The position numbers and the translations under genes were made by a program. The notes under the pieces were generated by a model that was given only the letters and a program-made list of their open reading frames with translations, had not been told where the DNA came from and searched no databases. Shown piece after piece: positions 1 to 64,000 of a stretch of 64,000 nt of DNA. Source of the DNA: Nesterenkonia sp. Act20 (GTDB lineage: Bacteria > Actinomycetota > Actinomycetes > Actinomycetales > Micrococcaceae); the NCBI RefSeq assembly GCF_019173455.1, contig NZ_JADPQH010000001.1, positions 1,642,391 to 1,706,390 on the forward strand, written 5' to 3'. How positions within the stretch are numbered: position 1 is the stretch's first letter; every line of letters starts with the position of its first letter.

Positions 1-1209
1 GCCCACGGTGAGGTCATCCGTGATGCGCTGCTGTGGAACGACACCCGCTCCGCCGATGCGGCTGCAGAGCTGATCAACGAATTCGGCGGAGGTTCCGAGG
101 GCGCGGCCGCGTGGACCTCCATGACCGGCTCGGTGCCGGTGGCCTCACTGACCGTGACGAAGCTGCGCTGGCTGGCCGACGCCGAGCCGGAGAACGCAGG
201 CCGCGTGGCCGCCGTCGCGCTCCCCCATGACTGGCTGACCTGGAAGCTCTCGGGCTCCACCGATCTCAACGAGCTTGCCACGGACCGCTCGGATGCCTCC
301 GGCACCGGATACTTCGACACCGCGGCCGGCACCTATCGCTACGACCTGTTGTCCCGCGCCCTGCGGATCAGCGAAGAGGACGCGAAGGCGATCATCCTCC
401 CCCGGGTCTGCGGCCCGCGTGATCAGGTCGGCACCGGGGACGACTCGCGAGGCTGGGGCCATCTGGTCCTCGGACCGGGGGCTGGCGACAACGCCGCTGC
501 GGCCCTGGGCCTGGGCATGAGCACCGGCGACGTCGCGATCTCCATCGGCACCTCGGGCGTGGTCTCCGCCGTCTCGCCCGAGCCGATCCAGGACCCCTCC
601 GGAATGGTCACCGGCTTCGCCGATGCCACCGGTCAGTTCCTGCCGCTGGCGGTCACGCTCAACGGCTCCCGCGTCATGGACGGCGCCGCCCGGATGCTCG
701 GCGTGGATCACGCCGGACTCGCCGAACTTGCCCTGGCGGCCGAGCCCGGCGCCAATGGGCTGACCCTGGTGCCCTACCTCGAGGGAGAGCGTACGCCGAA
801 TCTGCCCTACGCCACCGGTTCCTTCATCGGGCTCACCCTGGCCTCGATGAACCCGCAGGATGTGGCACGCGCCGCCGTGGAGGGTCTGCTCTGCGGACTC
901 GCCGACGGGCTGGAGGCGATGACCTCGCTGGGCGTCCCGGTCCAGTCCATCAAGCTCATCGGTGGGGCTGCCCGCTCCGCAGCGGTTCAGCAGATCGCAC
1001 CCGCGATCTTCGGCCGCGAGGTGCAGGTGCCCGCTCCCGGCGAGTATGTGGCCGATGGGGCCGCCCGCCAGGCCGCGTGGGTGCTCTCCGGGGACGCAGA
1101 AGCGCCCTCCTGGAACACCGTGGAGTCCGAGACCATCAGCGGCACCCCCACTCCCCAGGTGCGCGAGGCCTACGCCGCCCGACGGGCGCTGATCGCCGAG
1201 AAACACTGA
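1..1209 (+). CDS. xylB: Xylulokinase (3' part)
   Basis: FGGY-family sugar kinase that phosphorylates D-xylulose to xylulose 5-phosphate for the pentose phosphate pathway. The reading frame is open from base 1 (A-H-G-E-V-I-R-D-A-L-L-W-N-D-T-R-S), so the N-terminal ATP-binding part lies outside the window and the ATG at 121 is internal. Visible family signatures are LLWNDTRS, the GDNAAAALGLG stretch with the following SIGTSGVVS phosphate loop, and LIGGAARS near the C-terminus. It ends just before a strong hairpin at 1234-1271. Neighbouring GH3 glycosidase and sugar importer fit xylan or xyloside use. XylB is favoured over other FGGY kinases because of the TGSVPVASLTVTKLRWL and LPHDWLTWKL segments; the sugar specificity is from family resemblance only. 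Confidence 0.9.
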   Translation, partial: AHGEVIRDALLWNDTRSADAAAELINEFGGGSEGAAAWTSMTGSVPVASLTVTKLRWLADAEPENAGRVAAVALPHDWLTWKLSGSTDLNELATDRSDASGTGYFDTAAGTYRYDLLSRALRISEEDAKAIILPRVCGPRDQVGTGDDSRGWGHLVLGPGAGDNAAAALGLGMSTGDVAISIGTSGVVSAVSPEPIQDPSGMVTGFADATGQFLPLAVTLNGSRVMDGAARMLGVDHAGLAELALAAEPGANGLTLVPYLEGERTPNLPYATGSFIGLTLASMNPQDVARAAVEGLLCGLADGLEAMTSLGVPVQSIKLIGGAARSAAVQQIAPAIFGREVQVPAPGEYVADGAARQAAWVLSGDAEAPSWNTVESETISGTPTPQVREAYAARRALIAEKH

Positions 1210-1233
1210 TCCTGACCACAACTGAGCAGGATT

Positions 1234-1271
1234 GAAGAAGCCCCCGACGCTGCTGCGTCGGGGGCTTCTTC
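1234..1271. terminator. Bidirectional intrinsic terminator
   Basis: A perfect 17-bp stem (arm GAAGAAGCCCCCGACGC) with a TGCT loop. It sits between the convergent xylB and GH3 genes. The A-rich/T-rich outer arms (GAAGAAG/CTTCTTC) make it a plausible terminator for both strands. Confidence 0.85.
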
Positions 1272-1316
1272 ACACCTCGTGGTGGGGTGTGGGCCGGGCT
1301 TCAGTCCGGCAGCGAG

Positions 1317-3683
1317 TCAGCTCACTGTTGCCGGAGTTCTCAGCACGCGCTGGCCCTGGATCTCCCGGACGGCTCCGGTGAGGTGCAGCTCAGCCTGCAG
1401 AGGCAGCTCGCCCACGGAGGGGCCGGCGTAGAGATCGATCGCGCCCGGCTCCACGATCCGGCGGTAGTCCACTCCGGTGAACGAGAACCGGTCGGCGTGG
1501 ACCTCGAAGGTCACGGTGCGGCTCTGGCCCGGGGCCAGCTCCACCTTGGTGTAGCCGAGCAGCTGCCGGACGGGGCGGGCCACAGAGGCGACGCGATCAC
1601 CGAAGTAGAGCTGCACGACCTCCTCCGTGGGGCGCGCCCCGGTGTTGGTGACCGTCACGCTCACCTGGGCCGTCCCGTCCACCGCGAGCTCTGCGGCGGA
1701 GACGGAGAGCTCCGAGTACTCCACGGTGGTGTAGCTGAGACCGTGCCCGAAGGGGTACAGCGGGGTGGGATCAAGGTTGGAGACGCCCTGACTGTTCTGC
1801 CCCAGCGGCGCCGCAATGTAGCCGACGGGCTGGCCGCCCGGCTGGGCCGGAACACCGATCGGCAGTCGACCGGTGGGCTCGATGGCGCCGCTGAGCAGGT
1901 CCACGATGGCCGGACCTCCCTCTTCGCCGGGGAAGAAGCCCTGCACCACGGCGGCGCAGCGTTCAGCGAGGCCTCCCAGTGCATAGGGGCGCCCTGAGAT
2001 GACCACGAGCACCACGGGGGTGCCGGTGGCCAGGACGGCCTCCACGAGCTCATGCTGAGCGCCTGGAAGCTTCAGATCCTCCACATCGCAGCCCTCGCCG
2101 GAGGTGCCTGCGCCGAACATGCCGGCCAGGTCGCCCACGGTGACCACTGCGATGTCGGCCGCTGCCGCGGACTCCGCGGCGGCTTCGATCTGGCTGTCGT
2201 CGTGGGTCACGATCGGTGAGCCGTAGCTGTAGGTGACTTCGGCGTCGGAGTAGGTCTCGCGCAGTGCTTCCAGGACTGAGGGCATCGGCACGCCGATGCC
2301 CTTGTGCGGGAAGGTCCCGGCCGGGTACTTCGCCAGCACGTGGTTGGGGAACGAGTAGCAGCCCATCATGGTCCGCGGCTCGTCCGCGGAAGGTCCGACG
2401 ACGGCGATCCGCTTTCCGGCCTGGGAGGCCGGAGCCAGCGGCAGCACGCCGTCGTTCTTCAGCAGCACCAGTGACTTGGCCGCCACGGTCCGGGCCAGGG
2501 TCCGGTTGCTCTCCGAGTCCAGGTTCACGGACTCGTCGATGGTGGGCTCCCAGTCGGCGTCGTCGGTGCCGCGGTCGAGCAGACCGAGCTCAGCCTTCTG
2601 CCGCAGCACACGACGCACCGAGGCGTCGAGCACCGACTCCTCGAGCAGTCCGTCGCGGACCTGCTGCGCCAGGGTGCGGAAACCGCCGGTGTGGGGCAGC
2701 TCCACGTCGAGCCCGGCAGAGATGGCGAGCCGCGCAGCCTCGGCCTGATCGGCGGCGACGTGATGCATCTTCTCCAGGAAGGCCACGGACCAGTAGTCGG
2801 CGACCACGGTGCCTTCGAAGCCCCAGTGCTCGCGCAGCACCTCGGTGAGCAGCCAGTGCGAGGCGGCCGGGGCCTCGCCGTCGATGTCGGCGTAGGAGTT
2901 CATCACCGACCCGACCTTGCCCTCGCGGACTGCAAGCTCGAAGGGATAGAAGATCATGTCGATCAGCTCGCGCTTGCCCATGTGCACCGGCGCGTGGTTG
3001 CGCGCCGCGCGGGAGGCTGCATAGCCGGCGAAGTGCTTGAGCGTCGCGATGATGCCGCTCGCCTGCAGGCCCTTGACGTAGGCGGTGGCCAGCGTGCCGA
3101 TCACATAGGGATCCTCACCGATGGTCTCCTCCACTCGGCCCCAGCGGGCATCGCGGACGACATCGAGCACCGGGGAGAGTCCCTGTTGGACGCCGGTGGC
3201 GGCCATATCAGCGCCGATCGCAGCGGCCATCTCCTCGATGAGCTCCGGATCGAAGGTGGCTCCCCAAGCCAGCGAGGTCGGGTAGACCGTGGCCTGGTAG
3301 GCGGTGTAGCCGGTGAGGCACTCCTCGTGGGCGATCGCGGGGATACCGAAGCGGTTGGCAGCGACCACCGCAGCCTGGCGCTGACGCAGATCGGCGGCGC
3401 CTTCGGGCACTGACAGGGCCACGGTGCCGTAGGTGCGGGTCAGGTGACCTTCGCCGTCGAGGATCTCGGATTCGAACGGAAGCTTGCCCGCGGACATCGC
3501 GTCCTCCATGGGTGCGACCTCACCCTGAGTGTCCGGATCCTCGCGCATCTCCCAGTGGGAGCCGAGCTGGGAGACCTTCTCCTCCAGTGTCATCTCCGCC
3601 AGCAGCGCGTCTGCGCGCTTCTCTGCTGAGAGGGAGGTGTCGTTCCATGGGCCGGTGATTCGTTCGGGGGTCTGCTTGCTCAC
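1317..3683 (-). CDS. Glycoside hydrolase family 3 (beta-glucosidase/beta-xylosidase)
   Basis: Cytoplasmic exo-acting glycosidase of 788 aa; no signal peptide is seen, so imported oligosaccharides are the likely substrates. Order of domains: GH3 N-terminal TIM barrel (about 20-340) with KHFAGY at 216-221 and the nucleophile Asp at about 296 in GTVVADYWS, a GH3 C-terminal alpha/beta sandwich (about 400-640), and a fibronectin-III-like domain to the end. The start is GTG with AAGGAG 7-8 bases upstream. It is the last gene of the importer operon, separated from the upstream permease by a stem-loop (3735-3775). Substrate (glucoside or xyloside) cannot be read from sequence; the xylulokinase and a GH10 xylanase in the same window lean towards xylosides. 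Confidence 0.9.
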   Translation of the reverse strand: MSKQTPERITGPWNDTSLSAEKRADALLAEMTLEEKVSQLGSHWEMREDPDTQGEVAPMEDAMSAGKLPFESEILDGEGHLTRTYGTVALSVPEGAADLRQRQAAVVAANRFGIPAIAHEECLTGYTAYQATVYPTSLAWGATFDPELIEEMAAAIGADMAATGVQQGLSPVLDVVRDARWGRVEETIGEDPYVIGTLATAYVKGLQASGIIATLKHFAGYAASRAARNHAPVHMGKRELIDMIFYPFELAVREGKVGSVMNSYADIDGEAPAASHWLLTEVLREHWGFEGTVVADYWSVAFLEKMHHVAADQAEAARLAISAGLDVELPHTGGFRTLAQQVRDGLLEESVLDASVRRVLRQKAELGLLDRGTDDADWEPTIDESVNLDSESNRTLARTVAAKSLVLLKNDGVLPLAPASQAGKRIAVVGPSADEPRTMMGCYSFPNHVLAKYPAGTFPHKGIGVPMPSVLEALRETYSDAEVTYSYGSPIVTHDDSQIEAAAESAAAADIAVVTVGDLAGMFGAGTSGEGCDVEDLKLPGAQHELVEAVLATGTPVVLVVISGRPYALGGLAERCAAVVQGFFPGEEGGPAIVDLLSGAIEPTGRLPIGVPAQPGGQPVGYIAAPLGQNSQGVSNLDPTPLYPFGHGLSYTTVEYSELSVSAAELAVDGTAQVSVTVTNTGARPTEEVVQLYFGDRVASVARPVRQLLGYTKVELAPGQSRTVTFEVHADRFSFTGVDYRRIVEPGAIDLYAGPSVGELPLQAELHLTGAVREIQGQRVLRTPATVS

Positions 3684-3734
3684 GTATGAACTCCTTGGGT
3701 TGTTTCAGCGACGATGAGGCATTGGCATGGCAAA

Positions 3735-3775
3735 GCCGCCGCATCGGAGCTGGTGGACAGCTTCGATGCGGCGGC
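3735..3775 (-). terminator. Intercistronic stem-loop
   Basis: Two 18-base arms (GCCGCCGCATCGGAGCTG and its near-complement, one mismatch) flank a GTGGA loop between the permease stop and the GH3 start. On the minus strand it is followed by TTTGCC only, so it may be a partial terminator or an mRNA-stabilising hairpin lowering GH3 expression relative to the transporter. Confidence 0.55.
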
Positions 3776-3803
3776 GCCGAGGGTCAGGCGTTGATGCCGA
3801 TTC

Positions 3804-4751
3804 TCACTTGCCGAAGCCAGCGGTCAGACCCGCCACGATGTGGCGGCGAGCGAAGATGTAGGCGACGAGCAGCGGCAGAGCCGAGAGCACGACGGCTGCC
3901 AGGGTTGCTGGAACGTCGATGCCGAACTGGCCGCTGTACTCCCACAGGGAGAGCGGCAGCACACGCACTTCGCTGCTCTGGGTGAGCACCAGCGGGAACA
4001 GGAAGCTGTTCCAGACCTGCAGGGCCTGGTAGATGCCCACGGTCATCAACGCCGGCTTCGCCATCGGAAGCACCAGCGAGGTGAGGATCCGCCACTCCCC
4101 GGCGCCGTCGACCTTCATGGACTCGAAGAGCTCGGCTGGGATGTCGCGCACGAAGTTCACGATGATCAGCACGCTCAGCGGGATCGCGAACGCGATCTGC
4201 GGCAGGATCAGCGCCCAGAGGGTGTCATAGAGACCCAGCTGCTGGATCAGGTAGTACACGGGGATGATCGTTGCCTGCACCGGGATCGCGATGCCGAGCA
4301 GGATGATCTGGAACAGGCGCTTGCCGCCCAAGGTGGTGGAACGAGTGATGTAGTACGCCGCCATCACCGAGGCCGAGAGCACCACGGCCACGGTGGCGAG
4401 CGTGACGATGACCGAGTTGGTGAAGTAGTGCAGGAAGTCGTTCTGCAGCACCTTGATGAACGGCGCGATCGTCGGGTTCGTGGAGGGCAGCAGCTGGTTG
4501 TTCGCCCGGAGATCCTCACTCGTGCGGAACGAGGTGATGACGATGTAGTAGATGGGGAGGATGATCACGGCCAGCCAGATCCAGCCGCCGAGCCCACCGA
4601 GGATGTTCAGCTTCTCGCCCGGAGCGCCGGTGCGCCGGACCTTGTTCTGCTTGATGTTGCCGCGGTCTGCGCCGGCAGTCTCCGGAGTGATCGCCCGGTC
4701 CGACTTCGCGTCCGGGGTGACTGGTTCGCTGCTTGTGGTGTGGGTCATCAT
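3804..4751 (-). CDS. Carbohydrate ABC transporter permease (MalG/UgpE type)
   Basis: Inner-membrane permease of a CUT1 sugar importer, about 315 aa. After a hydrophilic N-terminus (TTSSEPVTPDAKSDR...) come six predicted membrane segments starting at WIWLAVIILPIYYIVITSF; the EAA loop that docks the ATPase is ELFESMKVDGAGEWRI. The frame stays open far upstream inside the previous gene, but the ATGA overlap at 4748-4751 with the upstream permease marks the true start. It pairs with the next permease; no ATPase gene is present in this operon, so it must borrow one, most simply the MsmK/UgpC-like ATPase at 29034-30182. Confidence 0.9.
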   Translation of the reverse strand: MMTHTTSSEPVTPDAKSDRAITPETAGADRGNIKQNKVRRTGAPGEKLNILGGLGGWIWLAVIILPIYYIVITSFRTSEDLRANNQLLPSTNPTIAPFIKVLQNDFLHYFTNSVIVTLATVAVVLSASVMAAYYITRSTTLGGKRLFQIILLGIAIPVQATIIPVYYLIQQLGLYDTLWALILPQIAFAIPLSVLIIVNFVRDIPAELFESMKVDGAGEWRILTSLVLPMAKPALMTVGIYQALQVWNSFLFPLVLTQSSEVRVLPLSLWEYSGQFGIDVPATLAAVVLSALPLLVAYIFARRHIVAGLTAGFGK

Positions 4752-5659
4752 GCGCCTGCCTTGTCGCTGTCCATCTTGGAGGAGCCCGAAAGGACGTTCA
4801 GCAAGAGGGAGAGGGTCAGTCCGATTGCTACGAGGATCACCGCGATGACCGAGGCGTAGCCGAGGTTGTATGAGGCGAATCCGGTGACGTACATGTCCAG
4901 CGGCAGGATGCGCACTGCATCTGCAGGCTGTCCGCCGGTCAGCACGTAGATCAGGTCGAAGTAGGTCAGCGAGCCGACCAGCATCAGCGTGGAAGAGGTG
5001 ATGATGGTGTAGCGCAGCTGGGGCAGCGTGATCGAGAAGAACTGCCGCAGACGACCTGCGCCGTCGATGGTGGCGGCCTCGTACATGGACTGGGGTATCT
5101 GGCGCACGCCTGCCTGGTAGAGCAGACCGTGGAACGGCACGAAGCACCAGCCGACCACGAAGATCATCACCCACATGACCAGGTCGGAGTTCGCCAGCCA
5201 GTCGTTGGGAAGCCATTCGAAGGGCAGCGCTGCCGAGAGGCCGTAGTTCGGGGAGAACAACGACTGGAAGGTCAGGCCGACGGCCACCGAGGAGAAGAGC
5301 AGCGGCAGGAAGTACAGGACCGCGAGAAGGGCGCGGTAGCGCTGCTGGCCTGCCATGAAGACGCCCAGAAGCAGCGCGACAGGGGCCTGGAAGAGATATG
5401 AACCGATGACGAACGTGACCGTCAGGCCGAGTGCCGTCCAGGTGAACGGGCGATCGAAGAGCACCGCCTCCCAGTTGGTCAGGCCGACCCACTCGGGCGA
5501 TCCCAGCACGTTCCACTCCATGAAGGAGATGACGACCACTCCGATGAGTGGGATCAGGGCGAATATACCGAAGAACGCGACAGCGGGCAGCGCCATCAGG
5601 AACGAGGGTCCCTTATGACCAAGCCCGGTCGTCTTGCTTCGAGAAGCGGTTTCAGTCAT
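4748..5659 (-). CDS. Carbohydrate ABC transporter permease (MalF/UgpA type)
   Basis: Second membrane subunit of the same CUT1 sugar importer, 303 aa, with six hydrophobic segments starting at FLMALPAVAFFGIFALIPLI. The ATPase-docking EAA loop reads SMYEAATIDGAGRLRQFF. It lies directly downstream of the substrate-binding lipoprotein and overlaps the partner permease by four bases, indicating translational coupling. Confidence 0.9.
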   Translation of the reverse strand: MTETASRSKTTGLGHKGPSFLMALPAVAFFGIFALIPLIGVVVISFMEWNVLGSPEWVGLTNWEAVLFDRPFTWTALGLTVTFVIGSYLFQAPVALLLGVFMAGQQRYRALLAVLYFLPLLFSSVAVGLTFQSLFSPNYGLSAALPFEWLPNDWLANSDLVMWVMIFVVGWCFVPFHGLLYQAGVRQIPQSMYEAATIDGAGRLRQFFSITLPQLRYTIITSSTLMLVGSLTYFDLIYVLTGGQPADAVRILPLDMYVTGFASYNLGYASVIAVILVAIGLTLSLLLNVLSGSSKMDSDKAGA

Positions 5660-5745
5660 GAGCTCGATTCAGATTCTTGTTGTCGGTGCAAGGCAAACGG
5701 TCCGGGGCGACCAGTAGCGGCCGCCCCGAACCGTATGTGGGGTTG

Positions 5746-7038
5746 TTACAGCGCGTTCATCGCGTCGACGAACTCCTGCGGAGTCATCTCCCCGCGGAGA
5801 ATTCCGGACAGGTTGTCCGTCAGCGGCTGCGCCACGTTGGATGCAACTGCCTGGTCCCAGGAGAGCTGGAAGTGGTTGGCGTCGCCGACCAGCTGGCTGG
5901 AGAACTCCAGGAAGTCCGCGTCTTCAGTGGCAGCGATCTCCTCTTCGATGTCATTGAGCGGCGGCAGCGATCCGGCCTCGAGCATCGCGTCCACTGTCTC
6001 TTCGTTGTAGAGGTTCTCGCTGATGTAATCCATCGCGATCTGCTGCTCCTCCTCCGAGGCGTCAGCCGAGACCGACCAGAAGTTGGCCGGGTTGCCGACG
6101 ATGTTCGAGGGATCACCCGCCCCGTCTTCCAGAGTCGGGAAGGAGGTGAAGCCGAAGTTGCCGGAATCGGCGAACTCTGGGAAGTCCTGGTTGATGGTGG
6201 CGTAGACCCACGAGCCCTGCAGCAGCATGGCTGCCTCACCGTCAGCCAGCAGCTGAGCATCTTCGTTCTGGTCTGCGGTCACGGAGTTGTAGCTCTCGAT
6301 GAAGCCGCCGTTCTCGCCCAGGTCCTGCATGGTCTCCAGTGCGAAGAGAATGGACTCGTTGTCCCATGCGCCCTCTTCACCCTCGACCACTGCCTGGAAC
6401 GCCTCTTCGCCGCCGTGGCGATCGGTGAGGTACTGCAGCCACATCAGCGCGGGCCAGACGGAGCCGCCAGCCAGGGAGAAGGGCGCGACATCATTCTCGT
6501 TGAAGACCTCGATGGCCTCCTCGACGTCTTCCCAGGTCTCCGGAACCTCGAGGCCGACCTCGTCGAAGACCTCCTGGTTGTAATACATGACCACGGGCTG
6601 GACGTCGTTCAGCGGAACGGCGTAGGTGCTGCCATCGACCTGGCCGTTCTGCCAGACCGAGTCGAAGACGCGCTCTTCGAGGTCACCGGTCTCGCCGGTG
6701 AGGTCCACGACGGCATCCTGCTCGGCGTATTCCAGCAGCGCGCCGCCGGTCCAGGACATGATCAGTGTGGGGGCCTCGCCGGAGCCGACCGCGGTGCGGA
6801 TCTGGCCCTTGTAGGAATCGTTCTCGATGCCCTCGACGTCGATCTGTGCGTCTTCGTTGGATTCGTTCCAACGGTTGAAGTCTTCTTCGATGGCGGGCCA
6901 GCCGCCGCCGGTCAGGATCCATGCGTTGGCGTCTGCGTCTCCGCCTCCACCGCCGTTGTCTCCTCCGCCGCAGGCGGAGATCGCCATCAGCGAGGTGACT
7001 CCGAGGCCTGCTGCTGCCATACGAGTTGCTTTACGCAT
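5746..7038 (-). CDS. Sugar ABC transporter substrate-binding lipoprotein
   Basis: Extracellular solute-binding protein of the CUT1 family, 430 aa. A short lipoprotein signal ends at the lipobox AISAC (Cys23), followed by a Gly-rich tether. Family motifs include SGEAPTL, GGALLEY, YAVPLNDVQPVVMYYN and LLQGSWVY. First gene of the minus-strand operon SBP, MalF, MalG, GH3. Its closest visible relative is the SBP at 7410-8714, alike along the whole length, so the pair arose by duplication. The 5' leader is about 180 nt, from a promoter at 7225-7259. Confidence 0.92.
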   Translation of the reverse strand: MRKATRMAAAGLGVTSLMAISACGGGDNGGGGGDADANAWILTGGGWPAIEEDFNRWNESNEDAQIDVEGIENDSYKGQIRTAVGSGEAPTLIMSWTGGALLEYAEQDAVVDLTGETGDLEERVFDSVWQNGQVDGSTYAVPLNDVQPVVMYYNQEVFDEVGLEVPETWEDVEEAIEVFNENDVAPFSLAGGSVWPALMWLQYLTDRHGGEEAFQAVVEGEEGAWDNESILFALETMQDLGENGGFIESYNSVTADQNEDAQLLADGEAAMLLQGSWVYATINQDFPEFADSGNFGFTSFPTLEDGAGDPSNIVGNPANFWSVSADASEEEQQIAMDYISENLYNEETVDAMLEAGSLPPLNDIEEEIAATEDADFLEFSSQLVGDANHFQLSWDQAVASNVAQPLTDNLSGILRGEMTPQEFVDAMNAL

Positions 7039-7224
7039 CGTCGCGCGTCCTTTCTCATCAGTGCGAGCTCCAGCGCTGTACCGGTACAGGGCCGAGGCTT
7101 CCCCGCGTCCCGGATCGGCCGGGTGGGGGTGCTCAGCGGTACAGAGCCGCAGTCCGAACCAGATCCGGGTCTGAAGCCCGAGTGGACCTGGAACAGACTG
7201 TGATCTGGATTTCGTCTTGCCGTA

Positions 7225-7259
7225 AGACTAAATAGCCGATCAGTGTGTGTCAAGACACA
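7225..7259 (-). promoter_or_regulatory. Promoter with operator-like palindrome for the sugar importer operon
   Basis: On the minus strand: -35 TTGACA (7248-7253), 17-bp spacer, -10 TAGTCT (7225-7230). A perfect 14-bp inverted repeat, TGTGTCAAGACACA (7246-7259 on the plus strand), covers the -35 box, the classic position of a repressor operator. Related elements lie over the -35 of the promoters at 12203-12241 and 21338-21374. The rest of the 7039-7409 gap holds only the hairpin at 7347-7386. Confidence 0.6.
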
Positions 7260-7346
7260 ACTCATGACCGACGTCACACTTGCGTCTCATGGTGAAACTT
7301 AACTCGCAGCAGGTCTGTTCGGGGGCGGACGCCCGACACAGACGTA

Positions 7347-7386
7347 AGGCCTGGTCACCAGCCATCTCCTGCCGGTGCCCAGGCCT
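7347..7386 (-). terminator. Putative terminator hairpin after the second SBP gene
   Basis: 13-base arms AGGCCTGGTCACC and GGTGCCCAGGCCT (one mismatch) with a 14-base loop, 24 bases after the SBP stop at 7410. There is no T-run, so it is a candidate only, but it separates the acid-sugar operon from the importer operon. Confidence 0.45.
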
Positions 7387-7409
7387 CACAGCCGTTGAAC
7401 AGCCCTCGA

Positions 7410-8714
7410 TTACTCGCTGGCCTGGGCTTCATTCATGTTTGTCGCAAACTCCTCAGGCGTGATCTCGCCGCGGAACACCTGGGAGAGGCTCTGCAGCAGA
7501 ACCTGCACCTGCGCAGGATCGACAGCCTGATCCCAGGACAGCTGGAAGCTGGGGGCCTCTGTCACGGTTTCGTAGGTGAAGTTGAGGAACTCGGGATCCT
7601 CGGTCTCTGCAATTTTCTCCTCGAGCCCCGTCAGCGGAGGGATGTTTCCGGTCTCCAACATGCCGTCGACATACTCGTCGTTGAACAGCCAGTCAGAGAG
7701 GTAGTCCACCGCTGCCTGCTGCTCGCCTTCGGAGGCATTGGCTGAGACCGACCAGAAGTTGGCTGGATTGCCGACGATGTTCGCGGGGTCACCTTCCCCG
7801 CCCTCGATCTCAGGGAAGGTGGTCACACCGAGATTGCCGGTCTCCATGAAGTCGGGGCTCTCCTCCAGCAGACGCGAGTAGACCCATGACCCCTGCAGGA
7901 CCATAGCCGCCTTGCCGTCCGCCACCAGGTGGGCGTCCTCGTTGTTGTCAGCCACCACCGAGGCGAATCCTGGGTCGAAGGCCCCCGCCTCCACAAGCTC
8001 CTGACAACGTTCCAGCGCCTCGATGATGGCCGGGTGCGACCAGGCATCTTCCTCGCCCTCCACCACGGCCTGGAACGCCTCCGGACCTCCGATGCGGTCG
8101 GTCAAGTACGAGGCCCACATCAGCAGGGGCCAATTGGAGCCTCCGGCGAGGGCGAAGGGATGGACGCCTTGCTCATTGAACACCTCCACCGCTTCAAGGG
8201 TCTCTTCCCAGGTGGTCGGCACCTCGATGCCAGCCTCGTCGAAGACGGCCTGGTTGTAGTACATGACAACGGGCTGCACGTTGTTCATCGGTACGGCGTA
8301 GGTGGAACCATCCACCTCACCGTTGGCGACCACCGATTCGATCAGCCGACCTCGCAGCTCCTCGGTCTCTTCGGTGATGTCGGTGACGTAGTCACCTTCC
8401 ACGTACTCCAGCAGTCCTCCGCCGGTCCAGCCCACGATCAACGTGGGTGCTTCCCCCGAACCCACGGCCTGGCGAATGCGGTCCTTATAGATGTCGTTGG
8501 CGAAGCTCTCAACGGCGAAGGCCTGGTCGGGATTCTCTTCGTTCCATGCCTCGAAGTCCTCCTCCACCTCGTTCCAGACGCCACCGTTGAGGACCCAGGC
8601 GGTTGGCTCCTCGCCCTCTGAGCCGCCGCCGTCCCCACCTCCGCATGCGGACACGCTCAGGAGCGCACCTGCCGCGATCACGGCCGTGCTGAGTCTTGCT
8701 TTTCTTTCCCACAT
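7410..8714 (-). CDS. Sugar ABC transporter substrate-binding lipoprotein (paralogue)
   Basis: Second CUT1 solute-binding lipoprotein, about 434 aa from the chosen ATG (MWERKARLSTAV...), which has AAAGGA about 10 bases upstream; in-frame starts at 8735 and 8786 lack a comparable site. The lipobox is SVSAC followed by GGGDGGGSEGEE. It shares long identical runs with the SBP at 5746-7038 (for example GNPANFWSVSA and MYYNQ), roughly 60% by eye. No permease genes accompany it. It sits 68 bases after the GntP permease gene and is probably the last cistron of that operon, possibly lending an alternative binding protein to the same permease pair. Confidence 0.9.
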   Translation of the reverse strand: MWERKARLSTAVIAAGALLSVSACGGGDGGGSEGEEPTAWVLNGGVWNEVEEDFEAWNEENPDQAFAVESFANDIYKDRIRQAVGSGEAPTLIVGWTGGGLLEYVEGDYVTDITEETEELRGRLIESVVANGEVDGSTYAVPMNNVQPVVMYYNQAVFDEAGIEVPTTWEETLEAVEVFNEQGVHPFALAGGSNWPLLMWASYLTDRIGGPEAFQAVVEGEEDAWSHPAIIEALERCQELVEAGAFDPGFASVVADNNEDAHLVADGKAAMVLQGSWVYSRLLEESPDFMETGNLGVTTFPEIEGGEGDPANIVGNPANFWSVSANASEGEQQAAVDYLSDWLFNDEYVDGMLETGNIPPLTGLEEKIAETEDPEFLNFTYETVTEAPSFQLSWDQAVDPAQVQVLLQSLSQVFRGEITPEEFATNMNEAQASE

Positions 8715-8782
8715 ATCGATCGTTCCTTTCCTCATCAATTGCGATGTGCTTGCGGTACGAGTGTCGTGCGGTATTCGGGTCC

Positions 8783-10186
8783 TCAAGCGGCGATGGCGTA
8801 CACGCCCCAGCTGAGGAAGAAGGCCATGAAGCCGATGGCCGTGGCCATGACGGACCAGGTCTTCAAGGTGGTGATCGTGTCGAAGCCGCAGAAGCGGCCG
8901 ACGAGCCAGAAGCCGGAGTCATTGAAGTGCGAGAAGGTGATCGAGCCCGCCACGATGGCGACCACGAGGGACGCCAGGGCGAAGCCGTCGAGTCCCAGCT
9001 CCATGACGCCGGGGGCCATGATCCCGCCGGCGGTGGTCGCTGCCACTGTGGCCGAGCCCTGTGCGACGCGGATGACCACGGCGACGAGGAAGCCCGCAAG
9101 GATGACCGGCAGGCCCAGCGCATCCAGCCCCTCGGCGATGGATCCGCCGATCCCGGTGGCGGTGAGCACGGCGCCGAAGGCGCCACCGGCACCGGTGATC
9201 AGGATGATCGAGCAGACCGGAGCGAGCGCGTTGTCGATGAGGTCGGACATCGCGTCGCCGAGTCCGCCCGAGCCCCTGCGCGGCTTGATGAAGAGCAGGT
9301 ACATCGCGGCCAACGTTGCGATCAGCAGCGCCACAGGGGTGGGGCCGATGAGCTGGGAGAGCGCGTAGCCGAAGCTGTCCTCGCTGATTCGGCCATCGGC
9401 CTCCAGCGTGTTGGAGAGCGCGTTGTAGAAGATGAGCGCCAGCGGCAGGAGCAGCACGAAGATGACGGTGCCGAAGGCGGGCCGCGCGTACTCCTCGGTG
9501 ACCCTGGACTCCCCGAAGAGGTTCGGGACCGGGAAGTTCGGGTAACCCTTGGCCATGACCAGGCCGAGCCGGTAGCCGGCCAGGTACCAGGTGGGGATGC
9601 CCACCATCATGGCGACGATCAGAACCAGTCCGATGTCTGCACCCATGACCGTGGCGGCCGCCGTTGGCCCGGGGTGCGGTGGGGTGAGGGCGTGCATCAT
9701 CAGGAACGCGCCGATGGAAGGCAGCACGTAGAGCATGAAGCTGCCGCCGAGCCTGCGTGCCACGGTGTAGATCACCGGGAGCATGACGATGAAGCCTGCG
9801 TCGAGGAAGATCGGGAAGGCGTAGAACAGCGAAGCCACGGCGAGGGCCAGGGGCGCTCGCTTCTCCCCGAAGGTGGCGAGCATCTTGTCCGCCAGCACTT
9901 GCGCGCCGCCGGAGATCTCGACCAGACGTCCGAGCACAGCGCCGAAGCCGATGAGCAGCGCGACATTGCCCACTGTGGTGGAGAAGCCACCGACCACCAC
10001 GGAGAGCACGTCGCCGACCGCGATGCCGGCGGCCAGCGCGGTGATCAGCGAAACGATGATCAGCGAGAAGAAGGCATGGAGCTTGACCTTCACGATCAGC
10101 ACCAGCAACAAGATGATGGAAGCCAGTGCCAGGACGAGCAGGGCTGGGGTGGGGAGCTCGAAGGCGAGCGTCAGATCATCGGTCAT
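8783..10186 (-). CDS. GntP-family sugar-acid permease
   Basis: Proton-coupled importer of gluconate or related sugar acids, 467 aa and almost wholly hydrophobic with about 12-14 membrane segments. GntP hallmarks are GFGAVLGRLVEISGGAQVLADKM, the PIFLDAGFIVMLP segment and HALTPPHPGPTAAA. Its ATG overlaps the stop of the upstream dehydrogenase gene by four bases (ATGA), so transport and oxidation are translationally coupled. The substrate is probably a hydroxy-acid such as a tetronate, pentonate or hexonate, inferred from the partner enzymes and not from residues here. Confidence 0.92.
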   Translation of the reverse strand: MTDDLTLAFELPTPALLVLALASIILLLVLIVKVKLHAFFSLIIVSLITALAAGIAVGDVLSVVVGGFSTTVGNVALLIGFGAVLGRLVEISGGAQVLADKMLATFGEKRAPLALAVASLFYAFPIFLDAGFIVMLPVIYTVARRLGGSFMLYVLPSIGAFLMMHALTPPHPGPTAAATVMGADIGLVLIVAMMVGIPTWYLAGYRLGLVMAKGYPNFPVPNLFGESRVTEEYARPAFGTVIFVLLLPLALIFYNALSNTLEADGRISEDSFGYALSQLIGPTPVALLIATLAAMYLLFIKPRRGSGGLGDAMSDLIDNALAPVCSIILITGAGGAFGAVLTATGIGGSIAEGLDALGLPVILAGFLVAVVIRVAQGSATVAATTAGGIMAPGVMELGLDGFALASLVVAIVAGSITFSHFNDSGFWLVGRFCGFDTITTLKTWSVMATAIGFMAFFLSWGVYAIAA

Positions 10187-11151
10187 TTCTTACCCTTCGG
10201 GGCCGGGCCCAGCTCGCGCAGCAGGTCGCCCATGCGGGCGTAGGCCTTGTTGCGATAGGCGATGACAGCGGCCTTGGTCTCGTCGTCGAAGTCCCCGGTC
10301 CAGCCTTTGCCGTTCTTGACTCCGTGGCGACCGGCTGCGACGTTCTCCTCGAGCAGCTTCGGCGGGGCGAGGCGTTCGCCATAGGCCTCGGAGAGCGTGT
10401 TGAACCCGTTGGCGTAGACATCAAGGCCTGCCTGGTCGGCGATCGCGAAGGGGCCGAAGAAGCCGAGCCGGAAGCCGAAGGTGGTCCGCACCACGGTGTC
10501 GACGTCTTCTGCTGTCGCGATGCCCTCCTCGACCACCGAGGCGGCCTCCTTGAGCAGCGCATACTGGAGCCGGTTCAAGACCATGCCGGGAGTGTCCGCG
10601 ACTTCGGCACCTTCACGGCCCGCTCGAGCCAGGAGCTCCTTGACGGCGTCGACCACATCGGGGGTGGTCGCCTCCCCGGAGACCAGCTCGACACCGGGGA
10701 TGAAGGGAGCAGGGTTGGAGAAGTGCACGGTGAGGAACCGCTCGGGGTTCTTCACCGCTGAGACCAGCACGTGAACCGGAATCGTGGAGGTGTTCGTGCC
10801 GATGATGGCGTCTTCGCGAGCGTGCTCGGAGATCTTCCCCAGCACCTCCCGCTTGACCTCGGGAGACTCGAAGACGGCTTCCTCGATGAAGTCGGACTCG
10901 GCGACGGCTTCTTCAAGCGTGCGGCCCGCCGTCAGATTCGCCTTGATGGTCTCAGTGGATCCAGCCGCGTACAGCCCCTGGTCCTCAAACTCCTGAGCCT
11001 CCTGGAGCAGCCGCTCGAGACCCTTCTTGGCTGCCTCGACGTCGACGTCGACGATCTCGACTTTCAGCTCCGCCAGGGCCAGGGACTGGGCGATGCCGCC
11101 GCCCATGTACCCGGCGCCGACGACTGTCACGGTGTTGATGGTCTTGGCCAT
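10183..11151 (-). CDS. 3-hydroxyacyl-CoA dehydrogenase-family oxidoreductase, probable sugar-acid 3-dehydrogenase
   Basis: NAD-dependent dehydrogenase of about 322 aa. N-terminal Rossmann fold with GAGYMGGGIAQ, then NTSTIPV and HFSNPAPFIPGVELV, and the C-terminal helical domain with NRLQYALLKEA and GFRLGFFGPFAIAD. Length and single C-terminal domain match L-gulonate 3-dehydrogenase/short HAD enzymes rather than fatty-acid multifunctional proteins, and there are no other beta-oxidation genes nearby. The second ATG (11151) is chosen since AGAGG is well spaced to it and too close to the one at 11160. Placed between a sugar isomerase-like gene and GntP, it most likely oxidises the 3-hydroxyl of an imported aldonate. 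The product would be a beta-keto acid prone to decarboxylation. Confidence 0.8.
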   Translation of the reverse strand: MAKTINTVTVVGAGYMGGGIAQSLALAELKVEIVDVDVEAAKKGLERLLQEAQEFEDQGLYAAGSTETIKANLTAGRTLEEAVAESDFIEEAVFESPEVKREVLGKISEHAREDAIIGTNTSTIPVHVLVSAVKNPERFLTVHFSNPAPFIPGVELVSGEATTPDVVDAVKELLARAGREGAEVADTPGMVLNRLQYALLKEAASVVEEGIATAEDVDTVVRTTFGFRLGFFGPFAIADQAGLDVYANGFNTLSEAYGERLAPPKLLEENVAAGRHGVKNGKGWTGDFDDETKAAVIAYRNKAYARMGDLLRELGPAPKGKK

Positions 11152-11215
11152 GGTTCTCATGCCTCTTTCGTCATGGTGCGCTGTCTGGTGGTGTTCGTGC
11201 CTGATCGCAGCCGAC

Positions 11216-12172
11216 TCAGCTCGTGGCTGGGCGTGCGGCGGCGAGCAGCGGACTGTTCTCCGCCGAGGTCAGAATCTGTGCGATGTACTCGCGATTCTCG
11301 GCACAGACTCCGATGGAGTCCGAGCCGTAGTGCTCGCAGCAGAACGGCCCGGTGTAGCCGAGCTCCAGGGCCCGGCGGATGATCTTGCGGTAGTTGATCT
11401 GGCCGTACTTCAGCGGCATCGGCGCCGAGGAGTAGCCGCCCGTCGCCGGGTCTTCGTCTCGGGTGTAGTTCTTGATGTGCCAGAAGTTCGCGTGCGGGAG
11501 GACCTTCTCGAACATCTCCTCATAGGCCGGCATCGGCCGGTGCAGGCGGATGAAGTTGCCGAGATCGGGGTTCAGACCCACGGCGGGGTGGTCGACGTCG
11601 GCGTGGAACGCGACGGCGTCGTCGGCGGTGCCCAGGAACGTGTCCTCATACATCTCCAGGCTCAGCTCGATGCCGTTGGCCTGAGCGTGGTCACCGAGTT
11701 CGCGGATTCGCTCCACCGCCAGCGGGCGCAGGGCGGGATCGTCATGGTGGCCCTCTTCAAGCCAGAACCAGAGCGCCTGCTGCTGGACCGGCGTCAGCGC
11801 CTGCATGAAGCCGGTGTTGACGATCGTCGCACCAAACTCGGGGGCGATGTCGATCAGCCGATGGGCATCGGCGAGATTGCGTTCGCCGTGCTCTCGATCC
11901 ACTACCGAGTTCCGCGTCATGGAGATCGAAGAGATTTTGAGCCCCTCATCCGCGAGGACCTTCTTGAAGTCTTCGAGACGGGATGGGGAGAGCTTCTGCA
12001 GAGGAAGCCAGGCATCCGTGGGGTCGATGTGATCGAAGCCGAGTTCGCGCATCTGGCGCAGGCAGTCGGACCAATAGGTCGTCGATGCCTCCCAGACCGG
12101 GACACCCTCGGAGGTCGTCCCTCCGAAGGCGAGCATATTTCCTGCAATGGGCCACGTGGCTGCTGTGAACAT
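11216..12172 (-). CDS. Xylose-isomerase-like TIM-barrel protein (sugar isomerase/epimerase)
   Basis: 318-aa protein of the AP-endonuclease-2/xylose-isomerase fold. The expected metal-ligand set is visible in order: Glu in LEMYEDT, Asp in LNPDLGNF, His in NFWHIKNY and Glu in CCEHYGS. First gene of an operon with the 3-dehydrogenase and GntP. Within sugar-acid pathways such proteins isomerise or epimerise keto-acids (OtnI and hydroxypyruvate isomerase are relatives), so a role on the dehydrogenase product is plausible. It is preceded by GAAAGGAACAA as ribosome-binding site and a promoter at 12203-12241. Confidence 0.8.
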   Translation of the reverse strand: MFTAATWPIAGNMLAFGGTTSEGVPVWEASTTYWSDCLRQMRELGFDHIDPTDAWLPLQKLSPSRLEDFKKVLADEGLKISSISMTRNSVVDREHGERNLADAHRLIDIAPEFGATIVNTGFMQALTPVQQQALWFWLEEGHHDDPALRPLAVERIRELGDHAQANGIELSLEMYEDTFLGTADDAVAFHADVDHPAVGLNPDLGNFIRLHRPMPAYEEMFEKVLPHANFWHIKNYTRDEDPATGGYSSAPMPLKYGQINYRKIIRRALELGYTGPFCCEHYGSDSIGVCAENREYIAQILTSAENSPLLAAARPATS

Positions 12173-12202
12173 TTGTTCCTTTCAAACGTGCATGCGGGTT
12201 CA

Positions 12203-12241
12203 TCTTTGAGTACTTGGTCGCGTGTGTCAAGCGTCACACGT
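12203..12241 (-). promoter_or_regulatory. Promoter and operator-like element of the acid-sugar operon
   Basis: Minus strand -35 TTGACA (12226-12231), 17-bp spacer, weak -10 AAAGAT (12203-12208). The plus-strand element TGTGTCAAGCGTCACA (12224-12239), within outer arms CGTGTG/CACACG, overlaps the -35. It shares 14 of 16 positions with the element at 21359-21374. Confidence 0.55.
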
Positions 12242-12279
12242 GATGGTGGGGCGACGCGGGGAGCCGAGTCCTGCGGAAT

Positions 12280-13065
12280 CTAGGCGGCAGAAGGCCGGGC
12301 GGCGAGCTGGAGAAGTTCCAGATATCCCTGCAGGGACCATGCCGCGCGTCCGATGAACAGACCCTGCACCCCGGGGATGCCCAGCAACTGCGCAGCGTTT
12401 TCTGGTGTGACCGATCCGCCATAGAGCAGGGCCTCCACTCGGCCTCCGTACTCCTCGTGCAGCACGTCGAAGGGCTCGAGGAGCTCATCAACCTCGGCCG
12501 GGCGTCCCTGCGCGCCGATCGCCCAGATGGGCTCATAGGCGATGAGGACCCGGCTCAGCTGTTCCTCGGTGAGTCCCTGAAGTGCACCGCGCGCCTGATC
12601 AAGCAGGAAGTCGGCCGTGCCGCCCTGCTGGCGGATCTGGGCGGATTCGCCGATGCACAGCAGGGGGATCAGCTCGTGCCGCAGGGCCGCCTCGACCTTC
12701 CGGCGTGTGGTCTCGACGGTCTCCGCGAAGTGTTCGCGGCGCTCGGAGTGGCCGATCTCGAGGAGCACGGCACCGGCATCTTTGACCTGCGGAACAGAGA
12801 CCTCCCCGGTCCAGGCGCCACTGTCCTCCCAGTGCGCGTTCTGCGCGCCGAGGTGAACGCCTGGTGCCGATCCGACCCCCGGGGAATCCGAACTGAGCTC
12901 GGAGGCCACAGCTGCCAGCGCAGTATGGGGAGGGATGATGAACGGCTGCACCCCGTCCGTGAGCTCAGGACGGCTGCTGAGCGCCTCGTCGAGTCCCCGG
13001 GCGTAGGCGCGCGCCTCGGCCAGGGTCTTGTTCATCTTCCAGCTGGTGCCGATCCAACGGGTCAT
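12280..13065 (-). CDS. Triosephosphate isomerase-family enzyme, probable L-erythrulose 1-phosphate isomerase type
   Basis: TPI-fold isomerase of 261 aa with catalytic Lys in TSWKMNKT, His in EIGHSERREHF and Glu in AYEPIWAIG, plus the phosphate loop LLYGGSVTPENA. Housekeeping TPIs usually read GNWKMN; the IGTSWKMNKTLAEA start is the form I associate with EryH/LerI, the TPI relatives that isomerise L-erythrulose 1-phosphate in erythritol pathways. It overlaps the upstream DhaK-DhaL gene by four bases (ATGA), and RpiB follows in the same region, the usual EryI/DerI partner. It is therefore read as a pathway enzyme rather than the glycolytic copy; ordinary DHAP isomerisation remains possible. Confidence 0.8.
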   Translation of the reverse strand: MTRWIGTSWKMNKTLAEARAYARGLDEALSSRPELTDGVQPFIIPPHTALAAVASELSSDSPGVGSAPGVHLGAQNAHWEDSGAWTGEVSVPQVKDAGAVLLEIGHSERREHFAETVETTRRKVEAALRHELIPLLCIGESAQIRQQGGTADFLLDQARGALQGLTEEQLSRVLIAYEPIWAIGAQGRPAEVDELLEPFDVLHEEYGGRVEALLYGGSVTPENAAQLLGIPGVQGLFIGRAAWSLQGYLELLQLAARPSAA

Positions 13066-14792
13066 CCGCGGGCCTTCTTCAGATGGTCCGCCAGGGCTTC
13101 CATGAGCAGGGCGAAGGAGGTGGCCCCTGGATCAGGCGTACCGAGCGATTTGTCCCCGAGGACCCGGGAGCGGCCCAGGCGCGCCTTGAGCTCTGCGGTC
13201 TCGGCAGCGGCCTCGGTAGCAACGGCGGCCGCTGCGGAGAGCGCAGAGGGCAGATCCTGGCCGGCCTGCGACTGCTGCTTCAGGTGCGCAGCGAATGGAG
13301 CTGCGGCGTCGACCATGGTCTTGTCCCCCGGCTGTGCGCCACCGAGCCGACGGACGGCCTCGACCGCACGGAGCAGCGCCTGCAGCGCGGCTTCCGGGTC
13401 AGCCTTGGTCTCATCGGAGAGCGCGCCACCGGCTGCGGTGAGCGCTGAACCCCAGAGGGCACCGGAGGTGCCGCCCGCAGACTCGGCCCATGCCGTTCCG
13501 GCGTGAAGCAGCACCGTCCTGGCCCCGGCCCCTCTCTCGAGCGCTGCGCGGCCGGCCTCAACCGCGCCGCGGCTGCCCAGGACCATGCCCTGCCCGTGGT
13601 CGCCGTCGCCTGCCACGGCGTCGAGCCGGCCGAGCTCTCCCTCATTCTCGGCGCAGACCTGCGCGAAGAGCTCGATGACCTCCTGCACAGAGGCGGCGGT
13701 GGTCTGCGACTCCGTGGTGGCCTCGGGAACATTCTCCTCGCCGGGAGTATAGAAGTCGGTGCGCGGTGCGCGGTCCTGCATCGAGGGGAGGTCCCGCAGC
13801 TCGCCTCGGCGATAGGCAGGAGTGTCGGCGGCTGCGACCCAGTGCCCTTCGAGCTCCTCGTCGAGGAACACCACGGTCAATGACAATCCCGCCATGTCCA
13901 GACTGGTGACGAACTCCCCGACCTCGGGCTGTACGGCAGTGAGACCTGCTTCTGCCAGACGCTCGGCGATCCGCCCATAGACCACGAAGAGCTCTTCATA
14001 CTTGACTCGTCCCAGACCGTTGAGCACGACGGCGACGCGTCCGCTCCGATCCTGCGGCACCTCCTCGAGGATGCCTTCGAAGAGCAGGTCGGCGACTTCA
14101 CTGGCGGTGCCCATCGGCAGATCTCGAATGCCGGGCTCCCCGTGGATCCCCAGTCCGACGCCCATGGTGGACTCCGGCACATGGAACAGCGGCTCCTCGG
14201 CACCTGGCAGCGTGCACCCGTCGAAGGCCAGCCCGAAGGAACGCGTCGCGTCATTGGCCTTCCACGCGATCCGCTCGGCCTCATCCAGATCAGCGCCCGC
14301 CTCGATTGCGGCTCCGGCGATCTTGAACACCGGAAGGTCACCGGCGATGCCGCGACGATCCCGATGGTTCTTGCGGCTATTCGAGGCGATGTCGTCGCTG
14401 ACTCGAATGATCCGCACGTCGATCCCCTCAGCACGGAGCTTCTCTGCGGCGGCTCCGAAGTGCAGGACGTCTCCGGCATAGTTTCCGAATCCCATGAGAA
14501 CTCCGCCGCCGTTCTCGGCGTTGCGGGCCACCGAGTAGACCTGGGAGGCGGAGGGGGAGGAGAAGATGTTTCCGCACGGGGCGCCGTGGCCCATCCCGGG
14601 GCCGACCCAGCCGGCGAACGCGGGGTAGTGTCCCGAGCCGCCGCCGATCACCAGCGCAGGCTGGCCGGCGGGGGTCTGCGTGGAGCGAACCACTCCCCCG
14701 TGCACGGCGGTCACGTATTGCGAGTTGGCGGCGGCGAAGCCGAGCACCGCCTCGTGGGAGAAATCAGATGCAGAGTTGAGCAGGTAGGTCAT
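13062..14792 (-). CDS. Dihydroxyacetone/erythrulose kinase, DhaK-DhaL fusion
   Basis: ATP-dependent ketose kinase of 576 aa. The DhaK domain (about 1-345) has GGGSGHYPAFAGWVG and the substrate-binding His217 in GLGIHGEPG, which forms a hemiaminal with the carbonyl. The DhaL ATP domain (about 365-576) carries GDGDHG (395-400), GGTSGALWG, GDKTMVDAA and GDKSLGTPDPGA. The fused form uses ATP and not the PTS. Members act on dihydroxyacetone, or on L- or D-erythrulose in the LerK/DerK branches of Mycobacterium; the TPI-like and RpiB neighbours point to erythrulose. GAGGA precedes the ATG. Transcribed divergently from the SorC regulator. Confidence 0.9.
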   Translation of the reverse strand: MTYLLNSASDFSHEAVLGFAAANSQYVTAVHGGVVRSTQTPAGQPALVIGGGSGHYPAFAGWVGPGMGHGAPCGNIFSSPSASQVYSVARNAENGGGVLMGFGNYAGDVLHFGAAAEKLRAEGIDVRIIRVSDDIASNSRKNHRDRRGIAGDLPVFKIAGAAIEAGADLDEAERIAWKANDATRSFGLAFDGCTLPGAEEPLFHVPESTMGVGLGIHGEPGIRDLPMGTASEVADLLFEGILEEVPQDRSGRVAVVLNGLGRVKYEELFVVYGRIAERLAEAGLTAVQPEVGEFVTSLDMAGLSLTVVFLDEELEGHWVAAADTPAYRRGELRDLPSMQDRAPRTDFYTPGEENVPEATTESQTTAASVQEVIELFAQVCAENEGELGRLDAVAGDGDHGQGMVLGSRGAVEAGRAALERGAGARTVLLHAGTAWAESAGGTSGALWGSALTAAGGALSDETKADPEAALQALLRAVEAVRRLGGAQPGDKTMVDAAAPFAAHLKQQSQAGQDLPSALSAAAAVATEAAAETAELKARLGRSRVLGDKSLGTPDPGATSFALLMEALADHLKKARG

Positions 14793-14836
14793 GACTGTCC
14801 TCGTGGTCCCGGATCGGTACGCCCTTGACGGGCGGT

Positions 14837-14860
14837 ACAGATGTGCGCTGACATATGTGC
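14837..14860. promoter_or_regulatory. Direct repeat, candidate SorC-regulator site
   Basis: Two copies of ACANATGTGC (14837-14846, 14851-14860) spaced 14 bases start to start, in the divergent region between the kinase and the SorC gene. Each contains a near-palindromic ACANATGT core; the core also occurs in inverted form (ACATCTGT, 16434-16441) upstream of rpiB, which suggests the same regulator acts at both. Confidence 0.4.
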
Positions 14861-14936
14861 TGAGGCCACCCTAGAGCAGATTGCGTGACCAGCACCACTT
14901 TCCCCGTGAAGTCAGGTGGACGGATACGATGTCCCG

Positions 14937-15896
14937 ATGGAGGCAACAGAGGTCATGAAGGACGCTCCCGAGGGCACGTCTGAGCTGGAGCGCCTGTATC
15001 GGGCTGCCCAGCTCTACTACGAGCAGGGCGCGACCCAGGCCGAGGTTGCCGAGCAGCTGAAGGTGTCCCGCCCCTCGGTCAGCCGCATGTTGGCAGAGGC
15101 GCGGGCTCAGGGGATCGTCGAGATCCGAGTCCACCGCCCTGCGGCCTCCGGCATGGATGAGCTCAGCGCGCGGCTGACGCAGAAGCTGGGCGTGGAGGCT
15201 GTGTACCTGGCACCGGGAGATCAGTCTCAGCGGGTCGGCCTGGGTCTGGGCCCGGTGACGCGACAGGCCCTGGCAGGCGCGAATCTGCGCGCCGGCGACG
15301 TCCTGCTGCTGGCCTCAGGGGAGACCACCTACGCATTGGCACAGCAGCGCCTGGGCGACTTCGCGGGCGTGGTCATCGCCCCCACCGTGGGCGGCCAGGC
15401 GGAGCCGGATCCCTGGCACCAGACCAATGAGGTGGTGCGAGCCTTCGCCGCGACCTCCGGGGGCTACCCCCACTATCTCTTCGCGCCATCAATGCCGTCA
15501 CCGGCCCTGCTTTCGGCGCTGCAGGACGACCCGGGCTATCGCCAGGTGGTCGCCGATTGGAATACTGCAAAGGTGGCACTGGTGGGCATCGGCGCGGCGC
15601 CGCTGTCACGCAGTTCGATCGCCCAGTCAGTGCCCCGCCATCACCCGAACCTCGCGCAGTCCATCGGCGATGTCTGCCTCGCGTTCTACGATCCGCAGGG
15701 TCATGAGGTCACGTTCCCCGGCAGCGAGCGGATGGTGCGGGTTCCTGGCGAGACGCTGCGTGCAGTTCCCACGCGCATCGCGGCGGCCGTAGGGGTTCAC
15801 AAGGCGCCGAGCATCCTCGCTGCGGCCAGCGCAGGATGGTTCAACATCCTGGTGACCGACGAGTCAACGGCTCGCGCGATGGACCGCCAGCTCTAG
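14937..15896 (+). CDS. SorC/DeoR-type sugar-binding transcriptional regulator
   Basis: About 319 aa. The N-terminal HTH is [34 protein letters not shown] split over residues about 20-55, followed by a SorC sugar-phosphate-binding domain (about 70-319, with [19 protein letters not shown] and [10 protein letters not shown]). It lies between and divergent/convergent to a ketose kinase, a TPI-like isomerase and rpiB, so it probably senses a phosphorylated tetrose or triose and controls those genes. The start is uncertain: GTG 14916, ATG 14937 and ATG 14955 are in frame and none has a strong site. The stop overlaps the convergent rpiB stop by four bases. Confidence 0.88.
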
Positions 15897-16369
15897 CTGC
15901 AGCTGCCGGTGTCCTCATAGCGCGTGATCGCCCCGACCTTTTCGGCGGAGGCGCTCGAGGGGTCAAACTCGTGCTTGAGCCACTCATCGACCAGTTTGCG
16001 GGCAAGCTCCCGACCGATCACGCGCTGTCCCATGCAGAGCACCTGGGCATTGTTCGAGAGCACGCCGCGCTCCACGGAATAGGCATCATGGGCGGTGACT
16101 GCGCGAATGCCCTTGACCTTGTTGGCTGAGATGGCCACGCCGAGACCAGTGCCGCAGAGCAGCAACGCCCGGTCGGCCTCGCCGGCGACGATCTTTTCCG
16201 CGGCGGAGACCCCGACATTGGGATACGGAGTCTTGTCTGCGTCGTCGCCGACGCCGACATCGACGACCGAGGCCACTCGAGGATCGGCCTCCAAGTCAGC
16301 TTTCAGGGCTTCTTTATAGGCGAAACCGGCTTCGTCGCTGCCGATGACGATTCGAAACTGACTGCTCAT
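15893..16369 (-). CDS. rpiB: RpiB-family sugar-phosphate isomerase (probable erythrulose 4-phosphate isomerase)
   Basis: 158-aa LacA/RpiB enzyme. Features seen are [13 protein letters not shown] at the N-terminus, the [20 protein letters not shown] segment whose Cys is the usual base, and [23 protein letters not shown]. RpiB interconverts ribose 5-phosphate and ribulose 5-phosphate; the branch called EryI/DerI interconverts D-erythrulose 4-phosphate and D-erythrose 4-phosphate. The [20 protein letters not shown] segment and the LerK/LerI-like neighbours favour the latter. It is monocistronic with its own promoter (16404-16431). Confidence 0.85.
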
Positions 16370-16403
16370 GTTGGCTCCTCAACTCGTACCTGGGTCTTCC
16401 TCC

Positions 16404-16441
16404 ATGCTACGTCGCCCAGAACAAACGTCAAATACATCTGT
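16404..16441 (-). promoter_or_regulatory. rpiB promoter with inverted repeat
   Basis: Minus strand -35 TTGACG (16426-16431), 16-bp spacer, -10 TAGCAT (16404-16409), about 35 bases ahead of the start codon. Around the -35 an inverted repeat GAACA/TGTTC brackets the box, and ACATCTGT (16434-16441) repeats the motif seen upstream of the kinase. Confidence 0.5.
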
Positions 16442-16478
16442 TCAGAGCGGACCCCGTGATGGAGCACCCCGGACACAG

Positions 16479-16525
16479 CAAGGCCCGACGTCGGCGCGCA
16501 ACTCACGCGCCGTCGTCGGGCCTTG
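16479..16525 (-). terminator. Terminator hairpin of dps
   Basis: 12-bp outer stem CAAGGCCCGACG/CGTCGGGCCTTG with an inner GGCGCG/CGCGCC stem and a CAACTCA loop. It lies 23 bases after the dps stop codon. Confidence 0.7.
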
Positions 16526-16547
16526 TGAAGAACCAAGCCTCAGCGGG

Positions 16548-17051
16548 TCAGGAGGTGGCTCCAGCCTTGTCCAGGTGCGAGCGGATGAACCACTGGAAGA
16601 GCTCGAGCGCCTTGGCCTGTCCGATGAGCAGGTCCTCGGTGATCGGATCGAGCTCGCCGACCTTGTTCAGCACATCGCGGTGGTCGCCGATGACGCCGTC
16701 GTAGACCTTTTCAAGCTCGGCCAGGTGAGTGGTCCCGTCAGCCTTGAACAGCGGGTAGTCCTCCCAGTGGCGCTTAGAGACCAGCTCTCCGCTCAGTCCG
16801 GACGGGGATCCCCCCAGAGTGGCGATGCGCTCAGCGACCTCATCGGCGAATCCGCGCACGACCTCGGTCTGCGGGTCGAGCATCTCGTGGATGGCGATGA
16901 AGTTCGGGCCCACCACGTTCCAGTGAACGTGCTTGAGGACCAGATGAAGATCATTCAGGGCGTACAGGCGGCTCTGCAGCAGACCGGCAATCTCGTGGCC
17001 GTTCTCCTGCGCCAGACCTGGCGCGGTGTAGTCGGAGTACTTCTCAGTCAT
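16548..17051 (-). CDS. dps: Dps/ferritin-like DNA-binding protein from starved cells
   Basis: 167-aa mini-ferritin that oxidises Fe(II) with peroxide, stores iron and protects DNA. The ferroxidase residues are in VLKHVHWNVVGPNFIAIHEMLD, followed by EVAERIATLGGSP; the helical bundle ends with ALELFQWFIRSHLDKAG. The ATG at 17051 is preferred because AAGGAG lies 7 bases upstream, whereas the frame extends nine codons further without a site. Single gene with its own terminator. Confidence 0.93.
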   Translation of the reverse strand: MTEKYSDYTAPGLAQENGHEIAGLLQSRLYALNDLHLVLKHVHWNVVGPNFIAIHEMLDPQTEVVRGFADEVAERIATLGGSPSGLSGELVSKRHWEDYPLFKADGTTHLAELEKVYDGVIGDHRDVLNKVGELDPITEDLLIGQAKALELFQWFIRSHLDKAGATS

Positions 17052-17163
17052 GTCACACTCCTTGTGCTGTTGATGCATTAGCGCTTTTCGGCGCGGACAC
17101 TGTTGATACTAGTGATTCATAAAAGGGACCGCTAGGCAGTTGAGCCTATCCTCAGTTGCCAGT

Positions 17164-18453
17164 TCAGGCCGGCGGGGTCATCACTTCCATGCCGCCGAGG
17201 TAGGGACGCAGCGCCTCGGGCACGCGCACGGTGCCGTCCGCCTGCTGGTGATTCTCCAGGATCGCGACCAGCCAGCGCGTGGTCGCCAACGTCCCGTTCA
17301 GCGTGGCCACAGGGCGCGTGGGGCCCTTGGAGCCGTCCTCCTTCAGCGTGCGTTCCCGGATGTTGAGCCGCCGTGCCTGGAAAGTGGTGCAGTCGGAGGT
17401 GGACGTGAGCTCGCGGTAGGTGGACTGGGAGGGAACCCACGCTTCGCAGTCAAACTTGCGGGCCGCGGAGAGACCAAGATCACCGGCGGCGATGTCCACC
17501 ACCCGGTAAGGCAGCTCCATCTTCTGGAGCATCGTCTCCTCCCAGGCCAGGAGCTTCGCGTGCTCTGCGGCGGAGTCTTCGGCCGAGCAGTAGATGAACA
17601 TCTCGAGCTTGTTGAACTGATGCACGCGCAGGATCCCGCGCGTGTCCCGGCCATGCGACCCGGCCTCACGCCGATAGCAGGTGGACCATCCGGCGATCCG
17701 CTCCGGACCCTTGTCCAGGTCGAGGATCTCGTCCGAGTGGTATCCGGCGATCGCCACCTCCGAGGTGCCGACCAGATAGAGGTCGTCGCGCTCGAGACGG
17801 TAGATCTCGTCGTCGTGCTCCACATCGAATCCGGTGCCCGCCATGGTCTCGGGGCGCACCAAGGTGGGAGTGATCATGGGAGTGAAACCGGCCTCCACCG
17901 CCTGGTCCAGGCCCATCTGCATCATGGCCAGCTCCAGTCGGGCGCCGATCCCCTTGAGGAAGTAGAACCGCGCGCCGGAGACCTTGGCCCCGCGCTCCAT
18001 GTCCACGGCGGCCAGACGCTCGGCCAGTTCCAGGTGGTCCTTGGGGGTGAACCCCTCGGCCGCGAAGTCACGGGCCGCCCCTTCCTCGCGCAGAACGACG
18101 AAGTCGTCCTCACCGCCGGCGGGGACGCCTTCGTGGATCAGGTTCGGGAAGGCGCCCTGAAGTCGGCGCAGCTGGTCCTCGGCCTCACCGGATGCGGCCT
18201 CGGCGGCCTTCACCTGATGCGAGAGCTCCTTGACCTCCGCGAGCAGCTGTTGCTTCTGCTCCCCGCTGGCCTGGGCGACCTTCTTGCCGAAGGACTTCTG
18301 CTCCGCTCGCAGAGTCTCGAAGCGGGTGATGGCGGCGTTGCGGGACTCCTGGGCGGAGATCAGCGCATCCACTGCGGCTTCGTCCGCCTGGCGTGCGCGC
18401 TGGCTGGCCCGGTAGGTCTCGGGATTCTCGATGAGGTCCTTGATGTCGATCAC
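17164..18453 (-). CDS. serS: Seryl-tRNA synthetase
   Basis: Class II aminoacyl-tRNA synthetase of 429 aa that charges tRNA-Ser. N-terminal coiled-coil arm (about 30-100), then the catalytic core with motif 2 ([26 protein letters not shown], split here) and motif 3 ([22 protein letters not shown]). The [10 protein letters not shown] serine-binding loop is present. Start is GTG. It is divergent from the lipid kinase gene, with only 53 bases between the starts. Confidence 0.97.
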
Positions 18454-18506
18454 GACACCAGCCTATCGCCACACCGCCGCCAGACTCCGCCAGTACACTG
18501 CCCTTG

Positions 18507-19721
18507 ATGACTAACGACGCCCCCAGCACACTTTTCTGGTTCGCCCTCGCCGCGGCAGCACTGCTGCTCATTGCGGTGATCTGGCTGAGCGTCTCGCGCC
18601 ACAAGCTTCGCCGCAGCAACGCCGCGCTCGAACGCGAGCGCAGCAACACCCAGTACTCCCCGAGCGAGCACGCTCCGGGGCGCCTGGTGGCGGTGGTGGT
18701 CAACACGACCAAGGACTCCTCCGACGACGTCGTGCGGCAGATCCATTCCGCCTGTTCCCGAGCCGGCATGCCGAGTCCGCTCGTGATGGCCTCGAGCGCC
18801 GAGGATCCCGGCCATGAGATGACCCGCCGAGCGTTGGAGGCGGGCGCCGTCGTCGTCGTCGCCGCTGGTGGAGACGGCACCGTCCGCGCTGTGGCCGCGG
18901 AGCTTGCCGGAACCGAGACCGCGCTGGGGATCGTGCCGCTGGGCACCGGAAACCTCTTCGCCCGCAACATCGGCCTGCCCTATCAGGACCTGCATGCCTG
19001 CGTGGACGAGGCCATCCATGGCCGCAGTCACCGCGTGGACACGTTGGACCTGGTGCTCGAGCGTGTGGGCGGTCGCACCGAAGAAGAGATCTCCCTGGTC
19101 ATCGCGGGCGGCGGTCTGGACGCCGAGGTGATGGGCGACACCCGTGAGGCGCTCAAGCAGCGCGCTGGCTGGTTGGCCTATGGCGAGGCCGGACTGCGCC
19201 ACATCATGGGCGCGCGCTCCAGTGTCACCGTGCAGCTCGACGGCGGCGAGGCGCAGACCCACAAGGTCCGCTCGGTCCTGCTGGCGAACTGCGGCTCACT
19301 CCAGGCCGGAATGCTGCTGGTGCCCTCCGCCGAGTTCGACGACGGGCACATGGACGCGGTGCTGTTCACTCCGCGCCACGCACTGGACTGGGCGCGGATT
19401 CTGGCCAAGACCGTCACGCGCTTCGCGGCCGACATCCCCGTGATGACCGTGCGTCAGGCCAAGCAGGCCCGGATCACGATGGCAGAGCCGATGCCCTTCC
19501 AGATCGACGGCGACGCGGTAGGTGAGGTGATCAGCGTCTCCGGGACCGTCAACGCGCACGCGCTGAAGGTCAATGGAGTCACCGTCCGGGGAGTCCAGGA
19601 GCTTGAGGAGAACACTGACACCGAGGACGGCCCCGGCAGCAACTCCAGCACGGTGAACCAGAGCGATGGTGACCCCGGCCTGACCGAGGCGAGGGTCACC
19701 AAAGCTCCTCACGACGCCTGA
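18507..19721 (+). CDS. Diacylglycerol kinase-family lipid kinase
   Basis: 404 aa. One N-terminal membrane segment (LFWFALAAAALLLIAVIWLSV) anchors a DAGK catalytic domain with the ATP-binding GGDGTVR motif and GIVPLGTGNLFARNIGLP. A C-terminal lobe includes PMPFQIDGDAVGE, the second conserved block. Family members phosphorylate diacylglycerol or related lipids at the membrane. ATG 18507 is preferred to the TTG one codon earlier. The last 45 residues are acidic and probably disordered. Its stop directly abuts that of the convergent xylanase gene, with no spacer. Confidence 0.88.
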   Translation: MTNDAPSTLFWFALAAAALLLIAVIWLSVSRHKLRRSNAALERERSNTQYSPSEHAPGRLVAVVVNTTKDSSDDVVRQIHSACSRAGMPSPLVMASSAEDPGHEMTRRALEAGAVVVVAAGGDGTVRAVAAELAGTETALGIVPLGTGNLFARNIGLPYQDLHACVDEAIHGRSHRVDTLDLVLERVGGRTEEEISLVIAGGGLDAEVMGDTREALKQRAGWLAYGEAGLRHIMGARSSVTVQLDGGEAQTHKVRSVLLANCGSLQAGMLLVPSAEFDDGHMDAVLFTPRHALDWARILAKTVTRFAADIPVMTVRQAKQARITMAEPMPFQIDGDAVGEVISVSGTVNAHALKVNGVTVRGVQELEENTDTEDGPGSNSSTVNQSDGDPGLTEARVTKAPHDA

Positions 19722-21179
19722 TCAGAGGCCGGCCTCCTGAAGGATGCTGCGGCATTCTTCAAACGCGGGGTCCGCATCCCAGGCAGCGTCCCCTTCCTCA
19801 TGCTCCACCAGTGTGCGCTGGAGGATGCAATAGGCGGGCTTTCGCTCGTAGTCCCCCTCGTGGAGCGTGGCATCGCCCTCACCGGGGAACGTATTCGGCA
19901 CCCAGCTCTGTGCGTCGAGGGTTCCCCAGATGGTGAAGGAGTTGCAGCCACTCACCGCGAGACACGCCTCGAGCACCGTCTCGTAGCGTTCCGCCGCGCC
20001 GGCACGGTCCTCGGCGGACATCTGGTCGTTCTCATCCACCTCTCCACGGACGTCGATCTCGGTCACCGCCGTGTACAGGCCCAGGTCATCAAACCGCTGA
20101 AGGTTCTCTTGGTAGCTGTTGTCGAACCCGTACTGCATCGATAGATGGGTCTGTGACCCGAATCCATGGACCGGAATCCCCCGCTCCAGCTGATCGGTGA
20201 TCAAGCTGTAGTAGGCGTCCGCCTTCGCATTGAGTCCGTCCACGTTGTAGTCGTTGTAAAAGAGCAGCGCCTCAGGGTCCTCTTCGTGGGCCCAGGTGAA
20301 GACATCGTCAAGGATCCCGGGGCCGAGCTCACGAATCCAGATGTTGTCACTGTCTCGAATGCTCGCCTCTGCGTCATCCTGGAAGATCTCGTTCGCCACG
20401 TCCCACTGATCTATGCAACCTGCATACCGGGAAACCACGGTGCGCACATGCTCTTCCAAGATCTCGCGCAGCTCGTCCTGGGAATAATCGCCGTCCTCAA
20501 GCCAGTCGGGGTTCTGAGAGTGCCAGAACAGAGCGTGGCCGCGGATATCCATGCCGTTCTCCTCGGCGTACGCCACGACCGCATCGGCCTGCTCAAAGTC
20601 ATAGACCCCAGGTTCTGGATGGACGAACTCCCACTTCAGAAAGTTCTCGTGGGTTACTGAGGAGTATTCCGAAGCCAGGTGCTCCCGGTACTCCGGGTCC
20701 GAGGGAAAGGGATCCGGGTACTCAGCATCCGAGTGATGTCCTCCGCCTGCGGCGATGTTGCCGATCCGGAGATCATCGGGGGCGACGCCGGCCAGGGAGT
20801 CCCGGTCCCAGGCGCCTTCGGCGGCCCCTCCCTCGGGGGTGAACTGACACTGCGCCGCATCTCCCCCGCCGCCGCCATTTCCAGGGCCCTTCCCGTTGCC
20901 CTTTCCTTTGTCCTTGCCCTTGGCGTGGTCCGGAGGTCCGGGTTTGCCCGCATGGTCCGGCCTGCCGGACTGGCCAGCGTGATCTGGGCGACCCTTTGAC
21001 TTGTGCTCCGGCTTGTCAGCGCCCTTGGCGCCTGCTCCAGCCTCGACCGTCAGGGCGGCATTCTGCGCGCTCGGCACTGAAGTCGTGGCCGCTCCGGCCG
21101 CGGCGGGGGTCCCAAATGTGAGCGCGCCGACACATACCACCGCAGCGGCGAGCGCCCCTCGATTCGATCGGTTGAACAT
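19722..21179 (-). CDS. Secreted endo-1,4-beta-xylanase, GH10
   Basis: 485 aa. Sec signal peptide to about residue 31 (ALAAAVVCVGALTFGTPAAAGAA), then a low-complexity Lys/Gly/Pro/His linker (about 45-106) with three PDHA repeats, then a GH10 barrel (about 115-465). Acid/base Glu264 is in WDVANEIF and the nucleophile Glu374 in AVTEIDVRG; NPDWL and GHALFWHSQ are also conserved. It cuts xylan backbones outside the cell and would feed the sugar importer and xylB. The ATG at 21179 has GAGGAG just upstream; further in-frame starts precede it but without a site. Promoter and operator lie at 21338-21374. Confidence 0.92.
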   Translation of the reverse strand: MFNRSNRGALAAAVVCVGALTFGTPAAAGAATTSVPSAQNAALTVEAGAGAKGADKPEHKSKGRPDHAGQSGRPDHAGKPGPPDHAKGKDKGKGNGKGPGNGGGGGDAAQCQFTPEGGAAEGAWDRDSLAGVAPDDLRIGNIAAGGGHHSDAEYPDPFPSDPEYREHLASEYSSVTHENFLKWEFVHPEPGVYDFEQADAVVAYAEENGMDIRGHALFWHSQNPDWLEDGDYSQDELREILEEHVRTVVSRYAGCIDQWDVANEIFQDDAEASIRDSDNIWIRELGPGILDDVFTWAHEEDPEALLFYNDYNVDGLNAKADAYYSLITDQLERGIPVHGFGSQTHLSMQYGFDNSYQENLQRFDDLGLYTAVTEIDVRGEVDENDQMSAEDRAGAAERYETVLEACLAVSGCNSFTIWGTLDAQSWVPNTFPGEGDATLHEGDYERKPAYCILQRTLVEHEEGDAAWDADPAFEECRSILQEAGL

Positions 21180-21305
21180 GAATCTCCTCGTTGTCGTCAT
21201 TGACATACCTAGACGGCGGCAAAGCCGCAATACAGATCAGGCCAAGCAGGTCGACCATCGCGCGTCGAACGAAGAACGGCATGCACCGCGTCGAACGCCG
21301 CATGA

Positions 21306-21321
21306 TGTGATGTGAATCACT
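21306..21321. promoter_or_regulatory. CRP/GlxR-like site in the xylanase leader
   Basis: TGTGATGTGAATCACT matches the CRP/GlxR pattern TGTGA-N6-TCACA with one mismatch. It lies downstream of the predicted transcription start, where binding would repress. A similar TGTGATGTGATTCAGC is found ahead of the ABC ATPase gene. Confidence 0.45.
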
Positions 21322-21337
21322 ACTTTGTATTACGAGG

Positions 21338-21374
21338 AGACTAAAAAATGCCCCTTGAAGTGTCAAGGGTCACA
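21338..21374 (-). promoter_or_regulatory. Xylanase promoter with operator-like element
   Basis: Minus strand -35 TTGACA (21361-21366), 17-bp spacer, -10 TAGTCT (21338-21343): the same two boxes and spacing as the sugar-importer promoter. The plus-strand element AGTGTCAAGGGTCACA (21359-21374) covers the -35. Confidence 0.6.
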
Positions 21375-21449
21375 GCAATTTAGGGACTGAAGTACCCATC
21401 GGTGTCGGGCTTGCATCGGCGCCGAGAGCGGGGCCTGCGCCGGGCTCTC

Positions 21450-22400
21450 TTACGCGCGTCTCAGTGAGCTGATCCAGGCGGCAGCGGCGGTGAACGCTTC
21501 GTCGGAGACCTCTGCGGTGGTCTGCTGAGGCTTCTCATCGGCGCGCGGATACGACCCCAGGAAACGGATCCCCGGTGCGATGCGATGAATGCCAGCGAGC
21601 GCATCGGCCACCCGCGCCTCGGCGATATGGCCTTCGAGGTCGATCGAGAAGTAGTACTCCCCCAGCCCGTTGCCCGTCGGCCGTGACTCGATCCGGCAGA
21701 GATTGACCCCGCGTGTGGCGAAGTGCTCGAGCAGCTCCATCAGCGCACCAGCCCGGTCCTGCGGAAGCGGGATCATGATCGTCGTCTTGTCCGCCCCGGT
21801 GATCGAAGGAATCTCCCCGGGCCGCGCCACGAGCACGAACCTCGTCACAGCCCCGGCCACATCCTCGATGCCGCTGGCCACCACGTGGAGTCCCAGCTGG
21901 GCCGCCACCAGCGGAGAGCACACAGCAGCATCGGCGCTCGGCGTCTCCTCAAGCAGCCCACGGGCGGCGGCTGCGGTGGAGGAGGCAGGAACGAACTCCG
22001 CTGCCGGAATCGTGGACTCAGCCCAGCGCCGGACCTGCGCCCAGCCGTGTGTGTGTGTGGAGATCGTGCGAATCTGCTCAATCTTGAGCGGGGCGGCCGA
22101 GGCCAGCACGAAGCTGATCGGCACAAGCGCCTCACGGACGATGTGCAGTCGATGCGCCACAGAGATCGCATCCAGTGTCGCGGTGACTCCGCCCTCCACC
22201 GAATTCTCGATCGGCACCATGGCGGCGTCGACCTCCCCGGCCTCGACCATGTTCAAGGCCGTCAGAACCGAGCCCGCCGGCACACGCTCTGCCTGCTCCA
22301 CGCTAGGAATCTGCAGCAACGCCGCTTCGGTGAAGGTGCCTGCAGGCCCCAGGAAGGAATAGCGCAGAGACTCAGCCTGATCATGGCGGCGCGTGCTCAT
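21450..22400 (-). CDS. pheA: Prephenate dehydratase
   Basis: Converts prephenate to phenylpyruvate in phenylalanine synthesis, 316 aa. Catalytic domain (about 14-190) with FLGPAGTFTEAAL, PIENSVEGGV and the TRFVLV motif; C-terminal ACT domain (about 205-285) with GVNLCRIESRP, which binds phenylalanine for feedback inhibition. Monofunctional, without chorismate mutase. Its ATG overlaps the stop of the upstream rhodanese gene by four bases. Confidence 0.95.
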   Translation of the reverse strand: MSTRRHDQAESLRYSFLGPAGTFTEAALLQIPSVEQAERVPAGSVLTALNMVEAGEVDAAMVPIENSVEGGVTATLDAISVAHRLHIVREALVPISFVLASAAPLKIEQIRTISTHTHGWAQVRRWAESTIPAAEFVPASSTAAAARGLLEETPSADAAVCSPLVAAQLGLHVVASGIEDVAGAVTRFVLVARPGEIPSITGADKTTIMIPLPQDRAGALMELLEHFATRGVNLCRIESRPTGNGLGEYYFSIDLEGHIAEARVADALAGIHRIAPGIRFLGSYPRADEKPQQTTAEVSDEAFTAAAAWISSLRRA

Positions 22401-22726
22401 CGAACCTTGGGCTCCTCACCGGTGGACGACTCCAGAGGTCGCCCGGCCACGAGCCAGCCGTCCATACCGTCCGCGACGAAGATCGCCGAATACCCCTTGC
22501 CGGTCAGCCAGGTGGCGATCTGCACCGAACGCCCGCCGGTCCGACAGATCACGTAATAGTCCTCATCTGGATCCAGCTCCTCCTCAAACCGGGCAGGCAC
22601 CTCGCCCACAGGAATGTGCAGGGCCCGCGGAGCGTGGCCCTCGGCGAACTCGTAGTCCTCGCGGACATCGAGCAGCGCGGCGTCGGCGGGAACATCTGCG
22701 GCACGAACAGTCTCGAAGTCCGACAT
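22397..22726 (-). CDS. Single-domain rhodanese-like protein
   Basis: 109-aa rhodanese fold with the active-site Cys in YVICRTGGRS and the LLDVREDYEFAEGHAPRALHIP fingerprint split around residue 20. Such small proteins carry persulfide sulfur; the acceptor is unknown. Overlap with pheA by ATGA suggests cotranscription, though no functional tie to phenylalanine synthesis is evident. Confidence 0.9.
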   Translation of the reverse strand: MSDFETVRAADVPADAALLDVREDYEFAEGHAPRALHIPVGEVPARFEEELDPDEDYYVICRTGGRSVQIATWLTGKGYSAIFVADGMDGWLVAGRPLESSTGEEPKVR

Positions 22727-22812
22727 TTCAGCCTCCTTCAGGGCAGGGCGAACAGGCCTGGTGCGCCCTCAACACTAGCGCGTGCGCGCAGCGCCACGCA
22801 TAGAGTGAGCCC

Positions 22813-24282
22813 ATGGAGCAGACCACCGATCCAGACTCACCGTCCACCGCCGTCCAGCTGCGCAGCGACTTCTTCCACGGCGAGGTCTCTGCGGTGGAGC
22901 TGGCGACGGCCGCGCTGACCGCAGCCGCGGTTCAGGTTGAGCTGGGCGCGTTCATCCACCTCGATGCGGAGTATGCACTGCGCCGGGCGGAAGAGGTCGA
23001 CCAGGTGCGCCGTGCCGTGCTGGACTCACGCAGCCCAGACTCCCGCAGGGCGGCCATGGCGGAGCTTTCCGCCCGAACACCCCTTTTGGGACTGCCCACC
23101 GCGTTCAAGGATCTCGTCCAGGTCGCGGGGATGCCCACCACGATGGGCACTGCGGCGATGCCTGCCGTCATTCCGGGTCGCGACGACCCGCTCGCCCGGC
23201 GCGTACACGCCTCCGGCGCGATCAGTCTGGGCAAGACACAGGTCCCCGAGTTCGGACTCCCCTGCTACTCGGAGAATGAGCTCGCCTCACCGGCACGCAA
23301 TCCCCTGGACCCCGACCGGACTGCGGGGGGCTCCACCGGAGGCGGGGCCGCCGCCGTGGCGGCCGGCATGCTTCCGCTGGCACCGGGAAACGACGGCGGA
23401 GGCTCCGTCCGAATCCCCGCCGCAGCCTGCGGACTCATCGGCCTGAAACCCGGCCGGGCGCGCCTGCCAGACGACCAGCAGGACGCGAGCGTGCGCAACC
23501 TCGCAGTCTCGGGTCCTCTCGCCACCACTGCCGAAGACGCTGCGCTGCTCTTCGACGTGATGGCCGGGCATCGCTTCTCCGAGAGCACCTCGGGGCTGGC
23601 GGAGGGCCCCGCCATGCGAACAGTCCGTCAGGCCCTGCGGGACGGCCTCCCCCCGCTGCGCATCGGCGTGACCACGGAGTCCCCTTTCTCCCCGGATCTG
23701 GACATCGTGCTCGCCGAGTCGGCCGTGACGGCACTGGAAGATGGCCTGAGTGCCCTGGAACGGCTCGGGCACATCATCCAGGGCAGCAGCCACTGCACCG
23801 GAGTGGACTCGTTCTGGCCGGATGAGTACCACCAGAACTTCCAGGCACTCTGGACCTCTCGACTGGGTCAGCTCGACTTCTCCGCTGAAGAGCGGGCGAA
23901 GCTGGCCCCACTGACCCGGTACTTCATCGACCTGGCGGCCCAGCGACCCCAGGCTCAGACGCAGGAGGCCATCGCCGCACTGGAATCCTTCTCCACCGAT
24001 GCGGAGGCTTTCATGGGGCCATGGGACATCTTGGTCACACCGATGCTCGCCTTCGCTCCGCCGAGAATCGGATGGTTCACCTCGCTGACGCCCGAGGAGA
24101 ACTACCGAGAGCAGTGCCGCTTCACCCCGTACAGCTCGGTGATCAATGTGATGGGACTGCCCGCGATCAACGTCCCCACCCACACCGACGCCGAGGGGCT
24201 GAGCTGGTCTGTCCAACTGATCGGTCGCCGCGGCTCGGAGGAGGCGCTGCTGGCACTCGCCGCCACCATGGCACAGGGCTGA
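22813..24282 (+). CDS. Amidase signature family hydrolase
   Basis: 489 aa. The Ser-cisSer-Lys triad region is visible: Lys in TAFKDLVQV, cis-Ser in the Gly-rich GGSTGGGAAAVAAG and nucleophile Ser in DGGGSVRIPAAACGLIGLKP. Family members hydrolyse varied amides; GatA is unlikely because gatB/gatC do not adjoin. Divergent from the rhodanese-pheA pair, followed by a candidate terminator. Substrate not recognised. Confidence 0.9.
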   Translation: MEQTTDPDSPSTAVQLRSDFFHGEVSAVELATAALTAAAVQVELGAFIHLDAEYALRRAEEVDQVRRAVLDSRSPDSRRAAMAELSARTPLLGLPTAFKDLVQVAGMPTTMGTAAMPAVIPGRDDPLARRVHASGAISLGKTQVPEFGLPCYSENELASPARNPLDPDRTAGGSTGGGAAAVAAGMLPLAPGNDGGGSVRIPAAACGLIGLKPGRARLPDDQQDASVRNLAVSGPLATTAEDAALLFDVMAGHRFSESTSGLAEGPAMRTVRQALRDGLPPLRIGVTTESPFSPDLDIVLAESAVTALEDGLSALERLGHIIQGSSHCTGVDSFWPDEYHQNFQALWTSRLGQLDFSAEERAKLAPLTRYFIDLAAQRPQAQTQEAIAALESFSTDAEAFMGPWDILVTPMLAFAPPRIGWFTSLTPEENYREQCRFTPYSSVINVMGLPAINVPTHTDAEGLSWSVQLIGRRGSEEALLALAATMAQG

Positions 24283-24332
24283 GACCTCATGGCGATCGGC
24301 ACAACATGCGGGCACCCTGTGCAGACACAGCA

Positions 24333-24363
24333 GCGCCGGGCCCGATGAACTCGGACCCGACGC
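24333..24363 (+). terminator. Candidate terminator after the amidase gene
   Basis: Imperfect hairpin with arms GCGCCGGGCCCGA and TCGGACCCGACGC (two mismatches) and a TGAAC loop, 50 bases after the amidase stop. No T-run follows. Confidence 0.45.
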
Positions 24364-24433
24364 TGAGTGGTGCACAACCGCCCATCCGGCGGACTGTCTC
24401 ACCCGGTGGGCGGGCGTGAAGGTTTGAGCCAGA

Positions 24434-24628
24434 TTACTTCTTCAGGCCCTTAACGAAGCCCTTGACGCTGTCCTTCGCGTCCTGCGCTGCGTCTGCGGCC
24501 TTGGCCTGGGTTTTCTGGCTGCTGCCTTCAGCCTCGGTCTCTTTGTCGCCGGTCAGCTTGCCGAAGCCTTCCTTGGCGGAGCCGGTTGCCTGTTCGGTCT
24601 TGTTGTCAGTCTTGTCATCGAGTCCCAT
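24434..24628 (-). CDS. CsbD-family stress protein
   Basis: 64-residue hydrophilic protein rich in Lys, Asp, Ala and Gln, with the CsbD pattern NKTEQATGSAKEGFGKLTGD. The family is induced in general stress; molecular function is unknown. Single gene with AAAGGGG upstream of the ATG. Confidence 0.88.
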   Translation of the reverse strand: MGLDDKTDNKTEQATGSAKEGFGKLTGDKETEAEGSSQKTQAKAADAAQDAKDSVKGFVKGLKK

Positions 24629-24741
24629 AGGTGACCCCTTTCGTCGGCGGACAAGTCCCTTGTCACGCTACAGATCACGCCGTGGACTGTCACTCAGAAC
24701 AATCGTTTCCCAGGGAACTCACAGCGAACTCCCCCGGTGGT

Positions 24742-26118
24742 TCAAGTCCTGCGCGGCTCATCCTCCTCATCGCGCGAGAGGTCTCTCTCGTTGACCGGGG
24801 TGGCCAGAGCGGCGTCGTCATCGGTCCCGAAACCGACATCGGTGCCTCGGATCCGGGCGATCGCGCTGAGCACGTGGTGGATCGCAAGCGCGGCGAAGCT
24901 GCCCAGGGCGATGCCTTCGAAGACGATCTCCCCGTAGACCATGGTGAAGTTGGCGATGGCGATCACCAGCGGCACCCCCGCGACCGCCAGGTTGATCGGA
25001 TTGGCGAAGTCCACGCGGTTCTGCACCCAGATACGCACGCCCAGCACGCCGATCATCCCGTAGAGCACCGTGCCGGCACCGCCGAGCACCCCTACGGGGA
25101 CCGTGGCGATCAAGGCTCCGAACTTCGGCAGCAGTGCCAGCAGTATGGCGAAGAGACCCGCCACCCAGTACGCAGCGGTGGAGTACACCCGGGATGAGGC
25201 CATGACCCCGATGTTCTCGGCATAGGTCGTCGTGCCCGAACCGCCGCCGGTGCCCGCCAGCATGGTCGCCGCGCCGTCGGCTATCAGCGCTCGCCCGGTC
25301 AGTGGGTCCAGGTCCTGCTTGGTCATCAGCGCCACGGACTTCACGTGGCCGACGTTCTCGGCCACGAGCACCAGCACCACTGGAATGAACAGGCCCAGAA
25401 CGCCGATGTGGAAGCTGGGTGCCGTGAACTGGGGCAGGCCGAACCAGCCTGCGGCGCCGATGGTGGAGAAGTCCACCTCTCCGCGCAGCACGGCCACCAC
25501 GTAGCCGACGACCACTCCCACCAGGATCGACAGACGGCCGAGCAGGCCTTTGAACAACACGCTGGCCAGCAGGATCGACGCGATGGTCACGGTCGCGGTG
25601 ATCGGCGCCTCATTGACGTTGTTCCACGCAGCAGGCGCAAGGTTCAGCCCGATCAGCGCGACGATCGCCCCGGTGACCACGGGCGGCATGATGCGCTGGA
25701 TCCAGTGGCTGCCGGCGAAGTGAACGACGACGCCGACCACCACCAGTCCCAGCCCCGCCAGGAAGATCCCGCCCAGCGCACCGGACATGCCGTACTGCGC
25801 CGTCGCCGCACCCACTGGGGCGAGGAAGGCGAAAGAGGACCCCAGGTAGCTGGGGATGCGGCCGGCGGTGATGATCAGGAACAGCACCGTGCCGATGCCA
25901 GAGAACAGCAGCGTGGTCGACGGTGGAAAGCCGGTGATCAGCGGGACCAGGAACGTGGCACCGAACATTGCCACCACGTGCTGCATTCCCACCCCGGTGG
26001 TCTGGAACCAACCGAGACGCTCTCCAGGAGCCACCACCGCCCCTGGCCTGACGGTACGGCCGTCACCATGCAACGTCCATCCGAATCCGGGAAACCGGTT
26101 CTTCTTCTGCGTGCTCAT
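24742..26118 (-). CDS. NCS2-family nucleobase (uracil/xanthine) permease
   Basis: 458 aa with about 14 membrane segments. NCS2 signatures include GSSFAFLAPV, the substrate/proton-site segment VAENVGHVKSV and GGGSGTTTYAENIGVMA, close to UraA. It imports a nucleobase by proton symport. ATG 26118 is used; the frame runs 21 codons upstream without a ribosome-binding site. The C-terminus is an acidic cytosolic tail. Uracil is the likeliest substrate, since there are no purine genes nearby, but this is not decided by sequence. Confidence 0.88.
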   Translation of the reverse strand: MSTQKKNRFPGFGWTLHGDGRTVRPGAVVAPGERLGWFQTTGVGMQHVVAMFGATFLVPLITGFPPSTTLLFSGIGTVLFLIITAGRIPSYLGSSFAFLAPVGAATAQYGMSGALGGIFLAGLGLVVVGVVVHFAGSHWIQRIMPPVVTGAIVALIGLNLAPAAWNNVNEAPITATVTIASILLASVLFKGLLGRLSILVGVVVGYVVAVLRGEVDFSTIGAAGWFGLPQFTAPSFHIGVLGLFIPVVLVLVAENVGHVKSVALMTKQDLDPLTGRALIADGAATMLAGTGGGSGTTTYAENIGVMASSRVYSTAAYWVAGLFAILLALLPKFGALIATVPVGVLGGAGTVLYGMIGVLGVRIWVQNRVDFANPINLAVAGVPLVIAIANFTMVYGEIVFEGIALGSFAALAIHHVLSAIARIRGTDVGFGTDDDAALATPVNERDLSRDEEDEPRRT

Positions 26119-26198
26119 CCCACACACATTAGCGGCACCTGGCCTCGGCTGCCTGGTCCCGGCTAGCCGGCGGATCCTCATTCAGCTTTTCCAATATC

Positions 26199-26226
26199 TT
26201 GAACCCCATCACATGATGATTACATT
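26199..26226 (+). promoter_or_regulatory. Candidate ectABC promoter
   Basis: -35 TTGAAC, 16-bp spacer, -10 TACATT, giving a leader of about 170 nt before ectA. The spacer holds a CATCACATGATG partial dyad. No known EctR site is recognised. Confidence 0.35.
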
Positions 26227-26403
26227 CGATGCAATTGCCGGAGTTGATCCACGTGATCCGCGCATTCCCCCGGCATGCCTGGGCTCTGGCGCCGCGGATA
26301 TCGCTGGGCCTAAACTCCTGAACGTGTCATGAACCCCTGTTTCACCGGGTATTCACCCGATCCGCGGTTGAATCTCCGAACCAGCTCACTACTGTGGAGA
26401 CCG

Positions 26404-26961
26404 ATGCCTCACACCGCAGACACCCCTGCCCAGAACTCCACCGAGTCCTCTTCGACCTCGGAGCGAGTTGAGATCCGCACGCCCACTGTGGAGGACGGCA
26501 CCTCGCTCTGGCGACTCGCCGCCGGCACGGGCGTCCTGGACGTGAACACCCCCTACGCCTACATCCTGTGGACCCGGGACTTCGCCGAGACGTCGGTGAT
26601 CGCAGAGGTCGACGGAGAGCCCGCGGGATTCATCTCCGGGTACCGCCGACCCGATGCCCCAGAGACGCTGTTCATCTGGCAGGTGGCGGTGGACTCACGC
26701 TTCCGGGGACGCCGCCTCGCGTCGCGGATGCTCACCACACTGGTGGAATCGGTCGCACCCCAGCGCCTGGAGACCACGATCACGTCGGACAATGCTGCAT
26801 CGATCGCGCTGTTCACCGGCCTCGCCCGCGATCAGGGTGCCGAGATCACCACCACCACGTTCTTCACCGAGAAGCACTTCCCCTCAGCTCAGGAATCCGG
26901 GGAGGAGCACGCCCCCGAGGACCTCTACACGGTGGCTCCGCTCGGCTCCCGCACCGACTGA
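26404..26961 (+). CDS. ectA: L-2,4-diaminobutyrate N-acetyltransferase
   Basis: Second step of ectoine synthesis: acetylates diaminobutyrate. 185 aa, GNAT fold with IRTPTVEDGTSLWRLAAGTGVLDVN (split at about residue 25), GFISGYRRPD, and the acetyl-CoA loop DSRFRGRRLASRML. ATG 26404 follows TGGAGA; the frame extends upstream to 26329 but without homology. First gene of ectABC. Confidence 0.95.
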   Translation: MPHTADTPAQNSTESSSTSERVEIRTPTVEDGTSLWRLAAGTGVLDVNTPYAYILWTRDFAETSVIAEVDGEPAGFISGYRRPDAPETLFIWQVAVDSRFRGRRLASRMLTTLVESVAPQRLETTITSDNAASIALFTGLARDQGAEITTTTFFTEKHFPSAQESGEEHAPEDLYTVAPLGSRTD

Positions 26962-27021
26962 GCATCACCTCCACGAACTTCCAGCACGACTTCCCCGAAA
27001 CCTAAGGAATCGATAAGCACC

Positions 27022-28308
27022 ATGCCTACAGATATCTTCGAAACTCGCGAATCCCAGGTCCGCAGCTACTGCAAGAACTGGCCCGCGACCTTCGCCAAGG
27101 CATCGGGCCCCTACCAGTGGACCGAGGACGGCACCCGCTACCTGGATTTCTTCTCCGGAGCCGGCGCGCTGAACTACGGCCACAACCACCCCGAACTTCG
27201 CGATCTGATCGTGGACTACGTGGCCAATGACGGTGTCACCCACTCGATGGACATGAAGACCCCGGCCAAACGCCACTTCCTGGAAACCTTTGAGCGCGTC
27301 ATTCTGGAACCCCGCAAGCTGGACTACAAGGTCATGTTCCCCGGCCCTACAGGCACCAACACTGTGGAGGCTGCCCTGAAGCTGGCCCGCAAGGTCACCG
27401 GCCGGCAGCACATCCTGTCCTTCACGAACGCCTTCCACGGCATGACGCTGGGCGCACTCTCGGTCACGGGCAACTCGATGAAGCGTCGCGGTGCCGGCAT
27501 TCCGCTGACGAACTCCTCGAAGATCCCTTATGACGACTATTTCGACGGCGATATGCCTGACTTCCTGTGGCTGGAGAAGATCCTTGAGGACTCCGGCTCC
27601 GGCGTGGACAAGCCCGCAGCGGTGATCGTGGAGACGGTCCAGGGCGAGGGTGGACTCAACGCAGCACGCATGGACTGGCTGAAGTCCCTGGCGTCCCTGC
27701 TGCGTCGACACAAGATCCTGCTGATCGTCGACGACGTCCAGGCAGGCTGCGGACGCACCGGCAAGTTCTTCTCCTTCGAGGAGGCCGGTCTCTACCCGGA
27801 CATCGTCTGCGTCTCCAAGTCGATCTCCGGCTATGGCCTCGCTATGGCGCTGACCCTCTTCAAGCCCGAACTGGACGTCTGGGAGGGCGGCGAGCACAAC
27901 GGCACCTTCCGTGGGAACAACCTCGCCTTCGTCACCGCAGCGCGCGCGCTGGAGCTCTTCTGGGCCGATGACAGCTTCGAGAACCAGCTCGCCGAGCGCA
28001 TCACCGAGCTCCATGACGGCCTGGAGAAGATCGCCGAGCACGTCCCCGGCGCCTCGATCCGCGGACGCGGCTTCCTCACCGGTATCCACTTCCCCAACCC
28101 GGACACCGCTGGCAAGACCGCGGCAGAGGCCTATAAGCGCAACCTGCTGGTGGAGACCTCCGGTCCGCAGGATGAGGTCCTCAAGCTCATGCCGGCACTG
28201 AACATCGAGTCCGAGGACCTGCAGAAGGGCCTCGCGATCGTCGAGGAGTCCCTGCTGGCGGCCACCGGCAACCTCGGTGAGCCCTCCCGGCTGCGCGCAC
28301 CCCGCTGA
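27022..28308 (+). CDS. ectB: Diaminobutyrate-2-oxoglutarate transaminase
   Basis: PLP-dependent class III aminotransferase of 428 aa that makes L-2,4-diaminobutyrate from aspartate semialdehyde, the first step of ectoine synthesis. Visible: [32 protein letters not shown] for cofactor phosphate, [17 protein letters not shown], and the Schiff-base Lys in [12 protein letters not shown]. Located 60 bases after ectA with TAAGGA upstream. Confidence 0.97.
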
Positions 28309-28366
28309 ACCTGCTCTCGGAGCTACTGAGCCCCTCATTATTGACAGCCACTGATCGGAGATCTGC

Positions 28367-28765
28367 GTGTACACGATGAACATCGACACCCTCAACGGCA
28401 CGGACCGCGACATCCAGCAGGAGAACTGGCGCTCGCGCCGCATGGTTCTGGCCAAGGAGAAGGTGGGCTTCTCTTTGCATGAGACCACCCTCTACACCGG
28501 CACCACCAATGAGTTCTGGTATGCCAACCATGTGGAGGCCGTCTACTGCGTGGGCGGCAAGGGAACCCTGACCGACCTCGAGACCGGGGAGGAGTACGCC
28601 ATCACCGACGGCTTCCTCTACATGCTCGACGGCCAGGAGAAGCACCGCGTCGAGGTTGAAGAAGAGATCCGCGTGGTCTGCGTCTTCAACCCCCCGGTCA
28701 CCGGCCGTGAGGTCCACGACGAGAACGGCGTCTACCCCCTGATCATCGAGGACGAGACCGCCTGA
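28367..28765 (+). CDS. ectC: L-ectoine synthase
   Basis: Cupin enzyme of 132 aa that cyclises N-gamma-acetyl-diaminobutyrate to ectoine. Begins at GTG ([16 protein letters not shown]) with CGGAG 8 bases upstream. Cupin signatures include [16 protein letters not shown] and [11 protein letters not shown]. No ectD hydroxylase follows, so from this operon the cell makes ectoine and not hydroxyectoine. Confidence 0.96.
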
Positions 28766-28808
28766 TCTGCTGAACGGCTGAGCCTTCGCTGCGCTGAGCC
28801 GCAACGTC

Positions 28809-28869
28809 CGACGGCGCCCCTCACCTTCTCCCCGGAAGACACCGTGGAGCAGGTGGGCGGGCGCCGTCG
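28809..28869 (+). terminator. Candidate terminator after ectC
   Basis: Imperfect long hairpin with CGACGGCGCCC/GGGCGCCGTCG at the base and TCACCT/AGGTGG towards the loop, 44 bases after the ectC stop. Confidence 0.5.
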
Positions 28870-28922
28870 TCGTCTCTGCTGGCAGCTTGCGGCCGCGCCT
28901 GGTTTGGACTTCTCCGGCCTGT

Positions 28923-28938
28923 TGTGATGTGATTCAGC
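28923..28938. promoter_or_regulatory. CRP/GlxR-like site ahead of the ABC ATPase gene
   Basis: TGTGATGTGATTCAGC resembles the TGTGA-N6-TCACA pattern and matches 13 of 16 bases of the xylanase-leader site. Further TGTGAC/GTCACA half-sites occur at 28944-28975. The region lies 95 bases upstream of the start codon. Confidence 0.35.
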
Positions 28939-29033
28939 TGACATGTGACCCACAGCACGTGGGGAACTGTCACACAATCACCTTCACAACGGATCGTCGG
29001 GCACGTACCTGCCCGTGAAAGGGACATATCACC

Positions 29034-30182
<1,149 letters not shown>

Positions 30183-30319
30183 TCACAGGGCTGCCGTCCA
30201 GCCGGTGCTCAGCAAAACCCCCGTAGAGTGAAGAACATCGCTCACGGGAACCTGTCATCGACTGACGGGTTCGTCACTTCAGCGACATCGACGTCGACGA
30301 CAGAAAGGAACGGGCCATT

Positions 30320-30394
30320 ATGCATAAGTCAGTACTGCCAATCAGCTTGACTACAATCCTGCTCATCGTGATCATCGTCATCCTGGTGACCTGA
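30320..30394 (+). CDS. Tiny membrane peptide (24 aa)
   Basis: ATG with AAAGGAACGG upstream opens a 24-codon frame ending in TGA. After MHKSVLPISLTT the remainder (ILLIVIIVILVT) is a single Ile/Val/Leu membrane helix. A strong terminator follows 21 bases after the stop, so the unit looks like a complete small transcript. Function is unknown. An inverted repeat (GAACCTGTCA/TGACGGGTTC, about 30249-30273) lies in the presumed leader. Not a recognised CydX, although the cyd genes lie convergently. Confidence 0.6.
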   Translation: MHKSVLPISLTTILLIVIIVILVT

Positions 30395-30414
30395 TCCACA
30401 GAGACCAGCAGCAA

Positions 30415-30454
30415 CAGGAGGGCGTGATCCGAACATTCGGGTCACGCCCTCCTG
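30415..30454. terminator. Bidirectional terminator between the small peptide gene and cydC
   Basis: CAGGAGGGCGTGA/TCACGCCCTCCTG stem extended by an inner TCCGAA/TTCGGG arm and a short loop. It is placed to end both the plus-strand small transcript and the minus-strand cyd operon (cydC stops at 30470). Confidence 0.8.
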
Positions 30455-30469
30455 CTATGCCCACTGCTG

Positions 30470-32275
30470 TCATGCCCGGTGAAGCTGCAGCGATGCATTG
30501 ATCAGCCGGTCCGGCACCGGAGTGTGCGAGAACAGCACCACGCTGCGCCGGGGACCGGTGGCGCCCAGCAGCTCTTCGAGCATCTGCGCGGCGGTCTCCG
30601 GATCCACATGAGCAGTCGGCTCGTCCAAGATCAGGATCCGCGCCCCAGAGAGCAGACCGCGGGCGACAGCGATGCGCTGCGCCTGACCTCCCGAGATCAA
30701 GTCCCCGAACATGCCCACGGGAGTCTGCAGACCGTGACGAGTCTGCGCCCAGTCCCAGAGTCCGACGGCGCGCAGCACCTGCTCGAGCTCCGCATCCTGC
30801 GCCGCCTCCGGACCACCGGGATGGGCGAGCGCCAGATTCGCGCGCAAACTGGAGTCAAAGATGTGCGCCTGCTGCTCGATCAGACAGACCTCCCGGCGCA
30901 GCTGCTCGGGACTCCAGCCCGTCACATCCTCACCTGCCACCCGGTACCGACCCTCGAGGGCCAGGAATCCGGTGAGCCCGAGTGCCAGCGCGGTCTTGCC
31001 CACACCGCTGGGTCCGGTGATGAGCAGGTTCTCCCCAGGAAGCAGCCGCGCCGAGAGGGGCGCCCCCACCGGGGCATCGCTCTCGGGCCACCGCACGGTG
31101 ACATCGCGCAGCTCCAGTGTCGGCACGGCGTCGGCAGAGAAGTCTGCAAGAACCTCCGAGCCGGAGGTGGGCGCCATCTGGGCATGCGGTCGCTGCTCGT
31201 CCGCCGGCAGCTGCGGCTGCAGGGTCAGCGGCTGATCCTGAGCCGGGCCCGGCGGCGCCGGCTCTGGCGCGATCTCCGCGATTCTGCGCGCGTGGGTGAG
31301 CACGCGCCGTCGTGCACTCCACGCCAGCGGCACCGCTGCCGCCAGTTCGAAGACCGCGAGCGGAATCAGCGCCAGCGTCACCAGCACAGCCGGGTCCACC
31401 TCGCCGAAGCCCAGCGCGACGTCAGGGCCCAGGGGCACCGCGGCCTGCAGGGTGGGGCCGGTGATCAGCAGCGCTGCCAGCACCGCCGCACCCGTCCCGG
31501 CTGAGAAGACCGCTGCGAGGAGGCCGGCCCCGCGCGCACCGATCAGCGCCTCCCGGCGCAGCCTGGCGTCGAGCTCCGCGACCTTCTGCAGCTGAGCGTC
31601 CACGGCGTCGTAGGCGATCAGCACGTCGAGCTCACTGACGAGATCCACGACCTCATCGGCAAGGTCTCCGCGCAGCTGTGCAGTGCGCCGCTCGGCGCCC
31701 ACGGTCAGCGTCTCGGTCACCAGGGTTCCCAGCACGAGGGTGAGCAGCAGCAGTCCCGCGAGCGCCAGGGCGAAGAGCGGCGAGAACCAGAGCACGGCGA
31801 GAAGCGTCAGCCCGACCACGGTCAGGGACGAGGTCAGCGGCTGGATCACTCGGGTGGGCAGATCCACCAGTCCGTCCACATCGCGGATCACCCGGGTGAG
31901 CAGATCTCCGCGTCGTCGTGGGCCCAGCTTCACCGGGGCGAGCGGCTCAAGCCGCGAGAACGCGTCCCCCCGGACCTCGCCCAGGGCCCGGAAGGCGGCG
32001 TCGTGGGTGCTCAGCCGTTCGAGGTAGCGGAAGAAGCCGCGGGAGAGGGCGAAGGTGCGCACCGCGACCACGAGCAGCCCCAGGTAGAGGATCGGTGGCT
32101 GTTCGGCGGCTCGGGTGATCAGGTATGCGGAGCTGCCCAGCAGCAGCACTGCGCTGAGTCCGGAGAGGATCCCGAAGATCAGCCCCGGGGCCATGGCTCG
32201 CCAGGAGGGTCGTGAGGCCGCCAGCAGGCTTCGCGCCTGTCGCTGTGGGTTCTGCTCTGCCGTTCCGGCGGTCAT
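30470..32275 (-). CDS. cydC: Thiol reductant ABC exporter subunit CydC
   Basis: 601-aa half-transporter: six membrane helices (about 25-320), then an ATPase domain with Walker A GPSGVGKTAL, signature ISGGQAQR and Walker B ILILDEPTAHVD. With CydD it exports glutathione or cysteine (in actinobacteria, another thiol) and supports haem insertion into cytochrome bd. A Pro/Ala/Gln-rich linker of about 45 residues precedes the ATPase. ATGA overlap with cydD. Confidence 0.93.
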   Translation of the reverse strand: MTAGTAEQNPQRQARSLLAASRPSWRAMAPGLIFGILSGLSAVLLLGSSAYLITRAAEQPPILYLGLLVVAVRTFALSRGFFRYLERLSTHDAAFRALGEVRGDAFSRLEPLAPVKLGPRRRGDLLTRVIRDVDGLVDLPTRVIQPLTSSLTVVGLTLLAVLWFSPLFALALAGLLLLTLVLGTLVTETLTVGAERRTAQLRGDLADEVVDLVSELDVLIAYDAVDAQLQKVAELDARLRREALIGARGAGLLAAVFSAGTGAAVLAALLITGPTLQAAVPLGPDVALGFGEVDPAVLVTLALIPLAVFELAAAVPLAWSARRRVLTHARRIAEIAPEPAPPGPAQDQPLTLQPQLPADEQRPHAQMAPTSGSEVLADFSADAVPTLELRDVTVRWPESDAPVGAPLSARLLPGENLLITGPSGVGKTALALGLTGFLALEGRYRVAGEDVTGWSPEQLRREVCLIEQQAHIFDSSLRANLALAHPGGPEAAQDAELEQVLRAVGLWDWAQTRHGLQTPVGMFGDLISGGQAQRIAVARGLLSGARILILDEPTAHVDPETAAQMLEELLGATGPRRSVVLFSHTPVPDRLINASLQLHRA

Positions 32276-33993
32276 CTCGGGGCCCCCACATACGCCGGAC
32301 TCAGCTCCACCAGGTGGTCTGCCGCCTCACGCATGGTCTGGTGGTGGCTGATGACCAGGACCGTGCGGCCGGCGGCGGCCTCGCCGCGCAGAGTGTGGAT
32401 CAGCTGCTCCTCGGTTCGGGCGTCCAGGGCGGCGCTGGGCTCGTCCAGCAGCAGAATGGGACAGTCCAGGCTGCGAACCCGGAACAATGCCCGTGCGATC
32501 GCTGCTCGGTGCGCCTGGCCTCCGGAGAGCCCCGCCCCACGCACTCCGAGCCGGTGGTCGAGCTGGACGTGGAGTCCGATGTCGTCGAGCACCTCTCGGG
32601 TGAGATCCGGGTTTCTGGGCTGGTCCATCGCGATGTTCTCCTCCACCGTCCCGCTGCGCAGGCCATGTCGCTGACCGCTCCAGGCGATGAGCTCGCGTCG
32701 CTGCGGACCCGCGAGCCGCGAGGTCGCACCGAGGCTGCCATGCGGCTGGAGAAGGATCTCGCCGCGGCTGGGAAGAAACCCCATGATCGCCTCGAACAGG
32801 GAGGTCTTCCCGATCCCGCTGGGACCGGTGATCACCGTGAGCTCCCCGGCGCGTGCCCGCAGGTCCACGCCCTGGAGCACGTCGGTCTCTCCGCGACGCA
32901 CCTGAAGCCCGCTGATGACCAGATCCATGGGGACTCCGCGCAGAGCGGCCACCGGCGTGGGGCTCTCCCCGGCGGGTGGACCCTGGTGAGCAGCGGCGTC
33001 GTCGAGGATCTCGAAGACGTCCTCGGCGGCGGCCACACCCTCGGCGGCCGCGTGGTAGTTGGCTCCGACCTGGCGCAGCGGGGCGTAGGCCTCCGGGACG
33101 ATGAGCAGCACGAAGAGACCCACGGCGAGGTCCATCTGCCCGTCGATCAGTCGGATGCCCACGGAGACGGCCACCAGGGCCACCGACAGGCTCGCCGCGA
33201 GTTCGAGCACGAACCCGGAGAGGAAGCTGATCCGCAGGACCTTCATCGTGCTGCGGCGGTGCTGGTCGGAGATCTCGCGCAGATTCCCACGTTGGCGATG
33301 CGCTCGGTTGAAGACCTTCAGGGTGGACAGCCCCTCCACGATGTCCAGGTAGGTGCGGGAGAGCCGGTCAAGACGCCTCCACTGCTGCTGCTGGGCTGCC
33401 TGGGTGGAGAGGCCGATGAGCGCCATGAACACCGGAATCAGCGGCAGGGTCAGCGCGACGATCACCGCAGTGGTCAGGTCCTGGGAGGCCAGCACACCGA
33501 GGTGAAGCGGGATGGCCAGAATGGTGAGCACCAGCTGCGGAAGGTAGCGGGAGAAATAAGAATCCAGCGCGTCGAGCCCGGAGCCCAGCACCGTGACAAC
33601 ATGGGCGCTGTCGCGGGAGCGCGGGGAGGCCTCACCTGCAGCCACGGAATCCGCGAGCGCCCGGGTGGCGCGCCGGCGCAGCTGGCTCTTGGCCTTCACC
33701 GCTGCCCGAGCTGCCGCGAACTCCACCGCCCAGGCCAGCGCCGCACGCCCGAGGACCACACCGCCCAGACCCAGCAGCGCCGGTGCCAGTTCGGCAAGCA
33801 GAGCCCCGCTGCCGGTGCCAGGCACCTCCCCGAGGATCCCCACCCAGGCTGCAGCGCGAGCAAGGATCGAAGCCAGCAGCCAGCTGAAGAGGATCACCAG
33901 TGTCACCTGCCCCAGCCCGAGCAGCGCCGCCAGAATGAGGAAGCTCCGTGACGCGGCGGCATAGCGGAGCAGGCGCGGATCAAGAGGTTTCAT
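32272..33993 (-). CDS. cydD: Thiol reductant ABC exporter subunit CydD
   Basis: 573 aa, six membrane helices followed by an ATPase domain with GPSGIGKTSLFE, LSGGQAHRAAIARAL and ILLLDEPSAALDA. The SYFSRYLPQL and STLKVFNRA motifs are typical of CydD. It starts 15 bases after the cydB stop and overlaps cydC, so it belongs to cydABDC. Confidence 0.94.
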   Translation of the reverse strand: MKPLDPRLLRYAAASRSFLILAALLGLGQVTLVILFSWLLASILARAAAWVGILGEVPGTGSGALLAELAPALLGLGGVVLGRAALAWAVEFAAARAAVKAKSQLRRRATRALADSVAAGEASPRSRDSAHVVTVLGSGLDALDSYFSRYLPQLVLTILAIPLHLGVLASQDLTTAVIVALTLPLIPVFMALIGLSTQAAQQQQWRRLDRLSRTYLDIVEGLSTLKVFNRAHRQRGNLREISDQHRRSTMKVLRISFLSGFVLELAASLSVALVAVSVGIRLIDGQMDLAVGLFVLLIVPEAYAPLRQVGANYHAAAEGVAAAEDVFEILDDAAAHQGPPAGESPTPVAALRGVPMDLVISGLQVRRGETDVLQGVDLRARAGELTVITGPSGIGKTSLFEAIMGFLPSRGEILLQPHGSLGATSRLAGPQRRELIAWSGQRHGLRSGTVEENIAMDQPRNPDLTREVLDDIGLHVQLDHRLGVRGAGLSGGQAHRAAIARALFRVRSLDCPILLLDEPSAALDARTEEQLIHTLRGEAAAGRTVLVISHHQTMREAADHLVELSPAYVGAPR

Positions 33994-34008
33994 AGTGACC
34001 GTCCGGGC

Positions 34009-35025
34009 TCAGTGCGCTGCCGCAGGGATATGGTCACGGCTGAGCCTGCGACGGAAGACCCAGTAGGTCCAGGCCTGGTACCCGATGACCAGCGGGGTCG
34101 TGATCAGCGCAACCCAGAGCATGACCCCGAGCGTGTACTCCGAGGAGCTCGCGTTGACGATGGTCAGCGTCCCGGCCGGCGTCGTCGTCGAGGGCATGAC
34201 ATTGGGGAAGAGCGAGACGAACAGTGTCGCCACGGCGGCCGCGATCGTCAGTGCCATGGCTGTGAAGGCGAATCCCTCGCGGCCGCGCAGGCTGAACAGC
34301 CCGGCCGCGATGAGTGAGCCTGCGGCGAGCCCGGCGAGCGCGATGATCCAGATCAGATGCGGCACCTGGATGTGCATCAGCACCGTCCAGAAGAGGAAGG
34401 TCGCGGCGACCGCAATGGTGGGCAGCATGAAACGCAGGATCATGGCACGTGCCCGGGCGCGGATCTCGCCCTCGGTCTTCAGCGCGATGAAGATCATCCC
34501 ATGCACCAGGCAGAGCAGCACCAGGGTGAGCCCGCCGAGCAGGCCATAGGGGTTGAGCAGGCCGAACAGCGAGATGGACACCTGGTGATCAGCGTCCATG
34601 GGGACTCCGCGCACGATGTTTGCGAAGGCCACCCCCCAGAGGAAGGCCGGCAGGAAGGAGCCGATGATGATCATCAGGTCGAACCGGGCGGCCCACTGGG
34701 GCTCTCTGCGCTGGTGCCGGTATTCGAAGCTCACGCCGCGCAGGATCAGCGCGAGCAGGATCAGCAGCAGCGGAAGGTAGAAGCCTGAGAAGAGGCTGGC
34801 GTACCACTCGGGGAAAGCGGCGAAGAGCACAGCGCCGGCGACGATGACCCAGGTCTCGTTGAGATCCCAGACGGGGCCGATGGTGTTGATCATGACGCGG
34901 CGGTCGGTGTCATCGCGGCCGAGCAGCGGCAGCGCCATGCCCACGCCGAAGTCGAACCCGTCGAGCACGAAGTAGCCTATGAAGAAGAAGGCCACCAGCG
35001 CGAACCAGATCTGTTCGATATCCAT
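34009..35025 (-). CDS. cydB: Cytochrome bd ubiquinol/menaquinol oxidase subunit II
   Basis: 338-aa membrane subunit with the N-terminal GYFVLDGFDFGVGMALPLL motif, GPVWDLNETWVIVAGAVLFAAFPEWY and eight or nine membrane segments. Partner of CydA in the high-affinity terminal oxidase. Lies 54 bases after cydA. Confidence 0.96.
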   Translation of the reverse strand: MDIEQIWFALVAFFFIGYFVLDGFDFGVGMALPLLGRDDTDRRVMINTIGPVWDLNETWVIVAGAVLFAAFPEWYASLFSGFYLPLLLILLALILRGVSFEYRHQRREPQWAARFDLMIIIGSFLPAFLWGVAFANIVRGVPMDADHQVSISLFGLLNPYGLLGGLTLVLLCLVHGMIFIALKTEGEIRARARAMILRFMLPTIAVAATFLFWTVLMHIQVPHLIWIIALAGLAAGSLIAAGLFSLRGREGFAFTAMALTIAAAVATLFVSLFPNVMPSTTTPAGTLTIVNASSSEYTLGVMLWVALITTPLVIGYQAWTYWVFRRRLSRDHIPAAAH

Positions 35026-35079
35026 CAGTGGATGTCCCTTCTGAACGCGTGGCGCGGTGTGTGGCTTGGCACGCGAGAC

Positions 35080-36498
35080 TCAGTAGACGATGGCAAGTGA
35101 GTCGGGCTCGGCATGGTCGTCCTCTCCCTGCGAGATCTCGGGGGGACCCTCCTGGGCCGCCTTGCGGATGAGCTTGAACTCGACCACCGCGAGAGTCCCG
35201 TAGATCGCGGTGAAGGCTGCCAGGGACAGCGCCACCTGCCAGCCTGCGACGTTCGGGGAGACCGCGGCCTCGGTCTTCATCAGGCCGAAGACGATCCATG
35301 GCTGCCGACCCATCTCGGTGAAGACCCAGCCCACCAGCGAAGCCATCATGGGCAGCGGAGCCGTCCAGATGAGCACCCGCCAGAGCCGGTCCTGGACCAG
35401 CGCCGAGCGCTGCGGAGCCTTGGCGCGGGTCATCCACAGCATCACCAGGGACACCAGCGCGGAGAAGACTCCCAGGCCGATCATCCACCGGAAGGCCCAG
35501 TAGGTGATCCAGATGATGGGTGAATAGTCCCCCGGCCCGAACTGCGTGACGTACTGTGCCTGCAGGTCGTTGATGCCCTCCACCTCACCGTTCATGGTGT
35601 GCGTGGACAGCAGCGAGAGCAGGTGTGGGATCCGGATCGAGAAGAGTTCGCTGGCACCGTCGGGGGTGCCCAGCGTGAAGATCGAGAAGCTGGCCGCGTT
35701 GGTCGTCTCATAGAGGCCTTCTGCGGCGGCCATCTTCATCGGCTGGGCGTCCACCATCGCCAGGGAGAGCTGGTCTCCAGAGAGCCCGACGCCCATGAAG
35801 GCCAGCACGTTGGTCCAGAGTCCGGCCTTCAGCGCAGTGCGCATGGTCTCGAGATGCTGGTTCCGGCGCAGGTGCCAGGCGGCGACGGCGATCATCACCG
35901 TGGCGGCGAACATGATCGCGGCCAGGATGGTGTGCGGGAAGGCCGCGAGCACCACGGGGTTGCTCAGCACCTCCCACAGGCTGGTCAGCTCCGCCCGGCC
36001 ACGCTCGGTGTTCATGGTGTACCCGACGGGGTTCTGCATGAACGCATTGGCGGCGAGGATGAAATACGCCGACATGGCGCTGGCGAAGAACACCATCCAG
36101 ATGCTCATCAGGTGCGCGAGCCGGGGAAGCTTGTCCCAGCCGAAGATCCACAGGCCGATGAAGGTCGCCTCGAGGAAGAAGGCTGCAAGCCCCTCGATCG
36201 CCAGCGGCGCCCCGAAGACGTCTCCCACGAAGCGGGAGTACTCCGACCAGTTCATGCCGAACTGGAACTCCTGGACGATCCCGGTGACCACTCCCATGGC
36301 GAAGTTGATCAGGAAGATCTTGCCGAAGAGCCGGGTGAGCCGGAGGTATTTCACGTCATGAGTGCGGTACCACGCGGTCTGCATGATCGCCGCCATCAGC
36401 GCCATGCCGATGGTGAGCGGGACGAAGATGAAGTGATAGAGCGTGGTCAGGCCGAACTGCCACCGGGCCAGGGCCAGCGGGTCGAAGAACTCTTCCAT
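35080..36498 (-). CDS. cydA: Cytochrome bd oxidase subunit I
   Basis: 472-aa quinol-oxidising subunit, short Q-loop type. Haem ligands are in the LARWQFGLTTLYHFIF (His at haem b595 site) and FGMNWSEYSRFVGDVFG segments; MQNPVGY and GWVFTEMGRQPWIVFG are further CydA hallmarks. ATG 36498 follows GAGG at good spacing; an in-frame GTG two codons earlier is less likely. It leads cydABDC and is preceded by tandem operators at 36637-36676. Confidence 0.96.
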   Translation of the reverse strand: MEEFFDPLALARWQFGLTTLYHFIFVPLTIGMALMAAIMQTAWYRTHDVKYLRLTRLFGKIFLINFAMGVVTGIVQEFQFGMNWSEYSRFVGDVFGAPLAIEGLAAFFLEATFIGLWIFGWDKLPRLAHLMSIWMVFFASAMSAYFILAANAFMQNPVGYTMNTERGRAELTSLWEVLSNPVVLAAFPHTILAAIMFAATVMIAVAAWHLRRNQHLETMRTALKAGLWTNVLAFMGVGLSGDQLSLAMVDAQPMKMAAAEGLYETTNAASFSIFTLGTPDGASELFSIRIPHLLSLLSTHTMNGEVEGINDLQAQYVTQFGPGDYSPIIWITYWAFRWMIGLGVFSALVSLVMLWMTRAKAPQRSALVQDRLWRVLIWTAPLPMMASLVGWVFTEMGRQPWIVFGLMKTEAAVSPNVAGWQVALSLAAFTAIYGTLAVVEFKLIRKAAQEGPPEISQGEDDHAEPDSLAIVY

Positions 36499-36635
36499 GC
36501 ACACTCACCTCAACAGCACGGGCGGGCATCCGCTGATGGGCGCCAGACCTGCGTCCGAGGGAGGTCCAGATTTCCTCAGGTGAGCTGGTCGTCCACGGAG
36601 GCTGTCGCGCTAGGTGCGACGTCCGCTGTGCCTGA

Positions 36636-36676
36636 ATTCTACGTCGTGTAGAAGAGTTCTTCTACACGACGTAGAA
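36636..36676 (-). promoter_or_regulatory. Tandem operator over the cydA promoter
   Basis: Two 17-base blocks, TTCTACGTCGTGTAGAA (36637-36653) and TTCTACACGACGTAGAA (36660-36676), are exact inverted copies separated by GAGTTC. Each block is itself a dyad, TTCTAC-N5-GTAGAA. A minus-strand -10 hexamer TAGAAT (36636-36641) sits on the first block, so a bound protein would occlude the polymerase. The CTAC-N5-GTAG spacing resembles BlaI/CopY-type operators; the regulator is not in the window. Confidence 0.7.
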
Positions 36677-36749
36677 AAGTGTGGCCAAGCACTCAATGCG
36701 CCGGCGCGGGAGCCGCGGGCAGCCCCGCGCCGGCCTTGCCACAGCGGGC

Positions 36750-39383
36750 TCAGTCCTCGCTGAGGCCTGCCGCCGGCTCCACCTTGGACAATGCCCGAGC
36801 GGGGAGCATCGCCGCAAGACCGGCGGCCAGCAGGGTCACCGCCCACAGCCCTGCGATCCGCAGCCACGGCATCTCCAGGACCACACTCCAGTCCTCGCGC
36901 GCCACCATGGACGCCACGCCGGCCCAGCCGAGGAAGGCCCCCAGGGCGGTGCCGATCAACAGCGCCACCCCGGCAAGCAGCAGAGCCTCGATCGTGATCA
37001 TCTGCCCCACTGAACGCCGATTCATGCCGACGGCTCGGAGCAGGGCCGCCTCGCGGCGCCGCTCCAGGACCGAGAGCGAGAGCGTGTTGCTGACACCGAT
37101 GACCGCCACCAGCACCGAGGCGCCGAGCAGCACGAGGACGATCAGCAGCACCATATCGATGCTCTGCGAGTAGCTGGCTCGCATCACCGCGCCCGTGTCG
37201 TTGAACTCCTCCGAGTGATCGTCCAGCAGCGACGCCAGACCGTAGGACTCATCCGGGCTGACACCCTCAGCGACACGGATGAGCGTGAGGCCCTGCGCAT
37301 CGCTGACGGTCCACGGGGACCCTTCCTCGGCCAGCGCCTCGTCAGGCAGAGACTCCGCAGTGATCAGCACCGTCCCCCCGGGCAGCCAGGACGCGATGGA
37401 GGCCTCGACGGTGATCGCCTGCTCCTCGGCGCCGGAGGACGCCGTGCCATAGGGCGTGAGTTCCAGCTCAGCACCACTCCCGGAGTACACCTCGCCGTTG
37501 AGCTGCCCGGCGACGAGCGCCTGGCCAGCTGCCGGAGCGAGGCCCTCAACACGAGCCACCCCGGCGAAGGTCTCCTCGTCCACCAGGACCACTCGACCCT
37601 CGGTGCTTCCCAGCTCGCCCTCCACCGTGGCAGCGGCACCCTGGGCGCTGCTGAAAGATTCGACGAGATCACTCTCGGCGAGATCCGATTCCAGATCCTC
37701 ACCCACGGCGGCCACCGAGGCCTCCACCGGGTACCGTTCGGCGAGCTCGTCATAGAGCACGGTCTGTGCTGTGGAGGCCCCCACCATCATGGTCCCCACC
37801 AGGGTGACGCCCACCAACAGTGCTGAGGCGGTCGCCGTCGTGCGTCCTGGCACCTGCCGAGCATTCTGACCGGCCAGACGCGCATTGACGCGCAGCCCCG
37901 GGAACCGCCCAAGCAGGCGGCCACCCTGGGCCACCAGCTCGGGCACCACCAGCCGAGCCAGCACGAGCACCCCAGAGAAGCCCAGCACGGCACCGGCGAC
38001 GCCGATCAGCGGAGCAGGTGCTGGGAGCGGGCCGTCGGGATCGGCCAGCAGAGCGGCGGTCAGGACCGCACCGAAGCCTCCCAGGGTCAGGATCAGTCCG
38101 ATGCTCACCCGCAGGATCGAGATCCGCGGTGCGGCGGGACTCAGCCCCACTGGGCGCAGCGCTGCCATCGGAGAGACCCGGCCGGCCTTCAGCGCCGGAA
38201 GCAGGGCGGAGAACACGGTGACGATCAGTCCCAGGCCGAGCCCCACCGCCGTGGCCAGCAACGTGGGTCCCGCCAGGGGAAGCTCGGGCGCGAACGTCGC
38301 CCGGGCGATGGCGGAGAAGCCCAGCGCCGCTGCGGTGCCGAGCATCACGCCGGCAGCGCCGCCGAGAAGTCCGAGCACGGCGCCCTCCGTCAGCGTGGCG
38401 CGTTTGAGCTGCGCCGAGGTGGCTCCGACCGCCCGCAGCAGCGCCAGCGTGCGCTGACGCGAGGCCACCAGCACCTGGAAGGTGTTGGAGATGACCAGGG
38501 CGGAGACGAACACCGAGATGCCGCCGAAGCCGATGGCGAAATAGGCGAGGGCATCGCCGCTGCCCGTCTGCTCCGCCATGCGAGTCTCGACGATCTCCTC
38601 GGTGGTCCTCACCTCGAGGGATGCGAGGTCCGCCGCCCGGGTGGACTCCAGACCTGCGGCCGCGTCGCTGATGAGCCCGCGGATCTGCTCCTGCACCTCG
38701 GTCGCGTCACCGTTGGGACTCAGCTTCACGCGGATCTCGACCGGGCTCCCGCCGGCGGGGACGCGTTCCATCCCCTCAGGGGTGAGGAATCCGCGCGGCG
38801 CGCCCTGGGTGTCCATCACGCCCACCACGGTGTAGTCCTCTTCTATCACGGTGGGCTCCGCATCCTCTGCGGCGCCCTCCTCGTAGACGAACTCCTGCGC
38901 AGTCAGCGTGGTGTCGAGTTCGATTCCCTGACCCTCGGCCGCTGCAGAGCTGATCACGACCTCATCCTCAGCCCGGGCCTCGCGTCCCGCGCTGATCTCG
39001 CCCTCCCGCGTCTCGGACTGCTCGCTCACCGGAAGTCCGATGGTGGAGGAGCCGTTCTCTTCCACCTTGCTGAGGTAGGCACCGCTGATGGCGTCGGCGA
39101 CGTCCACGCCGTCGAGGTCGTCGATCTCCTCGGCCAGCGGCACGTCGTCGCGCACATAGTCTTCGGTGTCCTCATCCCAGGTCAATGCCATGGCGGTGTC
39201 GATGATCAGGTCGCTGCCGGCGGCCTCAGCCTCGATCTGCTGGGTCAGGCCGCGGTTGAAGGAGTCCACCATGAGCATCCCGGCCACGATGAACGCCACC
39301 GAGATGGCGACGGCGGCCCCTGCGGCGAACAGCTTCTTCCCGGCTGAGCGCAGATTGACCTGCAGCACGGGGTTGCGCCTCAT
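36750..39383 (-). CDS. ABC transporter permease, FtsX/MacB type, two-module
   Basis: 877 aa. N-terminal membrane segment (FAAGAAVAISVAFIVAGML), a large acidic extracellular domain (about 45-285), an FtsX block with three helices (about 290-430), further helices, a second extracellular domain (about 555-760) and a second FtsX block at the C-terminus. The layout fits lipoprotein- or peptide-handling (LolE/MacB/BceB-like) transporters. ATGA overlap with the ATPase gene. Probably controlled by the nearby two-component system. Confidence 0.88.
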   Translation of the reverse strand: MRRNPVLQVNLRSAGKKLFAAGAAVAISVAFIVAGMLMVDSFNRGLTQQIEAEAAGSDLIIDTAMALTWDEDTEDYVRDDVPLAEEIDDLDGVDVADAISGAYLSKVEENGSSTIGLPVSEQSETREGEISAGREARAEDEVVISSAAAEGQGIELDTTLTAQEFVYEEGAAEDAEPTVIEEDYTVVGVMDTQGAPRGFLTPEGMERVPAGGSPVEIRVKLSPNGDATEVQEQIRGLISDAAAGLESTRAADLASLEVRTTEEIVETRMAEQTGSGDALAYFAIGFGGISVFVSALVISNTFQVLVASRQRTLALLRAVGATSAQLKRATLTEGAVLGLLGGAAGVMLGTAAALGFSAIARATFAPELPLAGPTLLATAVGLGLGLIVTVFSALLPALKAGRVSPMAALRPVGLSPAAPRISILRVSIGLILTLGGFGAVLTAALLADPDGPLPAPAPLIGVAGAVLGFSGVLVLARLVVPELVAQGGRLLGRFPGLRVNARLAGQNARQVPGRTTATASALLVGVTLVGTMMVGASTAQTVLYDELAERYPVEASVAAVGEDLESDLAESDLVESFSSAQGAAATVEGELGSTEGRVVLVDEETFAGVARVEGLAPAAGQALVAGQLNGEVYSGSGAELELTPYGTASSGAEEQAITVEASIASWLPGGTVLITAESLPDEALAEEGSPWTVSDAQGLTLIRVAEGVSPDESYGLASLLDDHSEEFNDTGAVMRASYSQSIDMVLLIVLVLLGASVLVAVIGVSNTLSLSVLERRREAALLRAVGMNRRSVGQMITIEALLLAGVALLIGTALGAFLGWAGVASMVAREDWSVVLEMPWLRIAGLWAVTLLAAGLAAMLPARALSKVEPAAGLSED

Positions 39384-40129
39384 GAGCCGGCCTCGACGAG
39401 TGCCGCGGCAAGCTGTGCGGCCGTGGGGTTCTCCAGGGTGCCTGCGACGCGGCCGTCGGCGAGCAGCACCGTGCGGTCCGCCTGGGCGGCGGCATTGGCA
39501 TCGTGGGTCACCATGATGACGGTCTGGCTGAACTCGTCGACGGCGGTGCGCAGCAGTCCCAGCACCTCCGCGCCGGTGGCCTGGTCCAGGTTTCCGGTGG
39601 GCTCATCGGCGAAGATCACTGCGGGCTTCGAGACCAGAGCGCGGGCCACGGCGACGCGCTGCTGCTGTCCGCCGGAGAGTTCAAAGGGGCGGTGCCCCAA
39701 GCGATCCTCCAGTCCCAGCCGCTCGATGACCTGTGCATAGAACGCCTTGTCCACGGCGTTGCCGCCCAGATTCGTGGGCAGCAGGATGTTCTCCTCGGCG
39801 GTCATCGCCGGGACCAGATTGTAGGCCTGGAAGATGAACCCGATGGACTCGCGGCGGACGCGGGTGAGCTGCTTCTCATTGAGTCCGCTCAGCGTGGTCT
39901 CGCCGCGAGAGGAGGAGAGGATGACCTCACCGTCGTCGGCGGTGTCCAGTCCCGCCAGCACATGCAGCAGGGTGGACTTTCCGGAGCCCGAGGGCCCCAT
40001 CACCGCGGTGAAGCGCGCGGCTGGGAAGTCGATGTTCAGTGAGCGCAGCGGGTGCACGGCCGCGTCTCCGGAGCCGTAGGTCTTGTTCAGGTCCCTGGCG
40101 CGCAGCGCGGGGATCAGTGCAGTCGTCAT
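39380..40129 (-). CDS. ABC transporter ATPase, LolD/MacB type
   Basis: 249-aa ATPase partner of the FtsX-type permease: Walker A GPSGSGKST, Q-loop FQAYNLVPAMTAEEN, signature LSGGQQQRVAVARAL and Walker B VIFADEPTGNLDQ, the form typical of the MacB/LolD group. ATG 40129 is selected over an upstream in-frame start. Confidence 0.92.
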   Translation of the reverse strand: MTTALIPALRARDLNKTYGSGDAAVHPLRSLNIDFPAARFTAVMGPSGSGKSTLLHVLAGLDTADDGEVILSSSRGETTLSGLNEKQLTRVRRESIGFIFQAYNLVPAMTAEENILLPTNLGGNAVDKAFYAQVIERLGLEDRLGHRPFELSGGQQQRVAVARALVSKPAVIFADEPTGNLDQATGAEVLGLLRTAVDEFSQTVIMVTHDANAAAQADRTVLLADGRVAGTLENPTAAQLAAALVEAGS

Positions 40130-40185
40130 GCTGTTCACCCTACGAACCAACCAGGGTCTTCCACATCGGACTACAGGCCGGTCTG

Positions 40186-40209
40186 CACCTCATCCTGCAG
40201 GATGAGGTG
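40186..40209. promoter_or_regulatory. 24-bp perfect palindrome upstream of the ABC operon
   Basis: Half-site CACCTCATCCTG followed exactly by its complement. It overlaps the -35 position (AGGATG) of a minus-strand promoter whose -10 would be TAGTCC at 40168-40173, as expected for an activator-dependent promoter. The core CTCATNCTGCAGGA recurs at 43546-43559. Confidence 0.65.
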
Positions 40210-40249
40210 GGCCTATCGCGCCGGGCCTCAGTCCGTCCGGCCTCAACCC

Positions 40250-40906
40250 TTACGCGTCGGTGGGCGCGGCTCGATCGTCCACCGCGGCCGTGGCTGCGTC
40301 GATGCGTACGATGGCGGAATCCAGCGCTTCGACGCTGGCCCAGAGCTTCGGGTGCCGGTTCTGAACCTGTTCGAGCGTGGAGCCGGAGGACTTCAGTGCC
40401 GCGAGGTCGAAACTCGCGTTGGTGCGGGCACCGGTCACAGCCGCGCGGAGCGCACCGAAGGCGACGACGACGTCGGCGATCAGGGCCGAGTTCCCGTGCT
40501 CGGCCAGCCAACAGAGGTCATCGATCGCCTCGGCGGCGTGCTCGCCGAGGATCACCGAAGAGCGGGCGGCGCCGAGCGAGGCGTCACGGATCGCCCTCCT
40601 GCGCTCCGCACCTCGCTCCATGGCGAATGCCGCGCCGAACGCCTTCGAAGCCTCGGCGTCCTCATCGGCGAGCTGCAAGGCCACCTGTCGGCGCTTCTGC
40701 GCCCGGGCGATGACAGCGTCGAGCACGTCCCGCTGTTCTTCGGTCGGCTCGGTGTACCCGCCGACCATGGAGGTCAGCGACGCGGCGATCGCGAACATCA
40801 CCCCGGCGCCGGCGCCGCCCCCGGGCGAACCGACGGGTTCTGCGAGTGCGCGCGTCCACTTCTCAAGCGTGGAGTCTTGGGTCGTGATCTCTGCTGCGTC
40901 AGCCAT
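40250..40906 (-). CDS. Cyclodeaminase/cyclohydrolase-family protein
   Basis: About 218 aa, helical, like the formiminotetrahydrofolate cyclodeaminase domain (FTCD_C). Seen: EPVGSPGGGAGAGVMFAIAASLTSMV near the N-terminus (split at residue 25), and LIADVVVAFGALRAAVTGARTNA. Family members act on folate C1 units; no histidine-degradation or other folate genes adjoin, so the real substrate is open. ATG 40906 chosen from homology start. Confidence 0.8.
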   Translation of the reverse strand: MADAAEITTQDSTLEKWTRALAEPVGSPGGGAGAGVMFAIAASLTSMVGGYTEPTEEQRDVLDAVIARAQKRRQVALQLADEDAEASKAFGAAFAMERGAERRRAIRDASLGAARSSVILGEHAAEAIDDLCWLAEHGNSALIADVVVAFGALRAAVTGARTNASFDLAALKSSGSTLEQVQNRHPKLWASVEALDSAIVRIDAATAAVDDRAAPTDA

Positions 40907-41035
40907 GGACCAAGTCTGCCCTGCTCCGGCGCAGATGCACACCGCCGCGGCAGTCCCCGGGTTCTTCAGCTCGCAGGCAATCCGTCTCTCAAAGCCCTGT
41001 CCCTCAGAAGCCCTGTCCCTCAGTAGCTGCGTATC

Positions 41036-41725
41036 TCAGTAGACGAGCCCGGTCTCATAGGCGAAGATCACGGCCTGCACGCGATCACGCACCTCGAGCT
41101 TCGCCAGCACCTGTCCCACGTGGGTCTTGATGGTGGCCTCGGAGAGGAAGAGTCGCGCCGCGATCTCGCCGTTGGAGTCTCCGGTGGCGAGCTCGAGCAG
41201 GATCTCCTGCTCCCGGTTGGTGAGTCGATCAAGCTTCTCCTGCTGGTGGGCGTCCGGGGAACGTCGCCGCGCCTGGGCGCCGCTGCCCAGTGTGGCGTCG
41301 AGCAGCCGCCGGGTGGTGGAGGGCGCGATGACCGCACCGCCGGTGGTCACCGTGCGGATGGAGTCGAGCAGGGTCTCGGGCTTCACGTCCTTGAGCAGGA
41401 AGCCGGCGGCCCCGGCGCGCAGCGCCTGGAGCGCGTACTCATCGGTGTCGAAGGTAGTCAGCACGATCACCCGGGTGCCGCTGAGCGCCGGATCCTCGGT
41501 GATCAGACGGGTGGCCTCGAGCCCGTCCATGACCGGCATCCGGATGTCCATGAGCACGACATCGGGGCGGTGCACCCTGGCGGCGGTGAGAGCATCCTGG
41601 CCGTTGCCCGCCTGCTCGACCACGCGGAGGTCCGGCTGGGAATCGATGACCATGGCGAAGCCCGCCCGAAGCAGGGCCTGGTCGTCGGCGAGCAGGATGC
41701 GCAGCGGGGTCTGCTCGGTGCTCAT
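41036..41725 (-). CDS. NarL/FixJ-family response regulator
   Basis: 229 aa. Receiver domain with acidic pair Asp14-Asp15, phosphoacceptor Asp60 in VVLMDIRMP, Thr in VLTTF and Lys in FLLKDV; C-terminal LuxR HTH with LTNREQEILLELATGDSNGEIA and ATIKTHVGQVLAKL. Gene overlaps the kinase by ATGA. Likely binds the palindromic element shared by its own promoter (43544-43560) and the ABC operon (40186-40209). Confidence 0.94.
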   Translation of the reverse strand: MSTEQTPLRILLADDQALLRAGFAMVIDSQPDLRVVEQAGNGQDALTAARVHRPDVVLMDIRMPVMDGLEATRLITEDPALSGTRVIVLTTFDTDEYALQALRAGAAGFLLKDVKPETLLDSIRTVTTGGAVIAPSTTRRLLDATLGSGAQARRRSPDAHQQEKLDRLTNREQEILLELATGDSNGEIAARLFLSEATIKTHVGQVLAKLEVRDRVQAVIFAYETGLVY

Positions 41726-43131
41726 CCGGCGTCCTCCTGGTGGGTTTTGGGGTGTTCGACGGGGGCGGCTCGGGTCGCCGGGGGCTCGGAAGCAGGTGCG
41801 GCTGGGGTCTCTGGCGCGTTCTCAAGTCTCACGTCCGGCCTGCTCGCGAAGGTGCGCGCCGCGTCCAGCGGGAACCGGGCCAGCACATCGAATCCTGATT
41901 CATGGGCGCGGGTCTGCAGGGTCCCGCCATAGAGCCGGGCGCGCTCCACCATCCCCAGCAGGCCGGAGCCGCCGCCGTCGCTCTGTGCGGCCGCCCCGCG
42001 GCCGGCGTCGCGGACCTCCAGCATCAGGGCCGGGTCCGGTTCACTGGCCACGGCGACCCAGACCTCGGCGCGCGCCCCCGGGCCGGCATGCTTGAGCGTG
42101 TTGGTCAGCGCCTCTTGGACGATCCGATAGGCGGCGAGTCCCACACCTTCGGGCAGCCGCGGAATGGAATCGCTGAGCATGTTCAGCCGCACCTCGAGCC
42201 CCGAGGCGCTCACATCCTCGATGAGCTGGTGCAGGTCCTGCACGCCCGGCGCCGGTCGCTTCTGCAACTCACCGTCGCCCTCGCGCAGCACCCCGAGCAT
42301 CCGGCGCATCTCGGTGAGCGCCTCGCGACCGGTCTCCCCGATGGTCTCAAAGGCCTGCGCGGCGCGGTCCGGGCTCTGCTGCAAGACGTAGCGACCGCCG
42401 TCGGCCTGGGCGATCATGACTGACATGGAGTGGGAGACCACGTCGTGCATCTCGCGGGCGATGCGCATGCGTTCGGCATCGGCGGCAAGCCGGGCCTCCT
42501 GGTCACGCTCCCGCATGAGCATCTGATTGCGCTCGAAGACCGCACTGAGCTCACGACGACGGCGCCCCGCCAGATGCCCGGCAAGCCACAAGACCAGGAC
42601 GACGGCGGCGGCGAAACCTCCGGTGAACGCGGCACTGCCCCAGGTGCGAAGAGGCACACCCAAGAAGGTGGTCTCAACGATGCCAGTGTCCGGATACTGG
42701 CCCGCGAAGGAGAGGTCGATCAGCACGTAATACACGCCAAGCGCAAGAGCACCCAGCAGCGCCACCACCAGGTATGACCGCGAGACGCGCGGCGTGCCGT
42801 ACTTCGCGCAGGCGTAGACCATCAGCGGCACGGCGAAGCCAGAGGCGCCTGGTGCGGTGCCCGTGATCAACTGTGCGACGCACAGGGCTGCCATCGCGCC
42901 GGCGGCAGGCCCCGGATTGGTCCGCGAGAAGGCCAGCGGCAACACGGTGAGGAGCTCGAGGAGGACGCTCGCCGACCACGGGATGGTCAGCCCGATGCCC
43001 GTCGTGGACCCTCCCCCACTGACCTGGAAGAAGAGCACCAGCGCCAGCAACGGAAGGACCTTGACCAACGTGTCGATCAGCCGTTGGCGATTGCAACTCT
43101 CAGCCTCGTGGATATCCGTGAGCAGAGTCAT
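41722..43131 (-). CDS. Membrane histidine kinase, HisKA_3 type
   Basis: 469 aa with five or six N-terminal membrane helices (about 20-190) and little extracytoplasmic sequence, suggesting sensing in or at the membrane. HisKA_3 box with His229 in AREMHDVVSHSMSV, then an HATPase_c domain with GVGLAAYRIVQEALTNTLKHA and GSGLLGMVERARLYGG. The last 35 residues are a Pro/Ala tail. Phosphorylates the regulator encoded next. Confidence 0.93.
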   Translation of the reverse strand: MTLLTDIHEAESCNRQRLIDTLVKVLPLLALVLFFQVSGGGSTTGIGLTIPWSASVLLELLTVLPLAFSRTNPGPAAGAMAALCVAQLITGTAPGASGFAVPLMVYACAKYGTPRVSRSYLVVALLGALALGVYYVLIDLSFAGQYPDTGIVETTFLGVPLRTWGSAAFTGGFAAAVVLVLWLAGHLAGRRRRELSAVFERNQMLMRERDQEARLAADAERMRIAREMHDVVSHSMSVMIAQADGGRYVLQQSPDRAAQAFETIGETGREALTEMRRMLGVLREGDGELQKRPAPGVQDLHQLIEDVSASGLEVRLNMLSDSIPRLPEGVGLAAYRIVQEALTNTLKHAGPGARAEVWVAVASEPDPALMLEVRDAGRGAAAQSDGGGSGLLGMVERARLYGGTLQTRAHESGFDVLARFPLDAARTFASRPDVRLENAPETPAAPASEPPATRAAPVEHPKTHQEDAG

Positions 43132-43134
43132 CGC

Positions 43135-43512
43135 TCAGCCCGGCTGGTGCGGATGGTTCGAATGGCGCGGGTGGTCAGACTGGTCGGGCTGCTCCTTGGT
43201 CCGGGCGGCCTCTCTGCGCTGCGCCACTTCTTCGGGGGCGTACTTCTCCACAGGGCCCTTTTCGTCGCGGCCATGTTCGCGGCGGAATCGGATGGTCTCC
43301 CAGCCAAGGTAGGCAGCGGGTCCGAAGATCGGCAGCGCGAAGATCACCACGGCCCAGATGGCTCCCCTATGCGGCGGAAGCGCCTTGTCCTGGACCAGGA
43401 CCATCAGCGCGGCGACCAGCAGGCCTACTGCGGCCACCGCGATCGCCCAGGCCCACACGGAGTTGCCGTCCGAGAGCAGGCGGCCGATGGCGGAGAGGAC
43501 TGGAGGATTCAC
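43135..43512 (-). CDS. PLD nuclease N-terminal-domain membrane protein
   Basis: 125 aa with two membrane helices (VWAWAIAVAAVGLLVAALMVLV and RGAIWAVVIFALPIFGPAAYLGW, each near 20-70), the PLDc_N pattern, and a charged tail ending in a His/Pro/Asp-rich stretch. It precedes the histidine kinase by three bases and may be an accessory membrane subunit of the sensor. Start is GTG; the predicted -10 lies so close that the message may be leaderless. Confidence 0.8.
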   Translation of the reverse strand: MNPPVLSAIGRLLSDGNSVWAWAIAVAAVGLLVAALMVLVQDKALPPHRGAIWAVVIFALPIFGPAAYLGWETIRFRREHGRDEKGPVEKYAPEEVAQRREAARTKEQPDQSDHPRHSNHPHQPG

Positions 43513-43518
43513 GGCTCC

Positions 43519-43560
43519 AGTCTAGAAGCCGGCGCTAGGGGTGTCCTCATACTGCAGGAC
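43519..43560 (-). promoter_or_regulatory. Two-component operon promoter with shared regulator site
   Basis: Minus strand -10 TAGACT (43519-43524), 17-bp spacer, -35 AGGACA (43542-43547). The plus-strand sequence GTCCTCATACTGCAGGAC (43543-43560) has the CTCATNCTGCAGGA core of the 24-bp palindrome at 40186-40209. The transcription start would fall at the GTG start codon near 43512. Confidence 0.5.
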
Positions 43561-43575
43561 CAGATCCTGAGCCTG

Positions 43576-43635
43576 TCCTGGTCAGTTGAGTAATCCGGTC
43601 GCGACGTTCGTACCGGATTGCTCAACTGACCAGGA
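43576..43635 (-). terminator. Long-stem terminator after the GDPD gene
   Basis: 24-bp stem with one G-T wobble (arm begins TCCTGGTCAGTTGAG) and a 12-base loop, 10 bases beyond the GDPD stop. Unusually long for an intrinsic terminator. Confidence 0.75.
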
Positions 43636-43645
43636 GGACCTGGGG

Positions 43646-44479
43646 TCAGCGCTGCGGCCAGACCGAGCGTTCGCGCATGACGCCGGCAAGGGCCTCGGCG
43701 TCGTCGGTCATCAGGCCGTCCACTCCCATGTCCAGCAGCTCATGCATCTGGGCGGGGTCATCGACCACCCAGACGTGGACCTGCAGGCCCGCCCGGTGGC
43801 AACGCTGCACGAACCTTGGGGTCACCACCCGGATGCGCCCCTGCGAGATCGGGACCTGCACACAGTCGATCTCGGCGATCCGTCCGGTGAGCCGGCGCAT
43901 CAATCCCAGCGGGCCCAGCAGCACGATCAGCGCCGTGGCCGCCCAGCCCCCCGAGGTGGCCACCGGGCGGGAGAGCAGTCTGCGCACGCGGTGCCGACGG
44001 GCGTCATTGAAGCTCGCGGCGAGCACCCTGTCGTGGGCCTGATGCTCCTCCACGATGCGGGTGAACTCGGGGACGGACTCCGCGTCCTTGAGGTCCACGT
44101 TGAAGTGGACGTCCTCCCAGGTGGTCAGCAGCTCTTCGAAGCGGACCAGCTCCTCGGTGAACTCTCCCTCGGCTCCGACACGGAGCTCGGAGAGCTCTCG
44201 CCAGGTCTTCTCGCTCAGCCTCCCGGTGCCAGTGGTCGCCCGATCGAGCTCCTCATCATGGAAGACCACCAGTGTGCCGTCGGCCGAGGTGCGCACATCG
44301 ATCTCCAGATACCGATACCCCAGGTCGACCGCACGCCGGAAGGCGCCCATGGTGTTCTCTCGGCGCGGATCGGCTCCGCGGTGAGCGAAGGCGAGCGGGC
44401 TGTGGTGCAGCGGACCCGGCCGGGAGTTCAGCAGATATGGGATCTCGCGATAGGTGTGCCGACGGTAGGGCGTGGCCAT
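43646..44479 (-). CDS. Glycerophosphodiester phosphodiesterase
   Basis: 277-aa GDPD barrel, cytoplasmic (no signal peptide). Catalytic His and metal ligands lie in AFAHRGADPRRENT, YLEIDVRTSADGTLVVFHDEELDRATTG (split around residue 60) and HFNVDLKD. Hydrolyses glycerophosphodiesters from phospholipid turnover to glycerol 3-phosphate and alcohol. An extra hydrophobic stretch, TALIVLLGPLGLM, sits in the second half. Adjacent to the Cof-type phosphatase (stop at 44480). Confidence 0.9.
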   Translation of the reverse strand: MATPYRRHTYREIPYLLNSRPGPLHHSPLAFAHRGADPRRENTMGAFRRAVDLGYRYLEIDVRTSADGTLVVFHDEELDRATTGTGRLSEKTWRELSELRVGAEGEFTEELVRFEELLTTWEDVHFNVDLKDAESVPEFTRIVEEHQAHDRVLAASFNDARRHRVRRLLSRPVATSGGWAATALIVLLGPLGLMRRLTGRIAEIDCVQVPISQGRIRVVTPRFVQRCHRAGLQVHVWVVDDPAQMHELLDMGVDGLMTDDAEALAGVMRERSVWPQR

Positions 44480-45430
44480 CTACAGCTCACCGGCGAGGAG
44501 CTGTTCGATGACCTGGGCGACGCCGTCGTCGTCGCAGGAGGCCGCGGTGTAGTTCGCGGCGGACCGGGCCAGCGGATGTGCAGAGCCTACGGCCCAGGAG
44601 GTGCCTGCCCAGCGCAGCATCTCGATGTCATTGGGCATGTCCCCGAAGGCGATCACACCATCGCGGTCGATCTGATGGCTGGCGGCATACCGGGCCAGAC
44701 CGGAGGCCTTGTTCACACCCTGCGCGGAGAGCTCCAGCAGACTGATCCCGGGAGCCGAGTGCGTCACGGTGAGCAGGTCTCCCACTTCCGCCTGGACCCT
44801 GCCGAGGAACTCATCCGGCGCCATGGCCTCGGTCTTGCAGAGCAGCTTCACCACTCGGTCGGTCACGTGGGCGCTGGTGACATCGCTGCCCGGGGTCTGT
44901 GCCGCGTGGGTCAGCGCCTCGCGCTCGAGGGTCTCGTCCAGGGGGCCGAGCCGAAGCTCCTCCTCGGTGACACCGGCGGCACGGCGTCGGTCCGCTTCGA
45001 AGAAGAGCGAGCCAGCGATGAACGGCTCCTCCATGTGGAGGTGCTCAAGGGTCTCTGCGGCGAAGGAGGCTTGAGGGTCGATCTCGGAGATGATGTCCTT
45101 CACGGTGAACAGCGCGGCTGCCTCCAGCGCCGTCTCATGCACCACCCGGTCAGTGGCGAGATCGTAGATGACTGCTCCGTTGGAGGCGATGACCGTGCCC
45201 GGCTCGCCGAGGGTGGCACTGATGTGCCTGAGCCAGCGCACTGGCCTGCCGGTCACCAGCACCACGCGGATCCCGGCGGTCTGAGCCGCCTGGAACGCCT
45301 CGACGGTCCTGGCGGAGACGGAGCCGGTCTGGGTATGGGTGTAGCTGAGAATGGTCCCGTCGATGTCGCTGGCGATCAGCTGCACCTCTCCGAGCGCTGC
45401 GGTGGACGCGGGAAGCGAGAGTTCGGTCAT
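44480..45430 (-). CDS. Cof-type HAD phosphatase
   Basis: About 316-aa HAD-IIB sugar-phosphate or flavin phosphatase. Motif I ASDIDGTI, motif II VTGRP, Lys in the SAQGVNKASGL region and motif IV FGDMPNDIEML. Start taken at ATG 45430, just beyond the upstream kinase stop; the in-frame ATG at 45463 would overlap that gene and has no better site. Substrate not predictable. Confidence 0.88.
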   Translation of the reverse strand: MTELSLPASTAALGEVQLIASDIDGTILSYTHTQTGSVSARTVEAFQAAQTAGIRVVLVTGRPVRWLRHISATLGEPGTVIASNGAVIYDLATDRVVHETALEAAALFTVKDIISEIDPQASFAAETLEHLHMEEPFIAGSLFFEADRRRAAGVTEEELRLGPLDETLEREALTHAAQTPGSDVTSAHVTDRVVKLLCKTEAMAPDEFLGRVQAEVGDLLTVTHSAPGISLLELSAQGVNKASGLARYAASHQIDRDGVIAFGDMPNDIEMLRWAGTSWAVGSAHPLARSAANYTAASCDDDGVAQVIEQLLAGEL

Positions 45431-45434
45431 GGGG

Positions 45435-46457
45435 TCAGTCCCGGAGGGCGTGGTCGAGTTCATCGGCGGTCGGCGGCTGAGCCCCGAAGCGTGAGGAGTT
45501 GATGGCGGCGGCACGTGCTGCGGTGCGCAGCACGGTGCTGAGCTGGTCGGTGGTGATCTCGCGCAGCGCCGGACGACGTGCGGCGCCGAGGAGGTTCATG
45601 CCGCGCAGCGTGGAGAGCGTGGCCGCCATGAAGGAGTCGCCCGCGCCCACCGTGTCAGCGACCTCGACGGAGAAGGCTTCCTGTTCCGCAAAGCCAGCGC
45701 GAGTCAGGCCCATTGCGCCGGAGGGTCCTCGGGTGACGGTGACCAGCGAGGGGCCCATCTGCAGCCAGGCGTCCATGGTCTCGCGGTGGCTGCGCTCGGG
45801 GTAGAGCAGGTCGAGATCGTCGGTGGAGGCCTGGATGATGTCGGCGCGAGAGATGAACTCCTCCGCCTGGCGGCGCGCCTCATCCCTATTGGGCACCAGG
45901 GTGGGCCGGTAGTTCGGGTCATAGGAGACCGTGGCGACGGCGTACGCGCGGTCGATCACGTTCTTGACGGTCTCGGCGCCCGGCTGGAGCATCGCCCCGA
46001 TGGAGCCTGCATGCAGGTGTTCCAGCGGGCCGGAGTCCTGATTCTGGGAGTCCTGATTCTGGGAGTGCTGGCCTTCGGTGGCAGTCCCGCTCTGGCCGCT
46101 CTGGCTGGCGAGGGTGCAGAACTTCGCCTCCAGCTCATCGGCGCTGGGCAGCGTCCAGTCCAGGGTGAACTCGTAGCTGGCCTGCCCGGTGGGATCCAGC
46201 GTGGCCCGCGCTACGGAGGTCGGAGAGGCGTCCGCCTCGAGCAGGGCGGTGATGCCCTGGGCCCGGAGACTGCGCGCGATCATGCGTCCATATTCGTCGT
46301 CACCGCGGCGACCGGCGAAGACGACCTCGTGCTCCAACCTGGCGAGCCCTACCGCCACGTTGAACGGTGAGCCCCCGACGTGCGCCTTGGGGGCAGATGT
46401 CTCGGACTGGACGACATCGACCAAGCACTCGCCGATGACCGCTAGGTATGAACTCAC
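45435..46457 (-). CDS. PfkB-family carbohydrate kinase
   Basis: 340 aa, ribokinase fold. GECLVDVV and HVGGSPFNVAVGLARL at the N-terminus, the catalytic DTVGAGDSFMAA signature, and NSSRFGAQPP at the end; fructokinase/2-keto-sugar kinase-like. Unusual: a Gln/Asn/Ser-rich insertion (about residues 118-142) coded partly by two exact 15-bp tandem repeats (46032-46061). Start is GTG. Sugar specificity unknown. Confidence 0.88.
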   Translation of the reverse strand: MSSYLAVIGECLVDVVQSETSAPKAHVGGSPFNVAVGLARLEHEVVFAGRRGDDEYGRMIARSLRAQGITALLEADASPTSVARATLDPTGQASYEFTLDWTLPSADELEAKFCTLASQSGQSGTATEGQHSQNQDSQNQDSGPLEHLHAGSIGAMLQPGAETVKNVIDRAYAVATVSYDPNYRPTLVPNRDEARRQAEEFISRADIIQASTDDLDLLYPERSHRETMDAWLQMGPSLVTVTRGPSGAMGLTRAGFAEQEAFSVEVADTVGAGDSFMAATLSTLRGMNLLGAARRPALREITTDQLSTVLRTAARAAAINSSRFGAQPPTADELDHALRD

Positions 46458-46485
46458 CCCACTAAACTACCGCACGCCCCCGTAC

Positions 46486-47667
46486 TCAGAGCTGTTTGTA
46501 GAGCTCGTAGCCACCGATCAGGTTGCGCAGATCCGCCTGCGGGTGCCGCTCGCGCAGAAGCTCAAGAGCCTGCCGAGACCTGACGCCGATCTTGCAATAG
46601 AGCACCACCGGCTTTCCGGGAGTCTGCTCGAGTCCGGAAGAGGCGGCGTCGTCCGCTGTCACGCCGCCCAGCAGACCGCTCAGCGGCAGGTTCACCGCCC
46701 CCTCGATGGTGCCCATCTGATGCTCCCAGGGCTCCCGCACGTCGAGGATGCCACCGACCTGACCGGCGTCGATGAGCTCGCGCAGCTGCGCGGGGCTCAG
46801 TTCGTCGGCGAGCTTAGGCTCCCCGGTGTAGGGGTTGAACTCGAGGTCCTCGACCACCGGCTCCGGGTCTGGATTGAATCCGCCGAGCCCGGTGACATCG
46901 GCGCCGATAGTGGTGACGGGTTCCCGAGCAGGGTCCGGATGCAGCGTGATCTCACGGAAGCTCGAGTTCATCGCATCATAGGTGAGCACGCGGCCCAGCA
47001 GGGTGCGGCCGATCCCGGTGAGGAACTTGATGGTCTCGGTGGCCATGATCGAGCCGATGACACCGGGCAGCACGCCGAGCACGCCAGCCTGCGCGCAGGT
47101 AGGGACCTCCCCGGCGTCGGGCGCCTCAGGGTAGAGGTCGCGATAGGTCGGGCCGTGTCCCGCCCAGAAGAGACTGACCTGTCCGGCGAAGCGCAGGATG
47201 GATCCGGAGACCATCGGCTTGTCGGCGATCTCGCAGGCGTCGGCGACCACGTAGCGCGTGGCGAAGTTGTCCGAGCCGTCGACCACGATGTCCGCCTCGG
47301 CGATGAGCTCCAGCGCGTTGGCCGCGGTGATCCGCTCCCGGTGCTCGTGGATGACGATCTCGGGGTGCAGGCCGCGCATGACGGCGGCGGCTGAGGCCGT
47401 CTTGGGCTCACCGATGCTGTCCTCGGAGTGGATCACCTGCCGGTGCAGGTTGGAGCGGTCCACCACGTCATGGTCGATCACATCGATGGTGCCCACGCCG
47501 GCAGCGGCCAGGTAGGTCAGAATGGGCGCACCGAGACCGCCGGCGCCGATCACCACGACGCGAGAGTTCAGCAGCTTGGCCTGGGCCTCGATGCCGAAGC
47601 CCTCCAGCGAGAAGTGCCGCTGGAACCGTTCCATCTGGGAGGCGGAGAACTGGGAGAGATCATTCAT
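46486..47667 (-). CDS. thiF: ThiF/MoeB-family adenylyltransferase with C-terminal rhodanese domain
   Basis: 393 aa. E1-like domain (about 10-245) with GAGGLGAPILTYLAAAGVG, the catalytic Asp in VVDGSDNFATRY and Arg in DRSNLHRQVIH; C-terminal rhodanese (about 285-393) with active Cys in VVLYCKIGVRSRQ. It adenylates the C-terminal Gly of ThiS (possibly also MoaD, as in MoeZ) and delivers sulfur from its own rhodanese. Lacks the CxxC zinc pairs of E. coli ThiF, as usual in actinobacterial MoeZ. Last gene of thiO-S-G-F. Confidence 0.9.
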   Translation of the reverse strand: MNDLSQFSASQMERFQRHFSLEGFGIEAQAKLLNSRVVVIGAGGLGAPILTYLAAAGVGTIDVIDHDVVDRSNLHRQVIHSEDSIGEPKTASAAAVMRGLHPEIVIHEHRERITAANALELIAEADIVVDGSDNFATRYVVADACEIADKPMVSGSILRFAGQVSLFWAGHGPTYRDLYPEAPDAGEVPTCAQAGVLGVLPGVIGSIMATETIKFLTGIGRTLLGRVLTYDAMNSSFREITLHPDPAREPVTTIGADVTGLGGFNPDPEPVVEDLEFNPYTGEPKLADELSPAQLRELIDAGQVGGILDVREPWEHQMGTIEGAVNLPLSGLLGGVTADDAASSGLEQTPGKPVVLYCKIGVRSRQALELLRERHPQADLRNLIGGYELYKQL

Positions 47668-47681
47668 CGGTGCGTGGGTCC

Positions 47682-48747
<1,066 letters not shown>

Positions 48748-48864
48748 GATTCTCCACGTCATCTGGTGCGGGTGGTCTTGGCACAACACGGCACGGGCCG
48801 CGCGTGTTCCTGGTCCGATCCAGGCCTCGGGCCTGCGAGCGCGGGCCGTGACCAGTCTAGTGAG

Positions 48865-50148
48865 TCAGGACCTGCCCCGGGTCAAGCTCATGCTGGCCAG
48901 CAGCTGCTCGTCGGCTGCGGTCAGCGGAGCGACCGGTGCTGGTGTGCCGGCGAGCGAATGATCGAGCAGCGCGGCCCCGAGCCGGGCGGCCAGCGGGGCG
49001 AGCAGGATCCCGTGCCGGGAGTAGCCGGTGGAGACCACCAGGCCAGGTCGAAGGGCACCTAGGTACGGGCGGTCGTCGGGAGTGCCGGGGCGGGCCCGGG
49101 TGGTGATCTCGGTCAGCTCCATGTCTTTGACTCCGGGGAGCACGGCCACGGCGTCGCTGAGCAGCTCCTGGACCGACCCGGCATGGGTGCCGGTGAGACT
49201 GTCCTCCCGGGAGGATGCCCCGATGACCAGCCCACCATCGGCCCGTGGGACCAGGTAGACGGAACGGCCGTTGACCTTGGCGCGGACGGTCGCGTCGAGG
49301 ACGTGAGTCTCCCCGGGCATCAGCTGGGCGGGGTTCACGCGCAGCCGGAGGACGTCGCCGTGAATGGGGCGCAGGTCCAGCGGGCAGGTCTCCGGGAGTC
49401 CGCGGATCGCTGAATAGCCCAGGCCCGGCACAAGGACGACGGCGGAGAACGGGCGGGCGAGGTCGTCGTCGGTGGTGACGGTGAACCCGCGTGATCCACC
49501 GGGCACCTCTTCCACCGCGGTGACCGACGCGGTGAGCCACTGGGCGGGCTCCCCGGCCTCTGGGAAGTCCCGTGGATCCAGGTCGGCGTCGAGTGCGGCG
49601 CGCACCGCGGCTACGAGCTGTCGCGGGTCGATCTGGTGGTCGCTGGGGACATCCCAGCCCTTGGAGATGGCCGGGGCCAGGGCCGGCTCACGACGTCGCA
49701 GGGTGGAGCTGGTCAGCGCGGTGACCTCCATGCCGTGCTCGCGCTGAAGCACAGCAAGCTCGGCCACGGCGTCCCGGTCGGAGCGGTCGGCCGCAATCAG
49801 CAGGGTGCCATTCTCCCGGTAGCCGGTGGGCACGTCGGTGGCTCGGGACAGGGTGGCCAGAAGCTGGGGATACTCCGTCCGAGAGGCTGTCATGATGGGC
49901 CAAAGTTCGTCCTGGCCGTACTGGACCTCGCTGATGGGAGCGAGCATGCCGGCGGCGGCGTACGAGGCGTCCTGGGCGATGTCCGGCGCAATGACGGTGA
50001 CGTCGTGGCCTGCCAGACGCAGCTGCCAGGCGGTCAGCAGCCCGACCACGCCCGCGCCGATCACGGCTGTGTCCACTCCGGTGTGCCCAGAGAGGGTCAC
50101 GGGAGCCGAACCCGAGTCCCCTGCTGGGGAAGCAGCGTCAGATGACAT
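48865..50148 (-). CDS. thiO: Glycine oxidase ThiO
   Basis: 427-aa FAD-dependent amine oxidase of the DAO family that supplies dehydroglycine for thiazole synthesis, replacing ThiH. Nucleotide motif VIGAGVVGLLTAWQL, AAGMLAPISEVQYG, and C-terminal STGYSRHGILLAP. ATG 50148 has AGGAG six bases upstream; the frame extends another 92 codons without support. First of the thi genes. No TPP riboswitch could be recognised upstream. Confidence 0.92.
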   Translation of the reverse strand: MSSDAASPAGDSGSAPVTLSGHTGVDTAVIGAGVVGLLTAWQLRLAGHDVTVIAPDIAQDASYAAAGMLAPISEVQYGQDELWPIMTASRTEYPQLLATLSRATDVPTGYRENGTLLIAADRSDRDAVAELAVLQREHGMEVTALTSSTLRRREPALAPAISKGWDVPSDHQIDPRQLVAAVRAALDADLDPRDFPEAGEPAQWLTASVTAVEEVPGGSRGFTVTTDDDLARPFSAVVLVPGLGYSAIRGLPETCPLDLRPIHGDVLRLRVNPAQLMPGETHVLDATVRAKVNGRSVYLVPRADGGLVIGASSREDSLTGTHAGSVQELLSDAVAVLPGVKDMELTEITTRARPGTPDDRPYLGALRPGLVVSTGYSRHGILLAPLAARLGAALLDHSLAGTPAPVAPLTAADEQLLASMSLTRGRS

Positions 50149-50458
50149 TTCACTCCTGCTGCAGTTCACTGCGCAGTATCTCCGATACCGCCTGTCACGT
50201 TCGCATGAGCTGTGAATCCGGCACGCGGGACGGCCCGGATGGGCTGGCCACACAGACGTCCACAACCAGTCCATCCTAAGGCTCCGGGCGGTCCCCCTGG
50301 CGTTGCTGGCGCGACGCGATGCATCTGGACAGGCAGAGCAAGGTCTTCTCCGTGCACCCATCGTCTGACAGGATGAAGGTGCTGAAGCGCCGGCTCTCGC
50401 GCGACACCGCTTGACGGAGAACAACTCGACGCTGAATGTCTTCCGGAAAGGTCATCTC

Positions 50459-52816
50459 ATGACTCGCTCGAACCCTCCCGTCGATGAAGCCGACGAGAAC
50501 AATCTCGAAGTCGACAAGCCCAAGGACTGGGCGGCCGGAATGCCGGGCGTCTACCACTCGATGCAGCCCGCGCTCAAACACATGGGCATCGAGCGCAGCG
50601 CGCGGACGTTACTCGCAATGAACCAGAAGCAGGGATTCGACTGCATGAGCTGCGCGTGGCCGGACCCCTCTGGCCACCGGAGCACGTTCGAGTACTGCGA
50701 GAACGGGGCCAAGGCCGTCACCTGGGAAGCCACACCGGTCACGGTCGCCTCGGACTTCTGGGCTGAACACTCGATCAGCGAACTGCGTGAGCGCTCCGAG
50801 TACTGGCTGGGGATGCAGGGACGACTCACTGAACCGGTCTACAAGGCCGCCGGCGACGATCACTATCGGCCCGTGAGCTGGGACGAAGCGATCAGGATCG
50901 TGTCTGCGAAGCTCAAGAGCCTCTCGTCCCCCGACGAAGCCGCGTTCTATACCAGTGGCCGCGCCTCGAACGAGGCGGCGTTCATCTACCAGCTGTTCAT
51001 CCGCGGATTCGGAACCAACAATCTGCCCGACTGTTCGAACATGTGCCATGAGTCATCCGGGGTGGCGATGGGAGAGACCATCGGCGTCGGCAAGGCGACG
51101 GTGTCCTACGACGATTTCCTCCACTGCGATCTGCTGATCCTGATCGGTCAGAATCCGGGGACCAACCACCCGCGCATGCTCAGTGCCATGGAGAAGCAGA
51201 AGGAGAATGGCGGCCAGATCGTCGCCGTCAACCCCTTGCCTGAGGCCGGACTGCGCCGGTTCAAGAACCCGCAGAAGCCCAAGGGAGTCATCGGCCGGGG
51301 CACGGATCTGGCGGATCAGTTCCTGCAGATCCGAGCAGGCGGAGACATGGCGCTGCTCCAGGCAGTGTCCAAACGTGTGCTCGAAGCAGAGGAGAACAGC
51401 CCCGGCAGCGTGCTCGACCACGAGTTCATCGCCGAGCACTGTGAAGGGCTCGACGAGCTGCGCGAACACCTGTCCCAGCTGGACGAAGAGACCGTGCTGG
51501 AGGCGACAGGACTGCGCTCCGAAGAGATCGACGAGCTTGCCCAGCGGTACATCAATGCTGAGGCGGTCATCATCACCTGGGCGATGGGCGTCACGCAGCA
51601 GAAGAACGGGGTCGGCACGATCAAGGAGATCATCAATCTGCTCCTGCTGCGTGGAAACTTCGGCCGACCTGGAGCGGGGGCGTCACCGATTCGCGGGCAC
51701 TCCAACGTCCAAGGTGACCGCACGATGGGAATCTGGGAGCAGATGCCGGCCTCGTTTCTCGACGCGCTCGGGCGTGAGTTCTCGTTCGACCCTCCGCGTG
51801 AGCACGGTGTCGATTCGGTCGACGCCGTGCGAGGAATGCGCGAGGGCGACATCAGGTTCTTCCTCTCCCTGGGAGGCAACTTCGCGGCCGCGATGTCTGA
51901 CACCGCAGCGACCGAGTCCGCCATGCAGAACCTGGAGATGAACGTCCAGATCTCCACCAAGCTGAACCGCTCCCACACGGTGGTCGGGCAGGAAGCCCTG
52001 ATACTCCCGACTCTGGGCCGCACCGAAATCGACGTGCAGGCGTCCGGTCCGCAGTTCGTCTCAGTGGAGGACACCGTCAGCGCTGTCCATTCCTCCGAAG
52101 GCAGAGTCGAACCGGTGGCACCGAACCTGCTTTCCGAGATCGCCATCGTCAGCCGCCTTGCACACGCGACCCTTGACGGCCGCGTGGCAGCTGACTGGAG
52201 TGGGTTTGAGGGCGACTACGACCTCATCCGCGACCACATCTCGCATGTAGTCCCGGGATGCGAGAACTACAACGTACGGATCCGGGAGAAGGACGGCTTC
52301 CTGCTGGCGAACGGACCACGTGATTCCCGGACGTTCAACACCCCCAGCGGCAGAGCGATCATGACCGTCAATGAGCTGGACCTCCTGGACTGCCCACCCG
52401 ATCGACTGATCCTGCAGACCATGCGTTCACATGACCAGTTCAACACCACCATCTACGGCTATAACGATCGGTACCGCGGGATCAAGAAGGGCCGGCACGT
52501 GATCTTCGTGAACCCTGAGGACCTCGCGCAGCTGGGCTTCAGCGACGGAGACCTCGTCGACGTCCACGGTGAGTACGCTGACGGCAAGGACCGCATGCTG
52601 CGAAAGTTCCGCCTCGTGTCCTACCCGACGGCCCGGGGCTGCGCCGCCGTGTACTACCCCGAAGGCAATGTCCTGGTGCCGCTGGATGACACCGTCCAAG
52701 GCAGCAATACGCCCGTCTCGAAGGGCGTGATCATCCGGATAGAGCCAGCCGGAGACGGACCCGCCGGCGGCAGCGGCGAGGAGAATAAGCGTGAGGACAT
52801 GCCTGCCACGGTCTGA
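50459..52816 (+). CDS. FdhF/YdeP-type molybdopterin oxidoreductase
   Basis: 785-aa protein of the molybdopterin oxidoreductase superfamily, FdhA-like alpha subunit group (YdeP). CMSCAWPDP near residue 60 replaces the four-Cys iron-sulfur motif of true formate dehydrogenase H, and no selenocysteine codon is seen. GFGTNNLPDCSNMCHESSG contains the Cys expected at the molybdenum site. C-terminal MopB-CT domain with RSHDQFNTTIYGYNDRYRG. ATG 50459 follows GGAAAGG; a TTG 16 codons earlier is less likely. No other Fdh subunits adjoin. Reported roles of relatives are acid or oxidative stress resistance; substrate unknown. Confidence 0.88.
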   Translation: MTRSNPPVDEADENNLEVDKPKDWAAGMPGVYHSMQPALKHMGIERSARTLLAMNQKQGFDCMSCAWPDPSGHRSTFEYCENGAKAVTWEATPVTVASDFWAEHSISELRERSEYWLGMQGRLTEPVYKAAGDDHYRPVSWDEAIRIVSAKLKSLSSPDEAAFYTSGRASNEAAFIYQLFIRGFGTNNLPDCSNMCHESSGVAMGETIGVGKATVSYDDFLHCDLLILIGQNPGTNHPRMLSAMEKQKENGGQIVAVNPLPEAGLRRFKNPQKPKGVIGRGTDLADQFLQIRAGGDMALLQAVSKRVLEAEENSPGSVLDHEFIAEHCEGLDELREHLSQLDEETVLEATGLRSEEIDELAQRYINAEAVIITWAMGVTQQKNGVGTIKEIINLLLLRGNFGRPGAGASPIRGHSNVQGDRTMGIWEQMPASFLDALGREFSFDPPREHGVDSVDAVRGMREGDIRFFLSLGGNFAAAMSDTAATESAMQNLEMNVQISTKLNRSHTVVGQEALILPTLGRTEIDVQASGPQFVSVEDTVSAVHSSEGRVEPVAPNLLSEIAIVSRLAHATLDGRVAADWSGFEGDYDLIRDHISHVVPGCENYNVRIREKDGFLLANGPRDSRTFNTPSGRAIMTVNELDLLDCPPDRLILQTMRSHDQFNTTIYGYNDRYRGIKKGRHVIFVNPEDLAQLGFSDGDLVDVHGEYADGKDRMLRKFRLVSYPTARGCAAVYYPEGNVLVPLDDTVQGSNTPVSKGVIIRIEPAGDGPAGGSGEENKREDMPATV

Positions 52817-52835
52817 GCTCACACAGACACAAGAA

Positions 52836-52868
52836 GGGCTCTCCTAGGTGAACCTAGGAAGGGCCCTG
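52836..52868 (+). terminator. Terminator after the molybdopterin oxidoreductase gene
   Basis: Nested hairpin: inner CCTAGG/CCTAGG pair around TGAA and outer AGGGC/GCCCT, 19 bases after the stop. Confidence 0.6.
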
Positions 52869-52930
52869 ATCAGCGGTTTTGCGCGTTTCAGGACTTGCGC
52901 TGGTTCTCTCCCAGTCCTGATGTTCAGCGG

Positions 52931-52975
52931 AGCGGGCGACGGGAATCGAACCCGCGTCGTCTGCTTGGGAAGCAG
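52931..52975 (-). other. Attachment-site scar: 3' part of tRNA-Gly(CCC)
   Basis: Minus-strand bases 52975 to 52931 give the anticodon stem-loop CTGCTTCCCAAGCAG (anticodon CCC), variable region, T-arm GCGGGTTCGATTCCCG and 3' acceptor strand CGCCCGCT. The 5' acceptor strand and D-arm are missing, so this is not a working tRNA. It is the duplicated end left when an element integrates into a tRNA 3' end. The orientation puts the inserted DNA at higher coordinates. Confidence 0.85.
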
Positions 52976-52995
52976 TTCTGATGGGCTCATCACTC

Positions 52996-53214
52996 CTAGT
53001 CAGATTTAGGCCAACCGAGCACTGGCGCGCACGTGGAGTGCATTTGGTCAGACTCATGCGGCGAGACGCGCTCGTCGATCCTCGCCATTGACGGGGCCAG
53101 ACCAGCAGGTGCGAGATGCCCGCAACCGTCTAGAGTCATCGAAGTCTTGGCGTGACCCATGGCCCGAGAAATCCGTCCTACCACTCCATAGCTGCCAAGT
53201 AGGACCCCTCGGAT
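52996..53214 (-). pseudogene. Tyrosine recombinase (integrase) C-terminal remnant
   Basis: The last 70 or so codons resemble phage integrase ends: RISRAMGHAKTSMTLDGCGHL corresponds to the usual MLGHASxxMTLDxYGHL, but the catalytic Tyr is Cys here. In-frame stop at 53215-53217; no upstream catalytic domain exists. Its place directly beside the tRNA fragment is normal for an integrase. The rest of the 52.87-53.33 kb gap shows nothing else. Confidence 0.7.
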
Positions 53215-53338
53215 CTACTACTTAGGGGCGGGGCTGAACCGCCGATGCAGCATCACGGACGGTATGCAGATCGCAGACCTCAGCTGCATGCTCCAGAGAG
53301 GCCTGGAATCGATTCGACTCACACGATGCTCCACTCCA

Positions 53339-54112
53339 TCAATGGCACAGCTTCTTAGTGAGTTCGTGAGCATGACGCAACAGAAGCCTCCCCATCTCAG
53401 GACGCCGCGCTGCGGAGAAGCGCGATTCGATCCCTGTGAGGCTCAAGGACCAGGCCGGCTGCCCTGACGGGTCAAAGACTGCCGCACCCATTCCCCAACT
53501 TCCCTCCACGATGAGTCCCGGGTTCAGTGACCAACCGTGCGTTCGGGTCTGGACGATCCGTTGCCGGAGAGTATCGACATCATGGCTCTCACCATGTTCA
53601 ACCACCAGGCTGTGGTTCGCGAGATACCGATCAATCGCATCCCCATCAAGGAACGAAAGGATCGCCAATCCTGCCGAGGCCACTCCCAGTGGGAATCGCT
53701 TGCCCTCGTAGAGGACGAAGGAGCGGATTGGAAAAGAACCGTCCTGCCTGAGCAGGCAGACAGTCTCATCCCCTCGTCTCGCTGAGAGAAACGCGCTTTC
53801 TCCTGTAGCGTCCGCCAGTGCTTCGACGTGCTGGCGAGCAATCGAGGTGATGTCGTAGCGCTCCGCCGCCACAGCTCCCATGAGGTAAACCTCCGGGCCC
53901 AGCAACCACAACCCCTTCCGATGGTCATGGTCGCAGAACCCCTCTTCGGTGAGGGCACTGAGCAGACGATGCACGGTGGGGCGTGGCAGATCGACAACTC
54001 GGGCTATCTGAATCGTGGAACTGCCTTCTGGCATCGACGTGCTGACCGCACGGAGAACTTTCGCGAGGCGACCGACCATTTGCGCGCCCGGAATGGAACT
54101 GGACATGTTCAT
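53339..54112 (-). CDS. IclR-family transcriptional regulator
   Basis: 257 aa: winged HTH (about 15-75, with SSTIQIARVVDLPRPTVHRLLSAL) and an effector domain (about 80-250, with GESAFLSARRGDETVCLL and GLIVEGSWGMGAAVFD). IclR proteins often control aromatic and keto-acid catabolism (PcaR/PobR types). Divergent from the CoA-transferase-thiolase genes, which it probably regulates through the 54113-54253 region. Confidence 0.9.
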   Translation of the reverse strand: MNMSSSIPGAQMVGRLAKVLRAVSTSMPEGSSTIQIARVVDLPRPTVHRLLSALTEEGFCDHDHRKGLWLLGPEVYLMGAVAAERYDITSIARQHVEALADATGESAFLSARRGDETVCLLRQDGSFPIRSFVLYEGKRFPLGVASAGLAILSFLDGDAIDRYLANHSLVVEHGESHDVDTLRQRIVQTRTHGWSLNPGLIVEGSWGMGAAVFDPSGQPAWSLSLTGIESRFSAARRPEMGRLLLRHAHELTKKLCH

Positions 54113-54253
54113 ATTATGACGTCAAGGTCCGAATTCGCCATGCAACGACCAATATAGGGGCTATCGGCACTCCCTCGTTGCCTTCATTAAAGACTACTAG
54201 CTAGGTTCTCCCTACGAACGGAAGCGTCCGCGTTGTGGACGGAGGGAGACACT

Positions 54254-54958
54254 TTGTCGAGCAAAATCAGGGAAAACGCCACCGAGGCGCTCACTTCGGT
54301 TGTGCAGGATGGCATGACCATTGCAGTGGGAGGCTTCGGACTCAGCGGCATACCCACCCGTCTTATCACCGCACTTCGGGACTCAGGTGCGACAGGCCTG
54401 ACGATCGTCTCGAACAACATGGGTGTGGATGGCAAGGGGCTCGGGCTGCTGCTAGAGAACGGCCAGGTCTCGAAGGTGCTTGCCTCATATGTCGGTGAGA
54501 ACAGGCTGTTCGCGAAACAGTTTCTGAACGGAAATCTTGAGGTCGAGTTCGTCCCGCAGGGAACACTGGCCGAACGACTGCGAGCTGGAGGCGTCGGGAT
54601 CCCTGCGTTCTACACGCCTACTGGTGTGGGCACTCCTGTTGCAGAAGGCAAACCCACCTGCGAGTTCGACGGAAGGGTTTCCGTCCTGGAACGAGGGATC
54701 ATCGCCGACCTCTCTTTGGTGCGCGCACATCGAGCTGATGCGGAGGGCAACCTCAGCTACAGGATGACATCGCGGAACTTCAATCCGCTGGTCGCGATGG
54801 CTGGGCGCATCACTCTTGCTGAGGCCGAAATGCTGGAGCAGGACTACTTGGACCCCTCCCTGGTGGACACGCCGGGGATCTTCGTACAGCGTCTCGTCGC
54901 CGCCGATCAGACCAAGGACATCGAAAAGCGGACCGTGCGTGTCCGACAGGAGGTCTAG
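54254..54958 (+). CDS. scoA: 3-oxoacid CoA-transferase subunit A
   Basis: About 234 aa. Class I CoA-transferase alpha chain, with [45 protein letters not shown] and [15 protein letters not shown]. The SYVGEN region favours the succinyl-CoA:acetoacetate type (ScoA) over PcaI, which has a different loop there. TTG 54254 is taken as start because GGAGGG lies seven bases upstream; the GTG at 54233 has none. With ScoB it activates a 3-oxoacid from succinyl-CoA. First gene of scoA-scoB-thiolase. Confidence 0.88.
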
Positions 54959-54962
54959 AACC

Positions 54963-55613
54963 ATGTGGACGCGAGACGAAATGGCGGCCATCGCTGCGAA
55001 CGAGCTGACCGACGGCCAGTATGTGAACCTCGGGATCGGCATCCCGACACTGGTAGCTAACAACCTACCTTCAGGGGTGCGCGTCACCTTGCAGAGCGAG
55101 AATGGGTTGCTGGGAATGGGGCCGTTCCCTTACGAGGGTGAAGAGGACGCCGATCTGATCAATGCCGGCAAACAAACGGTGACTCTCCTTCCTGGTGGCA
55201 GCTACTTCGATTCGGCCACCTCCTTCGGAATGATCCGGGGCGGTCACGTCCAGACTGCGATCCTCGGCGCTCTGCAGGTATCTGCCAACGGCGACCTGGC
55301 GAACTGGACCGTCCCTGGCAAGCTCGTCAAGGGCATGGGAGGGGCAATGGACCTCGTCGTGGGTGCCCCCCGAGTCATCGTCATCACCGACCACCTGACC
55401 AAAGACGGCTCCCCGAAGATTGTTGAGCGCTGCGACCTGCCCCTGACTGGATCCGGTGTAGTCGATCGGATCATTACGGACCGGGGGGTCTTCGACATCA
55501 TCGATTCGAAGCTCATACTGCGAGCCGTGGCTCCTGGTGAGGACATCGAGTCGCTGAAGAAGACCACGGGCGCGAAATTCACAGTTGACCTCGAAGATGG
55601 GGTAGCCCTATGA
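54963..55613 (+). CDS. scoB: 3-oxoacid CoA-transferase subunit B
   Basis: 216 aa beta chain with the catalytic Glu in [27 protein letters not shown] and [18 protein letters not shown] 54963 has AGGAGG in good position and follows the scoA stop by four bases. Its stop overlaps the thiolase ATG by four bases. Confidence 0.92.
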
Positions 55614-56779
55614 GCGCGCTGATCGCTGGCTATGCCCGCACCCCCTTCGTCCGCTTCAACGGTGGACTGGCTTCAGTTCCCGCGACCATGCTGGGGGCCC
55701 ACGCGACAACCGCAGCGCTTGAGCGCGCTGGGATCTCGCCGGAGATCGTCCAGCGGGTCTACGCCGGGCAGGTGCTTCAGTCGGGCTCCGGGCAGAACCC
55801 GGCCCGACAATCCGCGGTCGGGGCTGGGATCAGCTTCAGGACCCCGTCGATGACGGTGAACGCGGTATGCCTGTCGGGCATGGAGGCTGTGACTGCCGGA
55901 GAACGCCTGATATCTGCAGGAGAGGCGGACGTGGTGGTTGCTCTCGGGCAGGAATCCATGTCGCTCGCCCCCCACGCGCAGACGGCACGGGCAGGAACCC
56001 GGTACGGAGCCATCGAGATGGTCGACACCCTCGAGTTGGACGGTCTCACCGACGCCTTCGAAAAGCGCTCTATGGGTTCCTCTACCGAAGATGGGAATAC
56101 GACCAGAGGAATCTCCCGAACGGCTCAGGACGAGTGGGCCGCCCGTTCACACAGGCTCGCCGCAGCCGCAGAGTCTTTCCACGCCGCAGAGATCTCCCCC
56201 TACACGCTGGTCACCCGAAAGGGCGAAGTCCTCGTCTCATCCGACGACGGAGTCCGACCCAACACCACGATGGCGACTCTGAACAAGTTGCGTCCGGCCT
56301 TCAGCCGTGAAGGCACCATCACCGCCGGGAACTCCTCTCAGATCACCGACGGTGCGGCTGCACTGGTTCTTGTCAGTCCCAAGGCAGCAGAAACTCTCGG
56401 AATCACGCCACTGGCAGAGGTGATCTCCCACTCCATGGTGGCGGGGCCGGGAGTAGCGCTGCATGATCAACCTGCCGATGCCATCCGCGCAGCGTTGGCC
56501 GGAACGCATCTGACGCCCTCCGACCTGGCGGTCGTGGAGATCAATGAAGCTTTCGCAGCGGTCGCCGTCCAGTCGACCGAGTCCCTGGGGGTCGACCTCT
56601 CGATCGTCAACCCGAAGGGTGGCGCGATAGCGCTTGGCCACCCGATCGGCGCATCAGGCGCTCGTCTAATCGGCACCCTTGCCCGGCAGCTGGCAGAGAC
56701 AGGTTCCGGAGCTCTCGGCGCGGCAGGAATCTGCGGGGGCGGAGGACAGGGCAGCGCGGTGATCTTGCGAGCGTCGTGA
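55610..56779 (+). CDS. Thiolase (acetyl-CoA acetyltransferase/beta-ketoadipyl-CoA thiolase)
   Basis: 389 aa with nucleophile Cys87 in VNAVCLSGM, His in [11 protein letters not shown] and second Cys in GICGGGGQG. Cleaves the 3-oxoacyl-CoA made by ScoAB to acetyl-CoA plus a shorter acyl-CoA; acetoacetyl-CoA is the simplest substrate, given the FAH-type hydrolase in the same island, with 3-oxoadipyl-CoA as alternative. The 246-base gap to the LysR gene holds no clear terminator. Confidence 0.92.
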
Positions 56780-57025
56780 AAAAAACCAGCTCCCTGCGGG
56801 TTGGTTGAGACCGGATCTAGTTATTTCCGACTGCCATAGAACACCAGTCCCCGACGTGGAACCGTGCTCGTAATTCTAAGACGGGAGGAAATATCAGCAA
56901 CAGTCGCACGGGGCACGCAAGTGGGCGGAGATGATCAAAACCAGCTGCGTCAAACTCGCGGCACTCTCCCTCTGCAGGACACTGATAGCATCGGTCATCG
57001 TCGGCATCAGGAGGTGGCGTAGATC

Positions 57026-57973
57026 ATGGGTGCTCATGAACGGGTCTCTCGTCTTGATCTCAACCTACTCGTCGCCCTGGACGCTCTCCTTACGGAGAAG
57101 AGCGTGACTCGCGCAGCAGAACGGCTTCACCTCAGCCAGCCAGCACTGAGCGCCTCCCTCGGGCGCCTCAGGCGAGATTTTGGCGATGAAATTCTGACCC
57201 GCCAGGGGAATTCATACCACCTGACGCCATTAGCTGAACGCCTCAAGGAACACACCACGACCGCCCTCGAGGCGGCCCAGAGGGTCTTCGAGCTCACGCC
57301 TCATCGTCGTCCCGCGCAATCTACCCGCGAGTTCTCCCTGTACGGCTCCGACTACGGAATTGCCATGATTGGGGCTCAGGTTTCGCGGCGCATGGCGGAG
57401 ACAGCACCTCACGCCCGAGTCCGCATGCGTCTCCACAACCCGACGATCGTTGAGGACGCGGCACATCAGCTGCGCTCGGTCGACGGCATCATTCTTCCCC
57501 ACGGGTTCCTGTCCGGGCTCTCCCATTGCGACCTGTGGCAGGACGAGTGGGTGATTCTCGCCGCGGCCGATAACCCGCACATCACGGCTCAGCTGACCTT
57601 GGACATGCTTGCTGCTTGCCCGTGGGTAGTAACCTATCTGACCCGCTCGGCCTTCACTGCGGCCAACCGCCAGATGCAACATCTGGGACTCGAACTTCGA
57701 GTCGAGGCTGTGGTTGAGAGCTTCCTTGCCCTGCCAAACTTCGTGCGGAGGACGCAGCGGCTAGCTGTGGTGCATAGAGGGATAGCCGAGCGGTTGCCAC
57801 TGCACGGTCTGGAGCTCCATCCACTGCCCTTCGATGTTCCGCCAGTGATGTCCGCCCTGTGGTGGCATCCCGTGTACGACGACGACCCGGAGCACCGCTG
57901 GTTCCGCGAAGTGCTTCAGGACGCCGCCGCGGACGTCGAACCGTCCAGGGAATCAGCGCTCGACGCCGACTGA
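57026..57973 (+). CDS. LysR-family regulator, NodD/LinR-like
   Basis: 315 aa. N-terminal HTH with LDLNLLVALDALLTEKSVTRAAERLHLSQPALSASLGRLR (residues about 9-48) and a periplasmic-binding-like effector domain. The fold beginning with REFSLYGSDYGIAMIG matches the NodD/LinR branch, whose inducers are often flavonoids or other aromatics. AGGAGG precedes the ATG. Converges on the GMC gene with a 21-base overlap of 3' ends; a natural candidate for controlling the minus-strand C-glycoside operon. Confidence 0.9.
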   Translation: MGAHERVSRLDLNLLVALDALLTEKSVTRAAERLHLSQPALSASLGRLRRDFGDEILTRQGNSYHLTPLAERLKEHTTTALEAAQRVFELTPHRRPAQSTREFSLYGSDYGIAMIGAQVSRRMAETAPHARVRMRLHNPTIVEDAAHQLRSVDGIILPHGFLSGLSHCDLWQDEWVILAAADNPHITAQLTLDMLAACPWVVTYLTRSAFTAANRQMQHLGLELRVEAVVESFLALPNFVRRTQRLAVVHRGIAERLPLHGLELHPLPFDVPPVMSALWWHPVYDDDPEHRWFREVLQDAAADVEPSRESALDAD

Positions 57974-59518
57974 GTGCGCCAGGCGCCTAGCGCCTCGTAC
58001 GGCCAGGGCCACGCTCATGAGGGTTGGGTTCATGCTCGTGGCGGTGGGAATCACACCATTTCCGCCGACGAACAGGTTGTTGAAGCCCCACACTGTCGAC
58101 CAGGGGTCGGCGACGCTGGCGCCATCGTCTTCCTCCCCCAATCTCGTGGTGCCCTGGTAGTGCAGACTGGACCCTGCTGGCATCAACCGTGGCTCCGCCA
58201 CAAAATGGCCCAGGGCGGCCCCTGCCCGCCGGAGACGACGAGTTGCTTCCTCGATCTCTGCACCCTCGATATCGGTGAGTGAATACCGGATGGTCATCTT
58301 GGGGAAGCCGAGGTAGTCCTTGAGCTCGTCGTCGAATATCACCCCATCTTCGACACGGGGTCGCTTCCGCAGCCCGAAACCCATATTGACGAAACCCCAA
58401 GGATTGCCGCAGAACGGGGAGTCTTCCGGCAGACGAAACGGAGGCTCTTCTGAGTACATAATCTGTGCGGAGAATGGGTGATCCGGCTCCGAGAATGGGA
58501 TCCGTTTGACCGCCGCCACGGGATCAGCGTGACGGGCGCGGTGAGCGAGCTCAGTGTCTCGTTGCTCCTCGGTCAAGAACTCCCGCAAAGTCTCCCCCTC
58601 GAGTGCGACGGTGGACACGACTACCGGATGCTCAGTGAGGTACCTACCAAGGGCCTGAGGTCGGATCCCAGAGTGCCAGAGGAGTTGCGGAGTGCGGAAG
58701 GCATCGGCTGCGACCACGACGGCGTCGGCAGCGACGTCCTCTGTCTCCCCAGTGCGCAGGTCCTCAACTTTCACGCCATGAACTCGCCCATCCTCATGGA
58801 GGACCTCCCGGACCAACGTCAGATCACGGAGCCGAAACCTGCGAGAGAGCGGATGCGACGACTCGATGAGTGGTCCAAGGACTGCGTCAACGCCTGCCCA
58901 CCGCATGGAGCCATCTGGCTGCGGGTCCCCTGCAACTGGCAAGGTGCTCACGCCTCGCCCATCGGGAAGCTCATCGTTGAACTCGCGTTCGAGTACTTTC
59001 TGCAGCGCCTTCGCTATCGGGGAATCCTCGAAGGGAGCCGTGCGCACATGGAGGAGCTCCTCGGCAACATCCAGGAGCTCGCCCCACTCACTGTCATCGA
59101 CAAAGGCGACACGTTCACTGTCAGCAGGCCGAGGTGTGGCACAGGTCCAATGCACGCCCTGACCGCCCACGTTCGACGACGCGGCGGCAGCCGGGAAGTC
59201 TGTGGCCTCTACTGCACCCTTACCCCCGTAATCCAACAGGAAAGTTCCTTGACGTGCCGTGAAGCTGCCTTCGACGACCGTGTCCTCAGGAATTCCAAGC
59301 GCTGCCCGATGCTCACCAGCCAGAGGCCCCTGTGACTTCGTCCTAGCCTCCGCCTTGGCCGTGGGATCCGACAGATTTCGCACGTTTTCTCCGGCAGTGG
59401 AGGTGAGCTGCGGTCCAGCCTCAAACATCATGACTTGAATGTCCGGGGTGGTCTCCAAGAGAATTCGCGCGTAGGTGGCCCCGATTGGTCCGCTTCCGAC
59501 GATGCAGATGGTCTTCAT
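57953..59518 (-). CDS. GMC flavoenzyme, pyranose oxidase/C-glycoside 3-oxidase type
   Basis: 521 aa. FAD-binding GSGPIG (8-13); GGQGVHWTCATP (119-129), where His123 matches the His that carries covalent FAD in pyranose oxidases; catalytic His about 453 in SSLHYQGTTRLG and Asn about 497 in TSMNPTLMS. The HWTCATP motif separates this group from glucose and choline oxidases. CarA of soil actinobacteria belongs here and oxidises C3 of the sugar in C-glycosides, the step needed before C-C cleavage. Last gene of the operon; its ATG overlaps the MFS stop by four bases. Cytoplasmic, no signal peptide. Confidence 0.88.
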   Translation of the reverse strand: MKTICIVGSGPIGATYARILLETTPDIQVMMFEAGPQLTSTAGENVRNLSDPTAKAEARTKSQGPLAGEHRAALGIPEDTVVEGSFTARQGTFLLDYGGKGAVEATDFPAAAASSNVGGQGVHWTCATPRPADSERVAFVDDSEWGELLDVAEELLHVRTAPFEDSPIAKALQKVLEREFNDELPDGRGVSTLPVAGDPQPDGSMRWAGVDAVLGPLIESSHPLSRRFRLRDLTLVREVLHEDGRVHGVKVEDLRTGETEDVAADAVVVAADAFRTPQLLWHSGIRPQALGRYLTEHPVVVSTVALEGETLREFLTEEQRDTELAHRARHADPVAAVKRIPFSEPDHPFSAQIMYSEEPPFRLPEDSPFCGNPWGFVNMGFGLRKRPRVEDGVIFDDELKDYLGFPKMTIRYSLTDIEGAEIEEATRRLRRAGAALGHFVAEPRLMPAGSSLHYQGTTRLGEEDDGASVADPWSTVWGFNNLFVGGNGVIPTATSMNPTLMSVALAVRGARRLAHSVGVER

Positions 59519-61068
59519 ATCCTTGAGTCCGATTCCTTTGTTGAGTCACGAGTGGTCATGTTTTCGGTTGCTGCCAGTGCGTCCCGCGGCAGCAGGGCGG
59601 CAGTTACGACCCCAAGGGCGTAGACGCCGGCGAGCGCAAAAAAGACGGTGGAGAGCACCTCGTCGTATGCGTAGGCGATCATTGCTTGGTCCGCCTCGCT
59701 AGCGCCAGCGAGCTGCGCGGGAGTCAGACCAGCTTCAACAAGTCGATCCGGAAGAAGCGAGACCACCCCGGAGCCGATCATGCTTCCGACGAACCCTCCC
59801 CCGGCTGCCGCGCACACCTGGCGCACCAGATTCACCACGGCCGTAGACGCACCCACCTCCCTTGCCGGCACTGCCGATTGCGCAACGGCGACAATGATGT
59901 TCATGAAACAGCCCGTGCCGATGCCGACCAGCGCCATCGCGACCATCGGCGCAGCCAATGATGTCGACGGCGGGATCAGCGCCATCGCAAGCAAGCCCAT
60001 CGACGCTATGGCTGTACCGATGAGGGGATATCTCCTGTATCTCCCCGTGCGTCCAACCAGCCACCCTGTCGCCAGCGACGTCACCAGCATTCCGAACACC
60101 GTGGCGATCGGGACGAGCCCAGACATGGTCGGTGGAACCAGAAATGCCATCTGTATGTATGTCGGGACGTAGGCCACAACAGAAAAGAAGCCGATGCCCA
60201 TCACGGCGGCCAGGATCGCCGCCAGCACCACGCCCCGCTCTGTGAGCACAGATAACGGGATTAACCGGTGCTCAAGACGTCGTTCTCGCAAGATCCACGC
60301 GCCGCCGGCCAGCAGAACGACAACAGCCGCTACCCCCACCTGCGGTTGCCAGACGCTCTCCCCCCACCATGTAATTAGGAGGATCAGTGAGACAGAGGAG
60401 ACCATGAACAGCAGGACACTCAATGGGTCGATACGAACAGTTCGGTCGCCGGAGATCTGAGGGATAAAGGCCCAAGCCCCAAGGACAGCGAGGGCGCCGA
60501 GCGGGACATTGATCCAGAAGATCCAGGGCCACCCCCAGTTCTCAGTGATCAGACCGCCAAGGACTGGTCCAACGACGATGGCCACTGGAAAGGCTGCACC
60601 CACGATGCTCAGGTACTTGGCCCGCTGCTGGGGAGGCGCCACAAAGGCAATGATCGTCTGAGACATCAGTTGCATTGCGGCCGCTCCAGAGCCCTGTATG
60701 ACCCGTGCCGCCACAAGCTGCGGCAATGACTGGGCGAACCCGCACAGCAGTGAGGCCGTCACGAAGATCACGAGACCGGTGACGAAGATTCTACGAACGC
60801 CCCAACGATCCCCCAACCGGCCCAGCACGGGCAGTAGGACGGCCGCAGACATCGTGTAGGAGACGACGATCCAGCTCAGTTGCTCGACGGCTCCTAGCTC
60901 TCCCGCGATCGTCGACAATGCCGTGGAGACGATCGTGTGGTCGATCGCCCCCAGGAACGCTGCCCCGAGGAGGGTCAAGATCACCACGCGAAGTCGCCAA
61001 GGCGACAGGCGTTCGACGTCCCGGACAGCGTGTTCACCACGCAAGGGCGCTCCTCCGTATGAGGTCAT
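59515..61068 (-). CDS. MFS transporter, DHA2 (14-helix) family
   Basis: About 517 aa with 14 hydrophobic segments. TM1 holds LGAIDHTIVSTALSTIA, motif A is GRLGDRWGVRR and motif C GPVLGGLITENWGWPWIFWINVP split after residue 190. DHA2 members are mostly drug exporters, but in this operon import of the glycoside or export of a toxic aglycone are both possible. ATG 61068 is used, overlapping the deglycosidase gene by 35 bases; an upstream in-frame start at 61116 overlaps more. Confidence 0.88.
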   Translation of the reverse strand: MTSYGGAPLRGEHAVRDVERLSPWRLRVVILTLLGAAFLGAIDHTIVSTALSTIAGELGAVEQLSWIVVSYTMSAAVLLPVLGRLGDRWGVRRIFVTGLVIFVTASLLCGFAQSLPQLVAARVIQGSGAAAMQLMSQTIIAFVAPPQQRAKYLSIVGAAFPVAIVVGPVLGGLITENWGWPWIFWINVPLGALAVLGAWAFIPQISGDRTVRIDPLSVLLFMVSSVSLILLITWWGESVWQPQVGVAAVVVLLAGGAWILRERRLEHRLIPLSVLTERGVVLAAILAAVMGIGFFSVVAYVPTYIQMAFLVPPTMSGLVPIATVFGMLVTSLATGWLVGRTGRYRRYPLIGTAIASMGLLAMALIPPSTSLAAPMVAMALVGIGTGCFMNIIVAVAQSAVPAREVGASTAVVNLVRQVCAAAGGGFVGSMIGSGVVSLLPDRLVEAGLTPAQLAGASEADQAMIAYAYDEVLSTVFFALAGVYALGVVTAALLPRDALAATENMTTRDSTKESDSRI

Positions 61069-62533
61069 GCTGCCGACGGACGAGCTCCAACGAATCAACT
61101 TCGCCCAGATCGGCAAAAGCGTGGCCCTCCCACTCGGAGGAGAACCATCCCCGGAAGCCCGCGTCCGAAAAAGTCCGGACGAGCTCGGGATAATCGATCG
61201 CGGGCTCCTGGCCCCTCTCGTCTATGTCGTAGAACTTTGCGTGAACGTGCATGATCTGAGGCATAATTTCTCGCCACTCTTCGACGTCGACGTGTCCCTG
61301 CATATTGAAGGCCAGTCGGGCGAACGGGCCCAGTGTGGCGGGGTCTACTCCTCGAGAACCTAGATACTCGATGAACTCCTCCTGTCTGGACTGTATCGGT
61401 TCGTCAGTCGCCCAGATCTCCTGAAGCCGATTCAGCGCCTTTTGGTCGAGGCCCATACGGCCCATAGTGCGCAGGAGGGTCGGTGCCATGCTGTGCATGG
61501 TCGAGGAGAAGTCCGCGACGAACCCGAGTAGCGGCGAGTCCAACTCTTCGTAAAGCTCGCGCACTCGCTGGATGGGTTCGGAATTCGGACCATTCGGGGC
61601 GTGTATCTCGTATGCCATTTTGAGCTCAAGCTCCTCCGCGAGGGGCAACAAACGACGCAGCAGCTCAGGTTTGGCAGACTGGATGCGCACCAAGGGGAAG
61701 CTCAGGCGGTGGGCCGATTCGAACAGCCGCTTCGTGAAATCAAATTCCTCGTCCGGAGTCATGTCCCGATCGTTGCGTCGCCCCATGTCCAGATTTGCCC
61801 CGAACGCAGTCGCGGTGAAGCCGTAGCGATCGAAGGTGTCCCTCCATCGGTCTACGAACTCGTCGGTGACGTCAGGATAGGTCCGGAGCGTCTGGGAGCC
61901 CACGATCTCGATGCCGGGCCCAATCCCCAGCTTCGCAACACGGTCTAACACCGAATCCATGTCCAGCCATCCCGCGACGAGCTCAGCGGTGGCGGAATAC
62001 AACGTCAGCCCGAGCCCGAACGGCAGCTCCACACTTCCGGCCGCCTTCTCCTGTGGCACTTCCGGCCGGTCTATGGCAGACGCGTTCCGTGATGCTCCGT
62101 TCTGCCTCTCCCCGTCAGCTGTCACGACCATCTCCTGCGCGACGCTGACATGGTTAGGCACGTAAACCCCGGGCTTCTCTTCGTTGCCCGGCGCAATCTG
62201 CATGTACGGCAGACGGAGTTCCATGGCGAGGTCGATCTCGTAGGCAGTTCCTTCAGAGGAGGGCTCAAGCCGCGGTATCACGAGCAGGGGATGGTCACCT
62301 ACGAACCAAAGGACGTCCCACCGTTCGGGCAGTTCATGAACCGGATAGGTCTGACCGTCCAGCTCGAGGTACAGGTCCTCGCCAGGGACGGCTTCCCCAT
62401 CCACGCTGACGCGTACTGTCTGAACCGAAGAAAGCCAGAGGCTGCGGTACCACGGTAGCTGCAGTTCGAGCGCCAGCCCCTTCTCATGGGGGTGGAGGCT
62501 TGAGTCTGTGATGAGAACGTCGTGCGTGGCCAT
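61034..62533 (-). CDS. Fused C-glycoside deglycosidase (beta-subunit domain + TIM-barrel alpha-subunit domain)
   Basis: 499 aa. Residues 1-140 resemble the small beta subunit of C-glycoside deglycosidases (DUF6379/CGDB): LQLPWYRSLWLSSVQTVRVS, LPERWDVLWFVGDHPLL and MELRLPYMQIAPG. A Ser/Asn/Glu-rich linker (about 140-166) leads to a xylose-isomerase-like barrel (about 167-499) with metal ligands Glu309 (AYEIHAPN), Asp341 (FVADFSS), His431 (HVHAKFYD) and Glu467 (SSEWEGHA), as in the alpha subunits DfgA/CarB. Those enzymes are known to me as two-gene heteromers; here both are one chain in reverse order. Expected reaction: cleavage of the C-C bond in a 3-oxo-C-glycoside. AAGGAG nine bases before the ATG. 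Confidence 0.82.
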   Translation of the reverse strand: MATHDVLITDSSLHPHEKGLALELQLPWYRSLWLSSVQTVRVSVDGEAVPGEDLYLELDGQTYPVHELPERWDVLWFVGDHPLLVIPRLEPSSEGTAYEIDLAMELRLPYMQIAPGNEEKPGVYVPNHVSVAQEMVVTADGERQNGASRNASAIDRPEVPQEKAAGSVELPFGLGLTLYSATAELVAGWLDMDSVLDRVAKLGIGPGIEIVGSQTLRTYPDVTDEFVDRWRDTFDRYGFTATAFGANLDMGRRNDRDMTPDEEFDFTKRLFESAHRLSFPLVRIQSAKPELLRRLLPLAEELELKMAYEIHAPNGPNSEPIQRVRELYEELDSPLLGFVADFSSTMHSMAPTLLRTMGRMGLDQKALNRLQEIWATDEPIQSRQEEFIEYLGSRGVDPATLGPFARLAFNMQGHVDVEEWREIMPQIMHVHAKFYDIDERGQEPAIDYPELVRTFSDAGFRGWFSSEWEGHAFADLGEVDSLELVRRQHDLIRRSALAW

Positions 62534-62557
62534 GGGTTGCTTCTCCTTATGGATGAT

Positions 62558-63532
62558 TCAGGTTTCGTGTCGTGCAGGTGCGACGGAACGTGCGCTGCGG
62601 AGGGGCGGTGCAGATCGGGCGTGCCCAACAATGTTGGTGATCTCTCCAACGCCTTCGACCCACAGAGTGACCACGTCGCCCTGCTTCAGGGGCGGGGGTT
62701 CCATCACTCCGCTGCGTCCCCAGAGTTCGGCCAGACAGCCCCCGTTGCCGACGGTGCCTGATCCGAGGACGTCACCGGGGCGGACGACAGAGTCGCGCGA
62801 GGCATAGGCGACGAGTTCCGGGAATGTCCATCCCATGTGCAGGAACGTGTCGTGGCCGACCCTCACACCATTGACGAACGCTTCGGCCTTCAGTGGGAGC
62901 AGCCCCTCCGGAGTGCGCCGGGGGTGGAGCTCATCCGCCGTGACGATCCATGGCCCGAGGGTGGTGGCGAAGTCTTTTCCCTTACACGGACCGAGGCGCA
63001 CCCGCATCTCCCTGCTCTGCAGATCACGGGCCGACCAGTCATTCATGACGACGTAGCCGAAGATGTGCCCGTCCGCCTCCTCGGGGGTTAGAGACACGCC
63101 GCTAGAACCGGCGACTCCGCCGACCACAGCAGCCAGCTCGAGCTCGAAGTCCAACCTGTCTGTCATCGGGGGCCGTAAAAGATCTCCGCTACCAAGAATC
63201 GTGTGCGGGTTGGCAAAATAGTAGGTGGGGGCCTCGTACCATTCAGGTACAACTTCGCTGCGGCCATCGACGGCGGCGCTCACCCCCTCGACATGCTCCT
63301 CGAAGGCCACGAAGTCGCGCACCGAAGTGGGCTCGAGGGGAGACGTGAGCGTCACCTGACGCAAGGGTGTCGGCGGCGCCGACGCAACCTGGTCTCTGAC
63401 GCTGTCGACTAGAGCCAGCCCATCGATGAAGAGTTGGCGCATCGTGATGCCGCCCGGAAAGGGAACGACACCCCCGTCGCGAATGAAGCCTTCTTCGAGA
63501 CGTCCGTCATTCCACCATCGTCCCAGTCTCAT
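62558..63532 (-). CDS. Fumarylacetoacetate hydrolase (FAH)-family protein
   Basis: 324 aa. FAH fold with RDFVAFEEHV (Asp73, catalytic His80), metal Glu130/Glu132 in DFELELA and Asp165 in MNDWSARDLQ, then GKDFATTLGPW. Full-length N-terminal region supports the FAH/2-keto-acid hydrolase type, cleaving C-C bonds of acylpyruvates or fumarylacetoacetate. Products such as acetoacetate would go to ScoAB and thiolase. Overlaps the upstream amidohydrolase gene by four bases (63529-63532). Confidence 0.88.
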   Translation of the reverse strand: MRLGRWWNDGRLEEGFIRDGGVVPFPGGITMRQLFIDGLALVDSVRDQVASAPPTPLRQVTLTSPLEPTSVRDFVAFEEHVEGVSAAVDGRSEVVPEWYEAPTYYFANPHTILGSGDLLRPPMTDRLDFELELAAVVGGVAGSSGVSLTPEEADGHIFGYVVMNDWSARDLQSREMRVRLGPCKGKDFATTLGPWIVTADELHPRRTPEGLLPLKAEAFVNGVRVGHDTFLHMGWTFPELVAYASRDSVVRPGDVLGSGTVGNGGCLAELWGRSGVMEPPPLKQGDVVTLWVEGVGEITNIVGHARSAPPLRSARSVAPARHET

Positions 63533-64000
63533 GTACTGGCCTCCTGGGTCTCGACGTCGACGAGGGCACCCGAGAAGGGAACCAGTTCAGCTGCGTTTTC
63601 GCTGAGAACGCTGCGGGTCTCATCGTCGCCCAAGTCTGCGGCCAGCACGGCTGAGACTGGATCCTCGCAACCCATGTCGAACGGGTAATCACTGCCCATG
63701 AGGACGCGGTCCGCCCCGACGATCGAGATCAGGTGCCGCAGCGCTGCGGAGTCGTGCACGACGCTGTCGAACCATAGGCGTCGCAGGTAGCTCGAAGGCG
63801 GCTCGGCGCACCCTTGAGCCTCCGGTCGGAGGTGCCAGGCCCGGTCGGAGCGTCCAATGGAGCTCGGGAGATACCCACCACCGTGCGCGGCGATCACTTT
63901 CAAACCCAGGTGCCGATCCAAGACCCCAGCGAAGATCAGATGGGACAGAGCCACCGCGTTCTCGGTGAGCTGACCCACCGTGTTTGACAGGTAGAACCGG
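63529..64000 (-). CDS. Amidohydrolase, ACMSD-like (C-terminal part)
   Basis: The last 157 codons of a gene that continues beyond the window; the frame is open to base 64000 (RFYLSNTVGQLTENAVALSHLIF), so the GTG at 63978 is internal. Amidohydrolase-2 signatures: LSHLIFAGVLDRHLGLKVIAAHGGG with the metal-site His, SDRAWH, and the metal Asp in RVLMGSDYPF. Family members include aminocarboxymuconate-semialdehyde decarboxylase and gamma-resorcylate decarboxylase, which fits decarboxylation or hydrolysis of an aromatic or ring-cleavage acid. Overlaps the FAH gene by ATGA. Confidence 0.85.
   Translation of the reverse strand, partial: RFYLSNTVGQLTENAVALSHLIFAGVLDRHLGLKVIAAHGGGYLPSSIGRSDRAWHLRPEAQGCAEPPSSYLRRLWFDSVVHDSAALRHLISIVGADRVLMGSDYPFDMGCEDPVSAVLAADLGDDETRSVLSENAAELVPFSGALVDVETQEAST

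Follow-up and report, generated by a model that had tools for sequence, protein, structure and literature searches.

A probable single-chain C-glycoside deglycosidase gene in Nesterenkonia sp. Act20 that appears to represent a second, separately evolved fusion lineage

Ordinary glycosidases fail on C-glycosides, which are resistant to them. In a 64,000-nucleotide stretch of the Nesterenkonia sp. Act20 genome (the window), a first-pass annotation had described one gene as a fusion of both subunits of a C-glycoside deglycosidase (CGD). The locus raises the question of whether this gene is intact and encodes a functional CGD, and whether such a fusion is new. The premise that described CGDs consist of separate alpha and beta chains no longer holds, since PDB 8QRZ/8UN2 (released 2025-04-23), the CGD of Microbacterium testaceum, is a natural single chain of 435 residues with beta before alpha. 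It matches both halves of the window protein, and an open reading frame in one of our loci (L058) agrees with it completely over 433 residues (100% identity). Fused CGDs are hence a known kind of enzyme, but by its sequence the window protein appears to belong to a second, separately evolved and apparently unstudied lineage, which we named type I for this analysis. In the CGD literature covered (titles, abstract openings and passages, with subscription journals thinly represented), we found neither a fused CGD nor any publication behind 8QRZ, and the passages of CGD papers do not mention type I fusions, even though one lies near the studied P. siccitolerans cluster. A CGD encoded by one gene should be easier both to produce and to engineer than one made of two subunits.

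One open frame for both subunits

The gene lies on the minus strand as a single intact frame of 499 codons, from an ATG at 62533 to a stop at 61034, and differs in this from DfgAB, CarBC and DgpBC, whose subunits are separate chains. The beta-linker-alpha order proposed earlier, at that time without a strand, is borne out, and Pfam searches recognised both halves, with PF19906 (CGDB) in the N-terminal part (residues 17-110, 53 bits versus a cut-off of 27.6) and PF01261 in the C-terminal part (residues 197-480, 48.3 bits versus 31.1). The closest solved relative is AgCGD2 (AgCarB2-C2) from Arthrobacter globiformis (PDB 7DNM/7DNN), with 57% (alpha) and 46% (beta) identity. The phmmer matches to its two chains are far above chance: residues 172-495 align without gaps to the alpha subunit 7dnm_A (E 1.8e-125) and residues 1-136 to the beta subunit 7dnm_B (E 2e-33). 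Unlike the window protein, AgCGD2 is an alpha-beta heterodimer of two polypeptides. The frame runs open through the linker both in the window copy and in those relatives that we count as fused, with no sign of a hidden stop or frameshift, and since both domains are on a single chain, the suggested 1:1 stoichiometry of beta and alpha is indeed fixed. Promoter and terminator scans revealed nothing beyond chance level.

The predicted structure places the two domains with only moderate certainty (pTM 0.77) and in an arrangement that differs from that of 8QRZ. Block pLDDT values are 76-95 at residues 11-110 and 57-61 at residues 111-130 of the beta domain, and fall below 50 in the linker (residues 141-166). 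In Foldseek comparisons, which work on single chains, the beta half of the predicted model matched 7dnm_B (TMt 0.88) and the alpha half 7dnm_A (TMt 0.81), in agreement with the earlier assignment of the first 140 residues to the beta-subunit fold. Four predicted helices (351-359, 364-374, 380-393 and 398-409) lie within residues 351-409, where AgCGD2 has its lid; we infer from their aligned position that they form the lid, though the last helix is poorly predicted at its end. A four-helix alpha lid is present in PuCGD and AgCGD2 and absent in EuCGD. EuCGD (DfgA-B) and PuCGD (DgpB-C), both from gut bacteria, share the family fold and, by alignment, the five metal-residue positions with the window protein, but are two-chain alpha4beta4 octamers, and the soil enzymes MiCGD/CarBC, AgCGD1, MtCGD and PurBC, which carry out the CGD reaction, are reported as alpha-beta heterodimers.

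Table 1. Positions of the fused gene, its key residues and neighbouring features in the window
Feature	Position	Strand	Basis and remarks
Type I fusion, single-chain C-glycoside deglycosidase (predicted), 499 aa	61034..62533	-	Open frame; Pfam CGDB and AP_endonuc_2; 7dnm A/B matches
Beta (CGDB/DUF6379) domain, residues 1-140	62114..62533	-	PF19906; 7dnm_B; model
Linker, residues 141-171, mostly disordered by prediction	62021..62113	-	pLDDT
Alpha TIM-barrel domain, residues 172-499	61037..62020	-	PF01261; 7dnm_A; model
Shine-Dalgarno-like AAGGAG	62543..62548	-	Sequence; 10-15 nt 5' of ATG
Glu309 (AgCGD2 Glu147), putative metal ligand	61607..61609	-	Alignment; role from PMC8563793
His311 (AgCGD2 His149), proposed base	61601..61603	-	Alignment; PMC8563793
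Asp341 (AgCGD2 Asp179), putative metal ligand	61511..61513	-	Alignment; PMC8563793
His431 (AgCGD2 His269), putative metal ligand; Gln in 8QRZ-type fusion	61241..61243	-	Alignment; PMC8563793
Lys433 (AgCGD2 Lys271), putative metal ligand	61235..61237	-	Alignment; PMC8563793
Glu467 (AgCGD2 Glu305), putative metal ligand	61133..61135	-	Alignment; PMC8563793
Glu469 (AgCGD2 Glu307), putative partner of base	61127..61129	-	Alignment; PMC8563793
GMC oxidoreductase, pyranose-oxidase-like, probable C-glycoside 3-oxidase (predicted)	57953..59518	-	TIGR02462, E 1e-62
MFS transporter	59515..61116	-	PF07690, 191.5 bits
FAH-family hydrolase, directly upstream of fusion	62558..63532	-	PF01557, 161.5 bits
Amidohydrolase-like gene, cut by window end	63529..64000	-	Translation, named by eye
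LysR-type regulator, convergent	57026..57973	+	PF00126, PF03466

Active site and proposed reaction

AgCGD2 binds its metal through Glu, Asp, His, Lys and Glu and uses His149 and Glu307 in catalysis (PMC8563793), and all seven residues are identical in the alignment with the window protein. The previously noted set of Glu309, Asp341, His431 and Glu467 is therefore complete, and the alignment further supplies Lys433 as the fifth ligand and His311/Glu469 as the acid/base pair. These residues are kept in 65 or 66 of the 67 aligned type I rows; the missing cells are gaps, found in one row cut by its contig and in one with a broken frame. Both domains, the seven residues, the intact frame and the conservation of the fusion can be read directly from the DNA.

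The gene very probably encodes a single-chain CGD that would work as follows, with the metal chemistry and the position of the active site at the domain interface transferred by homology from PMC8563793. A GMC oxidase of the same genome block would oxidise C3 of the C-linked sugar, and the resulting 3-oxo-C-glycoside would be bound in a pocket between the two domains of the chain. Glu309, Asp341, His431, Lys433 and Glu467 would hold a divalent metal (Mn2+ or Mg2+) carrying a hydroxide that deprotonates a phenol of the aglycone, and His311, helped by Glu469, would take the C2 proton of the sugar. Cleavage of the C-C bond in a beta-elimination-like manner would then give the aglycone and 1,5-anhydro-D-erythro-hex-1-en-3-ulose, and we infer that the block's FAD monooxygenase, extradiol dioxygenase and FAH enzymes would go on to open the aglycone. 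The fusion would make beta-alpha pairing obligatory in this cell, where two split CGD pairs are present as well.

A flavonoid C-glycoside is the probable substrate, and the chances that it is a C8-linked one are about even. By alignment, most of the compared pocket residues match AgCGD2, and Tyr179, Ser286, Phe404, Asn410 and Met411 are the same as in this C8-specific enzyme, the last three lying in or beside the low-confidence model segment 405-410. The case for a C8 preference is weak, since Gln285 (Gln in 67/67 type I rows) takes the position of AgCGD2 Arg123, a residue placed next to the C7 hydroxyl when orientin is docked, and since the beta7-beta8 loop is six residues longer than in AgCGD2. 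The conservation of AgCGD2 Asn248 stated in a CGD paper is not reproduced in our alignment, where CGD1-type alphas have Gly or Leu, and the loop around this residue is therefore uncertain outside the AgCGD2-like group.

Spread, origin and alternative explanations

Besides the window, the type I fusion was found at 66 other loci, 64 of which span both domains in full, including one (L053) that runs past the usual end without the usual stop; of the other two, L093 is cut by its contig end and L104 has a broken alpha frame. A sample of 396 genomes from the phylum contained no further genome with a type I hit at E <= 1e-60, its sole additional match being an alpha at 37%, so the fusion cannot be common across the phylum.

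Could the window protein simply be a member of the M. testaceum lineage? The shared beta-then-alpha order and the match of 8QRZ to both halves would fit this explanation, yet we consider it very improbable. Placing every fused row in one clade was rejected in the alpha tree (p-AU 6.2e-79; 21 of 51 rows fused) and in the beta tree (p-AU 7e-46; 48 of 106 rows fused), and neither kind of tree gave the window gene and the M. testaceum type a common fused ancestor. For the alpha tree, similarity thinning reduced 226 stretches to 66, six PDB stretches were added, and six rows on a single very long branch and 15 others were then removed by hand after a first tree had been viewed; the beta tree holds 106 rows out of 223 and five PDB stretches. 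Moreover, 8QRZ is only 24% identical to the window protein and belongs to an independently fused, DfgA-like lineage, whereas the closest solved relative is the split AgCGD2. The M. testaceum enzyme has 433-435 residues, a short linker and Gln at the metal His position, and a motif scan found this Gln in 65/65 fused rows of its type (type II) and His in 65/65 scored type I rows, a result trusted only for these two groups, where alignments agree (for group III the scan likewise returned Gln, yet the relative 8qvc_A has His there). Finally, both fusion types occur side by side at 51 of the 66 loci, with the 8QRZ type directly upstream.

The remaining explanations concern the single frame and its product. 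In favour of an error of sequencing or assembly that joined two genes, or of a decaying copy, one may cite how little separates the split and fused states in a Geodermatophilus relative, and the irregular frames of L104 and L053, but this explanation has next to no chance given 66 recurrences, 64 of them with both domains in full, and a window copy that lacks internal stops and retains all key residues and a Shine-Dalgarno motif. There is a slim chance that two separate products do the work, arising by internal initiation or by proteolysis of the linker: the linker is predicted to be disordered, and a GTG preceded by a Shine-Dalgarno-like motif is present at residue 137 of the window gene. However, no such start was found within its residues 141-171, and only 2 of the 67 type I genes, one of them the window gene, have an in-frame, Shine-Dalgarno-preceded start at the junction, so that junction initiation was rejected as a general type I feature. 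A different reaction of a CGD-like fusion (O-glycoside beta-elimination, or epimerisation or isomerisation of a 3-keto sugar) is unlikely, if less so. Structure comparison shows that the alpha fold is common to sugar epimerases, the genome's two further CGD pairs and second GMC oxidase would leave room for specialisation, and the CGD literature as covered contains no assay of a type I enzyme; against this, the protein keeps the beta domain and all CGD catalytic residues and is 57% identical to the alpha subunit of an assayed CGD.

A single-chain CGD of a separate lineage thus remains our preferred reading. In trees of 31 rows (13 split pairs and, out of 65 type I fusions, 18 picked by hand), the type I fusions form one clade in the concatenated alignment (support 100/99), and the window beta groups with other fused betas in the beta tree (90/86); in the 106-row beta tree it does not group with most other fused betas. 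The nearest split relative is a Geodermatophilus pair, with weak sisterhood (86/68). The G. saharensis pair (L091) shares 66% identity in the best segment and the beta-then-alpha order, but consists of two genes overlapping by ATGA and lacks the beta7-beta8 loop insertion. This overlap suggests fusion by a small indel, and the type I fusion probably arose once in its own lineage from a translationally coupled beta-alpha pair of this kind. For a joint clade of the fused CGDs in groups II and IV the test result was borderline (p-AU 0.046), which leaves room for additional fusions beyond two, or for fissions. Minimum-change counts of the fused and split states (3, and 9 in the 106-row beta tree) were not relied on, the latter because some rows labelled split, such as L016, L018, L019, L028 and L029, are truncated where their 3.3-kb loci end, and frames of 496-670 are open at those places.

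We tentatively propose, at somewhat less than an even chance, that soil actinobacteria fused CGD subunits at least twice and now often carry both kinds as neighbours, type I with a canonical metal site and a long floppy linker and the 8QRZ type with Gln and a short one, and that the type I beta domain docks on alpha unlike in 8QRZ and the type I fusion serves to insulate cognate pairing in cells with several CGD paralogues. Independent fusions of the same subunits, together with split relatives overlapping by ATGA, offer a natural test of how fusion affects pairing, oligomer state and substrate choice.

Gene neighbourhood

The genome block around the fusion holds two split CGD pairs, one of them CGD1-like (named by tree group), two GMC oxidases and aromatic-ring genes. 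The GMC oxidase two genes downstream of the fusion scores 212.8 bits with TIGR02462, below the cut-off of 544.9, as does the second one, about 12 kb upstream. The block also encodes an FAD monooxygenase, FAH enzymes and an extradiol dioxygenase (TIGR03211, E 6.5e-74, with 248.9 bits short of the cut-off of 320.2); in passages of PMC11069340, an FdeE-like monooxygenase and an FdeC-like glyoxalase make up the A-ring route of flavonoid breakdown. The block is sporadic and was probably acquired. The listed start of the MFS transporter gene overlaps the 3' end of the fusion, and its true start probably lies later.

Architecture of the predicted fused enzyme and its known counterpart

Our analysis bore out the first-pass reading of the window protein, a predicted single-chain C-glycoside deglycosidase (CGD), as a 499-codon beta-alpha fusion frame, and the arrangement is conserved in relatives. 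One scan across the genome collection yielded 69 loci, 66 of which carry a fusion of this kind (here termed type I; 67 ORFs with the window's own), and both domains are spanned in full in 64 of these 66 relatives. An AAGGAG motif lies 10-15 nt 5′ of the ATG. In Pfam, residues 17-110 matched CGDB (PF19906) and residues 197-480 the xylose-isomerase-like TIM barrel (PF01261), both above cut-off; NCBIfam gave no match at E 0.01. Searches of the PDB with phmmer aligned residues 1-136 with the beta chain of AgCGD2, the split CGD of Arthrobacter globiformis (7dnm_B; E 2e-33, beginning at residue 1 in both), and residues 172-495 without gaps with its alpha chain (7dnm_A; E 1.8e-125). The stretch corresponding to residues 116-172 comprises 57 residues in the window protein, the longest of the 67 type I rows, and 48 in 62 rows.

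Passages of PMC8563793 name Glu147, Asp179, His269, Lys271 and Glu305 as metal ligands of AgCGD2 and His149 with Glu307 as its acid/base pair, roles backed there by PuCGD and MiCGD mutants. Alignment to AgCGD2 places the equivalent ligands of the window protein at Glu309, Asp341, His431, Lys433 and Glu467, and the acid/base pair at His311 and Glu469. Glu309, His311 and Asp341 are identical in 66 of the 67 type I rows and His431, Lys433, Glu467 and Glu469 in 65; the remaining cells are gaps in loci L093 (cut by a contig end) and L104 (broken frame).

While the architecture and likely function proposed in the first-pass annotation stand, its claim of novelty has been overtaken by the single-chain structures 8QRZ/8UN2, and the window protein is not the first fused CGD. 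8QRZ (released 2025-04-23) is titled 'Microbacterium testaceum C-glucosyl deglycosidase (CGD), wild type', and its one chain of 435 residues, 8qrz_A, matches both halves of the window protein. Its 433 printed residues are 100% identical to an ORF of M. testaceum NS220 (L058), and the corresponding ORF of Agromyces ramosus (L039) aligns with 8qrz_A over 433 residues (815 bits). We term such 8QRZ-like fusions type II.

Two lineages of single-chain CGDs

As far as our searches show, what remains new is a second single-chain CGD lineage, separately evolved, with a canonical metal site and often located beside type II. Among the scanned loci, the window and earlier-fetched loci, we counted 65 type II fusions and two of the related group IV. 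In the alpha tree, the alphas nearest to type I are AgCGD2-like, and type II falls with DfgA. The alternative that all fused CGDs form one clade was rejected for the alpha part, where forcing the 21 fused among 51 rows together cost 361 log-likelihood units (p-AU 6.2e-79), and for the beta part in a 106-row tree (p-AU 7e-46), in which some rows are mislabelled as split. In 31-row trees of type I and the nearest split pairs, fused type I is monophyletic (support 100/98 for alpha, 90/86 for beta and 100/99 for the concatenation); in the 106-row beta tree, based on 139 columns, the betas of the window and Demequina lie nearer split betas.

The two types also differ at the position of the AgCGD2 metal ligand His269, which is Gln in 65/65 fused type II rows and His in 65/65 scored type I rows. 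This Gln369 is invariant in a 37-row alignment of fused type II. Since Gln was also scored in 12 split type IV rows, it marks the lineage rather than the fusion.

In 51 of the 66 loci, the inferred type I start is closely preceded by a fused type II gene, the two ranging from an 8-nt overlap to an 87-nt gap. Seven further loci have an alpha of type II/IV, scored as split, no more than 600 nt from type I; one of these loci, L053, is truncated by the end of its contig. The other eight have neither in this range, although one of them, L056, carries a fusion of type II at 1.2 kb upstream. The tandem fusions of L058 represent a natural pair for comparison. A passage of PMC12141560 treats CGDs as heteromeric, and the part of PMC10646112 that names four separate CGD ORFs near psg3ox in Pseudarthrobacter siccitolerans mentions no fusion.

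The three remaining scanned loci are L100 and L101, which hold split alphas of the AgCGD2-like kind and come from genomes represented among the other loci, and L091 of Geodermatophilus saharensis, where separate genes, beta first and alpha second, overlap by ATGA. This split pair is 66% identical to the window protein in its best segment. Its position as sister of type I is weak in the 31-row trees (alpha 90/77, concatenated 86/68) and better supported in the 51-row alpha tree (98/91). By eye, the residue count from the conserved beta C-terminus to the barrel is similar in L091 and in most fused linkers, so that fusion would require no more than a small indel where the genes overlap, and type I may have arisen in this way from overlapping beta-alpha genes. 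The split type II-like pairs that precede type I in L043, L048, L095 and L099 overlap by ATGA as well, and that of L102 by GTGA.

Features of the window and of fetched loci (L005, the window's own genome just past the window)
Locus	Coordinates	Strand	Feature
Window	61034-62533	minus	Predicted fused CGD, 499 codons, uninterrupted
Window	53339-56779		IclR-like regulator, CoA-transferase-like pair, thiolase-like gene (named by eye), adjoining the CGD block; set resembles the end of an aromatic pathway
L005	8904-10438 and 7439-9075		Two split CGD pairs just beyond the window: CGD1-like beta-alpha with 4-nt overlap; AgCGD2-like alpha-beta
L005	951-5220		FAD monooxygenase, cyclase, FAH, extradiol dioxygenase, linked to the CGD block
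L058 (M. testaceum NS220)	8679-11467		8QRZ-equal gene, then type I fusion ~5 nt on (inferred start)
L058	8679-9980		Example of Gln for the AgCGD2 metal His, seen across scored type II and IV alpha rows
L041, L047 (Amnibacterium)	8441-9925, 2151-3368		Very divergent split CGD alpha directly upstream of type I, replacing type II; very long branch in alpha tree
L104 (Microbacterium elymi)	9989-11466		Type I frame broken within alpha part; decay or sequencing error
L053 (MAG)	906-3266		Type I frame of 786 residues, extending past usual end; absent stop codon, frameshift or misassembly
L093 (MAG labelled Fulvimarina, Pseudomonadota)			Alphaproteobacterium-assigned contig carrying a truncated type I and a type II fusion; transfer or mis-binning
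L098 (P. siccitolerans 4J27)	1595-4398		Tandem type II and type I fusions, ~5 kb from GMC oxidase and split CGD pairs

Predicted structure and likely substrate

An AlphaFold2 model of type I, built on 49 of the 67 type I sequences, reached a mean pLDDT of 78.7 and a pTM of 0.77, with pLDDT below 50 at residues 1-5, 141-166 and 405-410. It places four helices at residues 351-409, the position of the AgCGD2 lid. The top Foldseek match was 7dnm_A (E 7.6e-35, TMt 0.81, 57% identity), and 7dnm_B was matched separately (TMt 0.88, 46% identity). As a control, the type II fusion of L058 was modelled by the same procedure from an alignment of 37 fused sequences (pLDDT 89.4, pTM 0.89) and agreed with 8UN2/8QRZ at TM 0.95-0.96 over the chain, indicating that the method is able to position both domains in a fused CGD. 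Compared with 8QRZ, the type I model gave a TMq of only 0.47 and an rmsd of 18.8 Å over 514 columns; at a pTM of 0.77, this hints at a predicted domain placement unlike that of 8QRZ.

According to passages of PMC8563793, AgCGD2 accepts a C8-glycoside, whereas MiCGD, AgCGD1 and MtCGD act mainly on C6-glycosides. The equivalents of AgCGD2 Tyr17, Ser124, Phe242, Asn248 and Met249 are kept in the window protein, which points to a C8 preference. However, Arg123 is replaced by Gln and the beta7-beta8 loop is six residues longer than in AgCGD2, both of which count against it; an insertion of equal length occurs in the split beta2 of this genome. Around residues 405-411 the model is weak, and CGD1-type alphas align there only tentatively. 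The chances that the predicted enzyme prefers C8-glycosides are about even. In passages of PMC11069340, the A-ring route of flavonoid breakdown involves an FdeE-like FAD monooxygenase and an FdeC-like glyoxalase; by analogy, the context of the FAD monooxygenase encoded near the fusion would fit a flavonoid aglycone.

Genomic setting

The fusion belongs to a gene block that runs from the window end into L005 and was probably acquired, with a sporadic distribution. Within its genus, PF19906 was found in 1/30 genomes, that of Nesterenkonia sp. Act20 alone, and in the family sample in 27/395, this genome included; a phylum sample of 396 genomes held no other type I match to the fused protein at E ≤ 1e-60. 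The family is probably Micrococcaceae, as the same-family loci L018 and L029 share identical type I beta stretches with Pseudarthrobacter phenanthrenivorans (L073) and an Arthrobacter (L054). The G+C content of the block is 0.599-0.640, against 0.625-0.689 for the window's first 52 kb, and a fragment of an integrase core is located towards the far end of the block. PF19906 occurs at three sites of the genome (2.93 Mb, two contigs), in the fusion itself and in two split pairs that lie 8.6-11 kb upstream of it, giving three CGD systems within ~13 kb.

In the direction of transcription, the block comprises an ABC sugar transporter (named by eye), sugar isomerase, GMC oxidase, beta1-alpha1 and alpha2-beta2, followed by Gfo/Idh, sugar isomerase, extradiol dioxygenase, FAH, cyclase and FAD monooxygenase, and then by an amidohydrolase-like gene, FAH, the CGD fusion, MFS and a second GMC oxidase. 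Counts of homologues in the 66 relative loci are lower bounds, since each ORF counted for a single query and many loci are truncated. The window's own FAH, amidohydrolase and cyclase had homologues in 0/66 of these often truncated loci, and the extradiol dioxygenase and the FAH beside it, both encoded in L005, had them in at least one locus each. Homologues were found in at least 60 loci for the ABC binding protein, 54 for LysR, 46 for one sugar isomerase, 40 for the GMC oxidase labelled L5 and 16 for the window's own, 17 for the FAD monooxygenase, 14 for MFS and 11 for Gfo/Idh.
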